A stretch of 64,000 nucleotides of DNA from contig JAEUVD010000033.1 of the NCBI GenBank assembly GCA_016787065.1, forward strand, positions 1 through 64,000, read 5' to 3'. Positions 1 through 64,000 of the stretch are shown here, in pieces. The notes under the pieces are model-generated. The model saw only the letters and a list, made by a program, of their open reading frames with translations. It had not been told where the DNA came from and searched no databases. The position numbers were made by a program, and so were the translations under genes. The DNA is from Chitinophagaceae bacterium. GTDB lineage: Bacteria; Bacteroidota; Bacteroidia; Chitinophagales; Chitinophagaceae. The first letter of the stretch is position 1, and every line of letters starts with the position of its first letter.

Positions 1-1
1 A

Positions 2-2407
2 TCAAAAAAAGTACTTATTTCTTTATTTTTACTTTTTTCATTCTTCTCATTTTCTTATGCACAAACAAGTGTAACTGTTTCGGGACTTATTAAAGACAAA
101 AACAGCAAAACTGTTTTGCCTTTTGTAAATGTAGTTTTGAAAACCGAAAAGGACAGCACTTTTATAAGTGGAACTGTTACCAACGAAGAAGGACGATTTT
201 CACTATCAATAGTAAAGTCAGGCAATTATTATTTAGAAGTTTCATATATTGGCTATAAAACTGCAAAACAGTCGTTGTTCGTTGGAAACCTAACCGAATT
301 TTTAGATATTAAAACTATTGAAATAGAAGAAAAATCAACAACACTGCAAGAAGTAGTTGTAACAGGAAAAACTGCCGAGATAAGTCAGAAAATGGATAAA
401 AAAACATTTTCTTTGAAAGACAACATTACTCAAAGTGGCGGTTCCGTTTTACAAGCAATGCAAAATTTACCAAGTGTAACTGTTCAAGATGGAAAGATAC
501 AACTTCGTGGTAATGATAAGGTAATCGTACTCATTGATGGCAAACAAACAGCATTGACAGGTTTTGGAAACCAAACAGGATTAGATAATATTCCAGTTTC
601 TGCCATTGAGAAAATTGAAATCATTAATAATCCTTCGGCCAAGTATGATGCCAATGGCAATGCAGGAATTATCAATATCATTTACAAGAAAAATAAAAAA
701 GATGGATTTAACGGAAAAGTTGGCTTTACAACAGGGGCGGGTTCGCTTTGGGTAAGAAAAGTAAATTTACCAACCATAACTCCACAATATACATTTACAC
801 CAAAAGTCAATCCAAGCGTTTCACTCAATTATAGAAAAAACAAAATCAATGTCTTTTTTCAAGGCGATTACTTATATACCGAAACATTGAACAAAAATGA
901 ATTTGTAACTCGAAATTACGACAATGGCGATGTAATAAATTCGCAATTAAAACGCAACAGAAATACCCAATTTACCACATTGAAAAGTGGTTTTGACTAT
1001 GCAATAAATGACCAAAATTCTTTAACTATTTCAGGACTATTTGGAAGTGAAAAAATTATTGACCGTGGCGATCAACCTTTTTTTAATGTCGATTTATCAC
1101 AACGAAAACGACTTTGGCAATTTTTGGAAGATGAACTAAAAACAACTTGGATGGCAACAGCTAACTATCAACACAGATATAAAGAAGCGGGACGTTTATT
1201 GAACATTGGTTTCAATTACACTTTTCACCGAGAAGATGAAAAATATTTTTACGACAATTATTTGACAACTTCCACAGGAACAGATGCGTTTAAATTATTG
1301 TCAGACGAGCGAGTTTATGACTTCAATTTTGACTACATAAAACCACTTAAATACGGCCGAATTGAAACAGGAATTAAATTTCGTAATAGAGACATTCCAA
1401 CCAATATGCAATTTATTCCAGGTGTAAATTCAGTTTTAGACACCAATGCAGGTGGCTGGGCAACTTACATCGAGTTAATACCTGCTGTTTATGGAAACTA
1501 CATTTTTGAAAACAAAAAATGGGAATCCGAATTTGGTTTAAGAATTGAGTATGTTAAAATTCGATATGACGTTAATCCTAATCATATTGTTTACAAAAGT
1601 GATGGATATAGTTACACACAACCCTTTCCAAATCTACGTTTGGCATACAAAATCAACGACAATAACAAAATTTCGGTTTTTTACAACCGAAGAGTTGACC
1701 GACCTAATGAAGTGGATATTCGTATATTTCCAAAATATGACGATGCAGAAATAATTAAAGTTGGCAATCCTGCATTGCGACCACAATTTACAAATTCGAT
1801 AGAATTGGGCTTTAAAAAAAGTTGGAAAATAGGAAGTTTGTATTACGCTATTTATCACCGATTTGCTGATGGCACAATTACAAGAATTTCAACCACCGTT
1901 CCACTTAGTAATATAATTTATACAACATTTCAAAACGTAAATAAAAGTTACAACACAGGAATTGAAATGATTTTAGCACAAGAAATTTCAAGTTTATACT
2001 CATTCAATATTAATCTAAACGCATACAGAAATCAAATTGATGCATTTATTATTGAAAATAAATATCCAACAAAACATACATTTTCGGCAGACAAGCAAGA
2101 GATATTTTCAGGAAACATGAAATTGAACAATACGTTTCATTTTCCTAAAAATATAGATGCACAAATCACTGCTATTTATTTAGCACCTGACATTATTCCT
2201 CAAGGAAAAATAAAATCACGTTTTTCACTAGACCTTGGAATTAAAAAGGCAATTCAAAAGGGAAAAGGCGAACTCTTTTTTAACGCAACTGATTTGCTAA
2301 ACACAATGATTATCAAAAAAGAAATCAACGGACAAGGTTTTAATTATACAAGCAACGACTATTACGAAACACAAGTAATTAGACTTGGATATAGTTATAA
2401 ATTTTAA
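2..2407 (+). CDS. TonB-dependent receptor / outer-membrane beta-barrel protein, 5'-truncated by window edge
   Basis: This is an outer-membrane receptor of the Bacteroidota TonB-dependent family (OMP_b-brl_3-like). The frame is open from base 2, and its first visible residues (KVLISLFLLFSFFSFSYAQ) are the hydrophobic core and end of a signal peptide, so only the first few codons lie outside the window. The first in-window start-like codon (TTG at 116) falls inside the mature protein and is not the real start. After the signal peptide comes a carboxypeptidase-regulatory-like beta-sandwich (GTVTNEEGRFSL, SYIGYKT), then a plug domain with VLIDGK and NPSAKYDANGNAGIINI, then a long beta-barrel ending in an aromatic residue (GYSYKF). 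It resembles the receptor at 58767-61181 in domain order. The substrate cannot be told: no SusD partner is present, so it may act on metal complexes or peptides. About 801 residues are visible. Confidence 0.88.
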   Translation, partial: SKKVLISLFLLFSFFSFSYAQTSVTVSGLIKDKNSKTVLPFVNVVLKTEKDSTFISGTVTNEEGRFSLSIVKSGNYYLEVSYIGYKTAKQSLFVGNLTEFLDIKTIEIEEKSTTLQEVVVTGKTAEISQKMDKKTFSLKDNITQSGGSVLQAMQNLPSVTVQDGKIQLRGNDKVIVLIDGKQTALTGFGNQTGLDNIPVSAIEKIEIINNPSAKYDANGNAGIINIIYKKNKKDGFNGKVGFTTGAGSLWVRKVNLPTITPQYTFTPKVNPSVSLNYRKNKINVFFQGDYLYTETLNKNEFVTRNYDNGDVINSQLKRNRNTQFTTLKSGFDYAINDQNSLTISGLFGSEKIIDRGDQPFFNVDLSQRKRLWQFLEDELKTTWMATANYQHRYKEAGRLLNIGFNYTFHREDEKYFYDNYLTTSTGTDAFKLLSDERVYDFNFDYIKPLKYGRIETGIKFRNRDIPTNMQFIPGVNSVLDTNAGGWATYIELIPAVYGNYIFENKKWESEFGLRIEYVKIRYDVNPNHIVYKSDGYSYTQPFPNLRLAYKINDNNKISVFYNRRVDRPNEVDIRIFPKYDDAEIIKVGNPALRPQFTNSIELGFKKSWKIGSLYYAIYHRFADGTITRISTTVPLSNIIYTTFQNVNKSYNTGIEMILAQEISSLYSFNINLNAYRNQIDAFIIENKYPTKHTFSADKQEIFSGNMKLNNTFHFPKNIDAQITAIYLAPDIIPQGKIKSRFSLDLGIKKAIQKGKGELFFNATDLLNTMIIKKEINGQGFNYTSNDYYETQVIRLGYSYKF

Positions 2408-2768
2408 AGAAACAGAAAGCCGGAAAAATGCCAGTGGATAACGGCATATTGGTTTTATGCCGGTCAATGAAATAAAATGACGCATTTAGAATTCTATTAA
2501 ACACTATATTTTGTTTAGGAAACGGTAGGAAATGTTCGGCACCACAACCAATGTATTTTCGAAATACGCGGAGGAGTGATAAACTTAAACAGGCAATAGA
2601 CAGAAAAAATAAAAAGAAGAGTTCGTTTTTTCTTCCGTAGTTGGATAATGTAATTTGCATCTTTCAATTTAAAGAAGTCAAAACTAAAAGAGGCGCTGTA
2701 AATATTATGTTAGAACTTGGGTAGTAACGTTTATACAGTAGAATAACACCAAGTATCAGGGCACTGTT
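2408..2768. other. Intergenic region between convergent genes
   Basis: This 361-base A+T-rich stretch lies between the ends of the receptor gene and the RCC1-repeat gene. I see no convincing open frame, hairpin terminator or RNA gene. The short minus-strand frames here have no recognisable features. Confidence 0.4.
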
Positions 2769-4157
2769 TTATTTTGTTCGAATCAGTTTCCGGGTTTGAA
2801 CGGATTGGTTTGTTTTTATTTTTAATACATACATCCCTTCTGGTAAATGGTGGAGTTCAAGCGATTTTTTACTATCAAGTTGTTTATACACTAACTCACC
2901 ATGGAGGTTAAAAATTAGAACTTCTTGGAAAGGTAGTTTTGAAGAAATAACCACTTGTTCATCTACCCGTGAAGGATTGGGATATACCAAAATATCTTGT
3001 TGTTCAACAAACTGTATTTCCGTAGGTGTGCAACCAATGCTATTCACACTTGCCGGAAGCAATACATTTCCACCTGAGGTTCCTGAACCTGTTTGTCCGT
3101 AATTATTTTTACCCCAACCCCATGCCGTTCCATCTGATTTGATTGCTTCCGAAAAATACCAACCTGCACCAACATGGCTCCAACTGCTACCTATACCAAT
3201 TTGAGTAAGCGTATTTAACGCAACCGTTGTTCCATTACCCAAAGCGCCATAGCCATTGTAGCCGCATACATATAAATCGCCATTGGTGGTAACCGCTAAA
3301 GTATGTGAGGAACCTCCAATGATATTTGCCCAAGCATGTAAGGTGTCAATCAAAACAGGTGTTAATTGATTTGTTGTATTGCCATTACCGAGTTGTCCGT
3401 AATTATTAGTACCCCAAGCCCATAAAGAACCGTTTGTTTTTATGGCAAATGTATGGGCATCACCACAAAACACTTTAGCCCAATCGCTATCGGTTCCTAC
3501 TTGGGTGGGCACTAAAACATTGGATGTTGAATTAACTCCAACTTGCCCTGTTGTATTATAACCCCAACCCCACAGCGTACCGTTCGATTTAAGTGCCATG
3601 CAATGTCCGGAGCCACCTGCAATTTGAGCCCAATTACTATCGGTTCCTACTTGAGTTGGTAAAATTAAAACTTGCGTAGCCGAAGTGGTACCATTACCAT
3701 GTTGTCCGTAACCATTATGTCCCCAAGCGTAAATTTTTCCATTTGTTTTTAGGGCAAATGAGTTGTTACCGCCGGCAACAGCTTGGAGCCAATTGTTATC
3801 GGTACCAACCATGGTAACTGCGCTTAAATTAACGGTATTGGCATTGCCAAGTTGCCCCCAAAAATTATATCCCCATGCCCATAAGGTGCCATCATTTTTT
3901 AGTGCAAGAATATGTTGATCACCACCTGAAATAGTTGACCAAGAGGTGCCGGTTCCTATTTGTGTTGGTGAGGTTGATGTTCCGGAAAAACTCCCATTCG
4001 CAAGTTGTCCGTAATTATTATTTCCCCATCCCCAAAGAGAACCATCCGTTTTTAGAGCAACAAAATAATCACCTCCACCACCAAGTTTACTCCAGCATTG
4101 TGGAAAAGCAGTTGTTGTTAGTAATATGGCAATGATAAAAAGTACAATTCTTTTCAT
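2769..4157 (-). CDS. Secreted RCC1-repeat beta-propeller protein with T9SS sorting domain
   Basis: The 462-residue product starts with a signal peptide (MKRIVLFIIAILLTTTAFPQ). It then has about seven RCC1-type repeats of roughly 50 residues, each with a core like ALKTDGSLWGWGNNNYGQLG, over residues 20-375; together these should form a beta-propeller. The last 75 residues are a T9SS type A sorting domain: VYPNPS, an EVLIFNLHGELVY strand, the LPEGMYVLKI motif and a basic tail. In this family that domain directs export through the type IX secretion system and anchoring or release at the cell surface. It is transcribed away from the large LamG protein. A binding or adhesive surface role is likely, but the ligand is unknown. 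Confidence 0.88.
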   Translation of the reverse strand: MKRIVLFIIAILLTTTAFPQCWSKLGGGGDYFVALKTDGSLWGWGNNNYGQLANGSFSGTSTSPTQIGTGTSWSTISGGDQHILALKNDGTLWAWGYNFWGQLGNANTVNLSAVTMVGTDNNWLQAVAGGNNSFALKTNGKIYAWGHNGYGQHGNGTTSATQVLILPTQVGTDSNWAQIAGGSGHCMALKSNGTLWGWGYNTTGQVGVNSTSNVLVPTQVGTDSDWAKVFCGDAHTFAIKTNGSLWAWGTNNYGQLGNGNTTNQLTPVLIDTLHAWANIIGGSSHTLAVTTNGDLYVCGYNGYGALGNGTTVALNTLTQIGIGSSWSHVGAGWYFSEAIKSDGTAWGWGKNNYGQTGSGTSGGNVLLPASVNSIGCTPTEIQFVEQQDILVYPNPSRVDEQVVISSKLPFQEVLIFNLHGELVYKQLDSKKSLELHHLPEGMYVLKIKTNQSVQTRKLIRTK

Positions 4158-4561
4158 GTTATTTTTTAAGGTTGAAAGTACTTCTTTTTTGATAGAATAT
4201 ATGTGATTGAAAATAAAATAGAGTTTGTTTACAACTTGAAGAGGTCAGATTTGAACAGCTAATAACTATAGTTAGTCTTGTTTTCAATTAATTCAATGTG
4301 CACCTAAGCATACTTCTTCATAGATACTACTATAGACAAAATAAGGGTGTGATTTTCTGTAGTAATGATGATAAAGATCATAAAAATTACAAGCCTTTCG
4401 ATTTGCATTACCAGTTAATAAAATTAACTTCGTTCTTTAAACCAAATAACTAAACCCACACCCTGTATTGATAATTCATACCCAAGATTCTTAGCTTCTT
4501 CAACCAACATACTTCTCGTATAGTCATAGCGCATTCAATTCAGGGTTTAAAAAATTTTTCA
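4158..4561. other. Divergent intergenic region
   Basis: These 404 bases separate the divergent RCC1-repeat and LamG/CARDB genes and must hold both promoters. No copy of the 14-bp palindrome found elsewhere in the window is present. I could not choose a single -33/-7 pair with confidence. Confidence 0.4.
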
Positions 4562-7500
4562 ATGATGAAACGAATTTTTTTAACAACCTTATGGTTAGTG
4601 TATGCGCTCCATGGAATTTCACAATCGCTTGTTTCGTATTACCCACTTAATGGTTCTGCCGCAGATGCCATGGGTGCGGTAAACGGTACCGTTTCCGGTG
4701 CTACACTCACAACCGATCGATTTGGGAATACCACGAGTGCTTATTCTTTTAATGGATCGGGTAACTACATTAGTTTAGGTAACAATAGTGCTAACCGACC
4801 AACAGCTGCCCTTAGCGTCTCGGTTTGGGTAAATTTGAATCCGGGTGGTACTAGTACACATCATTCTGTTGTTGGATGCACAGAGTCTGGTGGTTGGAAA
4901 ATAGATTATATTGTGGCTACCGAATCTTTTGTTGCTTCGGTCTTTCGAAATGGATCTTTGGGCTCGGTATCAGTACCGGTAACAGCCTCGTTTTGGAATA
5001 CATGGCATTTTCTTGCGATGACCTATGATGGTCGCTATCTACGTTTTTATATCGATGGAATTCTACAAGGTGTAAATGATGCGGGCGGAAATTATGCAAT
5101 AACGTATGGCAACAATTTGATGCTTGTGGGCGCAGAACCATCCGGGGTTAGTGGTATCCAAAATGGAGAATACTACCAAGGTATATTGGATGATATAAAA
5201 ATTTATAACTATGAGTTGTCTTCGAATGATTTACTCTCCGAAATGCAAGCGGCTCTTCCTATTCCAGGCGTTGGTTTGCAACTATGGCTTTCCGCCGACA
5301 GCGGTGTGGTAGAATCAGGAGGGATCGTTACACAATGGAATGATTTAAGTGGTAATAATAATCATGCTATACAACCCAACACGAGCAAACGACCGACGCT
5401 ACTTCTTCAAGAACTACATCATAAACCGGTTATTCAATTTGATGGGTTAGATGATATTCTTCAAACTTCAAGTAAACTCAATCTAAACAATACCAAAACA
5501 GCAACCATTTTTATAGTGAATAAATCGTTTGGAGAAGCTATTTGTTTAGAACAGTCAGACAATACCAATAGCAATTCAGGTGGTTTTTACATTTCTGATA
5601 ATTATCAGAATACCGGATTTGCAGTAGCGGTTAAAGGAAATGTTAGCGGTCCCCAAGCAGACTATTTAACCATGTTAAAAAGCAATTCATTAAACACGAC
5701 TTATCATATTAGCACCGTTTCCATTGATAAATCACAAGCTTCATATCAGAATCAAATTAAAGCACGAATCGATGGTGTGGATTTATTGAATACTGGCTAT
5801 GGAGGAACTCCAACGGATAATTTGGCAGCGGATACCCTTTATATTGGCGGAAGAAAGAGTGGAGGGAATTTTATGCATGGTGGTATTGCAGCGGTAATCA
5901 TTTATAATCGGTTGCTTTCATCCACAGAACGGGTTATGGTTGAGAACTATTTAAATCTGCGTTATGCCACCTCTTCTAATTTAGCTATAACTAAGCCTGG
6001 CAGTGGAGGTGCGATCCATTTTGATGGGTCGAATGATAAACTTACTTTACCCATTACATCATTCACAGCCTATACCATTGAAGCTTGGGTGAAATTCAAT
6101 TCAACGGCTATTTCCAATAAAAATATTTTAGTGTACACTGCCGGTACGGCAACTTCAACTTGGAGCCATCAGATCAGAACTAGTTCAACAGGAAAATTTC
6201 AACACTATACTTACGACGGTAGTGCAAATAATGTTATTGGTACCACCACGATTAATCCGAATGTATGGTATCATGTAGCTATCACCGCTCAGAATAATGG
6301 AACTGCCCGTTTATTTGTAAATGGTGTAGAAGAAGGTACTGCACAATCGGTTGGTGCACTTTACAATTCAGGAACTCAAATTCAGGCGGCCGTACCAACA
6401 GGTTACGGTGCTTCAAGTTTGAATGGTGAGCTTGATGAAATTAGAATTTGGAATTACGCTCGAACAACGGAACAAATACGTACCACGATGTGCAGGAAGA
6501 TAACAACTTGTGATTCAGATTATGATCGCTTAAGTGTTTATCTCAATTCAGATGAATCATCTGCGAGTACTTGTTATGATCTTTCATGGTATGCACGAAA
6601 TGCAACGTTATCGAACGGGGCTTTTCATGTAAGCAGTGGGGCACCTATCGGAAATCAAAGTGCCTTTGATTATAATGGCGCATCCAGCTCAGTGAACCTT
6701 ACCAATAATTTTCGAAATGATTATTTGCAAGCAACCATTTCTGCTGGAACCCCGAAGGGTATTCAAGTGTATTGTGTTCATGACTATCCGGAGGTTTTGA
6801 CTGGTGCTGATACTATTAGTGGTAATAATGCTTATTTCGGTGTATTTGTACCTTCTACTACTACCTACACCTTGGCTTCAACATACCATTATACTGGAAT
6901 TTCAAATATACAGCAGGAGAGTAGTTTAAGTTTGTATTCACGAATGAATAATGCAGCATTATCTTGGATAAATACTAGTGCTGTGCTTGATACAAATTTA
7001 AATACGCTCACCACATCAAGTACCCAAGCTGAATTTTTAGTTGGACATTTGGAAGTACCCCAGAACTATTATTACGATCAGGATGGTGATGGTTACGGCA
7101 ACCCGGCAATTTTTTTGTTTACCTTGTCGCCTCCACCAAATTATGTAGTTGATAACACCGATTGTAATGATAGCGACGCCTTAGAACATCCCGGGCAAGT
7201 GTGGTATTTAGATGTTGACATGGATGGTTACGCTTCATCCGCCGCACCAATAACACAATGCAGTCGCCCACTAAATAGGAAAACGACCGTTGAATTGCAA
7301 TCAACTTCTGGAGATTGCGACGACAATGATGCCTTAATTTTTCCTGGCTCTGTTTCGCTAAACTATTCTGCTACTACGCTATTTTCTACTTCAGTCATTC
7401 ATCCACAATCAGGCGACTCGTACACGGATTATATGTTCGAGGTTATTTACACCGACGTTAAAGGCCAATTACCTCGCGCTTCTTTTCCTAGAGTTTATCT

Positions 7501-10500
7501 TGATTTTGAAGGGAATGGTATTTATAATAATTCTAACGACAGAACTATTATTATGATGGAAGATGATGTAAATGATTCCAATACCGCCGATGGAAAGAAA
7601 TACATTGCTCAGGTTAGTGCTTTGCCTGCAAACATGAATTGGAAAACGTTAATTCAAGTTTACCCGGATCTTACAAATTGTAATGGTGCAGAATATATGG
7701 GTCCGTTTGACTATCCTGATGTTTATATTCAACCAGATCTCGAACTATTTGCCAACGACATTACCTTCAGCGAAAATAATCCGGCTCCATCTTCTCCTCT
7801 ACAAATAAGTGCCACAGTACATAATGTATCCGATTTTGATGCGAGCAATGTAGTGGTTCATTTGAAAAATCAAAATATGCCAACAGAGGTTTATACTAAC
7901 ATCACTATTGGCATGTTAGCAGCGCATAGCCAAGCAACGGTAGTTTGGACCATCACAACGCCTGCAACGCCCTCATGGAATCCTATGGAGGTTACAGTCG
8001 ATTACACAGAAATTATCAGCGAATCCAATGAAAATGATAATAAAGCTGTACGACCTTTTATCAACGGAAATTATAACTTGCCAGGTAGTATTGTTTCCTA
8101 TGTGCATACGAGTCCTTCAGTGAGTTATGTTCAAGGAGGTGCATATAATAATTTCAGCGGACATTGCTACTATACCGGCACCGCCGTACCATTACAAGAT
8201 TCTAGCGTAGCTGGGGCTACGGTAACATTTACTATTCTGGAAACCGGAGCAACCTATAGCACCTACACCAATTCGAATGGCTTATTCTCCTATAGCTTTC
8301 CCCGCCCATTAATTGAAGGCCTATATCATATACAAGGAACGGTAACAGATTACTCTTTAACCGGACCCTTAAATTCAATTTTTGAAGTTTTACCTCCTGT
8401 TATACCTGTTTGCACGCTACCCGATTTAACTGTGCAACTTTATTTAAGTAGTCAGGAAATAGTTGTTGGTCATTCGATAGGGGGTAGTATACTCGTAAAA
8501 AATGTTGGACAAACTGCATCAATTTCTACACAAGTTTCTTTTAATAATTCAGGAGGTATAACAACAAATCCTGGAAGTTTTATAGTGCCTGCTTTAATGC
8601 CAGGATCAAGTTTTAGTATCTCATTAGATTCTATTTTCTTTGATCAGATAGGTTCTTTCAGTATTTGCACTGCAGTAGATCCTACTGACAGTATAAGCGA
8701 GTGTAATGAAAGTAATAATCAGGTTTGTCAGAATGTATTAGTATACCCTGCCTTGCCAGATATCGTGCCAACCAGAAGTCCAATGGGTTCTGCTTATGGT
8801 TGTGAAACCAATGCAGTAAATTTTGAAGTTTCAAACCATGGCGGTATTTCAACCGGAGTTTTTAATTGTTTAATTAAAACCTATTTTGGATCAACGTTGA
8901 TAGCTACCCATACGCACCAAATTAATAATATACTACCAGCGCAATTTTTCCCTTCTAATAAAGTATCATTTAGTATACCATTTACTCCTCAGTTTAATGG
9001 TTTATATACTTTTCAGATTATTTGTGATACCCCTAATACGGTTCAGGAACTTAATGAAGTAAATAATCAGGCTACCTATACCTTAACTGTAATTCCTTGT
9101 GCACCCGACCTGGCATTCTATGGTTGCAATCAATTTGATGTTGTATCTCTAGATGGAAAATATAATGCCGGTGATAACGTAGAAATAAAGAATGTAATTC
9201 ATAATCAAGGTAACATGGTATTTTCAGGAATTATCAATCTGAACTATAACCTGTCGTCTGGGCCCGTCTATTCAAATCAAATAATGGCAACCCTTGCGCC
9301 CGGAAGTTCAATGCCATTAAATTTTACCATTCCGGCTCCGGTTGCTGGTAATACTACCCTTACGGTTAATTTTACCGCACCGGGTGATAACAACCCGGCA
9401 AACAATTCTATTATTAACAAAATGTGTTGGGATTTTCAACCAACCTCCGTATGTGGAACTAACTTTTGGGATAAGAACTATTTGGTTAATGAAGCTGTTT
9501 ACTTATACTGCGGAGTAACGAATCCGTATTTGTATAATAGTGATACACTTCATGTACGTTTTGAGGTCAGTGGCCCGGGTATTAGTGGGGTATTAAATTT
9601 AGGTGATGCCTCATTATATAACGTAAATCAGGTATGCGGCTGTCCGTATGTTGCAAGTTTACCTATCAGTTATGCTTTTTCTTCAATAGGTACCTATACG
9701 GTTACTATGACGGTTGATCCGGAACATCGATATACAGAATGTGATGAACTTAATAATGTATTGGTGCGTCATGTGGTTGTTAATAATTTACCTGATTATC
9801 GAGTGCTTTCTCAATTTATAAATCCTTCAGAATTGAACCCTGATCCAAATGAGGCAATCAACTTAAATGTAACCTATGAGAATATTGGAACGAATAACGT
9901 CGGTAGTTCTATGAAGATGCGTGTTAAAGTGGATAATACTGTTCTTGAGGATATATTTCCCGTAGGAGGCTTAATGAAAAATGATAACGCAACCATTACT
10001 ATTTCAACGCCTTGGTTGTCGAATCTTGTAGGTGTTCATGTTATACGTGCTATCATAGATCAAGATAATGATATTGCCGAAACAAACGAACTAAACAATG
10101 AGGCAACAAGAGCTATTGTAGTTGGAGAAGCTTCTAATCTTTACTTCCAGGAATTCTTTACCTTAACACCGGAACCTGAATTAAATGATGGAATATCGAT
10201 TAAAGCCCGACTAGGTAACAGCGGCGATTTGTATTGTGGCGGTGTTCTTTCACTTTCGTATATCAATGATTTAATGGACACAGTGTATATCGGACAAATT
10301 CCATTTACACTTAACCCTCATGATTCCACGAATGTTAGTTATAGCTGGAATGTGGTTGATAAACATTGTAAAATAATCGGACAAATAATTAACTCGTCCA
10401 CCCTCGAATACACGTATGATGATAACAGCGCTTCATTTGAAATAGGAGAACTTCATCTCATTTTAGTTCCAACACCGGCATGTGCTTCAGGCAATACCGG

Positions 10501-11239
10501 AACAATTTCATCGTATATGATTGGCGGAGAAGAACCCGCAAGTTATCTATGGAGTAATGGATTTAGTGGGTCACAATTAAATGCCGTACAAGGAAGCTAT
10601 TCCGTAACAGTTACAGATGCAACCGGTCAGTCGGTACAAGCGTCATCCGCAATTCCTGAATGCATGGCAATCCTAAATTTGAAATTGTATTTACAAGGTT
10701 ATTATGAATCAAATGGAATTATGAAGCCTGTTCTAAAGAACCAGGGCCAACTTTCGTTATCATCCTTTACTGATACTCTAACGATTGAATTGCATGATAC
10801 AACTGCATCCTTTAACACAGTGTATTCTTTTACTGGAATTATCAATACCGATGGTTCGATTGCTGCTTACTTTCCAATGAGTGCATCAGGTTTATCTTTT
10901 TACATTGTTATTAAGCACCGAAACCACTTACTTACTTGGAGCACAAGTCCTGTATTAATAAACACAATTACCTCCTATGATTTTTCGGTTCAAAATGCCA
11001 TGAGCTTCGGAAATAGCAGCACGGAAGTAGAACCTGGTATCTGGGCAATTTTTGTGGGCGATGTTAATCAGGATGAAAGTATAGATGCCTTCGATTTTTT
11101 ATTGCTTGAGCCTAATATTATAAATGGGATGTCAGGGTATCATGCCACGGATATTAATGGTGATGGTGCAATTGATATTTTTGATTATTTGGGAATTGAA
11201 ACGCAAATTATAAATGGAATTACTGCGCAAAAACCATAA
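4562..11239 (+). CDS. Giant secreted LamG / CARDB multidomain surface protein with dockerin-like C-terminus
   Basis: This 2225-residue protein has a signal peptide (MMKRIFLTTLWLVYALHGISQ). Visible modules are three LamG/concanavalin-like domains (about 22-230, with SYYPLNGSAADAMG; 235-475, with GLQLWLSADSG; and 485-640, with AIHFDGSNDKLTLP and TIEAWVKF), then Asp-rich calcium or metal-binding repeats (YYYDQDGDGYGNP, DCNDSDALEHPG, about 835-920). A series of CARDB-like Ig domains follows (about 1060-1840), each ending in an (E)xNExNN motif. The last 190 residues end in two Asp-rich helix motifs (GDVNQDESIDAFDF, TDINGDGAIDIFDY) resembling dockerin/EF-hand calcium loops. That C-terminal module is shared with the gene at 62535-63329 and replaces an ordinary T9SS type A tail. 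A role in adhesion or polysaccharide binding is likely. The ATG at 4562 is directly followed by a second ATG. Confidence 0.88.
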   Translation: MMKRIFLTTLWLVYALHGISQSLVSYYPLNGSAADAMGAVNGTVSGATLTTDRFGNTTSAYSFNGSGNYISLGNNSANRPTAALSVSVWVNLNPGGTSTHHSVVGCTESGGWKIDYIVATESFVASVFRNGSLGSVSVPVTASFWNTWHFLAMTYDGRYLRFYIDGILQGVNDAGGNYAITYGNNLMLVGAEPSGVSGIQNGEYYQGILDDIKIYNYELSSNDLLSEMQAALPIPGVGLQLWLSADSGVVESGGIVTQWNDLSGNNNHAIQPNTSKRPTLLLQELHHKPVIQFDGLDDILQTSSKLNLNNTKTATIFIVNKSFGEAICLEQSDNTNSNSGGFYISDNYQNTGFAVAVKGNVSGPQADYLTMLKSNSLNTTYHISTVSIDKSQASYQNQIKARIDGVDLLNTGYGGTPTDNLAADTLYIGGRKSGGNFMHGGIAAVIIYNRLLSSTERVMVENYLNLRYATSSNLAITKPGSGGAIHFDGSNDKLTLPITSFTAYTIEAWVKFNSTAISNKNILVYTAGTATSTWSHQIRTSSTGKFQHYTYDGSANNVIGTTTINPNVWYHVAITAQNNGTARLFVNGVEEGTAQSVGALYNSGTQIQAAVPTGYGASSLNGELDEIRIWNYARTTEQIRTTMCRKITTCDSDYDRLSVYLNSDESSASTCYDLSWYARNATLSNGAFHVSSGAPIGNQSAFDYNGASSSVNLTNNFRNDYLQATISAGTPKGIQVYCVHDYPEVLTGADTISGNNAYFGVFVPSTTTYTLASTYHYTGISNIQQESSLSLYSRMNNAALSWINTSAVLDTNLNTLTTSSTQAEFLVGHLEVPQNYYYDQDGDGYGNPAIFLFTLSPPPNYVVDNTDCNDSDALEHPGQVWYLDVDMDGYASSAAPITQCSRPLNRKTTVELQSTSGDCDDNDALIFPGSVSLNYSATTLFSTSVIHPQSGDSYTDYMFEVIYTDVKGQLPRASFPRVYLDFEGNGIYNNSNDRTIIMMEDDVNDSNTADGKKYIAQVSALPANMNWKTLIQVYPDLTNCNGAEYMGPFDYPDVYIQPDLELFANDITFSENNPAPSSPLQISATVHNVSDFDASNVVVHLKNQNMPTEVYTNITIGMLAAHSQATVVWTITTPATPSWNPMEVTVDYTEIISESNENDNKAVRPFINGNYNLPGSIVSYVHTSPSVSYVQGGAYNNFSGHCYYTGTAVPLQDSSVAGATVTFTILETGATYSTYTNSNGLFSYSFPRPLIEGLYHIQGTVTDYSLTGPLNSIFEVLPPVIPVCTLPDLTVQLYLSSQEIVVGHSIGGSILVKNVGQTASISTQVSFNNSGGITTNPGSFIVPALMPGSSFSISLDSIFFDQIGSFSICTAVDPTDSISECNESNNQVCQNVLVYPALPDIVPTRSPMGSAYGCETNAVNFEVSNHGGISTGVFNCLIKTYFGSTLIATHTHQINNILPAQFFPSNKVSFSIPFTPQFNGLYTFQIICDTPNTVQELNEVNNQATYTLTVIPCAPDLAFYGCNQFDVVSLDGKYNAGDNVEIKNVIHNQGNMVFSGIINLNYNLSSGPVYSNQIMATLAPGSSMPLNFTIPAPVAGNTTLTVNFTAPGDNNPANNSIINKMCWDFQPTSVCGTNFWDKNYLVNEAVYLYCGVTNPYLYNSDTLHVRFEVSGPGISGVLNLGDASLYNVNQVCGCPYVASLPISYAFSSIGTYTVTMTVDPEHRYTECDELNNVLVRHVVVNNLPDYRVLSQFINPSELNPDPNEAINLNVTYENIGTNNVGSSMKMRVKVDNTVLEDIFPVGGLMKNDNATITISTPWLSNLVGVHVIRAIIDQDNDIAETNELNNEATRAIVVGEASNLYFQEFFTLTPEPELNDGISIKARLGNSGDLYCGGVLSLSYINDLMDTVYIGQIPFTLNPHDSTNVSYSWNVVDKHCKIIGQIINSSTLEYTYDDNSASFEIGELHLILVPTPACASGNTGTISSYMIGGEEPASYLWSNGFSGSQLNAVQGSYSVTVTDATGQSVQASSAIPECMAILNLKLYLQGYYESNGIMKPVLKNQGQLSLSSFTDTLTIELHDTTASFNTVYSFTGIINTDGSIAAYFPMSASGLSFYIVIKHRNHLLTWSTSPVLINTITSYDFSVQNAMSFGNSSTEVEPGIWAIFVGDVNQDESIDAFDFLLLEPNIINGMSGYHATDINGDGAIDIFDYLGIETQIINGITAQKP

Positions 11240-11298
11240 CGGCAACTTGATGGAGGGATAAAGTTTTCAAGTACATTTGACACTTACCTTCATGTGAA

Positions 11299-13113
11299 TT
11301 GCAGAAAGTTTGTTCCGCTTTATTGTTATTATGTACCCTGTTACTATCGGTTTGGTTTTTTCAAACCGAAGGGAAGAAGACCACGGTGTTCTATGGCGAT
11401 GCCTTAGGATATTACTCCTATCTGCCTTCCTTTTTTATCTATCACAATTTTCATCAAATTGATTCATTACCAGCAAATAGGGGCGTGGGTACTTCGATAC
11501 GAAATTATTTTAAAGAAATCAGAACAGCCAATCCAAAAAGTAAGAAAGGATATTTTATCAATCAATACACTTGTGGCGTTGCGCTTCTGGAGTCACCTTT
11601 TTTTCTTGTAACGCATTACCTAAACAAAAAGCATAATCAACACAGAAATGGCTACACAGCCAACTATGAGGCAAGCATCAAGACGGCAACCATTTGTTAT
11701 GCTATTCTTGGACTGATACTTGTTTTTATGATACTTCATCGTTCCTTCTCTGTAACAATTAGTTTAATAGGAACCTTGCTATTGTTTATTGGAACCAACT
11801 TGTTTCATTTTGTTTTGCATCAGCAAGGGATGGCACATGTACCACAATTCTTTTTAGTAGCCTTGCTTTTGTACACAACCATTCGATTGTTAGAAAAGCC
11901 TTCGCTAGGCTGGTTTACCCTTATGGGTATCTGTTTAGGTTTAATTACATTAATCCGACCAACCGATGGTGTATTTATAGTTGTACCCTTGTTATATGGT
12001 GTGAAGGATATAACCTCTCTTCGAAATCGGATTCAATTTATTTTACTTCATCGATGGAAGTTAGTGTTCTTAATTTTTGTATCCGTATTGGTTTGGGTGC
12101 CACAACTTATATATTGGAAAACATATACTGGTCAATGGTTTTATTATAGTTACGGCAACCAGAGTTTTAATTGGAGTCATCCTGAAATTTTAAAAGGGTT
12201 ATTTGGTTCGCGTAATGGTTGGTTTGTATTTACACCCTTAATGGCAGTAAGTTTTTTTGGCTTGCTTTGGTACAAGCGCTTTGCGAATTGGATAGTGGTT
12301 CTAATAGTGGTTATACCTGTATATATTTATGTAGCGTATAGTTGGTACAATTTTAATTATATTAATGGCTTAGGGTCGCGACCCATGATTCATCTCTATC
12401 CCTTAATGGCCTTGCCGCTTACAGCATTGGTTGCTTGGTTATTCCATAAAAAATCATGGAAAACCATGTTGGCCTCAGTGGTCTTTGTATGTTGTATAGG
12501 TATCAATTTGAATTTCATTTGGAAAAATAGTCAAGGTGATTTATGGGCTGAGAACGCAAGCTTTCCTTTTTTGGTACATACCTTTTTTAAAACCAAGATA
12601 ACCTATAACGATCTCTTACTAATGGATTTGAATGAAAAGCAACCAGTTGGTAAGCCATTTAAAAATGTTCACACCTTGATTGATGGTAGCGTAGATTCTA
12701 CCTTGAATTGCACCGACGAAGAGTTTCCTAAGTACACCTCTTGGCAATACAAAGTTGTTGATGAAACTTTGCCTTTTTCTTACTTACGTTGCACGGCGTT
12801 GCTAAAAACGTTACATGCCTTACCCGATTTATATAAGCAACAAATGCTGGTGATTACGGTCGAAAGCAACAAGGAAAATAGCTTATGGAAGGCAATTCGT
12901 ATCAACAATAAAATAGGTATTCAGGCTATGGAGAGACGTAACGATTATTCCTTTCATTTAGGTAAAATCATTACCCATCAATGGGACACCTTACAATTCG
13001 TGGTGAAACTTGCTCAACCCTTGAAACGGCATGATATTATTCGCTATCAATTGTGGAATGCCCCAGCGCAACCCATTCGATTCCAATGGATGAAACTTGA
13101 AGGTGTGTATTGA
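11299..13113 (+). CDS. Polytopic membrane glycosyltransferase-like (PMT/ArnT-type) protein
   Basis: The product (604 residues) is an integral membrane protein with about ten or eleven hydrophobic helices in residues 1-410 and a hydrophilic C-terminal domain of about 190 residues. Its N-terminal loop (YGDALGYYSYLPSFFIYHNF, with an Asp in the first periplasmic loop) and overall layout resemble GT-C fold lipid-linked sugar transferases such as the dolichyl-phosphate-mannose transferase (PMT) and ArnT families. No diagnostic motif fixes the sugar donor or acceptor. An in-frame stop at 11278 and the absence of an in-frame ATG force a TTG start at 11299, directly followed by a hydrophobic segment. 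It lies 59 bases after the LamG gene in the same direction and may modify secreted proteins. Assignment to the superfamily is moderate; the exact function is unknown. Confidence 0.6.
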   Translation: MQKVCSALLLLCTLLLSVWFFQTEGKKTTVFYGDALGYYSYLPSFFIYHNFHQIDSLPANRGVGTSIRNYFKEIRTANPKSKKGYFINQYTCGVALLESPFFLVTHYLNKKHNQHRNGYTANYEASIKTATICYAILGLILVFMILHRSFSVTISLIGTLLLFIGTNLFHFVLHQQGMAHVPQFFLVALLLYTTIRLLEKPSLGWFTLMGICLGLITLIRPTDGVFIVVPLLYGVKDITSLRNRIQFILLHRWKLVFLIFVSVLVWVPQLIYWKTYTGQWFYYSYGNQSFNWSHPEILKGLFGSRNGWFVFTPLMAVSFFGLLWYKRFANWIVVLIVVIPVYIYVAYSWYNFNYINGLGSRPMIHLYPLMALPLTALVAWLFHKKSWKTMLASVVFVCCIGINLNFIWKNSQGDLWAENASFPFLVHTFFKTKITYNDLLLMDLNEKQPVGKPFKNVHTLIDGSVDSTLNCTDEEFPKYTSWQYKVVDETLPFSYLRCTALLKTLHALPDLYKQQMLVITVESNKENSLWKAIRINNKIGIQAMERRNDYSFHLGKIITHQWDTLQFVVKLAQPLKRHDIIRYQLWNAPAQPIRFQWMKLEGVY

Positions 13114-13141
13114 ATTCCTTATCCGTCTCGTCAACATAATT

Positions 13142-14515
13142 TTAATTCAATTGGATAAGCTTAGCGGTAAAATGCCTTAACAGTTCGGCTTCTTCTATAA
13201 TTTGTAATCCTTTTATTTTTTCTTTTTGTTGAAAAACTTCTAGAATAACTTCAGCAACATAATCAATATGACTTTGTGTGTACACTCTTCGTGGAATGGC
13301 CAGTCGAACTAATTCATGGGTAGCCGGTATCAGGTTTCCAAAGACGTTGTATTTTCCAAACATAAAAGATCCGATCTCAACACTGCGTATACCGCCATGA
13401 AGATAGAGCGCACATGCAAGCGCCTGACCTGGGTATTCATGAACGGGAATATGGGGCAAGAACTTTTTTGCATCTAAATAAACAGCATGTCCGCCCGCCG
13501 GACGCATGACCGGCACATCGGCATCATGGAGTTTGTTACATAAGTACTCCATACTTCGAATGCGGTAATGCAAATAGCTTTCTTCCATAATTTCATCCAG
13601 TCCAATAGCAATGGCTTCTAAATCGCGACCGGCTAATCCACCATAGGTAGGAAAGCCTTCGGTTATTACAAGCAGGTTTCGACATTGCTTGGTAAGCGCT
13701 TCATCGCGCAAAGCCAGAAAACCACCCATGTTTGCAAAGGCATCTTTTTTCGCACTCATGGTGCAACCATCGGCATAACTAAACATTTCTTGTGCGATAG
13801 TAAGAATGCTTTTATCGGCGTAACCATCCTCTCTTGTTTTAATAAAATAAGCGTTTTCGGCAAACCTACACGCATCAAGATAAAACAAGATGTTGTGCGC
13901 TTTACAAATAGCACGCACGGCTCGAATATTCGCCATGCTTACGGGTTGTCCGCCACCCGAATTATTAGTAACAGTAAGTACAACCATAGTAATATTTTCA
14001 GAGCCTAACACGTTTATTTGCTCTTGTAAAGCTTGTATATTAAGGTTCCCTTTGAAATTGGCTACGAGGGAAGTGTCTTTACCCTCATCACAAAGAAGAT
14101 CAATTCCTTGCGCACCGGAATATTCAATATTCGCACGAGTTGTGTCGAAGAGCGTATTGCTTAGTACATATTTATTTTTGCCTCCGAGAATACTAAACAA
14201 TATTTTCTCTGCGGCTCTACCTTGGTGGGTGGGTATAACATAAGGCATGCCGGTGATAGTTTGAATTTTTTCTTCAAAGTGAAAATAACTTTCACTACCG
14301 GCATACGATTCATCACCTTTCATGATGCCGGCCCATTGCGCACTGCTCATAGCGCTTGTGCCACTATCCGTGAGTAAATCAATGAGTACATCCTTTGCTT
14401 TCAGGAGAAATAAATTATGATGTGCTTCTTTTAATAATGCGGTACGTTCTTCTACCGTATTGAAATAAATGGGTTCTACCGATTTGATTCGGAAAGGTTC
14501 TATTATGGTTTGCAT
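13142..14515 (-). CDS. tnaA: Tryptophanase / tyrosine phenol-lyase family (beta-eliminating lyase)
   Basis: This PLP-dependent lyase (457 residues from the chosen start) matches the tryptophanase/tyrosine phenol-lyase family over its whole length. Visible blocks are EPFRIKSVEPI, DLLTDSGTSAMS, YVIPTHQGRAAEKI, FDTTRANIEYSGA, TNNSGGGQPVSMAN, DACRFAENAYFIK, the PLP-lysine motif MSAKKDAFANMGG, EGFPTYGGLAGRDLEA and a C-terminal LRHFTAKL. It would split tryptophan to indole, pyruvate and ammonia, or tyrosine to phenol; sequence reading alone does not settle which. A longer frame adds ten residues (MFIIHCSLLP) read from a 14-bp tandem repeat; I chose the ATG at 14515 because family homology begins just after it. 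No tryptophan permease is adjacent. It converges with the glycosyltransferase-like gene, 28 bases apart. Confidence 0.88.
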   Translation of the reverse strand: MQTIIEPFRIKSVEPIYFNTVEERTALLKEAHHNLFLLKAKDVLIDLLTDSGTSAMSSAQWAGIMKGDESYAGSESYFHFEEKIQTITGMPYVIPTHQGRAAEKILFSILGGKNKYVLSNTLFDTTRANIEYSGAQGIDLLCDEGKDTSLVANFKGNLNIQALQEQINVLGSENITMVVLTVTNNSGGGQPVSMANIRAVRAICKAHNILFYLDACRFAENAYFIKTREDGYADKSILTIAQEMFSYADGCTMSAKKDAFANMGGFLALRDEALTKQCRNLLVITEGFPTYGGLAGRDLEAIAIGLDEIMEESYLHYRIRSMEYLCNKLHDADVPVMRPAGGHAVYLDAKKFLPHIPVHEYPGQALACALYLHGGIRSVEIGSFMFGKYNVFGNLIPATHELVRLAIPRRVYTQSHIDYVAEVILEVFQQKEKIKGLQIIEEAELLRHFTAKLIQLN

Positions 14516-14520
14516 GGGTA

Positions 14521-14562
14521 ATAATGAACAATGAATAATGAACAATGAATAATGAACAATGA
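14521..14562. repeat. Three perfect 14-bp tandem repeats upstream of the lyase start
   Basis: The unit ATAATGAACAATGA occurs three times in perfect tandem (14521-14534, 14535-14548, 14549-14562), with a partial fourth. It ends 6 bases from the ATG of the lyase, in its leader. A 14-bp unit is not a multiple of three, so copy-number changes would alter leader length and the frame of any upstream start. Confidence 0.9.
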
Positions 14563-15179
14563 ATAATTTGAATTGCGTTGAGGATTGATTGACTCTTCTA
14601 ATCGTTATACTTTCAAGGAAAGGGAATGAACGGGGAAGGTCTTTTTAAAGAAACGCCGATACAGGAGAAACTACGAAGGACGACGAATAATATTCTTCCA
14701 TAATTGCATGGCGCAAAAGTGCACGCTGCTCTACTTTTAAAAAATGATTTTAATCAGTCAGGAAATAGTTTTTTTCTGAAATAAGGTTTGAAAATACTTT
14801 TGTCCGACATAAATATGGGGCGTAGATTTTTTAGGATAGTAATGATCACTTTTGATTTTATGGAAGAAACTATATCCTTCGGAAATATGCATGAATATTG
14901 ATCTTAACGCCAAAGGCGAAAATCATTCTAAAATCCTTCACCCAATTTATCATAACAATCTAAGAAGAATCCGCGTTCTAAAAGAATGAAGGGGGGCGTT
15001 AATTGATTTCTTTTAATAATCAATATCCATAATTGTTTTAAGAGATTGATCGAAGTTATTTCAGACAACAATAGTTTGAAATATGATTTTTTTTGAAGTC
15101 CTAATTTATCCTCCCGAAAAATTTTATTTAGTGCTTAATTCGATTATCTTGGCATCGAAACCTCACTCATTCTACTAAA
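14563..15179. other. Intergenic region between divergent lyase and membrane-protein genes
   Basis: About 617 bases without a convincing gene. The interval 14905-15003 contains complementary segments (AACGCC near 14910 and GGCGTT near 14996, with CATTC and GAATG blocks between them), which could fold as an RNA or a leader, but I cannot assign it to a known class. A lone palindrome-like site at 14710-14723 lacks a correctly spaced -7 box. Confidence 0.35.
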
Positions 15180-15821
15180 ATGAACTTAACTACAACCTAT
15201 CTCCGTTATGCTTATTGGATGGTGTTAGCGACCAGTGTGCTTTACGGCTTGTACCAAGTGTATCGCTTAGGATGGCGTAAACAACATGTAATTACCTTCT
15301 ACCTCCTTGCGGTTGCTTGTACTGAAGCACTTACCTTTTCTTTCGGCAAATCAACCAAACATGATGTTTCCATTATTTATAATCTGGCCTTACCTATTCA
15401 TGTTCTTTTATTAGGCATTAGTTTTTATCTTGAATGGAAGGAGAAATTACACCAACGCATTCATTTTTTTGGTACCGTGCTCATACTAACTAGCATTCTA
15501 CTTAATTTATGCGTCAATCATTTACAACATTTCATTGCACCGAATGGCGTGCTTCTCAGTATCTATTTCGTATTTGTTTCGTTGCATTGGTTTTTTGTTC
15601 AAATCAGTCAACCCGATGAAGAATCTATTACTCGTAAAATGTTTTTCTGGATCTGCACGGGCTTACTTTCTTGGTCGATTATTTTTATTTTTCGATTGTT
15701 ACTGAAAGATTATCTATTCTCGATCGACCCCGGTTTTCTTGATTTTTTTCAGGTATTAATCAGTTCAGTGAATGTGCTGGTATATTTATTCTTTATTAAA
15801 AGTTTACAATGTCTGCGTTAG
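15180..15821 (+). CDS. Polytopic membrane protein, putative sensory partner of the kinase
   Basis: This 213-residue protein consists almost entirely of hydrophobic helices (about six or seven), separated by short charged loops. I do not recognise a family motif. Its last 13 bases overlap the start of the histidine kinase gene, so the two are probably translationally coupled. Because the kinase itself has only one membrane segment and no input domain, this protein could be the sensory subunit; that is inference from gene arrangement. No signal peptide cleavage site is evident. Confidence 0.65.
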   Translation: MNLTTTYLRYAYWMVLATSVLYGLYQVYRLGWRKQHVITFYLLAVACTEALTFSFGKSTKHDVSIIYNLALPIHVLLLGISFYLEWKEKLHQRIHFFGTVLILTSILLNLCVNHLQHFIAPNGVLLSIYFVFVSLHWFFVQISQPDEESITRKMFFWICTGLLSWSIIFIFRLLLKDYLFSIDPGFLDFFQVLISSVNVLVYLFFIKSLQCLR

Positions 15822-16567
15822 ACCCTGCTGTAAAAAAAGTTATTCTGGTAGTGCTGTTAGTGGCACTTTGTTTTGTGCTCTTCATAATTTTATTGGTGGT
15901 GATTTATAAAAAGCGTCAACGCGATATGCTTATGCAAGCCCGATTAAAAGAAGCCGAAGCTAATCTCAAAACGCTGCAAGCCGTACATGATGAAAAGGAA
16001 CGTATTAGTGCGGATATTCATGATGATATGGGCAGTACTATATCTTCGATTTACTTACTCAGTAAACTCCTTCGGAATCCTCAAACGGCCTCAGCACAAT
16101 ATCTTCAAGAACTAGAAGAACAATCGAATGAGTTGCGCCAAAAGATGAAAGATATTATTTGGGCTACCAGCACCGATCAGGATGATTTGGAAAACCTTAT
16201 TCATTACATACGCGATTATGTGCACAAACAACTGGGTAACCTACCCATCAACATAAACATGCACCTACCGGAACAGATTCAACCCATTGCAGTTAAAGGT
16301 GAACTTCGTAAAGATATTTTTATGGTCGTAAAGGAGGCCATTAATAATATGATGAAGCATGCCGATGCCAGCTCCATGACGATTACCGTAAACTATCAAA
16401 CGCCCTTACTGCATATTCACATTCAGGATAATGGAATAGGATTGCCCCTTCACCCCGATAAGGGAAATGGCTTGAAACTTATGCGCAGACGCTTGGAACG
16501 ACATGGCGGACAACTATATCTTGAAAATCAAAATGGCTTGCTGTTAGCCATGCAGATTCCTATATAA
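15809..16567 (+). CDS. NarL-type sensor histidine kinase (HisKA_3 / HATPase_c)
   Basis: The 252-residue product has one N-terminal transmembrane helix (about residues 10-31) and a coiled-coil linker. It then has a HisKA_3 dimerisation box, KERISADIHDDMGSTISSI, whose His at about residue 71 is the expected phosphorylation site. A HATPase_c domain follows, with an N-box (EAINNMMKHADASS), a G1 box (DNGIGLP) and a G2 box (GNGLKLMRRRLERHGG). No extracellular sensor or PAS domain is present. It should phosphorylate the LuxR-type regulator encoded 141 bases downstream. Its gene overlaps that of the preceding membrane protein by 13 bases, suggesting a three-gene signalling unit. Confidence 0.9.
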   Translation: MSALDPAVKKVILVVLLVALCFVLFIILLVVIYKKRQRDMLMQARLKEAEANLKTLQAVHDEKERISADIHDDMGSTISSIYLLSKLLRNPQTASAQYLQELEEQSNELRQKMKDIIWATSTDQDDLENLIHYIRDYVHKQLGNLPININMHLPEQIQPIAVKGELRKDIFMVVKEAINNMMKHADASSMTITVNYQTPLLHIHIQDNGIGLPLHPDKGNGLKLMRRRLERHGGQLYLENQNGLLLAMQIPI

Positions 16568-16644
16568 AACCAACTTAACTATGCCATGCTTCGCCGCCAT
16601 AAAACTATTTTGCTTAAAATATGGAAGCTTTCAAGTTGATGCTA

Positions 16645-16690
16645 TGCACAAAAGTGGAATGCCACAAGCATTCTACTTATTAAAATTTTG
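16645..16690 (+). promoter_or_regulatory. Palindromic operator and -7 box before the response regulator
   Basis: The palindrome TGCACAAAAGTGGA (16645-16658) is followed after exactly 24 nt by the -7-like box AAATTTTG (16683-16690; Bacteroidota consensus TANNTTTG). The regulator ATG lies 18 bases further on. No TTTG -33 element is present at the usual place, which suggests an activator-dependent promoter. The same layout recurs at five other sites in the window. Confidence 0.65.
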
Positions 16691-16708
16691 TACTTTTAAT
16701 AACAAGCC

Positions 16709-17341
16709 ATGATACATACCGTAACCATCATTGAAGATTCAAAAACCTTTGCTAACCTCATCGAAGGTATTATTAACCAAAGTAAAAGTTTGGGTTGTGT
16801 GGCCGTTTACCACGATGCCGAAACGGCTAAGCAGCAATTTAAGGAAACACCCAGTGATGTAATCATCATGGATATTCAACTACAAGAAAACGATCGCAGT
16901 GGCATTGAACTTACTGCTTGGTTTAAAGAGCATTTCCCTAAAACCTTTATTATAATGTGTACGACCTTCAAGCACGACGAGCATATTTTTGGCTCCTTAA
17001 AGGCTGGTGCCGATGGGTATATTGTAAAAATGGATGAACCTGAAAACATTGTACAATCGATTGCCGAGGTATTACAAGGGGGCGCCCCAATGAGTATGGG
17101 TATTGCCAAAAAAGTTATTCAATCGTTTAACCAACCTAGCGAAGCAAAGCTAAAACTCGAAGCCCTTACACCTCGAGAAAATGTAGTATTAGAACACTTA
17201 GCCCGAGGGGCGTATTACAAAGAAATAGCAGCTCTGCTAGACGTAGAAATAGATACCATAAAAAAATATTGCAGTCGTATTTATAAAAAGTTACAAGTAA
17301 ACAACCGCACCGAAGCCAGTAATTTGCTTTTGGGGCGTTAG
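16709..17341 (+). CDS. LuxR/NarL-family response regulator
   Basis: This 210-residue two-domain regulator has a receiver domain in residues 1-125 (acidic EDS near the start, phosphoacceptor Asp in VIIMDIQL at about residue 55, KADGYIVK-like lysine segment near 100). A C-terminal LuxR-type helix-turn-helix covers about 145-205 (LTPRENVVLEHLARGAYYKEI, DTIKKYCSRIYKKL). It is the predicted partner of the kinase at 15809-16567. Its own promoter carries the 14-bp palindrome found before several other genes of the window, so it is a natural candidate for the protein that binds those sites. That link is inference, based on autoregulation-like placement and on LuxR-type proteins usually binding as dimers. 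The DGR target gene follows 111 bases downstream in the same direction. Confidence 0.92.
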   Translation: MIHTVTIIEDSKTFANLIEGIINQSKSLGCVAVYHDAETAKQQFKETPSDVIIMDIQLQENDRSGIELTAWFKEHFPKTFIIMCTTFKHDEHIFGSLKAGADGYIVKMDEPENIVQSIAEVLQGGAPMSMGIAKKVIQSFNQPSEAKLKLEALTPRENVVLEHLARGAYYKEIAALLDVEIDTIKKYCSRIYKKLQVNNRTEASNLLLGR

Positions 17342-17452
17342 AAACACTCTTTCTCTTTCCCTTTCTCTTTCACTTTCTTTATCTCATTCTCAGCCACCAT
17401 CTTTCTCAATCCTCCTTCTTTCCCTTTCTCTTTCACCTTCTCTTTCCCTTCT
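17342..17452 (+). repeat. Polypyrimidine tract with an 18-bp direct repeat before DGR target 1
   Basis: The whole gap between the regulator and target 1 is C/T-rich on the plus strand. TTTCCCTTTCTCTTTCAC occurs at 17356-17373 and again at 17419-17436. No terminator hairpin is visible, so target 1 may be read from the regulator promoter. There is no purine-rich ribosome binding site in front of the ATG at 17453. Confidence 0.75.
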
Positions 17453-18250
17453 ATGCCACCCAAAAACTTCACTATCACCGAAATAAACAAAATTAAACTC
17501 CAACAGCCTATGGAGTTTGTTTTCATTCAAGCAAAAAATCAACGCTTTCTTTTTCAAGAGCAGGATGCTTCACCGTTTAAACATGATACCAGCCAAAAAA
17601 TTGAATTTACAAACGATTTTTACCTCTGTGCCTTCCAAACCACACAGGAATTCTGGCAATTGGTTGCGAAAGGGCATTCGAATTTAGCCGAGAACCCGAG
17701 TCAATTCAACTATCCAACCCGACCGGTAGAATGCATAAGTTGGTTGGATGTACAACACTTTTTGACAGTGCTCAATGACCTTTGGCAAACGAAGGAAGGC
17801 TTTACCTTGGGTGAAGCAAATAGCCAAAAACCAGGTGGTGTGTTTCAACTCCCCTCTGAGGTGCAATGGGAATATGCTGCCCGAGGTGGGCTTGAGCAAT
17901 CTCCCTTGCTTTTTGCCGGATCTGATCAGGCAGATGATGTTGCTTGGTTCTCAAGGAATGCGAACCAAACAACTATGCCGGTAGGTTTAAAGCAAGCCAA
18001 TGCCTTAGGATTGCACGATATGAGCGGCAATGTGTGGGAATGGTGTGGCAACGATTTTCAACATATTTCTACGGATGGAGAATCTGGTATCACTCATGCA
18101 GAAAAAACTAAATCGCTACGGGGCGGCAGTTGCTGGTACAAGGCCGGGGACTGTCGGGTGCGCCATCGCTTCAACTTCCACCCCGACTTCCGCAACATCA
18201 GCATCGGTTTTCGGCTCCTGTTTGTTCCCAGTTCATCAACCGCAGGCTGA
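17453..18250 (+). CDS. DGR target 1: FGE-sulfatase/C-type-lectin-fold protein with variable C-terminus
   Basis: The 265-residue product has the formylglycine-generating-enzyme-like (SUMF1) fold used by many DGR targets as a variable lectin scaffold. Landmarks are the shared N-terminal block FTITEINKIKLQQPMEFVFI, FYLCAFQTTQEFWQLV, RPVECISWLDVQHF, LPSEVQWEYAARGG, MPVGLKQANALGLHDMSGNV and WEWCGND. The variable C-terminus begins at LRGGSCWYKAGDCRVRHRF and ends GFRLLFVPSSST. The catalytic cysteine arrangement of true FGE enzymes is not evident, so a binding role is more likely than catalysis. There is no signal peptide or membrane segment, so it should act in the cytoplasm. The DGR core and the first Roc-COR-TIR gene follow. 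The last 122 bases of homology to the template are annotated separately. Confidence 0.9.
   Translation: MPPKNFTITEINKIKLQQPMEFVFIQAKNQRFLFQEQDASPFKHDTSQKIEFTNDFYLCAFQTTQEFWQLVAKGHSNLAENPSQFNYPTRPVECISWLDVQHFLTVLNDLWQTKEGFTLGEANSQKPGGVFQLPSEVQWEYAARGGLEQSPLLFAGSDQADDVAWFSRNANQTTMPVGLKQANALGLHDMSGNVWEWCGNDFQHISTDGESGITHAEKTKSLRGGSCWYKAGDCRVRHRFNFHPDFRNISIGFRLLFVPSSSTAG
18114..18235 (+). repeat. DGR variable repeat VR1
   Basis: This 122-bp segment aligns to the template at 19762-19889. In the first 65 alignable bases I count nine substitutions at template adenines (for example AAC to TTC, TAC to TGC) and one elsewhere (AAT to AAG). The 3' end, ATCGGTTTTCGGCTCCTG followed by TTTGTTCCCAG, is identical to the template and should be the initiation (IMH-type) end. 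It encodes the exposed C-terminal residues of target 1. Confidence 0.9.
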
Positions 18251-18259
18251 GGGAGGGCA

Positions 18260-18286
18260 GGCAAGCCGACGGGAGGAGGCTAAGCC
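18260..18286 (+). other. Stem-loop downstream of VR1
   Basis: Just after the target stop codon, GGC (18260-18262) pairs with GCC (18284-18286) and AGCC (18264-18267) with GGCT (18278-18281), around a GGGAGGA loop. It is the weakest of three similar post-VR structures but keeps the same CAAG...GGAGG layout. Such inverted repeats next to the VR are known to aid target recognition in studied DGRs. Confidence 0.5.
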
Positions 18287-18329
18287 GCTCGACCGAAGCA
18301 ATTTTTTCGTATATATAAAAAATAAAACC

Positions 18330-18764
18330 ATGATGCAATTAAAAATAATAAGTGTGCCAGTTATAGGTGGTGAGATGGAAACAGAAACAATAAATGTTTG
18401 GATAAAACAAAGCAAAGTAATTTCATTAGATAAACAATTAGTTTGTGTTGGAAGTATGTACTACTGGAGTTTCTGTTTTCAGTTTTTAGAGGGAGCGATT
18501 CCGGGCCGAAATTTAAAATATCCGGAAAAAGTAGATTACCGCATGGTGCTTGAGGAGGATGTGTTTAAACGATTTGCCGCTCTAAGGGAAATAAGAAAGG
18601 AAATAGCAAAGGCTGAAGCTATACCCGCTTTTGCAATTTTTACCGATGCCGAATTGGCGGAAATGGCAAAAGTTGAAATACTAACATCCGAGGTCATGCA
18701 AAATATTCAAGGTATCGGAGAAAAGAAAATTGAAAAATATGGAAGTAAATTTTTAAACAGATGA
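18330..18764 (+). CDS. HRDC-domain DGR accessory protein
   Basis: The 144-residue product starts at the ATG at 18330 (a second ATG follows directly); the longer frame that begins upstream runs out of frame through the variable repeat and is not real. The C-terminal half is an HRDC nucleic-acid-binding domain: FAALREIRKEIAKAEAIPAF, IFTDAELAEMAKVE, IQGIGEKKIEKYGSKFL. The N-terminal 70 residues (IISVPVIGGEMETETINVWI, SMYYWSFCFQFLEG) are not recognised. Its stop overlaps the reverse transcriptase start as ATGA, which implies translational coupling. HRDC proteins are known in some DGRs in the position otherwise held by the Avd accessory protein. It presumably helps bind template RNA or the target during retrohoming. 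Confidence 0.85.
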   Translation: MMQLKIISVPVIGGEMETETINVWIKQSKVISLDKQLVCVGSMYYWSFCFQFLEGAIPGRNLKYPEKVDYRMVLEEDVFKRFAALREIRKEIAKAEAIPAFAIFTDAELAEMAKVEILTSEVMQNIQGIGEKKIEKYGSKFLNR

Positions 18765-19951
18765 AAAGGGAAGCAAATTTAATCGAACAGATTGCCGATA
18801 CTCAAAATTTGTATTGGGCCTTTTGGAAAGCTAAACGTGGAAAAAATTCGAATAGTCAGGTTATTAAATTTCGTGAAGATTTGTATGTCCAAATTTTACT
18901 TTTACGTGATGAAATACTTAACGGAAAAATAGAAGTAGGGAACTATCATTTTTTCAAAATATTTGATCCCAAAGAGCGACAAATATGTGCTGCTCCATTT
19001 CGTGAACGTGTTTTACACCATGCTATCATGAATATTTGTCATCAAAATTTCGAGAAATTTCAAACACCTGATTCCTTTGCTACTCGTCAAGGTAAAGGAA
19101 CTTATGCGGCTGTATATCGTGCTTTAAGTATGCAAGGGAAGTTCGATTATTTTGTAAAAATTGACTGTAAAAAATACTTCGATAGTATTGATCACGGCAT
19201 TTTAAAAATGCAACTAGTAAGACGTTTTAAAGATGAACGTTTTTTAGAACTCCTTTTTAAAATAATAGATAGTTATGAAACCACTGTTGGTAAAGGACTA
19301 CCGATTGGCAATTTAACCAGTCAGTATTTTGCAAATCACTATTTAGCACATGGAGATCATTTTTTAAAGGAGAAGAATAAACTTCCTGCTATGGTGCGCT
19401 ATATGGATGATCTTCTTTTATGGCATAATAATCCTAAACACTTAGCGGCAATTAGTACAACTATTGAAGATTGGTGTTACAGTCAATTGGCACTTACATT
19501 TAAACATCGATATATGAATACTACTAAACACGGTGTTTCCTTCCTAGGGTTTTACTTATGCAAACATCATATTGAACTTAGCCGAAAAAGTAAACAGCGG
19601 TTAATTTATAAATATAATAGTATTCAGAAAGATTATAAACAAGGTATTTTGAGTGAAAAACAATATAGCACCAAACTAGAGAGCATTTTAGTGCGACCAT
19701 GTAAAGCAAGAACATTTCATTTTAGAAATAAACTTTTTCGGAATATAAACGAAGGTACAAACGCTACGGGGCGGCAGTTACTGGAACAATGCCAGGAACT
19801 GTCGGGTGCGCAATCGCAACAACAACCATCCCAACAACCATCCCAACAACCACAACATCGGTTTTCGGCTCCTGTTTGTTCCCAGCTCAAACTTATTTTT
19901 AAAGATGAACCGTTTGTATTTCCAATCTGTGGCTCCGGCTCAGTAAATTAA
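18761..19951 (+). CDS. DGR reverse transcriptase
   Basis: The 396-residue protein has the reverse transcriptase motifs in order: RERVLHHAIMNI, TRQGKGTYAAVYRAL, KIDCKKYFDSIDHGIL (first catalytic Asp), the DGR-typical GLPIGNLTSQYFANHYL in place of the GxPQG motif of group II introns, YMDDLL (catalytic Asp pair) and GVSFLGFYL. It would copy the template RNA with errors at adenines and drive cDNA homing into the variable repeats. The domain proper ends near residue 330. The remaining 65 residues (ATGRQLLEQCQE and a Gln/Pro-rich run) are read through the template repeat in a frame different from the one used in the targets, so the TR lies inside this gene. The start overlaps the HRDC gene by four bases. 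Confidence 0.95.
   Translation: MKREANLIEQIADTQNLYWAFWKAKRGKNSNSQVIKFREDLYVQILLLRDEILNGKIEVGNYHFFKIFDPKERQICAAPFRERVLHHAIMNICHQNFEKFQTPDSFATRQGKGTYAAVYRALSMQGKFDYFVKIDCKKYFDSIDHGILKMQLVRRFKDERFLELLFKIIDSYETTVGKGLPIGNLTSQYFANHYLAHGDHFLKEKNKLPAMVRYMDDLLLWHNNPKHLAAISTTIEDWCYSQLALTFKHRYMNTTKHGVSFLGFYLCKHHIELSRKSKQRLIYKYNSIQKDYKQGILSEKQYSTKLESILVRPCKARTFHFRNKLFRNINEGTNATGRQLLEQCQELSGAQSQQQPSQQPSQQPQHRFSAPVCSQLKLIFKDEPFVFPICGSGSVN
19762..19889 (+). repeat. DGR template repeat (TR)
   Basis: This 128-bp segment matches the 3' ends of three target genes (VR1 18114, VR2 24149, VR3 51221). Read in the target frame it encodes LRGGSYWNNARNCRVRNR and then an Asn-rich run, mostly AAC codons, the usual design of a mutable template. 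It is 6 bp longer than all three VRs because of a near-tandem AACAACCATCCC duplication (about 19817-19842), and has T where all three VRs have G (19790). It overlaps the end of the reverse transcriptase frame. Confidence 0.92.
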
Positions 19952-19956
19952 TCACC

Positions 19957-19999
19957 ACCCGGATGGCGCTAGTAACAAGATTGAAAAGGCTGTCCGGGT
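19957..19999 (+). terminator. Stem-loop after the TR, possible terminator or end of template RNA
   Basis: ACCCGGA (19957-19963) pairs with TCCGGGT (19993-19999), extended by TGGC/GGCTG with two wobble pairs, around a loop of about 21 nt. AATTTTAAAA follows. It begins 5 bases after the reverse transcriptase stop and ends 12 bases before the Roc-COR-TIR start. It could terminate or process the template RNA. Confidence 0.5.
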
Positions 20000-20011
20000 A
20001 ATTTTAAAACC

Positions 20012-23000
20012 ATGAAGAACTTCTTATACATACTAGAAAACTTAAAACTCCAAGCTAAGGAAGAAAAAAAGGAAGCCGGAAAGAAGGGCATAGTAACATC
20101 TCAATCCGAAATATTTTGGGATGAAAGGAATATCGCAAAGGGCGCATCTGATATTCGTTATTACATAGATGAGCATGAGTTCCATCTTCATCTTTCGGAT
20201 ACTGAAATATTGGATGATGCGGCTTGGAAAAAAATCATGGTGGCTATCAAGCAAGATAAGCTGGATCAAAAGATAAGGGTATTGTATCTTGCTCGTAACG
20301 GGTTAAGCCATTTTCAGTTAGAAGATTTTACTAAGCTTGAACTCTTAAATATTTCCGGTAATCAAAAACTAGAATCCCTTACACTTAAAAACCTACCTGC
20401 AATACAACGTGTAGAAGCCGCTCATAGTAAACAATTGGAAGTTGTAACCATGGAAGGAAATTTCCCGTTCTTAACCAAAATAGACGTCTCCAATGGGGCT
20501 ATCAAAGAAGTTCATTGGCGTAAAGCCGAACTTCCAGCTTTACAGTACTTCTTTGCCTTCCATAACCCTGATTTACATATACAATGGGGTAGTGCATTAG
20601 ATAAGATCGAGATGATTATGGTTGATGAAGCCTGTCGCATCGAATCGGGTATTTTACCTTCTCTAAGCAAAACAGGAAACGACTTACGCAACTTTCTAAA
20701 TAGCACCTTACAAGATATTGATAAAGGTAAAGGAGTACAACAATTCAATCTTCTCAAACTTATTTTTATCGGCAATACCACGGCAGGAAAATCTACGTTG
20801 AGGCGTGTTCTATTAAGTGAAAAGAAAAAACGTAATGAAGGCAGTACCCATGGTGTTATTCTATTTAATAAAACTATTAGGGTGCGCAAAGGCAAAGAAT
20901 CGAAGGATGTCGTAATACAGGGTTTTGATTTTGGTGGACAAGATTATTACCATGCTACTCATCTACCGTTTTATCAAAAACGAAGCTTAACCATTTTAGT
21001 GTATGGGAATACAAATTTCAACGAAGAACATCCGGATCCTGCCTTGGCATTTACCACCGGTCTAGTTACCTCCGGCAAAGGAAAAAAAGCAAAGCTTAGA
21101 GAGGAAGTCATGTATCCGCTGAACTATTGGATGAGTAGTTTAAAATTTACCAAAGAAGAAGAAAAAAAATCTACTCATGAGGAACAAAAGGAATCAAGAG
21201 CTAATGCTGCACTTTCAACGCGGCAAGAAAGTGCGAAGGATAATAGTATAACGAATCCTGAAGTATCTATTGTAAAAAATTATTCTTACGACAAAATTGA
21301 GGTGGAATCTAAACTGGCCCTTGTTCAAAATCTAAGAAAGGGTGTTCATCCTTACGAACTTAATATACTTAACATAAAACAAATTAAGCATATCCACTTA
21401 AGCAGTGTAGCATCTTACAATTTTGATGAACAAGATGCAGAAGCCTTTACCTGGCTTTCAGAAAATATTTTCGACGCCGCTTTCCCCGAAACATACACCA
21501 AAAATAATACAGCTTTGCAAAAAGCCCTTATCAGTACGGGCCATGTAATTTATTCTGCTACAGAAATTAAAAAGTACGTCAACGAAAACTACAAGGATAC
21601 AGAGCTAGAAGCAAGTTTAGAGTACCTGCATAACTGTCATGAAGGCTATTATTTTCGTCCGAAAAAAGATTCGGCTGTGTCCTTCTATATTGCCGATATG
21701 AAAACCTTCTTTTCCTGGATACATGATGATGTATTACATGAAGATTTGATTGCACAAGGTTATTTCAGCAAAAATGAATTCCAAAAGAAACCGCACATCA
21801 TCAAACATTGGGATAAGCTGTTATGCTTTTTACAAGAAGAGAAGATCATCTTTCCGGTGAAAGAAGATCAGGATCAAACCCATGCCACGCAGGCAGAAGA
21901 ACGCTATGTGGCTCCGGCTTACTTGCCTATCCCTATATCCAAGATTGATAACTTATTATTAGATTCCTTTAATACGCCTGATTGCATTTTTGAGTTTCCC
22001 GACTTTTTTCATTCGAATATCATCATGATGATTATTGATGGTTTCATTCCTCACTTAATTCATGATCCAAATGAACGAACGTATTTGCTTTGGAAGAATA
22101 AAGTAATATTAGGTGAATCGAAAACAGATGAAACCACTTCCGAAAAAACCGATAAGGCTCTCCTGTTGATCGAGTTGAAATTTCCCGGAATCGATGGCAG
22201 CGAGGTAAGGCTGCCACAACTCAGTATTTCACGCAACCAATCAGGCTTTGTAAAAGATAGTTTGTTTAAAGAAGTATTTGATTTTATAAAGAAGGAAGTG
22301 AGTGCGTTTCAGTGTACCATCCGAATTAAAACTCGTTTAGGAAAGTATATTCCGTTTACTTGTTTAGATCAAAAGAACATGCTTCAAGGCAAAGCGAAAA
22401 CAAATTTAATTTTTCATGAAGATACTTTTTACTCGAAATCAGATTTCAGGCACTTTATGGAAGATAAAATAAACGAACCTACTAAAATCTTCATTGCTTA
22501 CTCCCGCCATGATCTGGCTTATGTGGAAGAACTCTTACTTCACCTGCATCATTATGAGGCGGAAGGTGAAGTAGAAGTATTTTATGATAAACGACTTTCG
22601 GTAGGACAAAAATGGGATGAAGAAACCAAGCATCATCTCATTACCTCTGATTTGGTGCTATGCATGGTATCGCCGGAAATGTTAGCTACTGAAATAATTA
22701 CACAAATTGAAATACCTACGGCCCATCGGGAAGGCATACCCATTATACCGGTTATTTTACGTGATTGTTATTGGACTCAATTGCCCATCGATCGCGATAC
22801 GAGTTGGTTAGGCGATTATAATGCGTATGATAAAGCTACCGTGTTACCATCCGATCGTTATGCTCGTGAAACACAATGGATGCACTTAGCTGAACAACTC
22901 AGTAAAAAACCAACACGCAACAAAGGAGATGCTCAAGTTAGGAGCAATGAATTAAGTATCGGTAAGTTGCCCTCTAACTCCTGTCTTATTTTTTCGGAGG

Positions 23001-23413
23001 AAGACCAAGCCTATGCCGACGAATTGAAACAACATCTTGCAGCCTTGAACGAGGATGACCGAATAACCTTTACGGAAATAGTTGTAAAGAAAACAACCAA
23101 GGTTTTGAGCAAAGCGGTCATGCAACATCTGCACGAAGCCGATACCCTGTTGTGTTTGCTTTCTTCTACTTTATTAGCAACGAGTATTTTCCGACAAGAT
23201 TTCTTGCAGCTAGCTGCTCAGCAACAAAAAACGTTAGACACGGTGATACTGCGCGAATGTGCTTGGCAAAAAATAGGGGCTCACCTATACTTGTATAATA
23301 AAGGACAGGTTTTACCGCCCGACCGCTATGCGCGCGAAGCACATTGGCTAGCCTTGGCTGAACTACTTGTAAAGGGTATACTAAAACTTAAAAACAACGT
23401 AACGCATGAATAA
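20012..23413 (+). CDS. Roc-COR-TIR protein 1 (LRR-like N-terminus, second degenerate TIR)
   Basis: This 1133-residue protein combines leucine-rich-like repeats (about 85-215; KLELLNISGNQKLESLTL) with a Roc-type GTPase domain: P-loop GNTTAGKST near 254 and G3 motif FDFGGQDYYHATHLPFY near 304. A charged linker of about 100 residues follows, then a COR-like region (FFHSNIIMMIIDGF, LLWKNKVIL, LLIELKFPGIDG, LSISRNQSGFVKDS). A TIR domain covers about 823-965 (TKIFIAYSRHDLAYVEE, VFYDKRLSVGQKWDEETKHH), with the W-x-E-E region that in active TIR NADases holds the catalytic Glu. A second TIR-like copy (about 988-1125) lacks that signature. The G4 position reads LVQNLR, not NKxD. It is probably an effector or relay coupled to DGR target 1; NAD cleavage is inferred from family knowledge only. 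Confidence 0.85.
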   Translation: MKNFLYILENLKLQAKEEKKEAGKKGIVTSQSEIFWDERNIAKGASDIRYYIDEHEFHLHLSDTEILDDAAWKKIMVAIKQDKLDQKIRVLYLARNGLSHFQLEDFTKLELLNISGNQKLESLTLKNLPAIQRVEAAHSKQLEVVTMEGNFPFLTKIDVSNGAIKEVHWRKAELPALQYFFAFHNPDLHIQWGSALDKIEMIMVDEACRIESGILPSLSKTGNDLRNFLNSTLQDIDKGKGVQQFNLLKLIFIGNTTAGKSTLRRVLLSEKKKRNEGSTHGVILFNKTIRVRKGKESKDVVIQGFDFGGQDYYHATHLPFYQKRSLTILVYGNTNFNEEHPDPALAFTTGLVTSGKGKKAKLREEVMYPLNYWMSSLKFTKEEEKKSTHEEQKESRANAALSTRQESAKDNSITNPEVSIVKNYSYDKIEVESKLALVQNLRKGVHPYELNILNIKQIKHIHLSSVASYNFDEQDAEAFTWLSENIFDAAFPETYTKNNTALQKALISTGHVIYSATEIKKYVNENYKDTELEASLEYLHNCHEGYYFRPKKDSAVSFYIADMKTFFSWIHDDVLHEDLIAQGYFSKNEFQKKPHIIKHWDKLLCFLQEEKIIFPVKEDQDQTHATQAEERYVAPAYLPIPISKIDNLLLDSFNTPDCIFEFPDFFHSNIIMMIIDGFIPHLIHDPNERTYLLWKNKVILGESKTDETTSEKTDKALLLIELKFPGIDGSEVRLPQLSISRNQSGFVKDSLFKEVFDFIKKEVSAFQCTIRIKTRLGKYIPFTCLDQKNMLQGKAKTNLIFHEDTFYSKSDFRHFMEDKINEPTKIFIAYSRHDLAYVEELLLHLHHYEAEGEVEVFYDKRLSVGQKWDEETKHHLITSDLVLCMVSPEMLATEIITQIEIPTAHREGIPIIPVILRDCYWTQLPIDRDTSWLGDYNAYDKATVLPSDRYARETQWMHLAEQLSKKPTRNKGDAQVRSNELSIGKLPSNSCLIFSEEDQAYADELKQHLAALNEDDRITFTEIVVKKTTKVLSKAVMQHLHEADTLLCLLSSTLLATSIFRQDFLQLAAQQQKTLDTVILRECAWQKIGAHLYLYNKGQVLPPDRYAREAHWLALAELLVKGILKLKNNVTHE

Positions 23414-23490
23414 ATTATCTTTTTATGAAAATAAGAATTACATAATTCGAATTCTTCTTTGCTTATCGCAAACCAACAATCTATAAGGCT

Positions 23491-24282
23491 ATGGAATCAA
23501 AAAACTTTACCATAACCCAAATCGGTGATATCGTGCTTAAACAACCCATGCCATTTATTTTTATTGAAGCGAAGGGTAAAACCTTTTTATTTCAGGAAGA
23601 TGATAAAAGTGGTTTTATGGATATTGATATGGAGCCCAAATCCATTCAGTTCAAAAACAACTTCTATCTCTGCGCCTACCCTTGTACCCAAGAGTTTTGG
23701 CAGGCTGTTGTTTCGCAAACCGGAGGACATGATTTAGAGAGTAGTCCCGTAAGGTCTAAGGGACTTACCCGCCCGGTGGAGAATGTAAGTTGGCATGATA
23801 TTAAACTTTTTATTAGTCTGCTTCATCATCTACTTCATAATGAAAAGTTGTTTGCAGGCAATCAGGTAATCAAACTCAAAGGAGGCTTTAATCTTCCCTC
23901 CGAAATACAATGGGAATATGCAGCACGTGCCGGAGGAGCGTTTTTGTTTGCCGGTTCAAATCAAGTACAAGATGTGGCTTGGTATGATGGTAATAATGAT
24001 TTACATACCATGCCCGTAGGACTCAAAAAACCGAACGCTTGGGGTTTGTTTGATATGAGTGGCAATGTGTATGAATGGTGTGCGAATAATTCCAACGAGT
24101 TGCCTGAGCATGGTGAGGCAGGGGATATGGACCAAGATAATACTGTTTCGCTGCGGGGCGGCGGTTGCTGGGACGGGGCCAGGAGCTGTTGGGTGCGCAA
24201 TCGCTACTTCATCCGCCCCGACCGCCGCATCCGCCTCATCGGTTTTCGGCTCCTGTTTTCTCCCAGTTCATCAACCGCCTAG
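23491..24282 (+). CDS. DGR target 2: FGE/C-type-lectin-fold protein with variable C-terminus
   Basis: The 263-residue product is a paralogue of target 1 with the same landmarks: FTITQIGDIVLKQPMPFIFI, FYLCAYPCTQEFWQ, RPVENVSWHDIKLF, LPSEIQWEYAARAGG, MPVGLKKPNAWGLFDMSGNV and YEWCANN. The variable tail is LRGGGCWDGARSCWVRNRYF...GFRLLFSPSSST. There is no signal peptide, so it should be cytoplasmic. It lies 77 bases after Roc-COR-TIR 1 and is followed, after a strong stem-loop, by Roc-COR-TIR 2, reproducing the target/effector pairing. No operator palindrome is present in front of it, so it may be read from the upstream promoter. Confidence 0.9.
   Translation: MESKNFTITQIGDIVLKQPMPFIFIEAKGKTFLFQEDDKSGFMDIDMEPKSIQFKNNFYLCAYPCTQEFWQAVVSQTGGHDLESSPVRSKGLTRPVENVSWHDIKLFISLLHHLLHNEKLFAGNQVIKLKGGFNLPSEIQWEYAARAGGAFLFAGSNQVQDVAWYDGNNDLHTMPVGLKKPNAWGLFDMSGNVYEWCANNSNELPEHGEAGDMDQDNTVSLRGGGCWDGARSCWVRNRYFIRPDRRIRLIGFRLLFSPSSSTA
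24149..24270 (+). repeat. DGR variable repeat VR2
   Basis: This 122-bp segment aligns to the TR. In the first 65 bases I count 11 substitutions at template adenines and two elsewhere (AAT third base to G, CGG to TGG). The third base of every AAC codon is kept as C. The conserved 3' end ATCGGTTTTCGGCTCCTG is identical to the TR; the next bases (TTTTCTCCCAG) match VR3 rather than the TR. Confidence 0.9.
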
Positions 24283-24333
24283 GCTACACCGACAAGCTAC
24301 CCGTAGGGACGGAGGGTAGCAAGGCGGTGTAGC
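24283..24333 (+). other. Two-tier stem-loop downstream of VR2
   Basis: GCTACACCG (24283-24291) pairs perfectly with CGGTGTAGC (24325-24333), and the inner GCTACCC (24296-24302) with GGGTAGC (24314-24320). It begins right after the target stop codon, 12 bases past the VR. A T-run follows (24338-24344), so it may also act as a terminator. Its arms differ in sequence from those after VR3 while keeping the fold. Confidence 0.85.
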
Positions 24334-24432
24334 ACGAATTTTTTTGAAAATGCTAAAAAGGAAAGGCTTCAGAATTTGCACTAAAACAACAAGAAATAAT
24401 AGTTTAAAATAAATGTTTAAATCATCAATTAA

Positions 24433-27400
24433 ATGAGCACCAAAGGAAAAAAAATTAGTGAGCTTTCGGAGAACTATATTTTGGTTGATAATATGGAAGA
24501 ATTACTGTTTGCAACAGTCATGGTTTCATTTTCAGAGGATGATTATGAAGCGGCACCCAAAGGAATTAGCTACCGTTATTTTTGGGATGGTAAGGAATTA
24601 GGGATACATATTGTGGATGAAAATTTTACAGATGCGGATTGGGAAGAATTAAAAACATCCTTATCAACCAAATTCGAGACCTTGCAAGTTTTGTATCTGA
24701 GTGCAACGGGGATGCAAAAAATGAGTTTTAAAGATTTGCGTCAATTGAAACAGATCTTTTTAAACAATAATAAAAACCTAGAAACGCTAGAATTAAAAAA
24801 TGTACCTAGTTTACAAATTGTTGAGGTTGCTTGTTGCAGGCAATTGTACGAGGTAAATATCATTGGAGATTTCCCAATTTTAGAGAAGTTTGATATTTCC
24901 GTTGGACAAGTTGAAACCATCTTATGGGATTGTGCCATCTTACCGAAACTCTTCTACTTGAATGTTCAAAAAAATAAACTAACGGAATTGAATTTAGAAA
25001 AGATGCCAGCGCTGAAGTATGTATTTGCGCGGGGTAATGCCATGCAAAATATTCTATATCCAAAGTCCTTAGATGAAATTTCAATAATAGAAGTTGATAC
25101 TACTTTGATTGCGGATGAAGATGAAGTGAAATTTCTGCAACTAACAGATTTAGACTTACAACAGGCAATTCGAAATAAATTTATGCGCAAAGCTTCAGGT
25201 ACTGTGGCTGTTTATCGCATTAAGCTCATTCTCTTGGGTAATACTACGGTGGGTAAAACGTCGCTCAGAAAAATTCTTCTTTCTCCAAAAGGCAAGGAGA
25301 ATAAGGCGGCAACGTTTAACCAAAATAGTACGCATGGAGTGTACATTTTCAATAAAACCTATCAAACAAAAGATGGGAAGACTATTTATATGCAAGGGTT
25401 TGATTTTGGAGGACAGGATTATTACCATGCTGCGCATTTACCCTATTATGATCATCACGCTTTAAATGTATTGGTTTACGGTTTTGGTGAGGATATTATA
25501 AATCCGGAAAAATTTACCGCTTATCAATTTGGTTTAAAGCTTAAACCTAAAAAGCTGAAACAACCTAAAGACCCATTTAAACAGAATGAGGATGATGACG
25601 AGGAAACAATTAAAGAGGAATTCGATATTGTGTACCCGATACCTTATTGGGTAGGAAGTTTGAAGAATAAAGCGATTGTAGATTGGTACAAAGCAAGACA
25701 GAATAAAATTGCGAATTTTTTATCTTCACAACAGGAACAAGAAATGGAGATAAAACAGGATACTTCTGAAGAGATCTTAATCATTCCACAATCGAAACTT
25801 GAACTCATTCAAAATAAACGAGCAAATCATAATTTGTTGGAGCTTGATAATTTCTCTTTAAAGAATAATCCTGAAGTGAAGATTGGAGACATTGCCCACT
25901 TCGAGTTTGTTACTCAAGGATCCAAGGTTAAAGATTGGTTAGAAGAAAAGATTTACAAGTATGGTGTGACTCGAGAAACATCACTTGCTACACTTGATTT
26001 TGAACTCGGGCAGTTCTTTCAAAAAAAAGCAAATAAAGTACTGTTTTCAAAAGAGGATTTAATAAAACTTCCGGAGGTAAAGAAAACATTTGATTTAGAA
26101 CCCACCGAGTATATTGGCAAAACGGACGATGAAAAGGAAGCAATACGAATGCAACGATTAACCAACGTACTAGAAAGTTTACATAATTACCAATTCGGGT
26201 ATTTTTTCAATCCTGATAAAAACATGGATTCGGCCTACTTTATTGCTAATCAGGAGAAATTTTCGAAATGGATACATAACGATATTCTATCCGAATCAAA
26301 AGCGCTCAAACATGGCTATATACTTAGAACGGATATTCTGAAAATTGTCAAAAATCCTTGCGAAGGCAATCTAGATGAAGTACTCCGTTTTTTAATGGAT
26401 CAACATATTTTATTTCGGGTCAAAGGGAATGAAAATAAATGGGTAGCACCATCGTATTTGCCGCCTTTGAAACGTACGGTGGATAGGCTTTTGTTAGAGT
26501 CCTTCGATTTGCCCGATTGTACCTTTACTTTCAAGGAGTATTTTCATTCGAACATCTTATTGATGATTATTGATCATTTTGAAAAGCGTTTGGTAAGCGA
26601 TCAAGGCGAGAAGAAATTTTTATTATGGAAGAATAAGGTCTTGTTACATGAAACGCCTATAGCCTTTGAAGAAGAACCAAAAGAAGGCGATACAAAACCA
26701 AAGGGGTATAAAAATCTTCGTCGTGAAAAGGCCTATTTACTCATCGAATTAAAATATCCGGGGATGGAGGGTTTTGAAGAGGAATATCCGCAATTATGTA
26801 TATCCCGAAATCAATCCGGTTATATAAAAGACAGTAATTTCAAGGAAGTCTTTAAGTTTATTTACGATTATGTTTTTCCTTTTAATCCAGATATTCAAGT
26901 AAAAACACGCTTTCATAACTACATTCCGTATGAGAGTATCTTACAGCATAACTCGAAAGAGCATAAAGAGAAAAGTGATTTGATTTTTCATAATAATACC
27001 TTTTATTCCAAATATGATTTTCGTTTATACTTACCCGACATCAAGGAGGAGCCTACTAAGATATTCATTGCTTATTCGCGTCATGATTTAGCTTATGTAG
27101 AGGAATTAGTGCTGCATTTACGTCCACATGAATTACGCGGTGATGTGGTAGTTTTTTATGATAAGCGTTTATCGGTAGCCGAGAAATGGGATGAAGAAAC
27201 CAAACATCATTTGGTAACATCGGATGTAGTGGTATGTATGGTTTCACCGGAGATGTTAGCTACTGAAATTGTAACACAAGTAGAACTACCTTTAGCACAA
27301 GAAGAGGGCATACCGATAGCGCCGATCGTGCTTCGCTCTTGTGATTGGACGCATCTGGAGTTGAATAAAAACAACCACTGGTTCGGCGATCACAATGCCT

Positions 27401-27510
27401 TTGATAAAGCGAATGTATTACCATCAGATCGTTATTCGCGAGAACAGGAATGGATGCTCTTTGCGGAGCAGTTGAAGAGGAGGGTAAAGCGCTCGCGGAA
27501 GGGTGGTTAA
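24433..27510 (+). CDS. Roc-COR-TIR protein 2
   Basis: The 1025-residue protein has the same layout as its two paralogues. It has leucine-rich-like repeats (about 75-225; LKQIFLNNNKNLETLEL) and a P-loop GNTTVGKTS near 268. The G3 motif FDFGGQDYYHAAHLPYY is near 323, followed by an acidic insertion. The G4-position LIQNKR, near 458, has Asn-Lys but lacks the guanine-specifying Asp. A COR-like region (FHSNILLMIIDHF, LLWKNKVLL, LLIELKYPGMEG, CISRNQSGYIKDS) precedes a C-terminal TIR domain (about 874-1020; TKIFIAYSRHDLAYVEE, VFYDKRLSVAEKWDEETKHH). There is no signal peptide. It follows target 2 by 150 bases. Likely role: signal relay and TIR effector controlled by the diversified partner, inferred from synteny in three copies. 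Confidence 0.87.
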   Translation: MSTKGKKISELSENYILVDNMEELLFATVMVSFSEDDYEAAPKGISYRYFWDGKELGIHIVDENFTDADWEELKTSLSTKFETLQVLYLSATGMQKMSFKDLRQLKQIFLNNNKNLETLELKNVPSLQIVEVACCRQLYEVNIIGDFPILEKFDISVGQVETILWDCAILPKLFYLNVQKNKLTELNLEKMPALKYVFARGNAMQNILYPKSLDEISIIEVDTTLIADEDEVKFLQLTDLDLQQAIRNKFMRKASGTVAVYRIKLILLGNTTVGKTSLRKILLSPKGKENKAATFNQNSTHGVYIFNKTYQTKDGKTIYMQGFDFGGQDYYHAAHLPYYDHHALNVLVYGFGEDIINPEKFTAYQFGLKLKPKKLKQPKDPFKQNEDDDEETIKEEFDIVYPIPYWVGSLKNKAIVDWYKARQNKIANFLSSQQEQEMEIKQDTSEEILIIPQSKLELIQNKRANHNLLELDNFSLKNNPEVKIGDIAHFEFVTQGSKVKDWLEEKIYKYGVTRETSLATLDFELGQFFQKKANKVLFSKEDLIKLPEVKKTFDLEPTEYIGKTDDEKEAIRMQRLTNVLESLHNYQFGYFFNPDKNMDSAYFIANQEKFSKWIHNDILSESKALKHGYILRTDILKIVKNPCEGNLDEVLRFLMDQHILFRVKGNENKWVAPSYLPPLKRTVDRLLLESFDLPDCTFTFKEYFHSNILLMIIDHFEKRLVSDQGEKKFLLWKNKVLLHETPIAFEEEPKEGDTKPKGYKNLRREKAYLLIELKYPGMEGFEEEYPQLCISRNQSGYIKDSNFKEVFKFIYDYVFPFNPDIQVKTRFHNYIPYESILQHNSKEHKEKSDLIFHNNTFYSKYDFRLYLPDIKEEPTKIFIAYSRHDLAYVEELVLHLRPHELRGDVVVFYDKRLSVAEKWDEETKHHLVTSDVVVCMVSPEMLATEIVTQVELPLAQEEGIPIAPIVLRSCDWTHLELNKNNHWFGDHNAFDKANVLPSDRYSREQEWMLFAEQLKRRVKRSRKGG

Positions 27511-27592
27511 AGATTTTTGGCAGGAAGTTTATTTACGCGCTAAGGGATAAGCCATTTAACATAGTACGCTCATAAACTAAGCATCTGATTCT

Positions 27593-28189
27593 TTAAGATT
27601 TTAGTTTTATCTTACTTTTTTGCTGGAAGTATTCTTGACCTTCTATGAAATCCATGTTTATTGTTATTATTTTAATTTTTAATTCTTCATTCTGACTAAT
27701 TTCTTCCAAAAGCTTTTTATAATTACCCTTATTTAGTTGTCCAGCGTAAGTGGCCCAACTAAGTATGACGAAGTAATTATAATTTTCAGTAAGTATTTCT
27801 TTACTTGGATTTCGATTCAAAAGAATATCTCGAAGTTCAAAGAAATTTAGGGTAGAATCAAGGTGATAGGATTTACTCAAAAGTACTTGTTTAAAGTTTC
27901 GCTCCCGTAATCCTTTACAGGAACCACTCATGGTATCAATAAGAAGATTGCCCGATGTATTAAACAACAAAAATATGTTCGGTGATTTATCCGCCTTACG
28001 AAGCTCTCGTAGAATTTCTACATTGTTAAATAGCAAATTGGATGTATCAAACTGATGTTTTATAGCATACTTTTTTACGTCATCTTCCGACAAATAATGA
28101 ACCTTGGTTTTTATACCTTTTAACTTAAAGAGTATCGGTTTGCACCCGAAGAGGAATGTTATTAAGCCGACAAGGATTATTTTATGCAT
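27593..28189 (-). CDS. Putative lipoprotein of unknown function
   Basis: The 198-residue product starts with MHKIILVGLITFLFGC, a short signal ending in a lipobox-like FGC, so it is probably a lipoprotein. The rest is hydrophilic, with a thioredoxin-like flavour in places (NYFVILSWATYAGQLNKGN) but no CxxC motif. I do not recognise the family. It is downstream of and codirectional with the small secreted gene at 28240-28689 but separated from it by a strong palindromic terminator. It converges with Roc-COR-TIR 2, ending 82 bases from it. Confidence 0.65.
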   Translation of the reverse strand: MHKIILVGLITFLFGCKPILFKLKGIKTKVHYLSEDDVKKYAIKHQFDTSNLLFNNVEILRELRKADKSPNIFLLFNTSGNLLIDTMSGSCKGLRERNFKQVLLSKSYHLDSTLNFFELRDILLNRNPSKEILTENYNYFVILSWATYAGQLNKGNYKKLLEEISQNEELKIKIITINMDFIEGQEYFQQKSKIKLKS

Positions 28190-28204
28190 ACGGTTAATTT
28201 AAAA

Positions 28205-28233
28205 ATGAGACTACCTTTAAAAGGTAGTCTCAT
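28205..28233 (-). terminator. Perfect 14-bp inverted repeat, intrinsic terminator
   Basis: ATGAGACTACCTTT and its exact complement are separated by one base (28205-28233). On the minus strand the stem is followed by a run of five T. It lies just past the stop of the gene at 28240-28689 and should end that transcript. Confidence 0.8.
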
Positions 28234-28239
28234 AAATAG

Positions 28240-28689
28240 TTAGTTTCCTGAAAGGTTAATGTCTACATAACCATAACTCAATATTGTTTTACCATTTACT
28301 ACAATACGTTCTTGTTTGGCGATGTAATTATATAGTCCGGTTTTTAGAACCACCTTTTTGATATTCGTTCCTTTCAAATAACCTTGTGGCAAAGCGATAT
28401 CCTGATCTATTCCAAATTCCGATTCTGCGTAGGAGCACTGTTCTGTAATATATAACCGACCCGTTCCATTTGCTAGATCAGCACGTAAATTCATGTTGGA
28501 TTTAACATCAATGTCTATGTCGATAACTATATCACATACTCCAAAACAGGCTTGACATCTACATTCTTTACCTTTCTTGTTTTTCTCAATTTTACGGTGT
28601 AGTTGTCCGGATAATTGAACATCTACTGTTGTTGCAAAAATTGAATTTGCGATAAAAGTCATCATCAACAAAAAAAATATCTTTTTCAT
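28240..28689 (-). CDS. Small secreted protein of unknown function
   Basis: The 149-residue product has a signal peptide (MKKIFFLLMMTFIANSIFA). It is followed by a domain with three cysteines in CRCQACFGVC and a fourth in TEQCSY, which could bind a metal or form disulphides. No family is recognised. It is a single-gene unit closed by the palindromic terminator downstream. Confidence 0.6.
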   Translation of the reverse strand: MKKIFFLLMMTFIANSIFATTVDVQLSGQLHRKIEKNKKGKECRCQACFGVCDIVIDIDIDVKSNMNLRADLANGTGRLYITEQCSYAESEFGIDQDIALPQGYLKGTNIKKVVLKTGLYNYIAKQERIVVNGKTILSYGYVDINLSGN

Positions 28690-29080
28690 AATAATTATCG
28701 GTTTAACCAGAGCCGAGTTGGTTTCGTAAATAAATTGTTTCCTTACTCTATTTGACGCCTTTTCAGGTTACTGCTTGCTATCGAATGATTTTAGTATAAT
28801 GTAACTTTACGAAAAAAAGGTAGGGTCTGTATTGTTTTCATGAAACCCCCTTTGCAGTGTTTTAGTTTTTTATACTGTTTTAGTAGATGCGCATCTTGTT
28901 TTGCTTCAATAACACTACAAACATAAAAGTACTTTCTTCTTCAAACAAACTATTCTTTGGAATATTTTATTCCTAAAGGAAAAAAATTTCTACTGACATA
29001 GAGCAAAAGTATCGAGGTGATTTATACCGTAAAAGAGACATGCCGGTTCTGGTTATTTTAGTTGGAAACGTATTCCATAG
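28690..29080. other. Divergent intergenic region without a gene
   Basis: About 390 A+T-rich bases between the small secreted gene and the regulated promoter at 29081. I see no open frame with coding features, no RNA gene and no second operator copy. Confidence 0.4.
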
Positions 29081-29126
29081 TGCACAAAGGTGCATTTGTC
29101 TGGTTTTCATATTGATTTCAATTTTG
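29081..29126 (+). promoter_or_regulatory. Palindromic operator and -7 box before the lipoprotein gene
   Basis: TGCACAAAGGTGCA (29081-29094) is a perfect five-base dyad around AAAG. After exactly 24 nt comes the -7-like box CAATTTTG (29119-29126). The start codon at 29153 is 26 bases downstream. A TTTG at 29094-29097 could here also serve as a -33 element. Confidence 0.65.
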
Positions 29127-29152
29127 TCTCCTAAATAATCAAATTAATAACC

Positions 29153-29779
29153 ATGAAAAAATTAACCTTGCTATGTATAGTAGCGCTCTTTATGACCCTA
29201 TTCCATTCCTGTACAAAAAATAACTACTACTGCTCAAATTGCTGTACCACCGAAGTTGATGCGAATGGCTTAACCGCTGATGTGCATAATATTCTAAGTG
29301 ATTCACTACTTCTTATAATAAAAAATTTGGGAATGCCTATTAACGGTGGTGCTAATCCTCCTGCGCTTCAAGGTACCTATTTGGTATCCAAACTGGAATT
29401 AACGAATAGCAATATCTCTAGTGATGTACCCGGAACAAACTTTGCTGACTTTCGAATCACTTTTAAAAATCAAAATACTACCAATCTTACGGTGGATATT
29501 GATTATGTAAATGGTCCGGAATTAGGGAATGGTATTAAAAGTTATGTTGTTGGCGATGGAAAGAACTTTACTGTTTTTGCTGAAATAAGTGGCAGTACCA
29601 ATAGCCAACCGTTTAAAAATGTGTATACCCTTTCAGGTACTATGGAGGATGACGGAATTCATAATTTTAAATCGGCTCTTACCATGACGAATGATTTTGG
29701 AGACCCTTTGAACCAATACATTTCTATTGGTGATACACGCGTATTTAAGGATAACGATGGTTTTTCGCCTAAGCAATAG
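29153..29779 (+). CDS. Putative lipoprotein with Cys-rich N-terminus
   Basis: The 208-residue product has a signal ending in a lipobox-like HSC (MKKLTLLCIVALFMTLFHSC), followed by a second cysteine group (YYCSNCC). The mature part is predicted to be beta-rich and acidic, without a recognised family motif. It is the first gene after an operator palindrome and may be cotranscribed with the two secreted genes that follow, though a 222-base gap with a stem-loop separates them. Confidence 0.6.
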   Translation: MKKLTLLCIVALFMTLFHSCTKNNYYCSNCCTTEVDANGLTADVHNILSDSLLLIIKNLGMPINGGANPPALQGTYLVSKLELTNSNISSDVPGTNFADFRITFKNQNTTNLTVDIDYVNGPELGNGIKSYVVGDGKNFTVFAEISGSTNSQPFKNVYTLSGTMEDDGIHNFKSALTMTNDFGDPLNQYISIGDTRVFKDNDGFSPKQ

Positions 29780-29868
29780 AACAAGTTTTTGTCTTATTAT
29801 AATATGAAAACCTTCGTTTTAAGTATACGACTTAGAGCTAGGAAACAAGCATTGAAAGCGCATGTATC

Positions 29869-29891
29869 TGCAACACCATGACAGTGTTGCA
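29869..29891. repeat. Inverted repeat in the gap after the lipoprotein gene
   Basis: TGCAACAC (29869-29876) and GTGTTGCA (29884-29891) form a perfect 8-bp stem with a 7-nt loop. There is no T-run, so it is either a weak terminator or a protein-binding dyad in front of the next gene. Confidence 0.55.
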
Positions 29892-30002
29892 AATCAAGGG
29901 TATTCTTTTACTCTATCTTTTGTATTCATTCTAGCCTCGGTTTCAAGATAAACTCTTGCAGTTGTATAATTCTTTTCAGTAACTATTTTCTTAATCATAA
30001 AA

Positions 30003-30506
30003 ATGAATCAAATGAAACAAGTATTTTTTTTGTTCCTATGTTTGGTTTTTGCAGCTAAAGCAAGAGCCCAACTAGTCATGCCACTTTCTGTAATAACCAC
30101 ATCAGGCGGATTCAGAAGTTTTACAATGAGTGGTACACAACCCAACGTAGAATGGACTCTCGGTGAAGCTATCATCGGATACGGACAAGTTGGTAATTCC
30201 TATCTAACACTCGGTGAACAACAGCCCCTGCAAATATGGGCATTGGGTTTACCGGAGACCGCAAACCATACTATTCGAGTTTATCCAAATCCGGCACAGC
30301 AAATGTTTCACATTGAAGGCATGCCTTCGGGTGATAAACAAATTATGCTTTATGATATTACAGGGCGACTTGTTTATACACAATCAACAAGTTTAAACGT
30401 TGTGCCTGTATCCATAACCGCAATAGAAAGCGGTAATTATCTTCTTTTTATTCTTTTCTCAACGAATCAAAAACAATCATTTAAAATTTCAATTCAAAAA
30501 AATTAA
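30003..30506 (+). CDS. Small T9SS cargo protein with type A sorting domain
   Basis: The 167-residue protein has a signal peptide (MKQVFFLFLCLVFAAKARAQ, from the second ATG at 30012, or with three more residues from 30003). A short middle region follows (SGGFRSFTMSGTQPNVEWTL, LGEAIIGYG, LTLGEQQPLQIW), a form common in Bacteroidota cell-surface proteins. A C-terminal T9SS type A domain completes it (VYPNPAQQMFHIEG, MLYDITGRLVY, ESGNYLLFI). The gene ends 5 bases before the collar-domain gene, so the two are probably cotranscribed. The N-terminal layout resembles that of the protein at 62535-63329. Confidence 0.75.
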   Translation: MNQMKQVFFLFLCLVFAAKARAQLVMPLSVITTSGGFRSFTMSGTQPNVEWTLGEAIIGYGQVGNSYLTLGEQQPLQIWALGLPETANHTIRVYPNPAQQMFHIEGMPSGDKQIMLYDITGRLVYTQSTSLNVVPVSITAIESGNYLLFILFSTNQKQSFKISIQKN

Positions 30507-30511
30507 CCACT

Positions 30512-31729
30512 ATGAAAAATATTTTTAAACTTATTTTGCTCACGCTACATATTTTATGTTGTGTTCAACAATCACAAGCACAAACACCTCCGAAATTTAA
30601 TTTCCAAGCAGTTTTAAGAGATGCAAATGGTAACGCACTTTCCAATCAACAAATCACCAATGGTGTTATCGTTAAAATTTATGATAATGTAGCTGGCGCT
30701 GGATCCGTGTATTATCAGGAAGATTTTAACCCGGTTACCACGAATTTGTATGGTGTAATTAATTTGCAAATTGGAACTAATCCGGGATTTGGAAACCTAG
30801 CAACCCTCAATTGGGCTACTAAATCGTTTTACATTGATATTTGGATGAATGGGTCATCAATTTATAATGGTACTAATTTATCGCAACTTGTTAGTGTGCC
30901 CTATGCCTTGCATGCCTCGCACACCGACACGGCACAATATGCTTCGAATGCCCCACAAACAATTTACACGGCGGGTAGTGGCATCGGTGTTACCAGTAAT
31001 GTGATTAGTAATACCCAGCCAGACCAAATTGTTACTCTAACAAGTTCGGGAATTTCAACGGTGAGTGGTAGTTATCCTAATTTTGCTATTACGAGCACGG
31101 AAGTGGATGGTAGTACAACCAATGAGTTACAAACTCTGAGTAATGCAACCGGTAATATAATTTCTTTAAGTTCAGGTGGTGGCAGTGTAACACTTAATTT
31201 TACTGTTGCTAATAATCAATTACAATTAAATGGTACGAATGTTTTGCCTTTGTCGAGTTTAATACCTGCGGGTACCATTATGGCTTATGGCGGAACAACC
31301 ATACCTAATGGGTGGTTGTTGTGTGATGGCGCTTTGGTAATTAGCACGACCTACCCAAATTTATTCGCTGCGATAGATCATAATTTTGGTGGTTCTGGAG
31401 GTAATTTTAATCTTCCAGATTTACGCGGCCGATTTCTTCGTGGTGTTGATGGTTTGGCAAACAATGATCCTGACAAAACCTCTCGAACGGCAATGGCTTT
31501 ATATGGTCAAACAGGAAATAATGTTGGAAGTGTTCAAGCAGATGAAGTTGCTAGTCACAGCCACAATTTTCCTCATAATTTGGTTGCTGGTTATTACGTA
31601 GGATCAGGATGGGGTATTGGTAATGGATCGAATAATCCTATTTACGGTTCTGACTCAGGTACATTAAGTTCAGGAGGTAATGAAACAAGACCAAAGAATG
31701 TATATGTAAATTATATAATCAAATACTAA
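30512..31729 (+). CDS. Secreted protein with phage tail-collar domain
   Basis: The 405-residue product has a signal peptide (MKNIFKLILLTLHILCCV...AQ), then a domain common in Bacteroidota tail-fibre-like secreted proteins (FNFQAVLRDANGNALSNQQI, YYQEDFNPVTTNLYGVINLQ, VPYALHAS). The C-terminal part is a phage tail-collar domain: IPAGTIMAYGGTTIPNGWLL, CDGALVISTTYPNLF, FNLPDLRGRFLRGVDG, a SHSHNF histidine cluster that binds metal in collar proteins, and ETRPKNVYVNYIIKY. It is not next to any other phage gene, so it is a surface protein using a phage-derived fold. It is followed by a clear intrinsic terminator. Confidence 0.82.
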   Translation: MKNIFKLILLTLHILCCVQQSQAQTPPKFNFQAVLRDANGNALSNQQITNGVIVKIYDNVAGAGSVYYQEDFNPVTTNLYGVINLQIGTNPGFGNLATLNWATKSFYIDIWMNGSSIYNGTNLSQLVSVPYALHASHTDTAQYASNAPQTIYTAGSGIGVTSNVISNTQPDQIVTLTSSGISTVSGSYPNFAITSTEVDGSTTNELQTLSNATGNIISLSSGGGSVTLNFTVANNQLQLNGTNVLPLSSLIPAGTIMAYGGTTIPNGWLLCDGALVISTTYPNLFAAIDHNFGGSGGNFNLPDLRGRFLRGVDGLANNDPDKTSRTAMALYGQTGNNVGSVQADEVASHSHNFPHNLVAGYYVGSGWGIGNGSNNPIYGSDSGTLSSGGNETRPKNVYVNYIIKY

Positions 31730-31751
31730 GATTATAAGTGAATTTCTTTTT

Positions 31752-31784
31752 AAAAGGTTGCCGAGAAATTGGCAACCTTTTTTT
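31752..31784 (+). terminator. Intrinsic terminator between convergent genes
   Basis: AAAAGGTTGCC (31752-31762) and GGCAACCTTTT (31771-31781) form an 11-bp stem with an 8-nt loop and a T-run to 31784. It lies between the collar-domain gene and the convergent membrane-protein gene and may serve both. Confidence 0.9.
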
Positions 31785-31789
31785 ATGTT

Positions 31790-32296
31790 TTATTCTGTTG
31801 ATAAATTATAAAATGCAATTACGGCATAGAGAATTGTAAACAATATTGGAACAGTATTTTCTATAATAGAAAGTGGAGTATATTTTTTAAAATCCTTTCC
31901 TTCTCCAAGTTCAACCCATTCTGTTTTTACGAAGGCATTGGCGGGTAGTCGTTCTTCTAGTTTTCCGATTACTTTGAATTTAGCTGCATTAAGTTGTCGA
32001 TATGATCGAATAATCCACCACCAAACACCACATAAAATAATAGCTCCTAAAATAGGTATGGTTATTAAATTTTTGGGTGAAGGCGTTTGTAATTTTTCAA
32101 AATAGAAAGCAATAACGCCTAGCATGGTAGTATTGATCGAAGCAAAAAATACATTTGCTAAATTTCTCCGAGCACTAACTTGATCGGCCATTGTTACGCA
32201 CAATTTATATTGTTCGAGAATATGTTCTTGGTATTGTGAAGGTTGTTGCGAATAGGATGGAATAGAAGTTGCTTCATTCCAAAGTTTGTTTTCCAT
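31790..32296 (-). CDS. RipA-like small integral membrane protein, possible effector
   Basis: The 168-residue product has two adjacent transmembrane helices (about 48-66 and 76-95) and a third near the C-terminus (about 148-165). It carries a preceding helix QYKLCVTMADQVSARRNLAN and NVFFASINTTMLGVI, resembling the RipA-type octameric membrane protein family and more loosely SLATT-type pore candidates. It lies 59 bases downstream of the caspase gene in the same direction. In bacterial conflict systems small multi-helix proteins next to a protease are often membrane-disrupting effectors; whether that holds here is inference. Its start ATG (32296) has no strong competing start. Confidence 0.6.
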   Translation of the reverse strand: MENKLWNEATSIPSYSQQPSQYQEHILEQYKLCVTMADQVSARRNLANVFFASINTTMLGVIAFYFEKLQTPSPKNLITIPILGAIILCGVWWWIIRSYRQLNAAKFKVIGKLEERLPANAFVKTEWVELGEGKDFKKYTPLSIIENTVPILFTILYAVIAFYNLSTE

Positions 32297-32355
32297 GTGC
32301 TTTTATTTTTGTACTGCTAATTTAAGGCTTCTATTCGTTTTATGGAACAAAGGTT

Positions 32356-33354
32356 CTACCTCAAATTATTATTTTTAGCAAGATACCAATAATGTTTTCC
32401 TAATTCAGTTAAGCAACAGGATTCCTCATTTATCGCAACCCAATACATATCTTTCGTCTGTTCTAAACTTGGTTTAATTAATCCTTGTTTAGTCATATCT
32501 TGTAAATGCCTGAAAATTATAATGTTCTCTTCCTCTGGATTTTCTGGAGGATTTTTTAAGTGTTTATATTTTTCATATTCAGTCCATTCGTATGATTTAT
32601 CCAGTGAACGGTGAGCATCTGCGGAAGAAAAATAATTTGGTAACTCTCTTAAGACCTTGATGTTAATTCTTTCCTTGGCTTCGCTAATGGTAATCATTTG
32701 CATGATATTTGATTTGAATAATGGTCGTGGTTCATCTGGTTGCAATGCTCGTTCGATGTAAGCATATATGCCAGAAAGAGTTATTTTACCACTGATGTCT
32801 GCTGCACCGCCTTTAATGGCCTGTATGAGTTGATTGGTAAACAAACTCGGTCGTTGGCTATTATAACCAATAGAAGTTTGGTACTCCGTGCTCGATGTGA
32901 TGACACAAACACCTTCTGCAAGTATGCTAATTTGTTTAGTAGCATGCGTAATAGGAAGGGTATTTACTGCGCCTCCAAAACAGCAATCGAGAATAACAAT
33001 TTTATGAATGGCTCGTGAGTTATTAACGATACGCATAACCTCATCCAGTGAAATTCCTGGGTCATATTCGGTATAATCAGGAGCAACAAGATATTCGCCG
33101 GAGGAAGTTTGTACACCATGTCCGGAAAAATAGAATAAAGCTACATCTAAAGGACGAGAAAAGAGATCAATAAGATGCTCTCGAATAGATTCTTTCTTGG
33201 TAACATCCGGAACATACTTGACCTGAAAATTGGTTTTACCATCTTCGTTTTGTTCTAATGCTTTACCAAGTTCTTTGATATCAACAGCACAGCTTTGTAA
33301 TTTACCGTTGGCTTTGTAATCGCTGATTCCGATGAGGGTGGCTAGTTTTGACAT
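32356..33354 (-). CDS. Caspase-like (C14) peptidase with C-terminal winged-helix-like domain
   Basis: The 332-residue cytoplasmic protein has a caspase-hemoglobinase fold: SKLATLIGISDYKANGKLQSC, then the catalytic His in LFYFSGHGV (about residue 87) and the catalytic Cys in VILDCCFGG (about 132). The C-terminal 90 residues (WTEYEKYKHL, CCLTELGKHYWYLAKN) match the end of the second caspase of the window (CELTLLGEHYRGLVEK), suggesting a shared adaptor or winged-helix-like domain. I chose the ATG at 33354; the longer frame adds MKYLNQLKLKP before the conserved start. It is followed by a small membrane protein gene, a plausible substrate or co-effector. Confidence 0.85.
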   Translation of the reverse strand: MSKLATLIGISDYKANGKLQSCAVDIKELGKALEQNEDGKTNFQVKYVPDVTKKESIREHLIDLFSRPLDVALFYFSGHGVQTSSGEYLVAPDYTEYDPGISLDEVMRIVNNSRAIHKIVILDCCFGGAVNTLPITHATKQISILAEGVCVITSSTEYQTSIGYNSQRPSLFTNQLIQAIKGGAADISGKITLSGIYAYIERALQPDEPRPLFKSNIMQMITISEAKERINIKVLRELPNYFSSADAHRSLDKSYEWTEYEKYKHLKNPPENPEEENIIIFRHLQDMTKQGLIKPSLEQTKDMYWVAINEESCCLTELGKHYWYLAKNNNLR

Positions 33355-33431
33355 AGGTTTTAATTTTAATTGGTTTAAGTATTTCAAATATACTAAAGGT
33401 CATTGCAATTTATTCTGTGATAAAATACAAT

Positions 33432-33788
33432 TTATTGAATTGGCAAATCAAATTTTCCTTCTGTAACATAATAAGGTTGATTCGATGCGTCGCACAAATA
33501 ATTACCCGTGAAATGTCCGGTAATATGATTCTAAATAATAATTTCAATAGTTGCGTCAAAGTAAGTTGGTGCCATTCCATTTATATCATGACTTTCAGCT
33601 TCATCAAAATGTACGTTTGTGGAGGTATGAATGTTATTGGTTTTATACGTTCCGGAAAGAAGACAATTGTTCTCTGCCGTAAGACTTAGCATTACATCAA
33701 CATATACATCGTAATAGGTAGCAAGACTACTTCCGATAAATGTAGTGATAGGTTGAGGTGGGAAATGTGAATTGCTGATTTTTGGTTT
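33432..33788 (-). pseudogene. Remnant of a secreted beta-rich protein gene
   Basis: On the minus strand, frame-consistent coding sequence runs from 33788 (after a stop at 33789-33791) through FIGSSLATYYDVYVDVML, SGTYKTNNIHTSTNVHF and TYFDATIEIII. It meets an in-frame TAG (33531-33533) and continues in the same frame with NHITGHFTGNYLCDASNQPY and EGKFDLPIQ before TAA (33432-33434). The last part resembles the C-terminal G-x-F-x-G ... G-x-F-x-xPI pattern of small Bacteroidota secreted proteins. No start codon with a signal peptide is present, so the 5' end is lost. The opposite-strand frame here is its shadow. Confidence 0.45.
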
Positions 33789-34002
33789 CTATGGAAAACA
33801 AAAAGTTACTTATGTTACCCCTCGCGTAAAGGTGAAGTTTTTCATGTCAACAGAGGGTATTTTTATTTTCTTTTTTGCAATCGCTCAATTGGGTAATTCC
33901 GACAAGAGAAAATGTTGAGTAGGAGATGTATTTCACGTTAATTAAGTGTGTTTAGTTGGAGTCTTTTAACTTATATTAAACCACAACTCCATTGAAACCA
34001 GC

Positions 34003-35721
34003 TTAATTTTTGTTTATACAAATGTTACTGGTTGCATTATTTGTTTTTATTTGAACAGTGTACAAGCCAGGGAGTAAATCAATAAGACTAATACTCTTCA
34101 CGTCACCAAGTTCAAATTTTACAACTGTTCCAATCATGGAGTAGATAATTACACCTTGAATAGGATAATTGCTCAAATTATCAATGTGTATTTCATTCGT
34201 TGATGGATTCGGATAGACCTTTACTTGAGATTCATATTTTGTATATTGTACAGCTGTGCTACTATTTGTAGAATAATCACGTTTGTATTCAACAAAAAAG
34301 GCATCATTATCGGTTGTACTTGGTGTGGTAAGTGAAGCGAATCCGGAGTTTACATTAAAGTCACAAGTGCCTTCAAAAGTGCCGGCCAAATAAAGGAGAT
34401 CTTCTTTAATTTGCATGTCATAAAAATAGAAATCACCTGTTGAGGCAAAAAGGATTGCAGTATCTAGTTTTAACGAACTTGTCAGAAACCAAATGAAAGC
34501 ACTATGCGGAGAACCACTTCCATATTTAACAAATGAACTTGTATCAGGATCGAAATCTGTCCAACCGTTGTTATCACCACAAAGAATATACCCTCCATTG
34601 GCATCCATTTGTATCCTATCAATACTGGCACCAAAATCATTTTTTAACTGAGCAACTTGAATAAAAGAACCAGTATCATTTAACATTAAAATATAGCCAT
34701 CTCTGTATAGGCCTCCATTTAGAATATATTGAGAAGAATCCGGATCAAAATCGGTGTTAGAGCCAAATGATCCAACAATACCGTAATCTCCGTTGGATGT
34801 TATTAGTATGTCTTCAATATAGTCGTTCTCGGATCCGCCAAATTTTTTAACCCAAACAAATTGTCCGCTGGGGGTTAGTTTTAATACAAAGCAGTCGATG
34901 TAATCTGCGATTAAATTATAATTTCCGGATGTACTAAAATCAAAATCAACATTTCCTGAAAAAATGCCACCAAGGGTAATATAATTAGTTGAATCTACAA
35001 CAATTGCCGTGCAGATATCAATCGCGTTATTACCGTATTGCTGTGCCCAAACAAAGTTACCGCTAGAATCTAGTTTCACAACAAAGGCATCTACATAAGT
35101 ACTGAAGTTCGTGAACAGTGAAATGCCGGCACCCGGGTCTAAATCTACTTGTCCGAGAAAATCACCTACCGCGATAATGTTATTATTTACATCGATTTCC
35201 ATATCCTGCATTCTTAGTTGGTCAAGGCCGCTAAATTGTTTAGCCCATTTAAAATTTCCGTTAGTGTCAAGTTTGAGTATAAACCCGTCCCAATCGCCCA
35301 TGGAGGTCAATTTCAAAGAATCGGGTCCGGGATCAAAATCAACCGTGTTTCTGAAAGAGCCACAAACAATAACACCATCATTATGATCGAGTATAATATT
35401 GCTGAGTAGATCCATGCCGGTACCTCCGATTAGTTTTACCCATTTCAAGTTGGTATAACTATCATACTTAGCAATAAATAAATCAACATATCCGCTTTTA
35501 AGTTTAAATACACTCGTACTAAAGTCGAAATCTACCGAATCATTATTTACAGTTCCAGCGTAATATTTGTTTTTAGATTGATCAACAGCAATGCAGTATC
35601 CAAAGTCGTTAGAAATACCACCAATATTATTGGCTGTTTTGTAAATAAGCCCTTTGGCGGATAGGAAAGAGGAAGTCCATTGCAAAAGGCATAGGGTTAA
35701 AAATGTAATTATTAATTTCAT
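34003..35721 (-). CDS. Secreted SBBP-type beta-propeller protein with T9SS sorting domain
   Basis: The 572-residue product has a signal peptide (MKLIITFLTLCLLQWTSSFLSAKG). It carries about eight repeats of roughly 50 residues with the motif VDFDPG...DGFILKLDTNGNFKWAK, typical of SBBP/beta-propeller repeats. A C-terminal T9SS type A domain (KVYPNPSTNEIHIDN, VIIYSMIGTVVKF, LLPGLYTVQIKT) follows. It is exported to the surface or medium. Its promoter carries the palindromic operator at the canonical spacing, on the strand opposite the TIR-STAND gene that starts 262 bases away. Its place in the presumed regulon is thus supported by sequence, but its role is not known. Confidence 0.87.
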   Translation of the reverse strand: MKLIITFLTLCLLQWTSSFLSAKGLIYKTANNIGGISNDFGYCIAVDQSKNKYYAGTVNNDSVDFDFSTSVFKLKSGYVDLFIAKYDSYTNLKWVKLIGGTGMDLLSNIILDHNDGVIVCGSFRNTVDFDPGPDSLKLTSMGDWDGFILKLDTNGNFKWAKQFSGLDQLRMQDMEIDVNNNIIAVGDFLGQVDLDPGAGISLFTNFSTYVDAFVVKLDSSGNFVWAQQYGNNAIDICTAIVVDSTNYITLGGIFSGNVDFDFSTSGNYNLIADYIDCFVLKLTPSGQFVWVKKFGGSENDYIEDILITSNGDYGIVGSFGSNTDFDPDSSQYILNGGLYRDGYILMLNDTGSFIQVAQLKNDFGASIDRIQMDANGGYILCGDNNGWTDFDPDTSSFVKYGSGSPHSAFIWFLTSSLKLDTAILFASTGDFYFYDMQIKEDLLYLAGTFEGTCDFNVNSGFASLTTPSTTDNDAFFVEYKRDYSTNSSTAVQYTKYESQVKVYPNPSTNEIHIDNLSNYPIQGVIIYSMIGTVVKFELGDVKSISLIDLLPGLYTVQIKTNNATSNICINKN

Positions 35722-35741
35722 CGAATTGCTTGTTTAAGAAG

Positions 35742-35787
35742 CAAAAATGAATTTAAAGGAAAGGGTAGACTAGTGCACTTTTGTGGA
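35742..35787 (-). promoter_or_regulatory. Palindromic operator and -7 box for the beta-propeller gene
   Basis: On the minus strand TCCACAAAAGTGCA (35787-35774) is followed after exactly 24 nt by CATTTTTG (35749-35742). The start codon at 35721 is 20 bases further on. Only one -7 position departs from TANNTTTG. Confidence 0.65.
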
Positions 35788-35894
35788 TGGATAGCTCAGA
35801 ATATTAGGTCTATCATTTAATGCTATATCGCTGTTATTTGAGTGCTAGTGTTAATCTTACAAAGAACTATGTTTTGATAGGGAATCACTGTTAG

Positions 35895-35939
35895 TGCACT
35901 TTTGTAGATATGCAAATTAAAGGTTGTTTATTACATTTA
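35895..35939 (+). promoter_or_regulatory. Palindromic operator and -7 box for TIR-STAND 1
   Basis: TGCACTTTTGTAGA (35895-35908) is followed after 23 nt by TACATTTA (35932-35939), 43 bases before the ATG at 35983. The identical -7 sequence TACATTTA follows the operator copy in front of DGR target 3. Confidence 0.6.
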
Positions 35940-35982
35940 TATTTAAAAAGATTTTGCAACTGCCTCTATAAAATAGTACCCT

Positions 35983-38900
35983 ATGAGTAAAGTTTTTCTC
36001 TCTTATTCGCAAAAAGATGATGGCATAAAGGATCGTAATGGCAATGGTTGGGTTGCCAATTTTCGTAATTCTTTAATAGAAGTTTACAAGCAATTGTTCT
36101 CTTACGAACTTGATATTTATTTTGATCTTGAAAAAATCCGTCAAGGAACAGATTGGAAATTTAATGTTGATAAGGAAATTAGCGATTCTTTGTTGTTTAT
36201 TGCATTTGTTTCAAAAAATTACGTTAATAGCGATTTCTGTCGATATGAATGGAGGCACTACATTAGCGTAGCACATCAAAAATCGCGAGGTGGAGAAGGT
36301 ATTTTACCAGTCTTATATATCGAAGTTCCAGGATGGCATTTAAACAAATCGGACCAGGGTTTCGAATTAGAGTATGATAAACAGGACTGTATTGATTTTA
36401 TTTATCAATATAAGAATATATTTAGTGGGATTCAAATGTCTTTAGATAATGGTATTGCAAAGGTTGAAAAAACCTACTTGGATTTCAGACAATGGAACAG
36501 CACAACACCGGAATATTTTTCAAATCTAAATTTATCTAACTTACAGGAGTATTTAGGGTATTCAGATCATCAGCTGGTTAATTTAGATGATAAATCTTTG
36601 ATAATATATAAAATGCTTCGATTTTCTCAAGTTCTTAATTATAGGTTTAATCTTATAAAATTGGGTGGGGTTGTTAAAACTAATATTACAAACCCTAATA
36701 ATCGTTTTATTGGTCGCTTTGAAGAATTGAAAAAAATTCATTACATTCTATCAGCACAAAATTCAGGAGCGATTTGCACATTAAACGGTTATGGCGGGCT
36801 CGGCAAAACAGACTTAGCCTTGCAGTACGCACATGTATATAAACATGAGTATGCCTCAGGGGGAGTTTGGCTAATTCAAAGTGGTGCTGAGGATAACTTT
36901 GCGGATATTATTTTTAAAGGTTATTCTTCAATATATAATTCGTTTGATGAAATGGAAAGAAAGGGGTTGAAAAATCCGAAAATTTTCAAAACGGAAGACA
37001 AAATACTTTTCGTTGAAATTCTTAAGGAATTGAAACGATTTTGTGAAGACCAAACTTCATTATTGAGCAAGAAATTCCCGAATTCTGAAATTAAACCGAG
37101 CATTCTGTTCATTGTTGATAATCTAATTAATAGTTCAACTATTGCGGAAAGAATATTGGGTAGTATTCCAAACGAACGATGGTTTAATATCCTAATTACA
37201 ACGCGATTAAAGAAGACAGATATAACGAATTCTCGCGTACACGCTATTGATAGTATTCCTTATTTAAATAATAACGAGTCCTATGAAATTTATAAAAGTT
37301 ACTATTTGGATAAAGGGAATGATTTAGGTAAATTCAAAGCAGAAACTTATCAACAAGGGTTGCAAGACTTAATAAATTATTTATCTGGATATCCCATAGC
37401 TGTTGCACATACAGCAGTTTTACTTGGTATGAAATCTGAACTAACCCCACTAGGACTTTTGAATGAACTTAAATCAAATGGTTTCAAAACTGATACTTCG
37501 AGAGTAATTGTTGATAATGTTTTTACACCAGGTACATCTGAAGACCTTAATAGAAAAGTTCGCTTGATAAATGAAATTGTAGAATATACTATTGTAGAAT
37601 TTTTAAAAACCGATGATGAGTCCAAAGCCGGTATCAATCAATTAAGTTTACTGATATTAAAATATGCATGTTTTTTGGACCACAATAATATTGATATTGT
37701 TAGTATTAAAAATTGGATTGAGAAATTTCATATTTTAATAATTCCTGAAGAAATAGATTATTCAGGCTATTTTAATGAAGCCTTCATTAATTTACTTGAC
37801 TTTCATATCTTAGAAAGAAATCGAGAAAATAGTAATGACAGAATTGCAAGAATGCATGTTCTTGTCCAAACGGAATATAGAAAATTACTTTTGGCTACTA
37901 ATAAAATCGAGATGACTGGGATACTTAAAAACATGTATTTCTCTGCGGATGAAGAAATGAGGGATTACGGAATGTTTAGAATCTGGAAAAAGAGAAACCA
38001 CGATATATACTCACTTACCAATAGTTCAAAAATTATTCAATTTGCACTAGAATTTAACATCATTCAAGATCGTGATAGACGTGAATTATTTGGATTTATC
38101 AAAGTCCTTGTTTCTTACCGTTTGAAATTCTTTTCTGAAGAAATTATCAAAGCTTTTGAAAGCTACTACGAGCATTATAAGGATTTATTAAATCAACCAC
38201 CAAAGGAGGATAGAAAGGAACTAGCACATCAATTGTATTTATATAGCGATCTTGTAAGACTTGCACTTTTGCAAAAGGACTTAAAGGATGATCACACTTC
38301 AGAGGATTATATTACTATTGTAAATAAGTGTATTGATTCAAGTCATGGTTCAATTGATATTCTCAACGAAATGTTTAAAGATTACAAACCGGATTTAAAC
38401 AATTGGGCTGAATACGGTCCATTAATGGATAATCTACAATTTGATAGGGTTGATGGATATAGTAGATTAGGGCAAATCGAAGGTGAAGTGAACCATAATT
38501 ATAAAAATGCTATAGAAATTTTAGATAGGTATATCATCAAGGAATTGGACCCTTTATTTAAAGAAAAGCCTGAAGCTAAAATCTTGCTATCATCTATGTA
38601 TAGCGTTTTACAAACGGCTAAAAGTCAGAAGGCTAATTATTTAATTGCATTGGGTAAAGGTGAAGAGGGGGGGGAACTATTGATTGATGATATTGATGAT
38701 AGATTGGAGGCAATAAAACATAACCTAAAATATAGCTTTTCTTTTACTAGCTTTAATGCCCTCATTCAACTCGCGGAAAGTGAATTGACTGCGCAAAATT
38801 TTTCAAAAGCAGATAACTTGTATGGAATTGTCCAATCATACATGCCTGCTGTTCAGAGGAACTGTCATGAGGATGAATTCAAATATTATACATGGAAAAT

Positions 38901-39579
38901 TAAATTAAAGTCATCAATTTCAGCCTTTATGGCCAAAGAACTAGGTGCTAAGGATTATTATGAAGTGCTTTGTGATTTAATGAAAAATTTCATTGTAGAT
39001 CTCAGCGATACCAACGTTAAGCGATTAGAGCAGGAGCAATTACCATACTCTTTGCTGTCATTCACACCATTCGTACTTCGGGATATTCAGTTTGATGATA
39101 AAATTGCAATTGATAAATACACAGGTCAATTTATTATTGGAAATAACAAGATGCTATTTCTCATGCTGGTGATGGATTTTTATCTAAAAGTTTATAACGT
39201 AAGTGGTCAGGAGCCAATTAATTGGAAAAATAGAATAGATTGTTGTTCCAGTTATCTAATTATTTTAAAATACTTTGGGGAAGAGGAGCATATTTTAGAA
39301 CATGGAATTGAATTTTTTGATTCATTGCCTGACAATATTAAAGAAACTACTTATAATGATTTCTTCGACTTAAATGGATTAATGAATATTCTTATTCTAA
39401 TAATGGATTCGTCAATAGAACTTAATAAAATGGAAATTTGTAAACTGGCTTTTGATTTGTATGACCAATACTTAGGCACACTGTATGGGCAAATAAAGAA
39501 TTCAGCAACTGGTAATATAAATGAAATGATGAACATGTTTATTCTTGCACATAAAGAGTTTAAAAAATATATATCTTGA
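35983..39579 (+). CDS. TIR-STAND NTPase 1 with long helical C-terminus
   Basis: The 1198-residue protein begins with a TIR/SEFIR domain (about 1-155; KVFLSYSQKDDGIKDRNGNG, IYFDLEKIRQGTDWKFNVDK, LLFIAFVSKNYVNSDFC). A STAND/NB-ARC NTPase domain follows (about 240-520): phosphate-binding loop LNGYGGLGKTDLALQYA near 272, Walker B-type SILFIVDNL near 376, sensor-like FNILITTRLKK, and GYPIAVAHTAVLLGM. The rest (about 560-1198) is helical, TPR-like or superhelical, fitting a ligand-sensing region. Such proteins oligomerise on trigger binding and activate the TIR, usually for NAD depletion. A run of eight G (38667-38674) inside the gene could slip. It has its own operator palindrome. Confidence 0.88.
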   Translation: MSKVFLSYSQKDDGIKDRNGNGWVANFRNSLIEVYKQLFSYELDIYFDLEKIRQGTDWKFNVDKEISDSLLFIAFVSKNYVNSDFCRYEWRHYISVAHQKSRGGEGILPVLYIEVPGWHLNKSDQGFELEYDKQDCIDFIYQYKNIFSGIQMSLDNGIAKVEKTYLDFRQWNSTTPEYFSNLNLSNLQEYLGYSDHQLVNLDDKSLIIYKMLRFSQVLNYRFNLIKLGGVVKTNITNPNNRFIGRFEELKKIHYILSAQNSGAICTLNGYGGLGKTDLALQYAHVYKHEYASGGVWLIQSGAEDNFADIIFKGYSSIYNSFDEMERKGLKNPKIFKTEDKILFVEILKELKRFCEDQTSLLSKKFPNSEIKPSILFIVDNLINSSTIAERILGSIPNERWFNILITTRLKKTDITNSRVHAIDSIPYLNNNESYEIYKSYYLDKGNDLGKFKAETYQQGLQDLINYLSGYPIAVAHTAVLLGMKSELTPLGLLNELKSNGFKTDTSRVIVDNVFTPGTSEDLNRKVRLINEIVEYTIVEFLKTDDESKAGINQLSLLILKYACFLDHNNIDIVSIKNWIEKFHILIIPEEIDYSGYFNEAFINLLDFHILERNRENSNDRIARMHVLVQTEYRKLLLATNKIEMTGILKNMYFSADEEMRDYGMFRIWKKRNHDIYSLTNSSKIIQFALEFNIIQDRDRRELFGFIKVLVSYRLKFFSEEIIKAFESYYEHYKDLLNQPPKEDRKELAHQLYLYSDLVRLALLQKDLKDDHTSEDYITIVNKCIDSSHGSIDILNEMFKDYKPDLNNWAEYGPLMDNLQFDRVDGYSRLGQIEGEVNHNYKNAIEILDRYIIKELDPLFKEKPEAKILLSSMYSVLQTAKSQKANYLIALGKGEEGGELLIDDIDDRLEAIKHNLKYSFSFTSFNALIQLAESELTAQNFSKADNLYGIVQSYMPAVQRNCHEDEFKYYTWKIKLKSSISAFMAKELGAKDYYEVLCDLMKNFIVDLSDTNVKRLEQEQLPYSLLSFTPFVLRDIQFDDKIAIDKYTGQFIIGNNKMLFLMLVMDFYLKVYNVSGQEPINWKNRIDCCSSYLIILKYFGEEEHILEHGIEFFDSLPDNIKETTYNDFFDLNGLMNILILIMDSSIELNKMEICKLAFDLYDQYLGTLYGQIKNSATGNINEMMNMFILAHKEFKKYIS

Positions 39580-39786
39580 TTTAGACGAACCCAAAATGAA
39601 TAAAGAATGAGAAAGTACCAATACAAATCGAACACTTTGGAGGCGCTAATTTTCTAAGTAACTATTTGCGAGTAAAGTTCTGATTTATAACATAATTGTA
39701 TTCCATAAACCTACTTATTTGTAGAAACTGCAATAATTCCATTAATTTAGTTATCCAAAACTGCTTACCTGAAAAATACTTATAAA

Positions 39787-40425
39787 ATGCTAAACAAAAG
39801 ACAAATAAGAGTGTTTGTAGCATCTGCTGATGATGTTAAATTGGAACGTGAGAAATTAACTAAATACGTTAAAAGGACATCTTCAAGATTACCTTTTATT
39901 GAGTTGAAATTGGTAATGTGGGAAGATCTCAGTAAAGGGAATCAACCCCAATTTGCAACTATTCAAGCCGCACTTAATGAAAAACTTAAAGACTGTGAAA
40001 TTTGTATGTTTATTTTTCATAAGGAGATAAAAAAGAACACAAAGGATGAATTCTATCTCGCTAAAGCAATTAACAAGAAAATATTTATTTTTTTTCATGA
40101 AGGATTTTCACCTTCATGTGAAACTGAAGCTTTTTCTTATTGGCACCTTCATAAATTTATTGAAGAGAACCGTGATAATTATATTCTATTGTCAAATTAT
40201 CAGAGCATTCGTGAATTTATTAAGAAATACCGCAATCAAGTAGAAGGCTACATATCTGAAACATTTTTCCATATTAGCCAAAGGGAATTGGTAAATTATG
40301 TAAGTACCCAGATGAGTGAATTTAGTTATGATCCAGCACTAAATTTTTCATGGACCACAACTTCATCGGTATCGTTAAAAAATGATATACCCTATTTATT
40401 GTTTGAACCAGTAAAGAAAAAATAG
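39787..40425 (+). CDS. DUF4062/TIR-like domain protein
   Basis: The 212-residue cytoplasmic protein begins with a DUF4062-like, TIR-related fold: KRQIRVFVASADDVKLEREK, KLVMWEDLSKGNQPQFATIQ, CEICMFIFHKEIKKNTKDEF, KAINKKIFIFFHEGF. This N-terminal type is common in STAND NTPases and conflict-system proteins, where it serves as signalling or effector domain. It stands alone here, without an NTPase, between two TIR-STAND genes, and could be an adaptor for them. The C-terminal 60 residues are not recognised. Its end overlaps the convergent gene's end by 30 bases. Upstream (39712-39725) a TACTTATTTGTAGA half-matches the operator but lacks a good -7 box. Confidence 0.65.
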   Translation: MLNKRQIRVFVASADDVKLEREKLTKYVKRTSSRLPFIELKLVMWEDLSKGNQPQFATIQAALNEKLKDCEICMFIFHKEIKKNTKDEFYLAKAINKKIFIFFHEGFSPSCETEAFSYWHLHKFIEENRDNYILLSNYQSIREFIKKYRNQVEGYISETFFHISQRELVNYVSTQMSEFSYDPALNFSWTTTSSVSLKNDIPYLLFEPVKKK

Positions 40426-41613
40426 ACTGGTCGTAATAATTATTAATAAATATAATATTTTCTTCCTGAGTAAAACGAAATGTTTAATTGCATCTATTTT
40501 TGATATCCAATGCATCCTTCGCCTTTCATTCCAACTTTCATCAGTTTCGTTTGCGAATAAACCGCCTTTGAATTTTGGTATTGGTACAACTCTTGATTTT
40601 AAAATGCATAAAAAAACTAGTAGAGAATAAATAATGATGCTAATATCTAAAATCAGAGTGACCTGTAAGAATTTTTCCAAAAGAGTTGATGTCGAGAATC
40701 CTTTAAAAATTGATAAGGGAACACTAAAAAGTATTAAAAATAAAATAATTACTATTCCGTTACCAGGTTGTTTTGCGAATAATTCGTTTCGCACTTTTAA
40801 TTCAAAAGTAGACACTTTTTTATCATCTCCTCTCTCTATTACTTTTACTTCAGACCAAGGTATTCCCTCTGGACTCAATTCACGGCTTGTCGGTTTTAAC
40901 CTTGTTGTTCTCTTAGGAATTATTTTGTTCATTTCATGTAATGACAAGGACATATCGAGCTCCCTCTGCCAAATTTTGCTTAACTCTATTGCTTCCTCTG
41001 ATCCTATTTGATTTAAATATTTTATGGAACGTTGCATCAACCCAAACCCTTTTTCTGTTAAGCCGAGCATGAGACAATTTGCGGCATAAAGATTATAAAA
41101 TTTTGCAACCCAGACACTCTCTTTAAAGCAAGCTATAAAATTTCTTTCAATTTTTTTATATAAGTAATCAGCATGAACATAGCGTTCCATTTTGGAGTAA
41201 CATTCTGCTTCTTTATAAAAAGAAAATACGCTATCCGCCGCCGCTTTGGTTTTATAAAACTTCTTACCTGCTTCTTTAAATAAATCCCCGGAAGCTTTAA
41301 AATTCCCTTTTTCAAGCTCCAACTGAGCCTTTTTTAAAATAAGAATGGGATTGGCGTCAATAATTCTGATTGTTTTATTATCCATTTGAGCCATAATAAA
41401 TGATTTCATTTCCGGATTAATCTCAATGTCATCATCATTGAGTTTAACAAATTTATTTTCTACGAAATAGGTAATATCCTTCCAAAATTCCTTTTTTTGG
41501 AGGTCGGAAGCTACGTCTATGTCAAAAATTCTAATTAAGATATCTTTCTGGATTATTTTTAATCTGAGGATCACATAAAGGTATTTTTTCTGATCAGTTG
41601 TTAATTCTGTCAT
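40396..41613 (-). CDS. TPR-like protein with C-terminal transmembrane segments
   Basis: The 405-residue product has a winged-helix-like or helical N-terminus (about 1-85; TTDQKKYLYVILRLKIIQKD). An alpha-solenoid of TPR/SNAP-like repeats follows (about 90-225; ELEKGNFKASGDLFKEAGKK, YKEAECYSKMERYVHADYLY). About three hydrophobic helices complete it (about 285-303, 318-342 and the C-terminal 388-403). The layout suggests membrane-anchored protein-protein interaction. It starts 29 bases after the second TIR-STAND gene on the same strand, so the two are probably an operon and functional partners. No enzymatic motif is visible. Confidence 0.7.
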   Translation of the reverse strand: MTELTTDQKKYLYVILRLKIIQKDILIRIFDIDVASDLQKKEFWKDITYFVENKFVKLNDDDIEINPEMKSFIMAQMDNKTIRIIDANPILILKKAQLELEKGNFKASGDLFKEAGKKFYKTKAAADSVFSFYKEAECYSKMERYVHADYLYKKIERNFIACFKESVWVAKFYNLYAANCLMLGLTEKGFGLMQRSIKYLNQIGSEEAIELSKIWQRELDMSLSLHEMNKIIPKRTTRLKPTSRELSPEGIPWSEVKVIERGDDKKVSTFELKVRNELFAKQPGNGIVIILFLILFSVPLSIFKGFSTSTLLEKFLQVTLILDISIIIYSLLVFLCILKSRVVPIPKFKGGLFANETDESWNERRRMHWISKIDAIKHFVLLRKKILYLLIIITTSLFFLYWFKQ

Positions 41614-41642
41614 TTCTATTAAGTTTAATTATTCTTTAGTTT

Positions 41643-44600
41643 TTATTCTTTATAATCTAAATATTTATTATAAAGTCCATTGAGAGCAGTTTCGATCTTG
41701 GGAGGAAGAACTCCATGATGAAAAGTTGCGGATATAAAATTTAATTTACTTTCTAGGAGATACATGTATTCTGAAAATTTCTTCAAAGCATTATTATCCG
41801 ATTTTGAAAATTTAAAATAACCACCTATCAAGGCATCTAATACCATAAGATAAAGCATCATTTCATTCGTATTTTCCGCATTATCTTTTTTAAATCTATC
41901 AGGTAGAATATTCCATGTTTCCTCTGCAATCTCTAATGCGGTCCGGTTATCCATAAGAGATAATGAGAATATATTACTAAAACCAATCCTGAAAATGAGA
42001 TTAAACTCGGATTCAACAGGTGGAAGGGCACATAATTCTTTACACTTATTCCAAATTTCCTTAACGCATATATATATATCTTCCTTAGTACTTTTCTTGC
42101 TCGTTTCACCATGCAAAATTTGTGCTAAGTATTCAGCTAATTTATTCAATTGCCCTAATTCCCTTATTTGTATTTTAGCAGCATTAACATAATTCAATAC
42201 ATGACTAATTAATTCAGAAGTTTTAAAGCAGAATTCTTTAACATTCAACATATTAATTTTATACCCTGTCCAAAGTTTTTCTATGTTTAGTATATACTGA
42301 AAAACCTGCAATTGCTCCAATCCGTATTCACTATAACAATCTTTAAGTAATCCATCTAACTGAAGGATATCCAAATAGGCATTTTCATATTTGCCTAATC
42401 TTATATTATTGAGGGCAACCTGAAGTTTGTTTTCAAATTTACTACTAGCACTCAAATTTGTCGAATCTTTGAAGTTCTTAAGGTCAAGCATTTCGTTATC
42501 CTTGCCTAATTTCTTTTTAGCTATATTTAAAGAATTAATTAGTTTATTGTAAATACCTACATAAAGCACATCGCCAGCTAATGAATTTTGTTCAATACGC
42601 TCTATGCTCATTTTCAATCTTAATAATTCTTTTTCCACGTGTATTATTGAGCTATAGTCTAAATCCCAATTATAGGATATGATATACTCATATTGAATAT
42701 TAAAATGGAGAATTAGAAAATTGTTATAAATTCTTTCCAGATTCGATTTTTCTTCGTAAGGAATTATTTTTTCTAATTCTAGAGCTAATTTGCTTCCTAG
42801 CTCAATGGATCTATTTAACACTGGTTGTAATTCAACTTTTTCGAAAAGCTTAAACTTGTTTTTTGTGAAGCCAAGACTTTTGTACATTGCAAGGAGCTCC
42901 AAATAAGAGAGCAAGAAATACTCTGCAAGATTAGTATTATTGAAGTCGGCTTTTTGAAAACGTTTACTCTCTGCAATTAATATCGACTGTACCCTGGAAA
43001 GCAACTCTGTGGCATCTTCATTTAAATTCAATTGTGGAAGAGAAGAAATAAATAAAATAATGTCTTTAACATCTGCTATTGGTATAATATTATTTTCTGT
43101 AAATCCCTTGAATAATTCAATCAGATTTTTTGCGTCATTAATACTATTGTTTTTTTCTTCCCAATCTCTTTCGTATTCTTCTCCGTTACTATTAAATTTT
43201 ACCGCTCTTAAATTCTCATAAATACCTTCTAAGATTTTGACTCCATTTTTATCTCGGCTAAGTTCTTTTTTAAGTTCTATTTGCACCAGTTTATGCATCG
43301 TATGATAAGAGCCCTTTGATTCAATATTTATCTCGGAAAGAATTTGATATTCCTTTAATATAATCATGGCACTTTCGAATAACTCTTCACTATTTAAACC
43401 AGTTTCAAATTTGTTTTCATTGCGTGTCATTATCCAATCCTTAATCCATAAAACATTAATATATTCATTGTGAAAATAAATTGAATAATGTAATATTAAT
43501 ACAGCCAATTCACCTTTTGAACCTTCTCCTATTAAGGGTAGTTTCTCCAAATGCTCAATGAATATTCTAACAATACCTCTGAGTAATGCTGGATTTGGTT
43601 TATCAATGGAGTTTTCATCTTCTTCGTAATTATTATCATGATACGGAAGTCCCGGTTTCTGAATGGCCTTAATATCCATTTGCCCGACCTTTAAACCTAT
43701 ATCATCTAAATATTTCATATACTTACTTGGGTTTATATCGGTGTTAATTCCTAAATGGGCTGCAACTAAAACCGTAGGTAAGGGATAACCTTTTAAACAA
43801 TTGTTTATCAATTCCGTTAATGAGGATTGATAATCTGGCTGGTAAAATTTATACTTATTTTGAGGTTTGGAAATACTATAATAAGATTTAAATATCGAGT
43901 TAGATTCATTTTCATTGAGCGGTTCTATGACCTTAGAATTTATGTCAGAGGACTGAATATCTTTTGGTTTTAATCGAGTTGTTATTAAAAGGTTGAACCA
44001 TCCAGAAGCTATGCTTTTGAAATAATCTTTTGAGAGCATTTCAGCATCATTCATATTATCTATAATAAACAATATGCGATGATTCTCTATACTCAACTTA
44101 GCAGATGTTCGCGTTTGCAAAATTTCTGCTCTTTTTTCACAATAAGTCCTCAAGGAATTAAAAATAGCTCCGGTATTTAATTTCTCAATTTCTTTGTCCA
44201 TTACTAAATACTCGATAGGAGGTTTAAGACCGAGTTTTCTTAATTCAATTTCTTGATCATCCTTATTTAAACTACTTAATGAAGTTCGATTATTTTCGTA
44301 AACGGTTTTGTAACATTCTTTAACTAAGCGATCCATTTTATTTTGTATCTCTTTACTCTCCTCTTCCTTGTTATCAGCAATTGGGCTAATGTGATTTGGA
44401 TTCCCAACTTTATCATAATCAATAAACCAAATCCCACCGGTAACAAACTCGTTTCGTATAACAGAGGCGTATTTTACTGCTATAGCCGTTTTCCCCATTC
44501 CTCCAAACGCATTTAACGAACATATTTTATTTCCTTTAAGTGTTGTTTCGATAAATTCAACATCCTTATTTCTTCCTACAAAATGTGAATCTGTTTTATC

Positions 44601-45329
44601 AAAATTCAAATTCGATAGACACAATTTAGCTAGTTCAATTTTATATAGTCTTTCGTTAATGTTTTTACAGAGAACTATTAATCGGCGAAGCATCTTTTGC
44701 TCTCTATTTAAAAACCACCAATCTTTTTGACCTAGATTTTGAAAGTCTTTGTTGCTTAACTCTTCGTCTATCTTATCGATATTTATGCCATCCCAAGATC
44801 GAAAGTCAAGATGGGCATTTTCATCTGTAATTTTTACTGGGTCGATGTCTTCGTGAAAATGCAATTTATTAAATTCCTCCTGATTTTGAAGTATAAAATT
44901 GATTGCTTCTTCATCCTCATACTTATTCTTCCAAGCTTTATCTTCGTGATTATTAGATATTTTTGGTGTCCATCCAGGAATATCATTATAAATTATGAAC
45001 AATGGAGTTTCTGCACCTTTTGGTTTTTGATAAGTAGTTTCGTAGAATTCTTTCCATTCAAATCTACATTCTTCACTTTCAACATATTTCTTTGATAAAA
45101 TGGCTATAAATCCTGCTGAATTCTTGATAGCTTCATTGGTTTTTATTTTCCATTTGTCTCCAGCATTAATGGACTCAATATCCATAAAAAATTCAATGTT
45201 GGTGTTATATAATTTATTATATGTTTTTATTAGTAAATCCTTAAAATATTTTACAGGGCCATAATTCCTCTTGGAATCCTTCGGAGTATCATCAGATCTT
45301 CTGTAGGAAAGAAAAAATTTACAATTCAT
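41643..45329 (-). CDS. TIR-STAND NTPase 2 with long helical C-terminus
   Basis: The 1228-residue product parallels TIR-STAND 1. A TIR/SEFIR domain fills residues 1-165 (CKFFLSYRRSDDTPKDSKRN, FFMDIESINAGDKWKIKTNE, FIAILSKKYVESEECRFEW). The NTPase domain has a phosphate-binding loop LNAFGGMGKTAIAVKYA near 274, Walker B-type ILFIIDNMND near 415, FNLLITTRLKPKD, and GYPLPTVLVAAHLGI. A helical repeat region of about 650 residues follows. The protein is a distant paralogue of TIR-STAND 1, with different C-terminal sequence, which fits different triggers. It is the first gene of a two-gene operon with the TPR/membrane protein. No operator palindrome lies in its short upstream region. Confidence 0.88.
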   Translation of the reverse strand: MNCKFFLSYRRSDDTPKDSKRNYGPVKYFKDLLIKTYNKLYNTNIEFFMDIESINAGDKWKIKTNEAIKNSAGFIAILSKKYVESEECRFEWKEFYETTYQKPKGAETPLFIIYNDIPGWTPKISNNHEDKAWKNKYEDEEAINFILQNQEEFNKLHFHEDIDPVKITDENAHLDFRSWDGINIDKIDEELSNKDFQNLGQKDWWFLNREQKMLRRLIVLCKNINERLYKIELAKLCLSNLNFDKTDSHFVGRNKDVEFIETTLKGNKICSLNAFGGMGKTAIAVKYASVIRNEFVTGGIWFIDYDKVGNPNHISPIADNKEEESKEIQNKMDRLVKECYKTVYENNRTSLSSLNKDDQEIELRKLGLKPPIEYLVMDKEIEKLNTGAIFNSLRTYCEKRAEILQTRTSAKLSIENHRILFIIDNMNDAEMLSKDYFKSIASGWFNLLITTRLKPKDIQSSDINSKVIEPLNENESNSIFKSYYSISKPQNKYKFYQPDYQSSLTELINNCLKGYPLPTVLVAAHLGINTDINPSKYMKYLDDIGLKVGQMDIKAIQKPGLPYHDNNYEEDENSIDKPNPALLRGIVRIFIEHLEKLPLIGEGSKGELAVLILHYSIYFHNEYINVLWIKDWIMTRNENKFETGLNSEELFESAMIILKEYQILSEINIESKGSYHTMHKLVQIELKKELSRDKNGVKILEGIYENLRAVKFNSNGEEYERDWEEKNNSINDAKNLIELFKGFTENNIIPIADVKDIILFISSLPQLNLNEDATELLSRVQSILIAESKRFQKADFNNTNLAEYFLLSYLELLAMYKSLGFTKNKFKLFEKVELQPVLNRSIELGSKLALELEKIIPYEEKSNLERIYNNFLILHFNIQYEYIISYNWDLDYSSIIHVEKELLRLKMSIERIEQNSLAGDVLYVGIYNKLINSLNIAKKKLGKDNEMLDLKNFKDSTNLSASSKFENKLQVALNNIRLGKYENAYLDILQLDGLLKDCYSEYGLEQLQVFQYILNIEKLWTGYKINMLNVKEFCFKTSELISHVLNYVNAAKIQIRELGQLNKLAEYLAQILHGETSKKSTKEDIYICVKEIWNKCKELCALPPVESEFNLIFRIGFSNIFSLSLMDNRTALEIAEETWNILPDRFKKDNAENTNEMMLYLMVLDALIGGYFKFSKSDNNALKKFSEYMYLLESKLNFISATFHHGVLPPKIETALNGLYNKYLDYKE

Positions 45330-45583
45330 AGTTTAGGTTTCATATTTTAAGATTTATCATAACGCGAATGCCGGAATAAAGTTAATACGTTGTTTGGGTT
45401 TTACAATTATAATTTTGAAGGGTTGTGGTCATTCCAAAATTTGAAAAAGTGAGACTTAATTCTCCATTAAAGCTCAATCGGAGTGCTGAATATTGATGGA
45501 AGTGGTATGAAACATTTAATATATTATCGTAATCAACTTTGACTACTAATAATATATCCCAGAATGTAGCGGAGATTTTAATT

Positions 45584-46177
45584 TTATTTAATCCGATCCA
45601 ATTCCACTTCAACCTTTTCTTTTTCTCCAAGATAATAACTTAATGAAAAGTCCACTTCGCTAACCTTATTATTTAACTCATCTTTGATGTTTTTGATATT
45701 TTGAATCTCTGCGTTCTTCCGTTCAATTATCTGTTTGTTGTTATCATGTTCATCTAGAACTGCATTCACTTCATTTATATGAAACAAATAGTAACCTCCC
45801 GCAAATAAAATGGTCCATTCCGAAAGATCAACTATCCATTGCGGATAATCGGTTTTAAAATCGGTTGCAATGTCTAAACCTTTACCACCTGCGATTATAC
45901 AATTAACAGCGCCCTGATGCTGATCTAAATATAGTTGATGTGCTATGGATTGATTTGATATAGCTTCTTCGATATTCTGAATCTCTTGATTACAGGAATC
46001 AATAGCTCCTGTATACATTGATTTCAAATAGGTCAGTTGAGTTAATGTGTCACCTAAACCACCTAAACGCTCGTTTAGGTGGTTAATTTTTTCTTCATTA
46101 CTACAGGATGTAAGATTAAGAAGCAAACACAAGGTGAAAAGTAATATTCCAATAGATGTATGATGATTTGATTTCAT
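45584..46177 (-). CDS. Lipoprotein with coiled coil and central hydrophobic segment
   Basis: The 197-residue product has a lipoprotein signal (IGILLFTLCLLLNLTSC). Two coiled-coil segments (about 28-80 and 145-197; INHLNERLGGLGDTLTQL, ERKNAEIQNIKNIKDELNNK) flank a hydrophobic stretch (WIVDLSEWTILFAGGYYLF). I do not recognise the family. It lies 31 bases downstream of the CsgG-like gene on the same strand and may be part of the same envelope operon. Confidence 0.65.
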   Translation of the reverse strand: MKSNHHTSIGILLFTLCLLLNLTSCSNEEKINHLNERLGGLGDTLTQLTYLKSMYTGAIDSCNQEIQNIEEAISNQSIAHQLYLDQHQGAVNCIIAGGKGLDIATDFKTDYPQWIVDLSEWTILFAGGYYLFHINEVNAVLDEHDNNKQIIERKNAEIQNIKNIKDELNNKVSEVDFSLSYYLGEKEKVEVELDRIK

Positions 46178-46208
46178 GATTTCCTTTTAATAGTTAATTA
46201 TCATCTCC

Positions 46209-47444
46209 CTACCAACCCCTTTTACACAACTGCTCAATCAAATAATCAGCTACCAAACCTCCGGCATTACGCAAGGCAGTTTTGCTCGCTACTGATTCTA
46301 CGTTATCAAGGCCACCGGCCTCTAATCCGTTGGCGGCAAGCATGGCCGCATTGTCTGTTCGCACCGCTTTTATTTCAGCACGAGCTCTGCAACTTACTTG
46401 TCCGTTTCTGCCTCCGCCGTTTGTGCTTAACTCGCTAAAAGCTTCACCATAAACTACAATGTCGGCACCAAATTCCTTACCTAAGGATATAGCTTTCTTT
46501 GGGTCTTTAGCAGCTTGTTCAAAACGCTCTCCGTTCGCAATAGTTGCAAACATCGCAGCATCAACTACATCAAAACCAAACTCTAATAACTTGCGATTGA
46601 TTTCTGTTTCAGCCGCTGGGTCTGGTATGCGACGTGTTATATGAAACTCCGGTAAAATCACCATTACTTTCGGAACCTTACTTCCTTTTAAAATCCTGCA
46701 ATCCGCTAAGGTTGTTTCTACTTTTTTAGCTTTCATTGAAGCTTCTGTTTCAGGTAATTCAAATTCACCTTTTTTAGATGCAATAAATTCGACCATTTGT
46801 ATTACACCTTCTTCCATTGCGTCTTGCAGTGATTTATTGCGAACATTTTCTTCAGAACGATTGAATCCGCGAATACCAATCGATCGCATACCACCGGCAC
46901 TACCATCGATATCCATCGATTTGGAAGCAATCACTTCACGCGTTTCTGCATCAATCAATTTAACAATAAAACCGATATGGGCTTTCTTTGAACTCGACAT
47001 GCTAAAACCACCATAACTGTTTGTGGTTTTACATCCTTCGGCATATTCCGTTATCTTACCATTCACAATAATTTGCGGCCCTTTCATTTTACCTACTTTA
47101 GGTCCCATGTCGTTGGCTACTCGTCCGCTTTGTGCATTGCTGATTTCCATATCCAGTTCTTCTTGATCTTCTAAGCTAGCTAGTACATTAAAACAGTTTA
47201 CGTTTTGCATGGCATTTTCTAACATTTCCTTCATCTCTTTTCCGAAGGTATGTGGAGCCGAGTTGGTAGCAACTTTAAAAGAGGAAACTGCAATACGCAC
47301 CCGATTCGCTCGCGGTGTGTTTTCACATTGTGCAGCAATTTCTTCCAATGTGTATTTAGGAGGTTCTGAATCTTTTTTTCGTTGCGCCGATAGTTGTGTT
47401 GTTACGTACATTAATAGACTCGCCAGGAGTATTATCTTTTTCAT
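46209..47444 (-). CDS. CsgG/HfaB-like secreted protein
   Basis: The 411-residue product has a signal peptide (MKKIILLASLLMYVTTQLSA). Its N-terminal half is a CsgG-family domain: RIAVSSFKVATNSAPHTFGK, MLENAMQNVNCFNVLASLED, PQIIVNGKITEYAEGC, GFIVKLIDAETREVIASKSM. The C-terminal half looks like a second, CsgG- or LPP20-related domain (KVMVILPEFHITRRIPDPAA, GADIVVYGEAFSEL, CRARAEIKAVRTD). CsgG proteins form outer-membrane pores for curli or act as periplasmic partners of surface assemblies. No curli subunit is visible here, so the exported substrate is unknown. The signal lacks a clear lipobox Cys, unlike true CsgG. Confidence 0.75.
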   Translation of the reverse strand: MKKIILLASLLMYVTTQLSAQRKKDSEPPKYTLEEIAAQCENTPRANRVRIAVSSFKVATNSAPHTFGKEMKEMLENAMQNVNCFNVLASLEDQEELDMEISNAQSGRVANDMGPKVGKMKGPQIIVNGKITEYAEGCKTTNSYGGFSMSSSKKAHIGFIVKLIDAETREVIASKSMDIDGSAGGMRSIGIRGFNRSEENVRNKSLQDAMEEGVIQMVEFIASKKGEFELPETEASMKAKKVETTLADCRILKGSKVPKVMVILPEFHITRRIPDPAAETEINRKLLEFGFDVVDAAMFATIANGERFEQAAKDPKKAISLGKEFGADIVVYGEAFSELSTNGGGRNGQVSCRARAEIKAVRTDNAAMLAANGLEAGGLDNVESVASKTALRNAGGLVADYLIEQLCKRGW

Positions 47445-47603
47445 GTTGTTTATTTTTTATGGTTTTGTTTTTTGGTTATTATTTTAATTTGAAATTTAAG
47501 TGAATCGTTATTTGCTACTTAGTCTCTTCAAGAGAATTACATGGATTCAACAGAACTTTTTCGCAGTTCTTTTTCTTTCTCGATGAAGAGTTGTCGTACT
47601 TTT

Positions 47604-48215
47604 TTAGAAATTGAAATTGATACCTAAGCGTAAGAATGAAATATCATAACCAACTTCGGCAAAAGCACCGAAGTTCGTTTTGAAATTATATTTTGCGCCG
47701 GCAAATACACCATAGATCGGATGTCCGTTTACGTAGTTGAAGTTATACGATTTATCATCGTAGTAGGTATCACGATAACTATTGATGCGAAAGCCTAAGG
47801 TTAATCCGGCATACGGATCAAATTTGTTATTCTTATCTTTCAAAATAGTAAGATGATAAGTACCGCGCACACCAAAAATATTATTGGTCCATGATTCACG
47901 GTATTTATCATTGCTGTAACGATAGGTGGTTCGTTTGAAAGAGTAAACACCTCCAATGCCGATGGTTCCCGGACCTACATTGGCAATAGTGCCATGGTCG
48001 AAGGTGATGTTTAAGGCCGGCATACGGGTTACATCATCCCCATAGAAATCGTCATAGTCTAATCCGAGCCCGATAGACAAGCCCAGTGTGTTTGATCCTT
48101 TGTCGAAGGCGGGTTCAGCGCCGGAATTTTTTTTAGTAGCAGCCGATACAATTTGTAGTTGAAATACGAAGGCTACTAGTAAGATCCAAATTGTTTTGTG
48201 ATGAATGTGTGTCAT
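47604..48215 (-). CDS. Outer-membrane beta-barrel protein (small)
   Basis: The 203-residue product has a signal peptide (IWILLVAFVFQLQIVSAA) and alternating amphipathic strands ending in a C-terminal aromatic residue (FLRLGINFNF). Features such as TLGLSIGLGLDYDD, IGIGGVYSFKRTTY, FGVRGTYHL, YAGLTLGFRINSY and FGAFAEVGYDISF are typical of eight-stranded outer-membrane barrels. It is in a run of five codirectional envelope genes. No substrate can be inferred. Confidence 0.75.
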   Translation of the reverse strand: MTHIHHKTIWILLVAFVFQLQIVSAATKKNSGAEPAFDKGSNTLGLSIGLGLDYDDFYGDDVTRMPALNITFDHGTIANVGPGTIGIGGVYSFKRTTYRYSNDKYRESWTNNIFGVRGTYHLTILKDKNNKFDPYAGLTLGFRINSYRDTYYDDKSYNFNYVNGHPIYGVFAGAKYNFKTNFGAFAEVGYDISFLRLGINFNF

Positions 48216-48304
48216 GTTGATTTTATTTTTTCGGTTTTTTAATGGTTGTTGATTTTGGTTTTTCTTGTTTTGGAAATTATTTTTCTTAAATCTTTTTTAA
48301 TGGA

Positions 48305-49183
48305 TTAAGGAACATTGAAAATGAAATGCGGACTATCTTGACCAACACTGTTTAATGTTCCGGTATGGTATTGCACCACATTAGCGTTATTGTACACTCG
48401 CAGTATATAGGCCGCACTCGGATCACCACAAGAGCTGTAGAAGTCAACATAGTATTCATATTTGCCTGAAGGCGCAGTTCCGGGTTCCCAGTAAATATTT
48501 TCATCCGGAAAATCGCAACAAATGCAATCAACATCTAGTGTACCACCATCCGCCGAGTCGGTACTGTAATAAATATGTCCGCCTTGTGGTGTAATTACAT
48601 GTAAATCAAAATCGACTTCTTTACTGGAAAATTGCAAATTGAAGCGTGGGTTACCGGAAGCTCCTTGTACATAAATCGGATTATCAGTAACGCTTATGGT
48701 AGTTGTTGCAGTGGCACTTACACTACCGTTACAATCCACTACAGCAAATACGATTGGAAAACTACTATGGTCTAAAATTTTTGGAATGAGAATGTGTAAG
48801 CTAATTTGTCCGAAGCTATCTCGAGCGATAGGAGCCTCCCAATAGGCATCAGCTCCTTGTACCTGAAAGTACACTTTGCAAATACTGCTATCACGGTTGG
48901 TGGTTATAGGAAAGAATAATTCAGATCCGGCGCCTACTTCTAAAATTTGAAAGGCACTTTGAATGGTAATGCTTCCGCCGCTGCCAGTTGATTGCGTAGG
49001 CATATTTCCTTTAATGAGTCGTCCATTTAAGTTTAAGGCCAGGTTCGTGCTGTTCGTTTGTTCGGTAGTAACAACACCAAAGTCGGTGAGGCCTTTCTTT
49101 TTAGTACAGCTTATGGTGAAAGCTGCAATGAAAAGGAATGCAAGGGTTGTGAGCGCAATCGTGCGCAAATAATGTGTAAACAT
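48305..49183 (-). CDS. Lipoprotein with Ig-like and beta-rich domains
   Basis: The 292-residue product has a lipoprotein signal ending in TISC (LTTLAFLFIAAFTISC). A region with an Ig-like core follows, then a domain PRFNLQFSSKEVDFDLHVIT, PQGGHIYYSTDSADGGTLDV, DCICCDFPDENIYWEPGTAP, SGKYEYYVDFYSSCG. This resembles the DVDLHV-type domain of YfaP/DUF2135 proteins, which carries paired cysteines and an aspartate cluster. A cell-surface role is likely. It lies 21 bases after the beta-barrel gene at 49205-50206. Confidence 0.7.
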   Translation of the reverse strand: MFTHYLRTIALTTLAFLFIAAFTISCTKKKGLTDFGVVTTEQTNSTNLALNLNGRLIKGNMPTQSTGSGGSITIQSAFQILEVGAGSELFFPITTNRDSSICKVYFQVQGADAYWEAPIARDSFGQISLHILIPKILDHSSFPIVFAVVDCNGSVSATATTTISVTDNPIYVQGASGNPRFNLQFSSKEVDFDLHVITPQGGHIYYSTDSADGGTLDVDCICCDFPDENIYWEPGTAPSGKYEYYVDFYSSCGDPSAAYILRVYNNANVVQYHTGTLNSVGQDSPHFIFNVP

Positions 49184-49204
49184 GGTTGAGGTTTTTTTAG
49201 GAGT

Positions 49205-50206
49205 TTAAGGTAGAAGGTTAAGTTGTTTATTGATTTGAAGATGAAGGATGTAATTTTTAAAGTCGTACCCGGTGCTAAAGTTTTTACCAATCTTCATGGC
49301 TCCAACTTGCATACTGGTGCGTTTGTTCAGATGCAAACCCAAACCAAGATTAAAGTTGATGGAGGTATTACGTATGCCTGCATTCTTTAAATTGAATTTA
49401 TCTTTTTCCGTAATATCAAATCCTCCGTTGAAAGCAGCGCTACCTTCTTGCGTTTGGTTTAGTTTCGTTTTCTTGTTTGCGTAGAGAAGTTTATTATAAC
49501 TCAACCCCATCTGCACAAATGCTTTTTGTCCGTAACGAATACGAAGTGGTATAGAAAGCATGTTCAGGTTATAACGTTCTTGATAATGGGTTGTTTCTTT
49601 AATATCGTATCCGGTATAGCTATTTTGGAGGGTATATTTTTGGGTGAATCCACGTTTGAAGTATTCAAGACCGATGCCGATGGCTAGTTTGGCTAACTCG
49701 GTATTTTTTATCGGACGATACGAAGCATAAACACCTACTTTGCCAAAAAACAAAGGCGATGTCTGCGTGCTTACTTCCTGGTTGGCATTCCGCAATTCGT
49801 AGAGCTTTTCAAATTCCTGAATACGCCGACCACCCACAAAGGATGCGGTTGCGCCAAGTCCTAGTTCAAAGGTTAGGGCTTCGTTGAGGTTGTTTTGAAA
49901 TTCAATGCTAGCTTTTTTTGGTCCCGTTTTTTCGTCGGAAGCTTTCACGGAAGGAGATGGTGGGGGAGTGGGTGGCGGAGAGGCTTTTCTTTGTTGCGTT
50001 TCCGGTTTGACTTCTTCGGTTTTTTTCTCTTCTACCTTGGGTGCAGACTTAACCGATGTTTTGGTGGAAGTACTTGTTTTCTTTACAGATGTTTTTTTAG
50101 GACTACTCTTTTTGACCGGCTTTTTTGTTTGTGCAGGAAGAGCTTGTGTCATGAGCAAGAGAAAACAAAGAGTGAGGAGTTGTTTTAAACGTTGTATCAT
50201 ATTCAT
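49205..50206 (-). CDS. Outer-membrane beta-barrel protein with Lys/Pro-rich periplasmic linker
   Basis: The 333-residue product has a signal peptide (QRLKQLLTLCFLLLMTQALPAQ). A low-complexity linker of about 80 residues rich in Lys, Ser, Thr and Pro follows (KKPVKKSSPKKTSVKK, PPPTPPPSPSVKAS), then a beta-barrel of about 220 residues (ALTFELGLGATASFVGG, FGKVGVYASYRP, LAIGIGLEYFKRGF, INFNLGLGLHLNKRTS). The linker probably spans or binds the peptidoglycan. It is the first gene of the 45.5-50.2 kb envelope cluster. Its promoter shares the palindromic operator with DGR target 3, which ties this cluster to the diversified system. Confidence 0.78.
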   Translation of the reverse strand: MNMIQRLKQLLTLCFLLLMTQALPAQTKKPVKKSSPKKTSVKKTSTSTKTSVKSAPKVEEKKTEEVKPETQQRKASPPPTPPPSPSVKASDEKTGPKKASIEFQNNLNEALTFELGLGATASFVGGRRIQEFEKLYELRNANQEVSTQTSPLFFGKVGVYASYRPIKNTELAKLAIGIGLEYFKRGFTQKYTLQNSYTGYDIKETTHYQERYNLNMLSIPLRIRYGQKAFVQMGLSYNKLLYANKKTKLNQTQEGSAAFNGGFDITEKDKFNLKNAGIRNTSINFNLGLGLHLNKRTSMQVGAMKIGKNFSTGYDFKNYILHLQINKQLNLLP

Positions 50207-50328
50207 TCAATTTGGTTTTTTATGCGGTGTGTTAGTTTCTCCGTAAGGCTCAACAGGTAGTATGAAGAGAACCCGCTGCGCCTTGCCAGAGAAGAGTTTG
50301 GGGGATTTAATTTATTTCGTTTAGGATG

Positions 50329-50407
50329 CAAAAATGAAAAGCAAAGGCTGGGGCTGCAAGTCTACATTTGTGGATATTGCTCGTGTTTTTTAAAACCATT
50401 ACATTTA
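50329..50407. promoter_or_regulatory. Bidirectional promoter with one shared palindromic operator
   Basis: The palindrome TCTACATTTGTGGA (50361-50374) has a -7-like box on each side. On the minus strand CATTTTTG (50336-50329) lies exactly 24 nt away and faces the envelope cluster; it is identical to the box of the beta-propeller gene. On the plus strand TACATTTA (50400-50407) lies 25 nt away and 20 bases before the target 3 ATG. Confidence 0.65.
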
Positions 50408-50427
50408 CATCAACGATAAATACGCCT

Positions 50428-51354
50428 ATGGAAAACTTTACCATTACCCATATCGGAGACTATGAATTATTACAACCCATGCCCTTTATTTTTATACCGG
50501 CGAAGGGCAAGGAGTTTACTTCAGAATTGAACAGGAAAAAAGGGGTGTTTGCTGATGATTTTTTTATGGCGGCTTACCCTTGTACTCAGGAGTTTTGGAG
50601 GGAAGTAATTCTTCATGTTCAAAAAGCACCGAAATCACCTCAGGTTATTGAATTGGAGGAGAAGATAGGGGAATTGAAAATTGAAAAAAATAAAGCGGTT
50701 AAAAGTCGGGACTTTGAAATGGCAGCTTCTTTGCGCGATATAGAGAAGAAATATCAGTATGAGCTTGAATTACTTAATGGTTTAGAATTGAATCCTAAAC
50801 CATCTCGTTTCCGGGGTGATACTAAACCGGTAGAAAAAGTGTCTTGGTATGAAGTAAGTCAATTTGCCAACACCTTAAATACACTTTTGGAAAACGGAAT
50901 TTTTGGAGAGCAGAATACTAATAATATCTTAAAGTCTATCACTATAAATGGTGCGTTTATGCTGCCTTCTGAAGCGCAATGGCGTTATGCGGCACAAGGT
51001 GGAGTAACACATGAAAATTTTGAATTTCCCGAAACCGACTATCTGCCGGATGTGGGTTGGTTTGAGGAGAATGCCAAAGAAATTATGCCCGTAGGGTTGA
51101 AGCAACCCAATGCATTACAGCTTTACGATGTATGTGGTAATGTTTGGGAATGGTGTGGGAACGAGTATGATCAATATCCATTAGATGGAAGTACTGGAGA
51201 GAATAATGGAAATTCCAAAACTCTGCGGGGCGGCGGTTACTGGGACGAGGCCAGGTACTGTCGGGTGCGCGATCGCTACCACGACCTCCCCGACAACCGC
51301 AGCAACAACATCGGTTTTCGGCTCCTGTTTTCTCCCAGTTCATCCACCGCTTAA
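50428..51354 (+). CDS. DGR target 3: FGE/C-type-lectin-fold protein with UVR-like insertion
   Basis: The 308-residue product (from the ATG at 50428; an upstream in-frame start adds 20 residues over the promoter and is rejected) is the third paralogue. It has FTITHIGDYELLQPMPFIFI, FFMAAYPCTQEFWREV, KPVEKVSWYEVSQFANTLN, LPSEAQWRYAAQGG, MPVGLKQPNALQLYDVCGNV, WEWCGNE and the variable tail LRGGGYWDEARYCRVRDRYH. Unlike the other two it carries an insertion of about 50 residues (near 75-125) whose core, EKNKAVKSRDFEMAASLRD, strongly resembles the UVR motif of ClpC and UvrB. It has its own operator-controlled promoter and is followed by Roc-COR-TIR 3. It lies about 31 kb from the template repeat. No signal peptide. 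Confidence 0.9.
   Translation: MENFTITHIGDYELLQPMPFIFIPAKGKEFTSELNRKKGVFADDFFMAAYPCTQEFWREVILHVQKAPKSPQVIELEEKIGELKIEKNKAVKSRDFEMAASLRDIEKKYQYELELLNGLELNPKPSRFRGDTKPVEKVSWYEVSQFANTLNTLLENGIFGEQNTNNILKSITINGAFMLPSEAQWRYAAQGGVTHENFEFPETDYLPDVGWFEENAKEIMPVGLKQPNALQLYDVCGNVWEWCGNEYDQYPLDGSTGENNGNSKTLRGGGYWDEARYCRVRDRYHDLPDNRSNNIGFRLLFSPSSSTA
51221..51342 (+). repeat. DGR variable repeat VR3
   Basis: This 122-bp segment aligns to the TR 31 kb upstream. In the first 65 bases I count nine changes at template adenines and one clear change elsewhere (AAT third base to G), plus a G to T at the very edge. The 3' end ATCGGTTTTCGGCTCCTG is identical to the TR. After it, TTTTCTCCCAG matches VR2. Confidence 0.9.
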
Positions 51355-51358
51355 GCGA

Positions 51359-51401
51359 GGCTGGCAAGATGCCCGGAAGGATGGAGGGTATCGAGCCAGC
51401 C
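51359..51401 (+). other. Two-tier stem-loop downstream of VR3
   Basis: GGCTGGC (51359-51365) pairs perfectly with GCCAGCC (51395-51401), and the inner GATGCCC (51368-51374) with GGGTATC (51386-51392), apart from one mismatch. It begins four bases after the target stop. The fold and the GGAGG loop segment match the structure after VR2 although the arm sequences differ. Confidence 0.8.
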
Positions 51402-51446
51402 GAGCATACGAAAAATAGTATAATGTTAAGTAAATAAAACAGCAAT

Positions 51447-54428
51447 ATGTCTACTGAAATTTTGATCAAGCAAGAATTTAAGCAAGAAAAGAATATAGAA
51501 AAACTAAAATGTAGTAGGAGTGCAGTAAACTTCGACGATAAAATAATCAAGACATCAACAGATAAACGCTTTTATTGGGATGGTGAACGCTTTGGCGTGC
51601 ACGTATCGGGCTCCGAAACGAATCCTTTGAATATTCCTCAACTATTTGCTTCTTGCAGCGATATGTTACCCTTTTTAGAAGTGCTCTACATTGGTAATAG
51701 TTCGCTGCATCAATTTGATACCGTTCAGTTTAAACAGGCAGGGTATGATTTATCAAGCTTGCAATATCTGTGTTTACGAGATAATGCTACTTTGGAAAAG
51801 ATTCATTTAAATAACTTGCCAAAACTTGAAATACTGCATGCTGATTGTTGTGAACAGTTAAATTATGTTAGTCTTAACGGTGATTTCTCCAAACTGAAAC
51901 AACTCGATGTATCGTGGTCCGTAATCAAAGAACTCAATTTAGCTAAAGCTATATTACCTTCATTACGTTATATATTAGCTAGGACAGAAGGAGCAACTAA
52001 AATTTTATGGCCAAGCAAACTAGAAAATATCATTCAGATAGATATTGCTGATAATTCATTACTCGAAGATGATATTAAACCCATTGTAAAATTAAGTGGT
52101 TACGAATTGCGCAAAGCGCTTAACGCCTACCTTAAAATTTACAATAAAGGCAAAGGAGTCGACAAAGAATATCAATTAAAACTGATTTTAATTGGTAATA
52201 CGGGAGCAGGTAAATCTACCCTTCGCAGAATTTTACAATCGGAAGAAGGTAAGGCAGCCGAAGCTGCAAAAGACCACGATGATGGCACACATGGCGCTGA
52301 AATCTTTAGTAAGACGTTTAGTTATTCGAATGAAGAAAACAAGATTAACGATTTACCGCAAGAAGTGTATGTACAAGGGTTTGATTTTGGTGGACAAGAT
52401 TATTACCATTCTACCCATTTGCCCTTTTATGATAAGGAGGCGCTGAATATTTTGGTATTCGGACAAGATGAATTGCCGGAACTACCTTTCGATCCGGCTT
52501 GTGATTTTAAATTGAAAGGAAGAAAGGAACTAAACGAAAAGCACACGGAAAAAACAAACCAAGCAGATGTAGTCAACGATTCGGATATTTTGTATCCTTT
52601 GAATTATTGGATGGGGAGTTTGAGTTATCGTAAAGAGCGTGAACCCCAAAAAGAGAAGGTACATAACGAGAATTCAAATGCCTCAGTTGCTGATGAAGAA
52701 ACACATGCCTTGACTAGAGATTCTAAAGAAGATAATACTAGCCAAAACTCAACCTTAGAATTAATCCAAAACAAACGACAAAATCAGCCATCCTTGGAAT
52801 TAAATACCCTGCTTTTACGCAAACAGGAGCGTATTACCGTGGGAGATATTGTAGCCTTCGATTTTGAACAAGAAAGCGAAACGGTAAAAACCTGGTTGAA
52901 AAATAAAATTCGTGTTCATGCTAAAGTAAAAACGGTTGTAACAAAAGATAAAGAGGCCGCAACCATTTTGAAGGAACAAGAACAACATGTTTTTTCTTTC
53001 GACGAATTACTAATCCTGAATAAAACGAATAAGTGGTACGAAACTGAGGTTGATATACGTGAGGCCTTAAAACGTTTGGTAAGGCGACATGAGGGTTATT
53101 ATTTTCAACCCGACGAAACATTCAAAGAAGAATTTTTTATACCCAATATTTCTGATTTCTCGAAGTGGATTCATGAACATATTCTAACCAAGGATTTACT
53201 TGGGGATGGTTATTTTTCTGATGATGATATTCAAAAAGGGAAATCAAAAAAGTATGCTCGTTGGGCTATGCTATATTTAAAACGTGAGGATATTGTGTTT
53301 GATGTGAAGTATGATGTTATTGGTTTTTCCCCGAAGAAGGTAAAGGCCAAGTATGTTGCTCCTGCCTATTTGCCAATGGCCAAACCCGGCTTGGAGCAAC
53401 TCTTTTTAGATTCTTTTGATACACCCGATTGCATTTTTACCTTCGATCGTTTTTTTCATTCTAACATTATCATGATGCTCATTGCTTCGTTTAAGGATGA
53501 ATTAGTGAGTGAATCGGAAAAGAAGGAATACTTATTGTGGAAGAATAAGGTGGTACTCTATCAACAAAAACAACAAGGTAAAGAAAGGCTAAGCGATAAA
53601 GAACGAAATGAAAAAGCATTCTTATTAATTGAATTAAAATATCCGGGTATTGATGATCTAAAAGGGAGTAAACCACAACTGAGTATCTCGCGTAATTATT
53701 CAGGGTTTGTGCAGGACAGTCGTTTTCATGATGTGTTCAAATTTATTTATGATATGCTCTTTGTTTATGATCCGCAGGTTGAGGTTAAAACCAAGTTTGG
53801 TAATTATATACCTCATCAAAAGTTGGAAGAAACTTGTATCGGAAATAAAGAACGGAGTTATTTAATTTATCATGATCGGGTGTTTTATTCACGCTTTGAT
53901 TTTCGACATTTTTGGTTAGATGAACATAACTTAAACCCAACGAAATTCTTTATTGCATACTCACGTCATGATGTTGACTATGTGCACGAATTGATGTTAC
54001 ATCTTCAACCCTTTGTACACATGGGTAAAATACTCGTGTTTTATGATTTAGATTTAAGCATGGGCGAAAAATGGAACGCCGCTACTCGTCATGAATTAGA
54101 AACTTCCGATGTGGTGCTTTGCATGGTTTCACCTAATATGTTGAATACCTCCATTGTTATGGATGAGGAACTGCCTTTGGCGAATGATAAATATAAAATC
54201 ATAGTGCCCATCATTCTTAAACCGTGTAACTGGGATTTTCTTGAATTTAATAGAGGCTATAATTTGTTGACAGCAAATAACGCGTATCGCAAAGCGGAGG
54301 TACTTTCTTTCGATAGTCATAAACGAAATGAACAATGGAAAGATATTAGTTTGAAACTATCACAACTATTACCTAAGAATATTAATTGGGATAGAAAAGA
54401 ACCAACAAACGATTTACTTGATTTCTAA
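51447..54428 (+). CDS. Roc-COR-TIR protein 3
   Basis: The 993-residue product has leucine-rich-like repeats (about 85-215; LQYLCLRDNATLEKIHLNNL) and a P-loop GNTGAGKST near 249. The G3 motif FDFGGQDYYHSTHLPFY is near 311, followed by a charged insertion. The G4-position LIQNKR (near 439) lacks the specificity Asp. A COR-like part (FFHSNIIMMLIASF, LLWKNKVVL, LLIELKYPGIDD, LSISRNYSGFVQDS) precedes a C-terminal TIR (about 830-965; TKFFIAYSRHDVDYVHEL, VFYDLDLSMGEKWNAATRHE). In the TIR the W-x-x-x-T-x-x-E spacing is kept but the E-E of the paralogues reads A-A, so catalysis may be altered. It lies 92 bases after target 3. It is the most diverged of the three paralogues. Confidence 0.86.
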   Translation: MSTEILIKQEFKQEKNIEKLKCSRSAVNFDDKIIKTSTDKRFYWDGERFGVHVSGSETNPLNIPQLFASCSDMLPFLEVLYIGNSSLHQFDTVQFKQAGYDLSSLQYLCLRDNATLEKIHLNNLPKLEILHADCCEQLNYVSLNGDFSKLKQLDVSWSVIKELNLAKAILPSLRYILARTEGATKILWPSKLENIIQIDIADNSLLEDDIKPIVKLSGYELRKALNAYLKIYNKGKGVDKEYQLKLILIGNTGAGKSTLRRILQSEEGKAAEAAKDHDDGTHGAEIFSKTFSYSNEENKINDLPQEVYVQGFDFGGQDYYHSTHLPFYDKEALNILVFGQDELPELPFDPACDFKLKGRKELNEKHTEKTNQADVVNDSDILYPLNYWMGSLSYRKEREPQKEKVHNENSNASVADEETHALTRDSKEDNTSQNSTLELIQNKRQNQPSLELNTLLLRKQERITVGDIVAFDFEQESETVKTWLKNKIRVHAKVKTVVTKDKEAATILKEQEQHVFSFDELLILNKTNKWYETEVDIREALKRLVRRHEGYYFQPDETFKEEFFIPNISDFSKWIHEHILTKDLLGDGYFSDDDIQKGKSKKYARWAMLYLKREDIVFDVKYDVIGFSPKKVKAKYVAPAYLPMAKPGLEQLFLDSFDTPDCIFTFDRFFHSNIIMMLIASFKDELVSESEKKEYLLWKNKVVLYQQKQQGKERLSDKERNEKAFLLIELKYPGIDDLKGSKPQLSISRNYSGFVQDSRFHDVFKFIYDMLFVYDPQVEVKTKFGNYIPHQKLEETCIGNKERSYLIYHDRVFYSRFDFRHFWLDEHNLNPTKFFIAYSRHDVDYVHELMLHLQPFVHMGKILVFYDLDLSMGEKWNAATRHELETSDVVLCMVSPNMLNTSIVMDEELPLANDKYKIIVPIILKPCNWDFLEFNRGYNLLTANNAYRKAEVLSFDSHKRNEQWKDISLKLSQLLPKNINWDRKEPTNDLLDF

Positions 54429-54489
54429 TAGTTTACCTTAATCCTGGTTTTTCTAATTGTTATTATATCAGAATTGAACCAAAAGACAA

Positions 54490-55590
54490 TTAAATCAATC
54501 CTTTTTCCACTAAGCCACGATAGTGTTCGCCTAATAAAGTTAACTCACAATAACCATGTCGGTCTTTTTGCATAGCCGCATGCCACATATGTGGTTCATC
54601 ACCTCCTTTAGGTACTACCAAATAAACACGATTATATTTTTGAAGGATGGCAAACTTTCTGCAGTTCTCTTTATCCGGTTCTCGGGCGTCTTTGAATCGC
54701 TTGTGGCGCTCACTATCTTCCGGTTCGTAGGTTTCATTTAAAAAGTGTTTATAGGTTGCTTTTACTTCGGTGCTACCATCCGGAAGTTCATTGGTTTGGG
54801 ATGGAAACAGCTGAACGATTTCCTTTAAATCTTTTAACGCTATTGGCGGTTTGGCTTTGCGAAGCACAACAAAAGCACTTACATTTGATTTAAAAATAGG
54901 TCGTTGTTTATACCACCGTCCGAGCGACTGATCGATATGCGAATAAATACTGGCCGGGGTTACATCACCTATGATATTAGCAGCAGCTCCTTCCAATCCT
55001 AATAACATCAATCCAGTAAATAACCCTTGGTCGTTTTCTTCGCTAGAATACTGTGTAGCTGTGGAAGAAGCAAGTAAGGTCATGTTTTTACCTAACGTGC
55101 TTGTTTTATTGTCTTGATTTTCACCGATAGCACCGCTATGGCAACTATCAATAATAATAACTTTATTCGTGGCCGGTGATTTACTAGCCCATTCCACAAT
55201 TTTATTCAATGGAATACAATCATCCGCTGTTTTTGTTTCTGGCGGACAAATATAACCTCCATCCGAGTCGATTAACCCATGACCAGAGAAATAGAATAAG
55301 GCAAGTTCTAATCCTTCCGTTTCAAAAAGGTCTTTGATTTCATCTCTTAAAATAGTTTTATTAAAAATAGCAAGATTCTTCTTTTCATTATGAACTACTT
55401 CACTTTGAACAAAGCGATCTTCCTTGGTAATTAGTTTACATTCAAAATTCTTGCTACCATATTCCGGTTTCTCGGCGTCATCATTTTTTGATAATAAGGC
55501 ATAAACCGATTCCGCATCATTTACACAACCATGTAACTGTTTTAGATTTTGGTAGCTATTAATTCCGACAATAAGTGCCATTCGTGCCAT
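54490..55590 (-). CDS. Caspase-like (C14) peptidase 2
   Basis: The 366-residue cytoplasmic protein has MALIVGINSYQNLKQLHGCV at the start of a caspase-hemoglobinase domain. The catalytic His is in LFYFSGHGL (about 104) and the catalytic Cys in VIIIDSCHSG (about 149), followed by LLASSTATQYSSEE and LFTGLMLLGLEG. The C-terminal 110 residues (KATYKHFL, RKFAILQKYNRVYLV, YCELTLLGEHYRGLVEK) share the CxLTxLGxHY ending with caspase 1 of this window. It converges with Roc-COR-TIR 3 (61 bases between stops) and diverges from the unknown/hydrolase pair. It could execute cell death or cleave a partner after recognition; no substrate is evident. Confidence 0.87.
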   Translation of the reverse strand: MARMALIVGINSYQNLKQLHGCVNDAESVYALLSKNDDAEKPEYGSKNFECKLITKEDRFVQSEVVHNEKKNLAIFNKTILRDEIKDLFETEGLELALFYFSGHGLIDSDGGYICPPETKTADDCIPLNKIVEWASKSPATNKVIIIDSCHSGAIGENQDNKTSTLGKNMTLLASSTATQYSSEENDQGLFTGLMLLGLEGAAANIIGDVTPASIYSHIDQSLGRWYKQRPIFKSNVSAFVVLRKAKPPIALKDLKEIVQLFPSQTNELPDGSTEVKATYKHFLNETYEPEDSERHKRFKDAREPDKENCRKFAILQKYNRVYLVVPKGGDEPHMWHAAMQKDRHGYCELTLLGEHYRGLVEKGLI

Positions 55591-55683
55591 AACGTTACTT
55601 TATTTAGTTTGAAAAATTATTCCTGTGAAAGTAGAAAAAGTTTTTAGGCCGACTAAAAATTATCAGGAATAATTTCTACATTG

Positions 55684-55729
55684 TCCACAAAAGTGGAATA
55701 GCCCATCGGGAAACCACACCTTTACTTTG
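55684..55729 (+). promoter_or_regulatory. Perfect palindromic operator and -7 box before the unknown/hydrolase operon
   Basis: TCCACAAAAGTGGA (55684-55697) is the most symmetric copy: five-base arms around AAAA. The -7-like box TTACTTTG (55722-55729) follows after exactly 24 nt, 17 bases before the ATG at 55747. No matching box faces the divergent caspase gene. Confidence 0.68.
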
Positions 55730-55746
55730 ACAAAAAAAATAACACC

Positions 55747-56520
55747 ATGAGTACCTTTAACAAAGATGAATTACGGAAAATTATAGAAGAGTATTTGCAT
55801 TACAATCCGGAGAAGCGAAAAATGTTTCCGGTTGGTCCGGCAACAGTACATAACTTTTATGAGTGTTTTATGGATGGAACATACAACCTATTAGCTACCG
55901 TAAATCCGGAAGTAATTCGTTCGTTTACGGTGGATGTGGTGGCCCTTAAACACTTATTAGAGGAAGCACCTAATGCCAAATATCTAAAAATTACCATTAC
56001 ACAAATTCCTTTAAACTACACACAGGGGAGCGCAGAAATGAACCGCCACGCCGGTAATTTATATTTCTTGTTTACCATGGCTAATTCAAGTACAACCGAT
56101 AATTTAACACCATACTATGACCTCAACGCATTCAATACGCAAACATGCTATCTGGAGTCATCGATGGTAGACCAATTAATGAGTGAATTTCATAATACCT
56201 CGAATCCGCATTCTTTGCGTGCTGCAATGCTTAATCGCTGTTCCGATAATACCGAACATATTTATGTGCATCGTGATAAACTAATGAATGAGTATTTACC
56301 TTATATGGAAAATTTAGGTATGGTTCGAATTCTATTTGTTTTTTGCGAGATTGATTCAGAAGATACTCAGGCTATAGCTGATGGGCGTAAAGCCATTATA
56401 GAAAATAACCATGAACATTTTGGTATACTTTGGAAGGGTCTCAACTTAAGCAATCAAGTCATTGAAGATGCACCCGTATATGATTTCAATGAACTTTGTC
56501 CGAACCAATGTCCTCAATAA
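55747..56520 (+). CDS. Conserved-looking cytoplasmic protein of unknown function
   Basis: The 257-residue product has no signal peptide or membrane helix and no motif I recognise. Visible features are an N-terminal helix (DELRKIIEEYLHYNPEKRKM), a mixed alpha/beta middle (NAKYLKITITQIPLNYTQGS, GNLYFLFTMANSSTTDN), RILFVFCEIDSEDTQAIADG and a cysteine pair near the C-terminus (NELCPNQCPQ). It is the first gene after a perfect operator palindrome and ends 15 bases before the hydrolase gene, so the two are probably an operon. It may be a regulator, adaptor or immunity-like partner of the hydrolase; this is inference from position only. Confidence 0.7.
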   Translation: MSTFNKDELRKIIEEYLHYNPEKRKMFPVGPATVHNFYECFMDGTYNLLATVNPEVIRSFTVDVVALKHLLEEAPNAKYLKITITQIPLNYTQGSAEMNRHAGNLYFLFTMANSSTTDNLTPYYDLNAFNTQTCYLESSMVDQLMSEFHNTSNPHSLRAAMLNRCSDNTEHIYVHRDKLMNEYLPYMENLGMVRILFVFCEIDSEDTQAIADGRKAIIENNHEHFGILWKGLNLSNQVIEDAPVYDFNELCPNQCPQ

Positions 56521-56535
56521 TTTAAATTCATTCGA

Positions 56536-57387
56536 ATGAAATTGGTTTGTATACACGGAAGAGGTCAGGGTAAATTTCCTGCTGAAGAATTGCGCATGAA
56601 GTGGCGTGATAGTTGGTTGGCTGGCTTACGTAAGAGCGGCATCGAACAACTGCCCGAGGTAGAATTCGTATTCCCGTTTTACGGTGATATTTTAGATGAA
56701 TTGACTCGACAACTTAAAGCAAGTGCTAAAAGGAAAGGAGACTTGGGCCATACAGACGAGGAGTATGTTCCTGAATTAATGTGGGAACTAGCAATGAATG
56801 GTGGTATTTCTGAAAAGGAAATTGATGCAACAGAAGAAATAAAGAAAGCATTTCAAAATCAACAATGGGTCATTGACCTCGCTCGAAAAATAGATGAAAA
56901 ATACGGCGCCGGGTTTTGTTTAAGTTTGGCATTACCAGATGCTTATACCTATCTAACTGAATCCATTATACAAGAACAAATTGATGAACTGGTTAAACTT
57001 GAAATTGGTACGAAACCATGTGTTGTTGTAGGACATTCATTAGGATCAGCCGTTGGATTTAATATTATAAATCAAGATGCTTCTTTGAATGTACAAACCT
57101 TTGTTACCTTAGGCTCCCCTTTGGGCATGAAAACCTTTCATCACTATCTACCCTTCTGCCCTCGCTACCCTTTAGGGTTAAAAGGAGATTGGTATAATGC
57201 ATTCGATAAGCGCGATATTGTGGCTTTACGTTCTTTAGATCAAGAATATTTTAAGGTAGAAGGAAGGATTGAAAACTACGAGGAGGTGGATAATTTCACC
57301 AAAAATCGACATAGTATTGAGGGTTATTTATCCGATAAACAAGTAGCTCTGAAAATATATGATGCTTTGTTAAATTGTAAACGATAA
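56536..57387 (+). CDS. Alpha/beta-hydrolase, possible lipase-type effector
   Basis: The 283-residue product has an alpha/beta-hydrolase core: an oxyanion-type start (KLVCIHGRGQGKFPAEELRM), the nucleophile elbow VVVGHSLGSAVGFNII (Ser at about 170), TFVTLGSPLGMKTF, an acidic position in AFDKRDIVALRSLD, and a late His (NRHSIEGYL). No signal peptide is present, so it acts in the cytoplasm. Such hydrolases are known phospholipase-type effectors in some conflict systems. It is coupled with the unknown gene 15 bases upstream under an operator copy shared with the rest of the regulon. It could also be a housekeeping esterase. Confidence 0.75.
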   Translation: MKLVCIHGRGQGKFPAEELRMKWRDSWLAGLRKSGIEQLPEVEFVFPFYGDILDELTRQLKASAKRKGDLGHTDEEYVPELMWELAMNGGISEKEIDATEEIKKAFQNQQWVIDLARKIDEKYGAGFCLSLALPDAYTYLTESIIQEQIDELVKLEIGTKPCVVVGHSLGSAVGFNIINQDASLNVQTFVTLGSPLGMKTFHHYLPFCPRYPLGLKGDWYNAFDKRDIVALRSLDQEYFKVEGRIENYEEVDNFTKNRHSIEGYLSDKQVALKIYDALLNCKR

Positions 57388-57439
57388 TACGGCAACTTTC
57401 TTTTGAGTTACCTACTTCAATACTATGCATTGAGCTCGT

Positions 57440-58774
57440 TTATTCTCTTATTCCTTCCTGTTCATTCAACCACTTCAGAATTTCATCGGCCATGCCTTCG
57501 TGAAAATTTCCTTTTAGAAATTGTTTCTCTTCCAAATTTTTTACGGCCTCTAAGTAATCTTTACTTCGCATACATAAATGATCTAGATCAGGAATGGTAA
57601 GCATGGTGGCATATCCGGGATCGCTTGTATTAACCGCATCACGAATAAGTTGAGGTTCTTTGTTGGAACATTGTATGTAATCAGCTCCTCCATGTATAAT
57701 TAATACCGGTATATGTAACGATCGCCAGGCCTTGTTCAAATCGAGTGAATCTATTTGTTGCCAAAAACGCCAATGCCTTCCCCACATGTTCGTATTACCT
57801 TCTTTGTATTCGAGTTCTGTTTCGGTGAGATGTTTGTATTTTGGAATGCTTACTAATTCGGCAGGCGTTTTTTTATTCACAAAGAAATCGTAGTATAATG
57901 ATTTTATGGTATCGAGAAATAAGTTTGTTTCTTCTGCGCTGGCTTTGTCTAAGAGTGGTTTTTGAACAGCATGCATATCCAAAAGAAATTGATGCCATGG
58001 TCGAAAAACAGTGCCATAAGTAATGATACCTTTCACTCGTGATTGTTGTGCAACAATAGGAGCAATAATTCCACCCATGGAATGTCCCCAGAGATAGATA
58101 CGATTACTATCTACTTGTAAATCGCGTTTTAGTTTCCGTACGGCAGAAGTAAAAATGTCAATGTCGTTTTGTAAATCAACTTCTTCACAAGCAGTGCAAC
58201 CTTCGCTATCACCCATGCCCGATTTCTCCACAGAATAAACAATATAGCCATCAAGCACCCAACGTTCAATAAGCCGTCGATAATAACTTCGTGAAAAATT
58301 TTCTATACTACTGCAATTATAACCGGGAATAATAAGTATTGCAGGTAGGCCGTTTCCTTTTTTTGGAGTATACTCGATGGTACGTAAAGTGCAACCATGT
58401 TCTTCTAATTCACCATAAATCACATCTATTTTTTTATACGGATTTTGTTTTCGCCCTTGTGCTACGAGTGTTTTGATTTGTTGTTTCCCTTGCATTTTTA
58501 CATCAAGCACTACTTGATCTTTCGCTCGAATCGAATACATCGCATGGCGAAATTCTTTTGTAGTATGAATGGGTTCATCATTGATGGCAAATACACAATC
58601 ACCTTTTTGAAAACCATAGTGAAAAAACATACCTTCCGAAATAACGGAATCAATAACCACGCAGTTGGTGGAATCGTGAAGGAGTACGCCCGGGTAAATC
58701 CGTTGCGCGAGTGCTGCAACTCGCGCAGGATTTACCAACCAAGCACACACTAGAAGAAAAGAATATTTATACAT
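57440..58774 (-). CDS. Secreted PDZ-alpha/beta-hydrolase (peptidase/esterase-like)
   Basis: The 444-residue product (from the ATG at 58774, which gives a signal peptide MYKYSFLLVCAWLVNPARVA; a longer frame runs into the receptor gene) has a PDZ-like domain first (about 30-110; ISEGMFFHYGFQKGDCVFAI, RAKDQVVLDVKMQGKQQI). An alpha/beta-hydrolase domain follows: GLPAILIIPGYNCSSIENFS, GDSEGCTACEEVDLQND, the nucleophile WGHSMGGIIAPIVA (Ser at about 231), PVLIIHGGADYIQCSNKEP and LDHLCM. It probably cleaves small esters or peptides in the periplasm. Its start overlaps the stop of the receptor gene by 8 bases, so the two are translationally coupled. Confidence 0.8.
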   Translation of the reverse strand: MYKYSFLLVCAWLVNPARVAALAQRIYPGVLLHDSTNCVVIDSVISEGMFFHYGFQKGDCVFAINDEPIHTTKEFRHAMYSIRAKDQVVLDVKMQGKQQIKTLVAQGRKQNPYKKIDVIYGELEEHGCTLRTIEYTPKKGNGLPAILIIPGYNCSSIENFSRSYYRRLIERWVLDGYIVYSVEKSGMGDSEGCTACEEVDLQNDIDIFTSAVRKLKRDLQVDSNRIYLWGHSMGGIIAPIVAQQSRVKGIITYGTVFRPWHQFLLDMHAVQKPLLDKASAEETNLFLDTIKSLYYDFFVNKKTPAELVSIPKYKHLTETELEYKEGNTNMWGRHWRFWQQIDSLDLNKAWRSLHIPVLIIHGGADYIQCSNKEPQLIRDAVNTSDPGYATMLTIPDLDHLCMRSKDYLEAVKNLEEKQFLKGNFHEGMADEILKWLNEQEGIRE

Positions 58775-61181
58775 GTTTACCAGCCCGTTGTTTTTCATCA
58801 TCTGCACCTGTGCCGCGACGACGGATTCCGGGAACTCCATTTTTGCCATATTTATGTGTTAAAGAAACGATTACTGTGCGTGAATCTCTTCGAACAAAAT
58901 AGTGTTCTTCATAATCGTTGTATTTAGAAGAACCTCTGAATTTGCTTGTGAAGAATATATCATTCGCGGCAAGTTTAATTGTGGTTCGTTTGTTTTTCAG
59001 TGTTTTTTGAGCAGCAATATTGCATTGTCCGAATGGTTGAATGGTAGTAAAACTATACCACTCACCATACTGATAAAAACCATCTACCTGTATCGTAAAA
59101 CTTTTTGGAAGAATAAAGGAATGCAGTGTTTTGGCATTGAAGGAAACGATACCTGATGCAATGGTATTATTCGATAACTGTCCGGAATAATAGGAATGAT
59201 ATATACTAACATCGGAATTGATTGTCCACCAACTTGTAGGCTTAACCGGTACAGAACCACTTAAGGTATAAACCCATTGCTTATTAATATTCTTATTGGT
59301 TTGAATAGTGATGTTTGAGTTTTGTTCATCTGGTATCAGCACCTCCGTAATACTTTTATTCACAAACATATAGGAGAACGTAGTTAAATATTTTTGTTTG
59401 AATGTGTGATTCAATTCAAAAAGGTAACTGTTTTGCGGCATCAAAAAAGGGTTGCCCACCTTATAAGTTGTAGCATCAATAAACAACCGAGTCGGATTCA
59501 TTAAATCATAACCTGGCCGTTGAATACGTCTGCTGAAACTGAAAGCAAGATCATGCTTTTCATTAATTTTTCTGGATATTGAAACGTTTGGAAAAAGTTG
59601 CCAGTAATTACGATCAAATGATTCGCCATTCAAAAGTTGTTTTCCTTTTGCTACTGTTTGTTCGGTTCGCAATCCTAGCTGCACACTGAAATTATTCTTC
59701 TCGAACGAACCAATACCGTAGAGGGCATTGATATTTTCAGAATATATGAAATGATTGCTTTGGTTTGAATCAAATAGTGGTGTATCGCCCGACTCATTAA
59801 AAAATTGAATATTATTATCGGCTTTTACATAACTACTTTTGCCTCCTAATTCCCACTTAACGTTCCAACGACTAAAGTTCAGATCAGCTTTACCACTATA
59901 AATATTCAAATCACCTTTGGATATACCGAGCAAGCGATAATCATTTTGGGTTGGATTGCCGAACATATCGGCATACACTGTTTTGAAATGTTGATTATTC
60001 GAAGATCCGTAATACGCATAGTCAAAATCGGTACTCAATTCGGCACCGTTGCTATCGAGTTGCGTGCGACTGTTTACATTGAAGCTCGCATTGCCGTATC
60101 GATCTTTACTTTTTTGTCCGGAAGTGTACGTTGATTGATCGACACCTTGATTATCTTCTACAACACAAAAATTAAGTCCGGGCGTATTTAATTGCGATAA
60201 ACTACCATTGCTTGAAATACCAAGGACTGTTTTTTTCGAAAGTTGGTAGTCTAGATTTACTTTACCCATTTCCGTGAAAGCAGGAAACCAAAGCATGTTG
60301 TTCTGTCTGTAAGCTCCTTGATAAACACCTTTCTTATAAAATTGACGATACAGTTTTAAGTCGTTATAATTTTCATTAGCAAAGAAGTTCATACTTGCGA
60401 AGAAGTTCAGTTTATTACCTTTTACATTGATGTTGGCTCCTGCGCTACTTTTATAGAAACGTCCACTTCCTCCCGACAAAATAACTAATCCATTACTTCC
60501 TCGTTTTAAATCCTTCTTCATGATGATATTTACAATTCCCGCATTTCCTTCGGCATCATATTTGGCTGATGGATTACTGATAACTTCTATTTTTGAAATT
60601 TGAGATGCGGTGGTAGTTCGAAGTAAATTCGTAAGTTGAGCACCGGAAACATAGGTTGGTTTGCCATTAATCATAACAATTACTCCTTTCTTTCCGCGCA
60701 TAGCAATCGATCCGTTTCCATCCACAGAAATACCTGGTGCTTTTTGCATTACCGATAAGGCATCACTGCCTGGTGATTCTAAACTATGCTCAACATTGAA
60801 AATTATTTTTCCGGCTTTTTGCTCCACCAATTCCTTCTGTTGAACTACACGAACTTCTTTCAATTGTAACGACTGATTTAAATTTATTGTTGGTAATTGA
60901 AATCCTTTATCCTTTAGATTGAAACATTGAGTTAGATGAATCGATTGATTGAATAACCGAATATCCATAAAGTAATTTCCTTGTGGAATATTATCGAATC
61001 GAAAGCTACCATCTTCCGAACTTAATTCTACTTTCACCAACGATGAATCCAAACATGATTTTAAAATCATGGTGTATTTTTCTTTGTTTGATGAATTTAT
61101 GTTTCCTGAAAAACTCATCTCCTGCGATTTTGAATTATGAACGAAAGCCCAGGTAAGCAACCATATCAACCAGTATTTCAT
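58767..61181 (-). CDS. TonB-dependent receptor / outer-membrane beta-barrel protein
   Basis: The 804-residue product has a signal peptide (KYWLIWLLTWAFVHNSKSQ) and a carboxypeptidase-regulatory-like domain (about 22-100; FSGNINSSNKEKYTM, SEDGSFRFDNIPQGNYFMDI). A plug domain follows (about 115-225; MRGKKGVIVMINGKPTYVSG, SNPSAKYDAEGNAGIVNIIM), then a large beta-barrel. It resembles the receptor at the left end of the window. It forms a coupled pair with the secreted hydrolase and is divergent from an AraC-family regulator that may control it. The substrate is unknown; the adjacent hydrolase suggests uptake of a molecule that must be cleaved in the periplasm. Confidence 0.88.
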   Translation of the reverse strand: MKYWLIWLLTWAFVHNSKSQEMSFSGNINSSNKEKYTMILKSCLDSSLVKVELSSEDGSFRFDNIPQGNYFMDIRLFNQSIHLTQCFNLKDKGFQLPTINLNQSLQLKEVRVVQQKELVEQKAGKIIFNVEHSLESPGSDALSVMQKAPGISVDGNGSIAMRGKKGVIVMINGKPTYVSGAQLTNLLRTTTASQISKIEVISNPSAKYDAEGNAGIVNIIMKKDLKRGSNGLVILSGGSGRFYKSSAGANINVKGNKLNFFASMNFFANENYNDLKLYRQFYKKGVYQGAYRQNNMLWFPAFTEMGKVNLDYQLSKKTVLGISSNGSLSQLNTPGLNFCVVEDNQGVDQSTYTSGQKSKDRYGNASFNVNSRTQLDSNGAELSTDFDYAYYGSSNNQHFKTVYADMFGNPTQNDYRLLGISKGDLNIYSGKADLNFSRWNVKWELGGKSSYVKADNNIQFFNESGDTPLFDSNQSNHFIYSENINALYGIGSFEKNNFSVQLGLRTEQTVAKGKQLLNGESFDRNYWQLFPNVSISRKINEKHDLAFSFSRRIQRPGYDLMNPTRLFIDATTYKVGNPFLMPQNSYLFELNHTFKQKYLTTFSYMFVNKSITEVLIPDEQNSNITIQTNKNINKQWVYTLSGSVPVKPTSWWTINSDVSIYHSYYSGQLSNNTIASGIVSFNAKTLHSFILPKSFTIQVDGFYQYGEWYSFTTIQPFGQCNIAAQKTLKNKRTTIKLAANDIFFTSKFRGSSKYNDYEEHYFVRRDSRTVIVSLTHKYGKNGVPGIRRRGTGADDEKQRAGKHV

Positions 61182-61332
61182 GTGTTGGTTTTTTTACAAA
61201 ACAACAGGTAACGGCATGGCGTTGCTTGTCATTTTCTGCTTTTTTTACCGTTCACCCTAAACACCTACCAATTATAGAAAGATTTTAACATTTGAACATG
61301 TGTTTTGTATTCTTGCTTTCGATTTTAAATTG

Positions 61333-62223
61333 ATGCAAGAGGCCATTTTACTAAACGAAACAAATTGGAATGATGTATTCAGAGGAATGCAACAGTTTCC
61401 GTTTCGTGCATCGGAAATTAAGTCGGTAAATAAAGAGTTAGCCCTCAGTAATATTTCATTCAAATTTAATATACGGGGCAAGGAAGTTTATGATAATTAC
61501 AAACAAACCCAAGTGTTACTTGGCGGAGATTATCTTCTCATTACCAATCAAGATCGTTGCGAAATTCAAATTCAAGAGGAACAAAATGACATCGGTATTT
61601 GCATTGATGTAAATCAGGATTTATTAAAGCAAGCTTTACAACTTCATTTTCATCCGAATGAAATGGAGGACGTTCATGAAGCTGACTATTATTGGTTTCA
61701 AGCTGATTTGTTTGTTCGCTATCGTGCATCCACAGCATTTAACGATTACATGGCTCATTTGTTCCCTGCCATTCGCGATAAAACATTTCCCTCCTTGCAG
61801 TGTTTGGAAATGGATTTTATTGCTCATTTTTTACAAGAGCAATTACCGCATTTTAAAGCGTATCAGTTTGTGCCCTTAATGAAACGACAAAGTAAGAAGG
61901 AATTATATCAACGACTCATTCAGGCTCGAAACAGTATGCAGGATATGGTGTATCAACAGGTTAGTATTCAACAATTGGCACGAGAGTTATGTATGTCGGA
62001 ATTTCGATTCCATCACATGTACAAGGAGGTATTTGGCGTGAGTCCTCATCGCGATATGATTCGATTTAAATGTGAGGAAGCATTACGTTTATTTCATCAG
62101 TTAAAACTCACATGGACGGAAATAGCACTTCGTTTGGATTTTGCCGATCTGCCAACGTTCAGTAAAGCCTTCAAACGGATTACAGGAGTTACACCTTCTA
62201 AATACTCTTTGACTAGAGTATAG
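61333..62223 (+). CDS. AraC-family transcriptional regulator
   Basis: The 296-residue product has an unrecognised N-terminal effector domain (about 1-190) and a C-terminal AraC-type double helix-turn-helix (about 195-293): QRLIQARNSMQDMVYQQVSI, QQLARELCMSEFRFHHMYKE, FGVSPHRDMIRFKCEEALRL, WTEIALRLDFADLPTFSKAF, KRITGVTPSKYSL. I chose the ATG at 61333 over a GTG at 61300. It is divergent from the receptor/hydrolase pair, from which it is separated by about 150 bases, and probably regulates it. No operator palindrome of the regulon lies between them. Confidence 0.88.
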   Translation: MQEAILLNETNWNDVFRGMQQFPFRASEIKSVNKELALSNISFKFNIRGKEVYDNYKQTQVLLGGDYLLITNQDRCEIQIQEEQNDIGICIDVNQDLLKQALQLHFHPNEMEDVHEADYYWFQADLFVRYRASTAFNDYMAHLFPAIRDKTFPSLQCLEMDFIAHFLQEQLPHFKAYQFVPLMKRQSKKELYQRLIQARNSMQDMVYQQVSIQQLARELCMSEFRFHHMYKEVFGVSPHRDMIRFKCEEALRLFHQLKLTWTEIALRLDFADLPTFSKAFKRITGVTPSKYSLTRV

Positions 62224-62361
62224 TTTTTCTGTAGGAAAATTCTAAGGTGTGCTTACCATTGCTTATCGCCGAACATTCTCACTTTACGCAGTAACTGTTA
62301 CCCAATTGCGATAGAGTATTTACAACACTTAGGTTAGTACATCAATGCCAAAGGAAATCGA

Positions 62362-62400
62362 AAAAGCGGTTAACTGGGTGTTCCGAGCTAACCGCTTTTG
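62362..62400 (+). terminator. Intrinsic terminator between convergent genes
   Basis: AAAAGCGGTTA (62363-62373) and TAACCGCTTTT (62390-62400) form a perfect 11-bp stem with a 16-nt loop. It sits between the AraC gene and the convergent secreted-protein gene; the A and T flanks allow use on both strands. The rest of 62224-62534 holds nothing recognisable. Confidence 0.85.
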
Positions 62401-62534
62401 AAGCATCATAATTTATCTTTTCAGAAGATGAATTGTATGCTTGGAAGTTAATTTATAACCGGACAGAACCTTGCTATTTCAATTTGTCAAGCTTTGGATT
62501 TAGGACGCAATCAAGTCAATCGGACGTTGAGAAT

Positions 62535-63329
62535 TTAAGGAGTCGCTGCACCGATACCGTTGATTAAATTCCCCTCCAAAATTAAAAAATCGAAAATATC
62601 TACTGCACCATCTCCATTCGTATCAGTATGGAGATAACCAAAACTTCCATTCACGATATCTGGTTCGAGTGTTAAATAGTCGAACACATCAACAATATCA
62701 TCTTGGTTAATATCTCCCGAATAAAGTGCCCAAATACCTGGTTCAACCTCAGCCTGATTGGCACCATAGGCCATGGATGCCTGTGTTGTAAAATCGTAAG
62801 TGGTAACATTCGACAGTAGAACAGGGGTGGAGCTCCAAACACTTATACTGTTTCGGTGTTTGATAACGAGATAATACGACTGGCCTACTACACCCAATCC
62901 TTTAACGGAAATGGATCCATCTTGTTTTAAGGTTGATTTGGTTCCGAAAAGAATAGTAGAGGGTGTAATAGCGTCGTGTAATTCAAGTGTTATGCTATCC
63001 GCTACATTGGAAGGGTTTAAATACACTCCTTGATTGTAAAGGACATCCGTCATCTGTTCTGCACCCAAATAAAAGCCTTGTAAAAAGGCTCTTACATGAA
63101 GCAAATTGATTTCAATTGGTTGCTGAAATCCCTGAGTGAGGATATGACTTGCAGAAGTTAACGTTTGTGTATTTGTTTCGCCCACAGTAAACGATAATGA
63201 ACCTATGGCATTTACCTGATAAGCACCGAGAGAAGCAATTACCCTTGGTGATATACTTTGTGCATATACTGTACAAGCAATGAATAATGAAAGTATTATC
63301 CATTGGAATATGATGATTATTTTTTTCAT
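62535..63329 (-). CDS. Secreted protein with dockerin-like C-terminal module
   Basis: The 264-residue product (from the ATG at 63329, which gives a signal peptide IIIIFQWIILSLFIACTVYA; a longer frame adds 18 residues) has a short N-terminal region (SLGAYQVNAIGSLSFTVG, HILTQGFQQPIEI) like that of the small T9SS cargo at 30003. A module of about 190 residues follows, clearly homologous to the end of the 2225-residue LamG protein: RAFLQGFYLG, DSITLELHDA, QSYYLVIKHRNSISVW, AEVEPGIWALYSGDINQDDI, TDTNGDGAVDIFDF. The two Asp-rich loops should bind calcium. The gene lies 59 bases downstream of the metzincin gene and may be cotranscribed with it. Confidence 0.75.
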   Translation of the reverse strand: MKKIIIIFQWIILSLFIACTVYAQSISPRVIASLGAYQVNAIGSLSFTVGETNTQTLTSASHILTQGFQQPIEINLLHVRAFLQGFYLGAEQMTDVLYNQGVYLNPSNVADSITLELHDAITPSTILFGTKSTLKQDGSISVKGLGVVGQSYYLVIKHRNSISVWSSTPVLLSNVTTYDFTTQASMAYGANQAEVEPGIWALYSGDINQDDIVDVFDYLTLEPDIVNGSFGYLHTDTNGDGAVDIFDFLILEGNLINGIGAATP

Positions 63330-63388
63330 GATGATCTTTTTAAACTTGATATATAAAGATGTTATTTTCAGAATAAGGTACATGCCTT

Positions 63389-64000
63389 CTAATAATCTGA
63401 ATTGCTACAAGGAGCAATTTTCATGGTTACACTGCCGTTTAATATCGTTGAAATAGTTAAGGCGCCATATACTGCCACATGATCAACTCCTTGAATACTT
63501 AAATTACCAAATGTACTCGTAACATTCGATTTGATGTTCAATTCACCACCACTATAAACTCCACCATTGGTGTTTAAAGGTGTAATTAAATAACGGGTGC
63601 CTAATCGCTCTATAGCTTGACCGTTACTCAGCAACGAGTTTATTTGAGAGAGTGATTGTGGCGACCATGTGTTAATGGTACTGATTGTAGGCGACATGAG
63701 GTAACTTGCTGATCCATCGTGAGAGGCACCGAAAATATGCCCCAATTCATGTGCTGTTAAATGGGTGAAGGAAGCAGTTGACCAGTTAAAAGCACCAAAA
63801 GGATAATCATTGGTTTGAACAATCATATAGATACCCTTTGTAACAGTACCTTGAAAAAGGTTGTTAAGGGAGCTCGTGTAAGCACATCCAACCGCACCTC
63901 CATCAAAGTTAATTCCGGAATAAAGTATGGCAACATCTTTATGTAGGTTATTGTAAAACCAATACGACGAGTTATCCCAATAATCTCTGAACTGATCTAA
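63389..64000 (-). CDS. Metzincin zinc metalloprotease (M12-like), 5' part beyond window
   Basis: The frame is open to the right edge: residues LDQFRDYWDNSSYWFYN, DVAILYSGINFDGGAVG and CAYTSSLNN lie upstream of the first in-window ATG (63826), so the gene starts outside. The zinc site HELGHIFGASHDG is complete (HExxHxxGxxHD), followed by the LMSPTIS segment with the metzincin Met-turn. This matches reprolysin/ADAM-like secreted proteases (M12B or a relative). After the catalytic domain comes a short beta-rich C-terminal part (about 95 residues) with the ending SVTMKIAPCSNSDY and no T9SS type A signature. Probably a secreted protease; its signal peptide is not visible. Confidence 0.85.
   Translation of the reverse strand, partial: LDQFRDYWDNSSYWFYNNLHKDVAILYSGINFDGGAVGCAYTSSLNNLFQGTVTKGIYMIVQTNDYPFGAFNWSTASFTHLTAHELGHIFGASHDGSASYLMSPTISTINTWSPQSLSQINSLLSNGQAIERLGTRYLITPLNTNGGVYSGGELNIKSNVTSTFGNLSIQGVDHVAVYGALTISTILNGSVTMKIAPCSNSDY

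Follow-up and report, generated by a model that had tools for sequence, protein, structure and literature searches.

The window analysed here, a stretch of 64,000 nucleotides from an assembly of 4.1 Mb (55 contigs, estimated completeness 100%), contains one diversity-generating retroelement (DGR). It comprises an HRDC accessory gene, a reverse transcriptase (RT) gene, one template repeat (TR) and three variable repeats (VRs). At positions 17453-20001, the lectin gene that carries VR1 is followed by HRDC, RT and TR, and two further targets are remote; all window features described below lie on the forward strand. The HRDC-domain DGR accessory gene (18330..18764, E 1.5e-17) is located directly upstream of the RT ORF (18761..19951, RVT_1 with E 2.1e-16), and an HRDC homologue was found in 33 of 35 RT relatives, nearly always directly before the RT. 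The RT belongs to the DGR clade and carries the SQ and YxDD motifs of this clade (GNLTSQ at 183, YMDD at 214). Its best match in the PDB is 8ub7 (E 3e-40), which we take to be the RT of the Bordetella phage BPP-1 DGR.

All three VRs are placed at the 3' ends of genes encoding proteins of the C-type-lectin fold, as indicated by a domain scan, a structural match and a paralogue alignment. These are: VR1 (18113..18235) in the FGE/C-type-lectin gene 17453-18250 (VP1), VR2 (24149..24270) in the FGE/C-type-lectin gene 23491-24282 (VP2) and VR3 (51219..51342) in a third paralogous lectin gene, whose ORF extends to 51354. The FGE-sulfatase domain was detected in VP1 and VP2 (the two proteins scanned), the third lectin was aligned as their paralogue, and in the PDB VP1 is matched best by TvpA, the variable protein of the Treponema DGR (2y3c, E 2e-16). 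An AlphaFold model of the third lectin with its two paralogues had a mean pLDDT of 40.7 and was set aside. Each of the three lectin genes is paired with a TIR-type gene: an LRR-Roc-TIR protein, recognised by a domain scan, is encoded downstream of the RT and TR (20012..23413), and LRR-Roc-TIR-like ORFs, assigned by shared repeat families and sequence likeness and not by a domain scan, follow VR2 (24433-27510) and VR3 (51447-54428). Hairpins of the kind that is typical just after DGR targets are present 3' of VR2 (24283..24333, z -5.1) and VR3 (51359..51401, z -3.0), whereas the signal in the region after VR1 (18236-18310) is weak (z +0.6). The TR, the VRs and the pieces downstream of the VRs (18113-18300, 19760-19889, 24149-24335, 51219-51410) have a GC content of 54-68%, compared with 36% for the window and 32% for the RT gene.

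Several known systems share parts of this organization. The TvpA/HRDC-type DGR of Treponema denticola (PMC4891356; PDB 2y3c) also diversifies FGE/C-type-lectin variable proteins, has an HRDC gene adjoining the RT, and uses one TR for several remote targets; there, however, the accessory gene lies between the TR and the RT, while the window has HRDC, RT and TR in that order, with an RT frame that extends across the TR. A mismatch in length between TR and VR is not known from the Treponema system. The BPP-1 DGR shows the same adenine-specific change from TR to VR, the same IMH/IMH* polarity and a hairpin after the target (PMC3240598), but it has Avd instead of HRDC and the order VR-TR-RT. Finally, DGR-linked conflict systems (PMC7159879, PMC10907252) contain DGR-diversified FGE-type domains beside NTPase- or TIR-type partners; the lectin genes of the window differ in that each is paired with a separate LRR-Roc-TIR-like gene.

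The TR (19760..19889) ends in the IMH*-type sequence CCCAGCTCA, and the corresponding IMH in the VR is CCCAGTTCA. The TR-VR polarity mark (CAG followed by CTCA versus CAG followed by T) is conserved, and most HRDC-type relatives show the same polarity. RT homology ends at 19756, and the frame then continues through the entire TR to a TAA at 19949-19951, which adds a Q/P-rich read-through tail of about 65 residues. In 35 relatives whose RT is followed by a TR on the same strand, the RT ORF ends ahead of the TR or no further than 16 bp into it; overlap of the TR with the RT ORF is nevertheless a recognised layout (DiGReF group 3, PMC3521204). The +1 frame has a TAA at 19746, so that a shift by one base a little further upstream, real or erroneous, would explain the read-through. 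The read-through itself, two probable G-to-A changes in the TR and the decayed structured RNA after the TR (see below) had been overlooked in the earlier note.

As expected for a DGR, the substitutions between TR and VRs are concentrated at TR adenines, with 12-18 of 31 adenines changed per TR-VR pair, against 3-4 of 71 other sites. The TR core (19767-19868, from CGG GGC GGC to GGT TTT CGG) consists of 34 codons (102 bp), though, and each VR core of 32 codons (96 bp). The earlier note had pointed to this shortfall of 6 bp, to a T at 19790 of the TR (AAC AAT GCC) where all three VRs have G (AAG, GGG, GAG), and to a CAT in the TR, with T at 19829, where the VRs read CNC (CAC, CGC, CTC, thus C in all three); a base-by-base comparison agreed with it on each point. 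It had also noticed a near-tandem duplication in the TR, which proved to be a perfect tandem array (19820..19852, period 12, 2.8 copies, 100% matches) and the source of the extra length. Its statement that one CCC and one CAC codon are missing from the VRs is correct as to the 6 bp, but the identity of the codons depends on the alignment, since a 12-bp duplication of CATCCCAACAAC (19827-19838 and 19839-19850) combined with loss of the 6 bp AACAAC is an equally exact parsing.

Two further sites, at which the TR has A and all three VRs have G, had been passed as products of adenine mutagenesis, and this seems improbable. One is position 19833 (AAC in the TR, GAC in all VRs), where the adenine spectrum points to a probable G-to-A change in the TR; the other is a CAT/CAC in the TR that reads CGC in all VRs. 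Adenines change to G in relatives at a frequency of about 19% overall (22% at CAA, 31% at CAC), so that three Gs at one adenine would arise by chance with a probability between about 0.007 (base spectrum of the relatives) and 0.03 (CAC context), and three Gs at both sites with a joint probability of about 5e-5 to 3e-4.

For comparison, 56 stretches surrounding relatives of the RT were taken from other genomes and the TR was paired with a VR in each, and the main statistics were drawn from 36 loci of the same TR type, with 49 TR-VR pairs. The TR core (RGG to GFR/GLR) has 32 codons in all 36 loci; the TR of the window deviates from this pattern (a regularity recognised in the present analysis, and not a published criterion), and its three VRs conform to it. 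Non-adenine mismatches between TR and VR are rare in the relatives (19/3363, 0.6%): there were none in 34 of the 49 pairs, one in 12, two in 2 and three in 1, and 44 of the pairs were free of gaps. Non-adenine differences common to all VRs of a locus, which in the window amount to two substitutions and 6 bp, were found in none of the 10 relatives with two to four VRs, which speaks against chance. The nearest partial precedent (locus L063) is one C-to-T difference common to 2 of 4 VRs. Single VRs of a few relatives have codon-multiple length changes in the AAC-rich core (-12, -3, -3 and +3 bp; L058:6937-7057, L059:5157-5283, L094 and L098), in line with RT slippage.

These comparisons make it very probable that, in this HRDC-type DGR, the only template has changed since the latest homing that its three targets still show. 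This was one of the options offered in the earlier note, and it is strongly favoured, as the VRs have the standard length and sequence of the family and the TR does not. Judged from the sequences, the TR and not the VRs is the derived member, because the VRs share their 32 codons with 36 of 36 relatives and no relative with several VRs shows differences common to all of them. In DGRs, the RT reverse-transcribes the TR RNA, making errors at adenines, and the resulting cDNA takes the place of the VR; extra TR sequence can be transferred as well (PMC3521204). Non-adenine marks thus travel from TR to VR, and VRs that lack the marks of the TR predate those marks.

Based on the three VRs and the family pattern (with the two G-to-A changes resting on probability), the older TR probably read ...AAC AAC AAC CAC CCC GAC AAC CGC AAC AAC AAC ATC..., and the PDNRNNN pattern, present in many of the 36 relative TRs, supports the presence of G in it. 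The non-adenine positions of the VRs agree with this older TR at 203 of 204 sites; the three VRs differ from it by 0, 1 and 0 non-adenine changes, while against the present TR they show 3-4 non-adenine substitutions plus 6 bp. Adenines changed relative to the older TR number 13, 18 and 10 of 28, respectively. The VR-bearing genes upstream of the repeats are only 46-51% identical as protein (60-64% as DNA), and yet the VRs agree mutually at 67-68 of 68 non-adenine sites, from which we infer that a single template served to rewrite all of them once the genes had diverged.

A minimal path from the older to the present TR, listed here in no particular order, would comprise about four substitutions (one C-to-T, two G-to-A and one G-to-T), a tandem duplication of the 12-bp sequence CATCCCAACAAC and the loss of the 6 bp AACAAC. 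The new template would never have been written into any target, or no such copy would have survived. Four substitutions at 68 sites in the TR, against 1 at 204 in the VRs, represent a significant excess when the two probable G-to-A changes are included (Fisher p 0.015); with the two certain substitutions only, p is 0.16, and with indels 0.001. Similar non-adenine mismatches beside a full-length RT are known from the 'sloppy' or non-functional DGRs with B-to-N changes of the DiGReF collection (PMC3521204), but in those cases the mutations are described as lying in the VR, whereas in the window they are assigned to the TR, set it apart from all three VRs and are accompanied by a change in length.

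The older TR was also sought in other genomes. No relative carrying it was found by a DNA search in 296 genomes of the family, and searches with the RT in the order, class and family, where the nearest RTs are about 50% identical, returned no close relative with it; the same was true of phages and of IMG/VR and GTDB contigs (searched with RT peptides and the 19-mer CTGTCGGGTGCGCNATCGC). Eight matches to this 19-mer in IMG/VR or GTDB contigs were inspected, and all were unrelated sequence.

A template that changed after its last visible homing may belong to a DGR that is dead, with a drifting TR and VRs kept by ordinary selection on the lectins. This is a sub-case of the preferred explanation, so that their probabilities overlap, and its chance falls a little short of even. 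Part of the evidence for it comes from the RNA that follows the template. In most HRDC-type relatives (e.g. L050:8950-9089, reverse strand; loci L039-L098), the TR is directly followed by a conserved RNA of about 140 nt (again a pattern from the present analysis, and not a published criterion), in which 15 of 19 predicted pairs are backed by two-sided changes. Its motifs are GCCGGATGGC, TGAACAG and a terminal hairpin with GTAG...GAA, and it had no Rfam match in the two relative loci tested. This RNA may be the priming or RT-binding part of the template RNA. The spacer of BPP-1 is comparable to it in this possible role. A model of the RNA scores 13 held-out loci of the same type at 27-93 bits, but the window at only 15.3 bits, a weak full-length match (19883..20001) that starts exactly at the TR end and was found only by an unfiltered search of 601 bases (default filters miss it). 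In this degenerate copy the first hairpin is absent and the terminal one is kept at about 19957-19999. The sequence CCGGATGG at 19959 was considered as a displaced first hairpin and rejected, since the model assigns it to the terminal hairpin, and a mir-393 Rfam match in the window is weak and well below the gathering score.

The loss of the first hairpin, the RT frame through the TR and the change of 4 of 56 near-invariant RT residues, which exceeds that in every HRDC-type relative except the distant L069, are all compatible with a dead element, and full-length-RT DGRs with many non-adenine mismatches are regarded as possibly non-functional (PMC3521204). On the other hand, the RT and HRDC frames are intact, as are the RT catalytic motifs; the root-to-tip distance of the RT is ordinary, so that it is not fast-evolving overall; and both the IMH/IMH* mark and the hairpins after VR2 and VR3 are kept. 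Taken by their sequence features, these data are in keeping with a DGR that worked through most of its history and has a template region that loosened recently. We place the chances that it is now idle at about even, given the RT frame that extends across the TR and the partial loss of 3' structure in the template RNA.

An error of assembly or sequencing, or a strain-mixed consensus, at 19730-19850, with a true TR of 32 codons, is an improbable alternative, which the earlier note had also listed. The TR sequence comes from the assembly, a consensus may go wrong in a period-12 array, and the RT frame looks altered just before the TR, where the TAA at 19746 is in the +1 frame; slippage in the homopolymeric T run near 19735 could be the cause. 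However, reads are much longer than a 12-bp repeat, two to four unrelated substitutions would be required in addition, the extra 6 bp keep both frames, and the ORFs of 993-2225 aa nearby show no break.

A second, unseen TR (unassembled, plasmid-borne or lost), the other source proposed in the earlier note, is highly improbable as the writer of the three VRs. A TR of the standard form would account for all VRs at once, the assembly is split into 55 contigs and the action of other DGRs in trans is known (PMC10907252). Nevertheless, whole-genome probes with the present and the older TR matched only the TR and the three VRs (the next matches were of 18-23 bases, with E 0.2-0.8), and a single related RT was found in the whole genome; no other TR or related RT is therefore present in an assembly of estimated 100% completeness, and the present TR, next to the RT, agrees with the VRs along most of its extent. 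It is scarcely credible that homing from the present TR shortened the VRs because the RT slipped on AAC runs. The BPP-1 RT is reported to make indels of three bases or multiples thereof in AAC repeats (PMC12875486), and slippage-like indels of -12, -3, -3 and +3 bp occur in a few relative VRs, but slippage would have to remove an identical 6 bp in each of three independent homings, cannot yield T-to-G and T-to-C in all three VRs, and would have arrived exactly at the family standard.

A DGR template normally stays in step with its targets, since every round of homing resets the target. The template and targets of the window are out of step by marks that adenine mutagenesis cannot make. These marks constitute a tracer: any future VR with T at 19790 and 19829 and 34 codons must stem from the new template. 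Natural populations can thus be asked whether homing is ongoing, at what rate old alleles are replaced and whether a longer variable loop is tolerated by the lectin fold. In an active DGR, homing should lengthen the lectin loop by two residues, and this next step, which the earlier note had anticipated, is possible; the decayed appearance of the TR-associated RNA and the 32 codons kept by 36 of 36 relatives both speak against taking it for granted. A more far-reaching idea, which seems unlikely on the present sequences, is that the template evolves in length and content by tandem duplication in its AAC-rich core under read-through translation from the RT, and that the DGR is about to shift the whole immune-type lectin set to a new loop length at once; if so, template turnover would be a second, slower layer of diversification. 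Elsewhere in the window, an array of imperfect repeats with a spacing of about 150 bp is located at 3093-4094.

Follow-up and report, generated by a model that had tools for sequence, protein, structure and literature searches.

A ClpC M-domain-like insert in one of three FGE-like targets of a Chitinophagaceae diversity-generating retroelement

The retroelement, its targets and their neighbours

The window analysed here, a stretch of 64,000 nucleotides from a Chitinophagaceae bacterium, holds a diversity-generating retroelement (DGR) with a reverse transcriptase (RT), a probable accessory protein, a template repeat (TR) and three target genes (Table 1). The RT frame reads through the TR, and the C terminus of the RT is therefore partly TR-coded. 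Compared with the TR, the variable regions (VRs) differ at 15 of 31 adenines and 4 of 89 other bases in target 1, at 20 of 31 adenines and 6 of 89 other bases in target 2, and at 13 of 31 adenines and 7 of 89 other positions in target 3. The DGR is real, and the C terminus of target 3 is diversified by it.

Target 3, the start of which was chosen from its alignment with targets 1 and 2, is 51% identical to target 2 and 46% to target 1 in pairwise alignment. The only Pfam families above cut-off in this protein are FGE-sulfatase and UVR; it has neither the Clp N-domain nor the two AAA modules and thus is not a ClpC protein, no MecA domain was found by the same search, and no part that might contact the ClpC N-domain is evident. 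Against the FGE chain 6muj_A, C278 of target 3 matches the second active-site cysteine, while the first faces an aspartate; we take the two active-site cysteines to be Cys336 and Cys341 of human FGE. With only one of the two matched, the formylglycine-generating chemistry of target 3 is probably lost. The closest solved structure, and top structural match, is variable protein 1 of Treponema denticola (2y3c, E 9.1e-17), which gives target 3 a C-type lectin/FGE fold like that of the Treponema protein, itself a DGR product to judge from a paper title cited in PMC7159879.

Every one of the three targets adjoins, or shares a cassette with, an LRR-Roc-TIR gene. The neighbour of target 3 is thus a TIR gene and not a clp gene; its product is 39–40% identical to the other two LRR-Roc-TIR proteins, and its TIR region reads WNAAT where both others read WDEET, possibly an altered active site. 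ORFs matching this partner at E 1e-10 occur in 8 of 39 related DGR loci (L126–L164), and in L160 the matching ORF is the FGE-like ORF itself. The stretch between the targets is rich in defence genes. Two caspase-domain proteins are encoded in the window, at 32356–33387 (−) and 54490–55590 (−), the latter matching NCBIfam caspase_w_EACC1 below cut-off, as are two further large TIR proteins, at 35983–39579 (+) and 41643–45329 (−), one of them with an NB-ARC domain.

The LRR-Roc-TIR gene beside target 3 suggests an immune-type setting, and by gene content the target is linked to TIR and caspase genes of the effector type, as in DGR-linked conflict systems. Two accounts (PMC10907252, PMC7159879) assign DGR targets of the FGE type to putative conflict systems whose effectors are TIR, caspase-like or trypsin-like. 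Target 3 resembles the FGE/C-type-lectin targets known from Treponema (2y3c), from the Thiohalocapsa DGRs (PMC10907252) and from the survey of Kaur et al. (PMC7159879) in its diversified C-terminal lectin fold, and those placed in putative conflict systems in its TIR and caspase-like immune-type neighbours.

Table 1 Features of the locus in window coordinates, with residue numbers of target 3 where given
Feature	Position	Strand	Basis or remark
Target 1, without insert	17453..18250	+	Alignment with target 3
HRDC-domain protein, probable DGR accessory	18330..18764	+	Pfam HRDC 1.5e-17 for 18327-18764
DGR reverse transcriptase	18761..19951	+	Pfam RVT_1 2.1e-16
DGR template repeat (TR), inside 3' end of RT frame	~19759..19889	+	Repeat comparison
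LRR-Roc-TIR protein of target 1/RT cassette	20012..23413	+	Domain annotation
Target 2, without insert	23491..24282	+	Alignment with target 3
LRR-Roc-TIR protein after target 2	24433..27510	+	Domain annotation
Target 3, FGE-like (C-type lectin fold) DGR target, 308 aa	50428..51354	+	Pfam FGE-sulfatase 6.4e-31
ClpC M-domain-like insert, residues ~63-118	50614..50781	+	Match to host ClpC 440-495; not present in targets 1 and 2
Predicted hairpin helix 1, residues 71-92	50638..50703	+	Predicted by AlphaFold2, whether ClpC rows are included or not
Pfam UVR (PF02151) match	50656..50760	+	23.1 bits against gathering cut-off of 21.5; also in genome-wide search
Predicted hairpin helix 2, residues 96-117, starting with F96, then R103 and D104	50713..50778	+	AlphaFold2 models
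Variable region (VR) of target 3	51218..51348	+	Repeat families D3 and D9; adenine-specific differences
LRR-Roc-TIR protein, immediately 3' of target 3	51447..54428	+	Pfam Roc and TIR_2

The insert and its relation to ClpC

When the three targets are aligned, target 3 carries an extra stretch between TQEFW and the PVEKVSW motif that targets 1 and 2 lack, confirming an earlier note on this DNA, which had placed in target 3 alone an insertion at 50650–50805 (residues ~75–126) with the core EKNKAVKSRDFEMAASLRD (residues 86–104, window 50683–50739, + strand). We judged the bounds of the insert against targets 1 and 2 and by its similarity to ClpC. The same note had called the motif UVR-like, and the Pfam UVR profile indeed matches above its gathering cut-off (Table 1); elsewhere in the genome this profile matches in only two places, a frame of 855 aa and one that resembles UvrB.

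Its domains (Clp_N, a pair of AAA modules, and UVR at 455–489) identify the 855-aa frame as the ClpC of the host. Residues 63–118 of target 3 align with its residues 440–495 at 40.9 bits, and the aligned stretch extends into the N-terminal flank; the ungapped core shares 31 of 48 residues and 101 of 144 bases. Host UvrB reaches 6.6 bits. Searched against every sequence in the PDB, the insert matched ClpC chains of Bacillus subtilis (E 2.9e-6 to 4.2e-6) and Staphylococcus aureus as well as ClpC1-type chains; 13 of the 14 matched sequences are named ClpC or AAA+ ATPase, and one bears an unrelated name. At the level of sequence the resemblance to ClpC is far beyond chance and exceeds that to other UVR proteins. 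These ClpC, UvrB and PDB scores narrow the UVR call, so that by sequence the insert is a ClpC-type M-domain, not a generic UVR motif. Closeness to both ClpC and UvrB had been claimed; the ClpC half of that claim holds, and the match to UvrB proved much weaker. A generic UVR or UvrB/UvrC link was rejected on the scores for host ClpC, host UvrB and the PDB chains.

AlphaFold2 modelling of target 3 from a 37-row alignment, eight rows of which were trimmed ClpC fragments, gave an overall pLDDT of 91.6 and an antiparallel helical hairpin (residues 71–92 and 96–117). Omitting the ClpC rows left the same helices, with block means of 92–97 for residues 71–110 and an overall pLDDT of 83.8; the hairpin prediction is therefore independent of those rows. 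We regard the ClpC-type antiparallel hairpin as a confident prediction. The outcome that the earlier note had named as fatal to its reading was a simple coiled coil lacking a profile match; what emerged is a significant match together with a predicted coiled coil of the ClpC hairpin type.

Carroni et al. (2017, PMC5699869) report that head-to-head contacts between ClpC M-domains involve F436, R443 and D444 and that mutants of these residues are active without adaptor; they also report cellular toxicity of F436A and a crucial role of F436 in the binding of MecA. Alignment to residues 410–454 of B. subtilis ClpC shows that the equivalents in target 3 are all kept (F96, R103 and D104, respectively), and the F436 equivalent sits at the predicted hairpin tip in models with or without the ClpC rows. 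Nineteen of the 24 sites that are invariant in 22 ClpCs are kept, these three included, as are 10 of 12 such sites in the tip region (88–106); the altered five are G81, A90, R94, L116 and N117. Target 3 thus shares with the ClpC M-domain its sequence, its predicted helical hairpin and the F, R and D residues of the tip, but some ClpC-invariant sites are altered, and the module sits in an FGE-like binder and not inside an AAA+ unfoldase.

The host also encodes ClpP; we take the tripeptide VGF, which lies at 709 within the second AAA module of host ClpC, to be the ClpP loop. MecA was not found in the host genome by Pfam, in a search whose controls were positive in 2 of 14 genomes, both known for MecA.

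Occurrence, constraint and origin of the insert

No second FGE-like protein with the hairpin was found in 13 other genomes of the genus, 12 of which gave a ClpC-type match, nor among the matches listed in a search of 294 genomes of the family, nor in 50 chosen genomes including its own, 48 of which gave a match. Apart from target 3, every frame matched in the 50-genome search is roughly as long as ClpC or UvrB, or is a truncated form of such a frame, and was so assigned from length only. A search of the class, covering 395 genomes with its own among them and matches at E 1e-9 only, likewise gave no second case. GTDB contigs searched with N-terminal patterns yielded one distant FGE and no second hairpin case, and IMG/VR viral contigs yielded none; phages and plasmids gave no match to the insert, a query so short that this is weak evidence. 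Within the 39 related DGR loci, which an RT search across 396 genomes of the order had supplied, target 3 was the sole match to the insert among all ORFs of at least 120 aa at E 0.01. With a single instance and no ortholog, there is therefore no conservation of the combined hairpin and FGE-like architecture. Other FGE-like proteins tolerate length change at three positions in the fold, where 17 rows of an alignment of 113 have inserts 22–38 residues long; the insert of target 3 is itself absent from the inserts listed for this alignment, probably owing to a split match.

The reading frame of the insert is kept and free of stops, and relative to host clpC its dN is 0.265 and its dS 1.30. Neutral drift simulated on the target 3 branch alone, with 43 base differences, left a mean of 20–22 identical residues; the observed 31 was reached in no more than 1 of 20,000 such runs. 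We ran a second simulation in which clpC also drifts at silent sites, with two transition ratios and 5,000 runs each; 31 identical residues were reached in 4 and 21 runs with equal branches, in 85 and 228 when the clpC branch was doubled in length, and in 749 and 1,325 when it was quadrupled, at which point the selection signal fades. Constraint on the protein sequence of the insert is likely from these comparisons.

Host clpC is the closest relative of the insert by identity (101 of 144 nucleotides, against 79–93 in 12 congeners), and host ClpC was also the best ClpC match in the genus and 50-genome searches. Insert and host clpC use the same codon at 20 of the 31 identical residues, where 15.3 (s.d. 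2.5) would be expected from usage. Identity and codons would favour a recent copy of host clpC, but trees of the 48 residues or of the 144 nucleotides place the insert on a long branch that does not group with host ClpC, which leaves host clpC no more than a candidate donor.

Possible roles of target 3

Our tentative reading is that target 3 may be a DGR-tuned binder with a grafted ClpC M-domain hairpin, docking on ClpC as an adaptor of rewritable specificity; a look-alike of the regulatory hairpin of ClpC beside a retroelement-rewritten binding face hints at, without proving, such a route by which targets would be passed to the ClpC machine. The DGR-variable binding face would engage a partner, either foreign or perhaps the LRR-Roc-TIR protein encoded next door, and the M-domain hairpin, with a tip that is intact in sequence and predicted structure, would dock tip to tip on the M-domains of host ClpC, as these pair with one another. 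Target 3 would then compete for M-domain contacts and loosen the inactive resting state of ClpC, and the bound partner would be delivered to ClpC–ClpP. The earlier note had proposed a possible adaptor to proteolysis with a docking segment; of that interpretation the UVR assignment by profile and ClpC as the relative are supported, and the adaptor role is one that we infer.

Plant UVR proteins offer a precedent for such tip-to-tip docking. EXE1, EXE2, UVR2–4 and ClpF are reported as enriched with trapped ClpC1, UVR1 as not enriched, and a UVR–UVR contact has been suggested in the case of ClpF. There, too, a UVR/M-domain-like module is joined to another domain in proteins that associate with ClpC; unlike target 3, they are chloroplast proteins with no diversification and other partner domains (YccV, DUF151). 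MecA, a bacterial adaptor that binds the N-domain and the M-domain tip of ClpC, is comparable in that target 3 would also act on that tip, and differs in belonging to another family, in also binding the N-domain and in not being found in this genome.

In favour of docking we count the 31/48 identity to ClpC against the low UvrB score, the ClpC chains matched in the PDB, the 19 of 24 invariant sites, the confidently predicted hairpin, host ClpP and the VGF tripeptide of host ClpC, a MecA search that found none in the host, and the plant precedent, along with a protein sequence that was likely kept better than under neutral drift if the branches are equal. Against it stand the single instance, the five changed invariant sites, the want of an evident N-domain-contacting part, a neighbour that is TIR and not clp, a selection signal that fades with a fourfold clpC branch and, by analogy, MecA, which contacts the M-domain tip although it is no copy of an M-domain. 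The tip might instead serve target 3 itself: M-domain contacts in ClpC are homotypic through F436, R443 and D444, all of which target 3 keeps, so that a tip-to-tip dimer could form a bivalent sensor with ClpC uninvolved. We consider this unlikely, given that a self-matching tip should also meet the similar tip of host ClpC and that targets 1 and 2 manage without a hairpin; docking and self-pairing would nonetheless keep the same residues, and the present data therefore do not separate them.

An insert with no function of its own, a piece of clpC that recombination placed in a permissive loop and that stays there as a harmless spacer, would fit the loops that the FGE-like fold accepts elsewhere and the failure to find a second instance in the genomes searched or another matching ORF in the related DGR loci; the kept frame without stops, the kept tip residues and, if the two branches are alike, fewer amino-acid changes than under neutral drift make it improbable. 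The hairpin could also be an integrated decoy that mimics ClpC, such that a ClpC-directed factor of a phage or rival binds target 3 and triggers the LRR-Roc-TIR neighbour. That gene next door, the caspase-like and TIR genes close by and the identity of the insert, highest to the host's own ClpC, speak for such a trap, which is nevertheless quite unlikely in our estimate: the trees leave the insert ungrouped with host ClpC, a literature search for a ClpC-directed attacker gave no relevant result, and we know of no attacker aimed at ClpC. Docking of the UVR motif to UvrA, UvrB or UvrC, and hence a link to repair, has the passed Pfam cut-off on its side and is very improbable in view of the scores for host UvrB and ClpC and of the ClpC and AAA+ ATPase names among the PDB matches. 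It is on the whole doubtful that the locus encodes a protein tied to ClpC–ClpP by the M-domain tip, be it a protease adaptor that diversifies itself or an immune sensor in which the hairpin is a ClpC decoy.

Both halves of target 3, a DGR FGE-like target and a ClpC M-domain, are of known kinds, and their union was not found in print: in a literature collection with few subscription journals, no paper named a DGR together with ClpC or with a UVR domain, and ClpC and UVR are absent from the main texts of PMC10907252 and PMC7159879. DGR lectin-fold targets are thought to be sensors, most of which still await an account of the step from binding to action. Here one such target contains an identifiable piece of a well-known machine, so that binding to ClpC, or its activation, is directly testable. 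If the adaptor reading is true, the cell could deliver new intracellular targets for unfolding and would need no further adaptor gene to do so, and if the decoy form is true, attacks on ClpC would be sensed; a true connection to ClpC would be, to our knowledge, the first link of retroelement-made diversity to regulated proteolysis.
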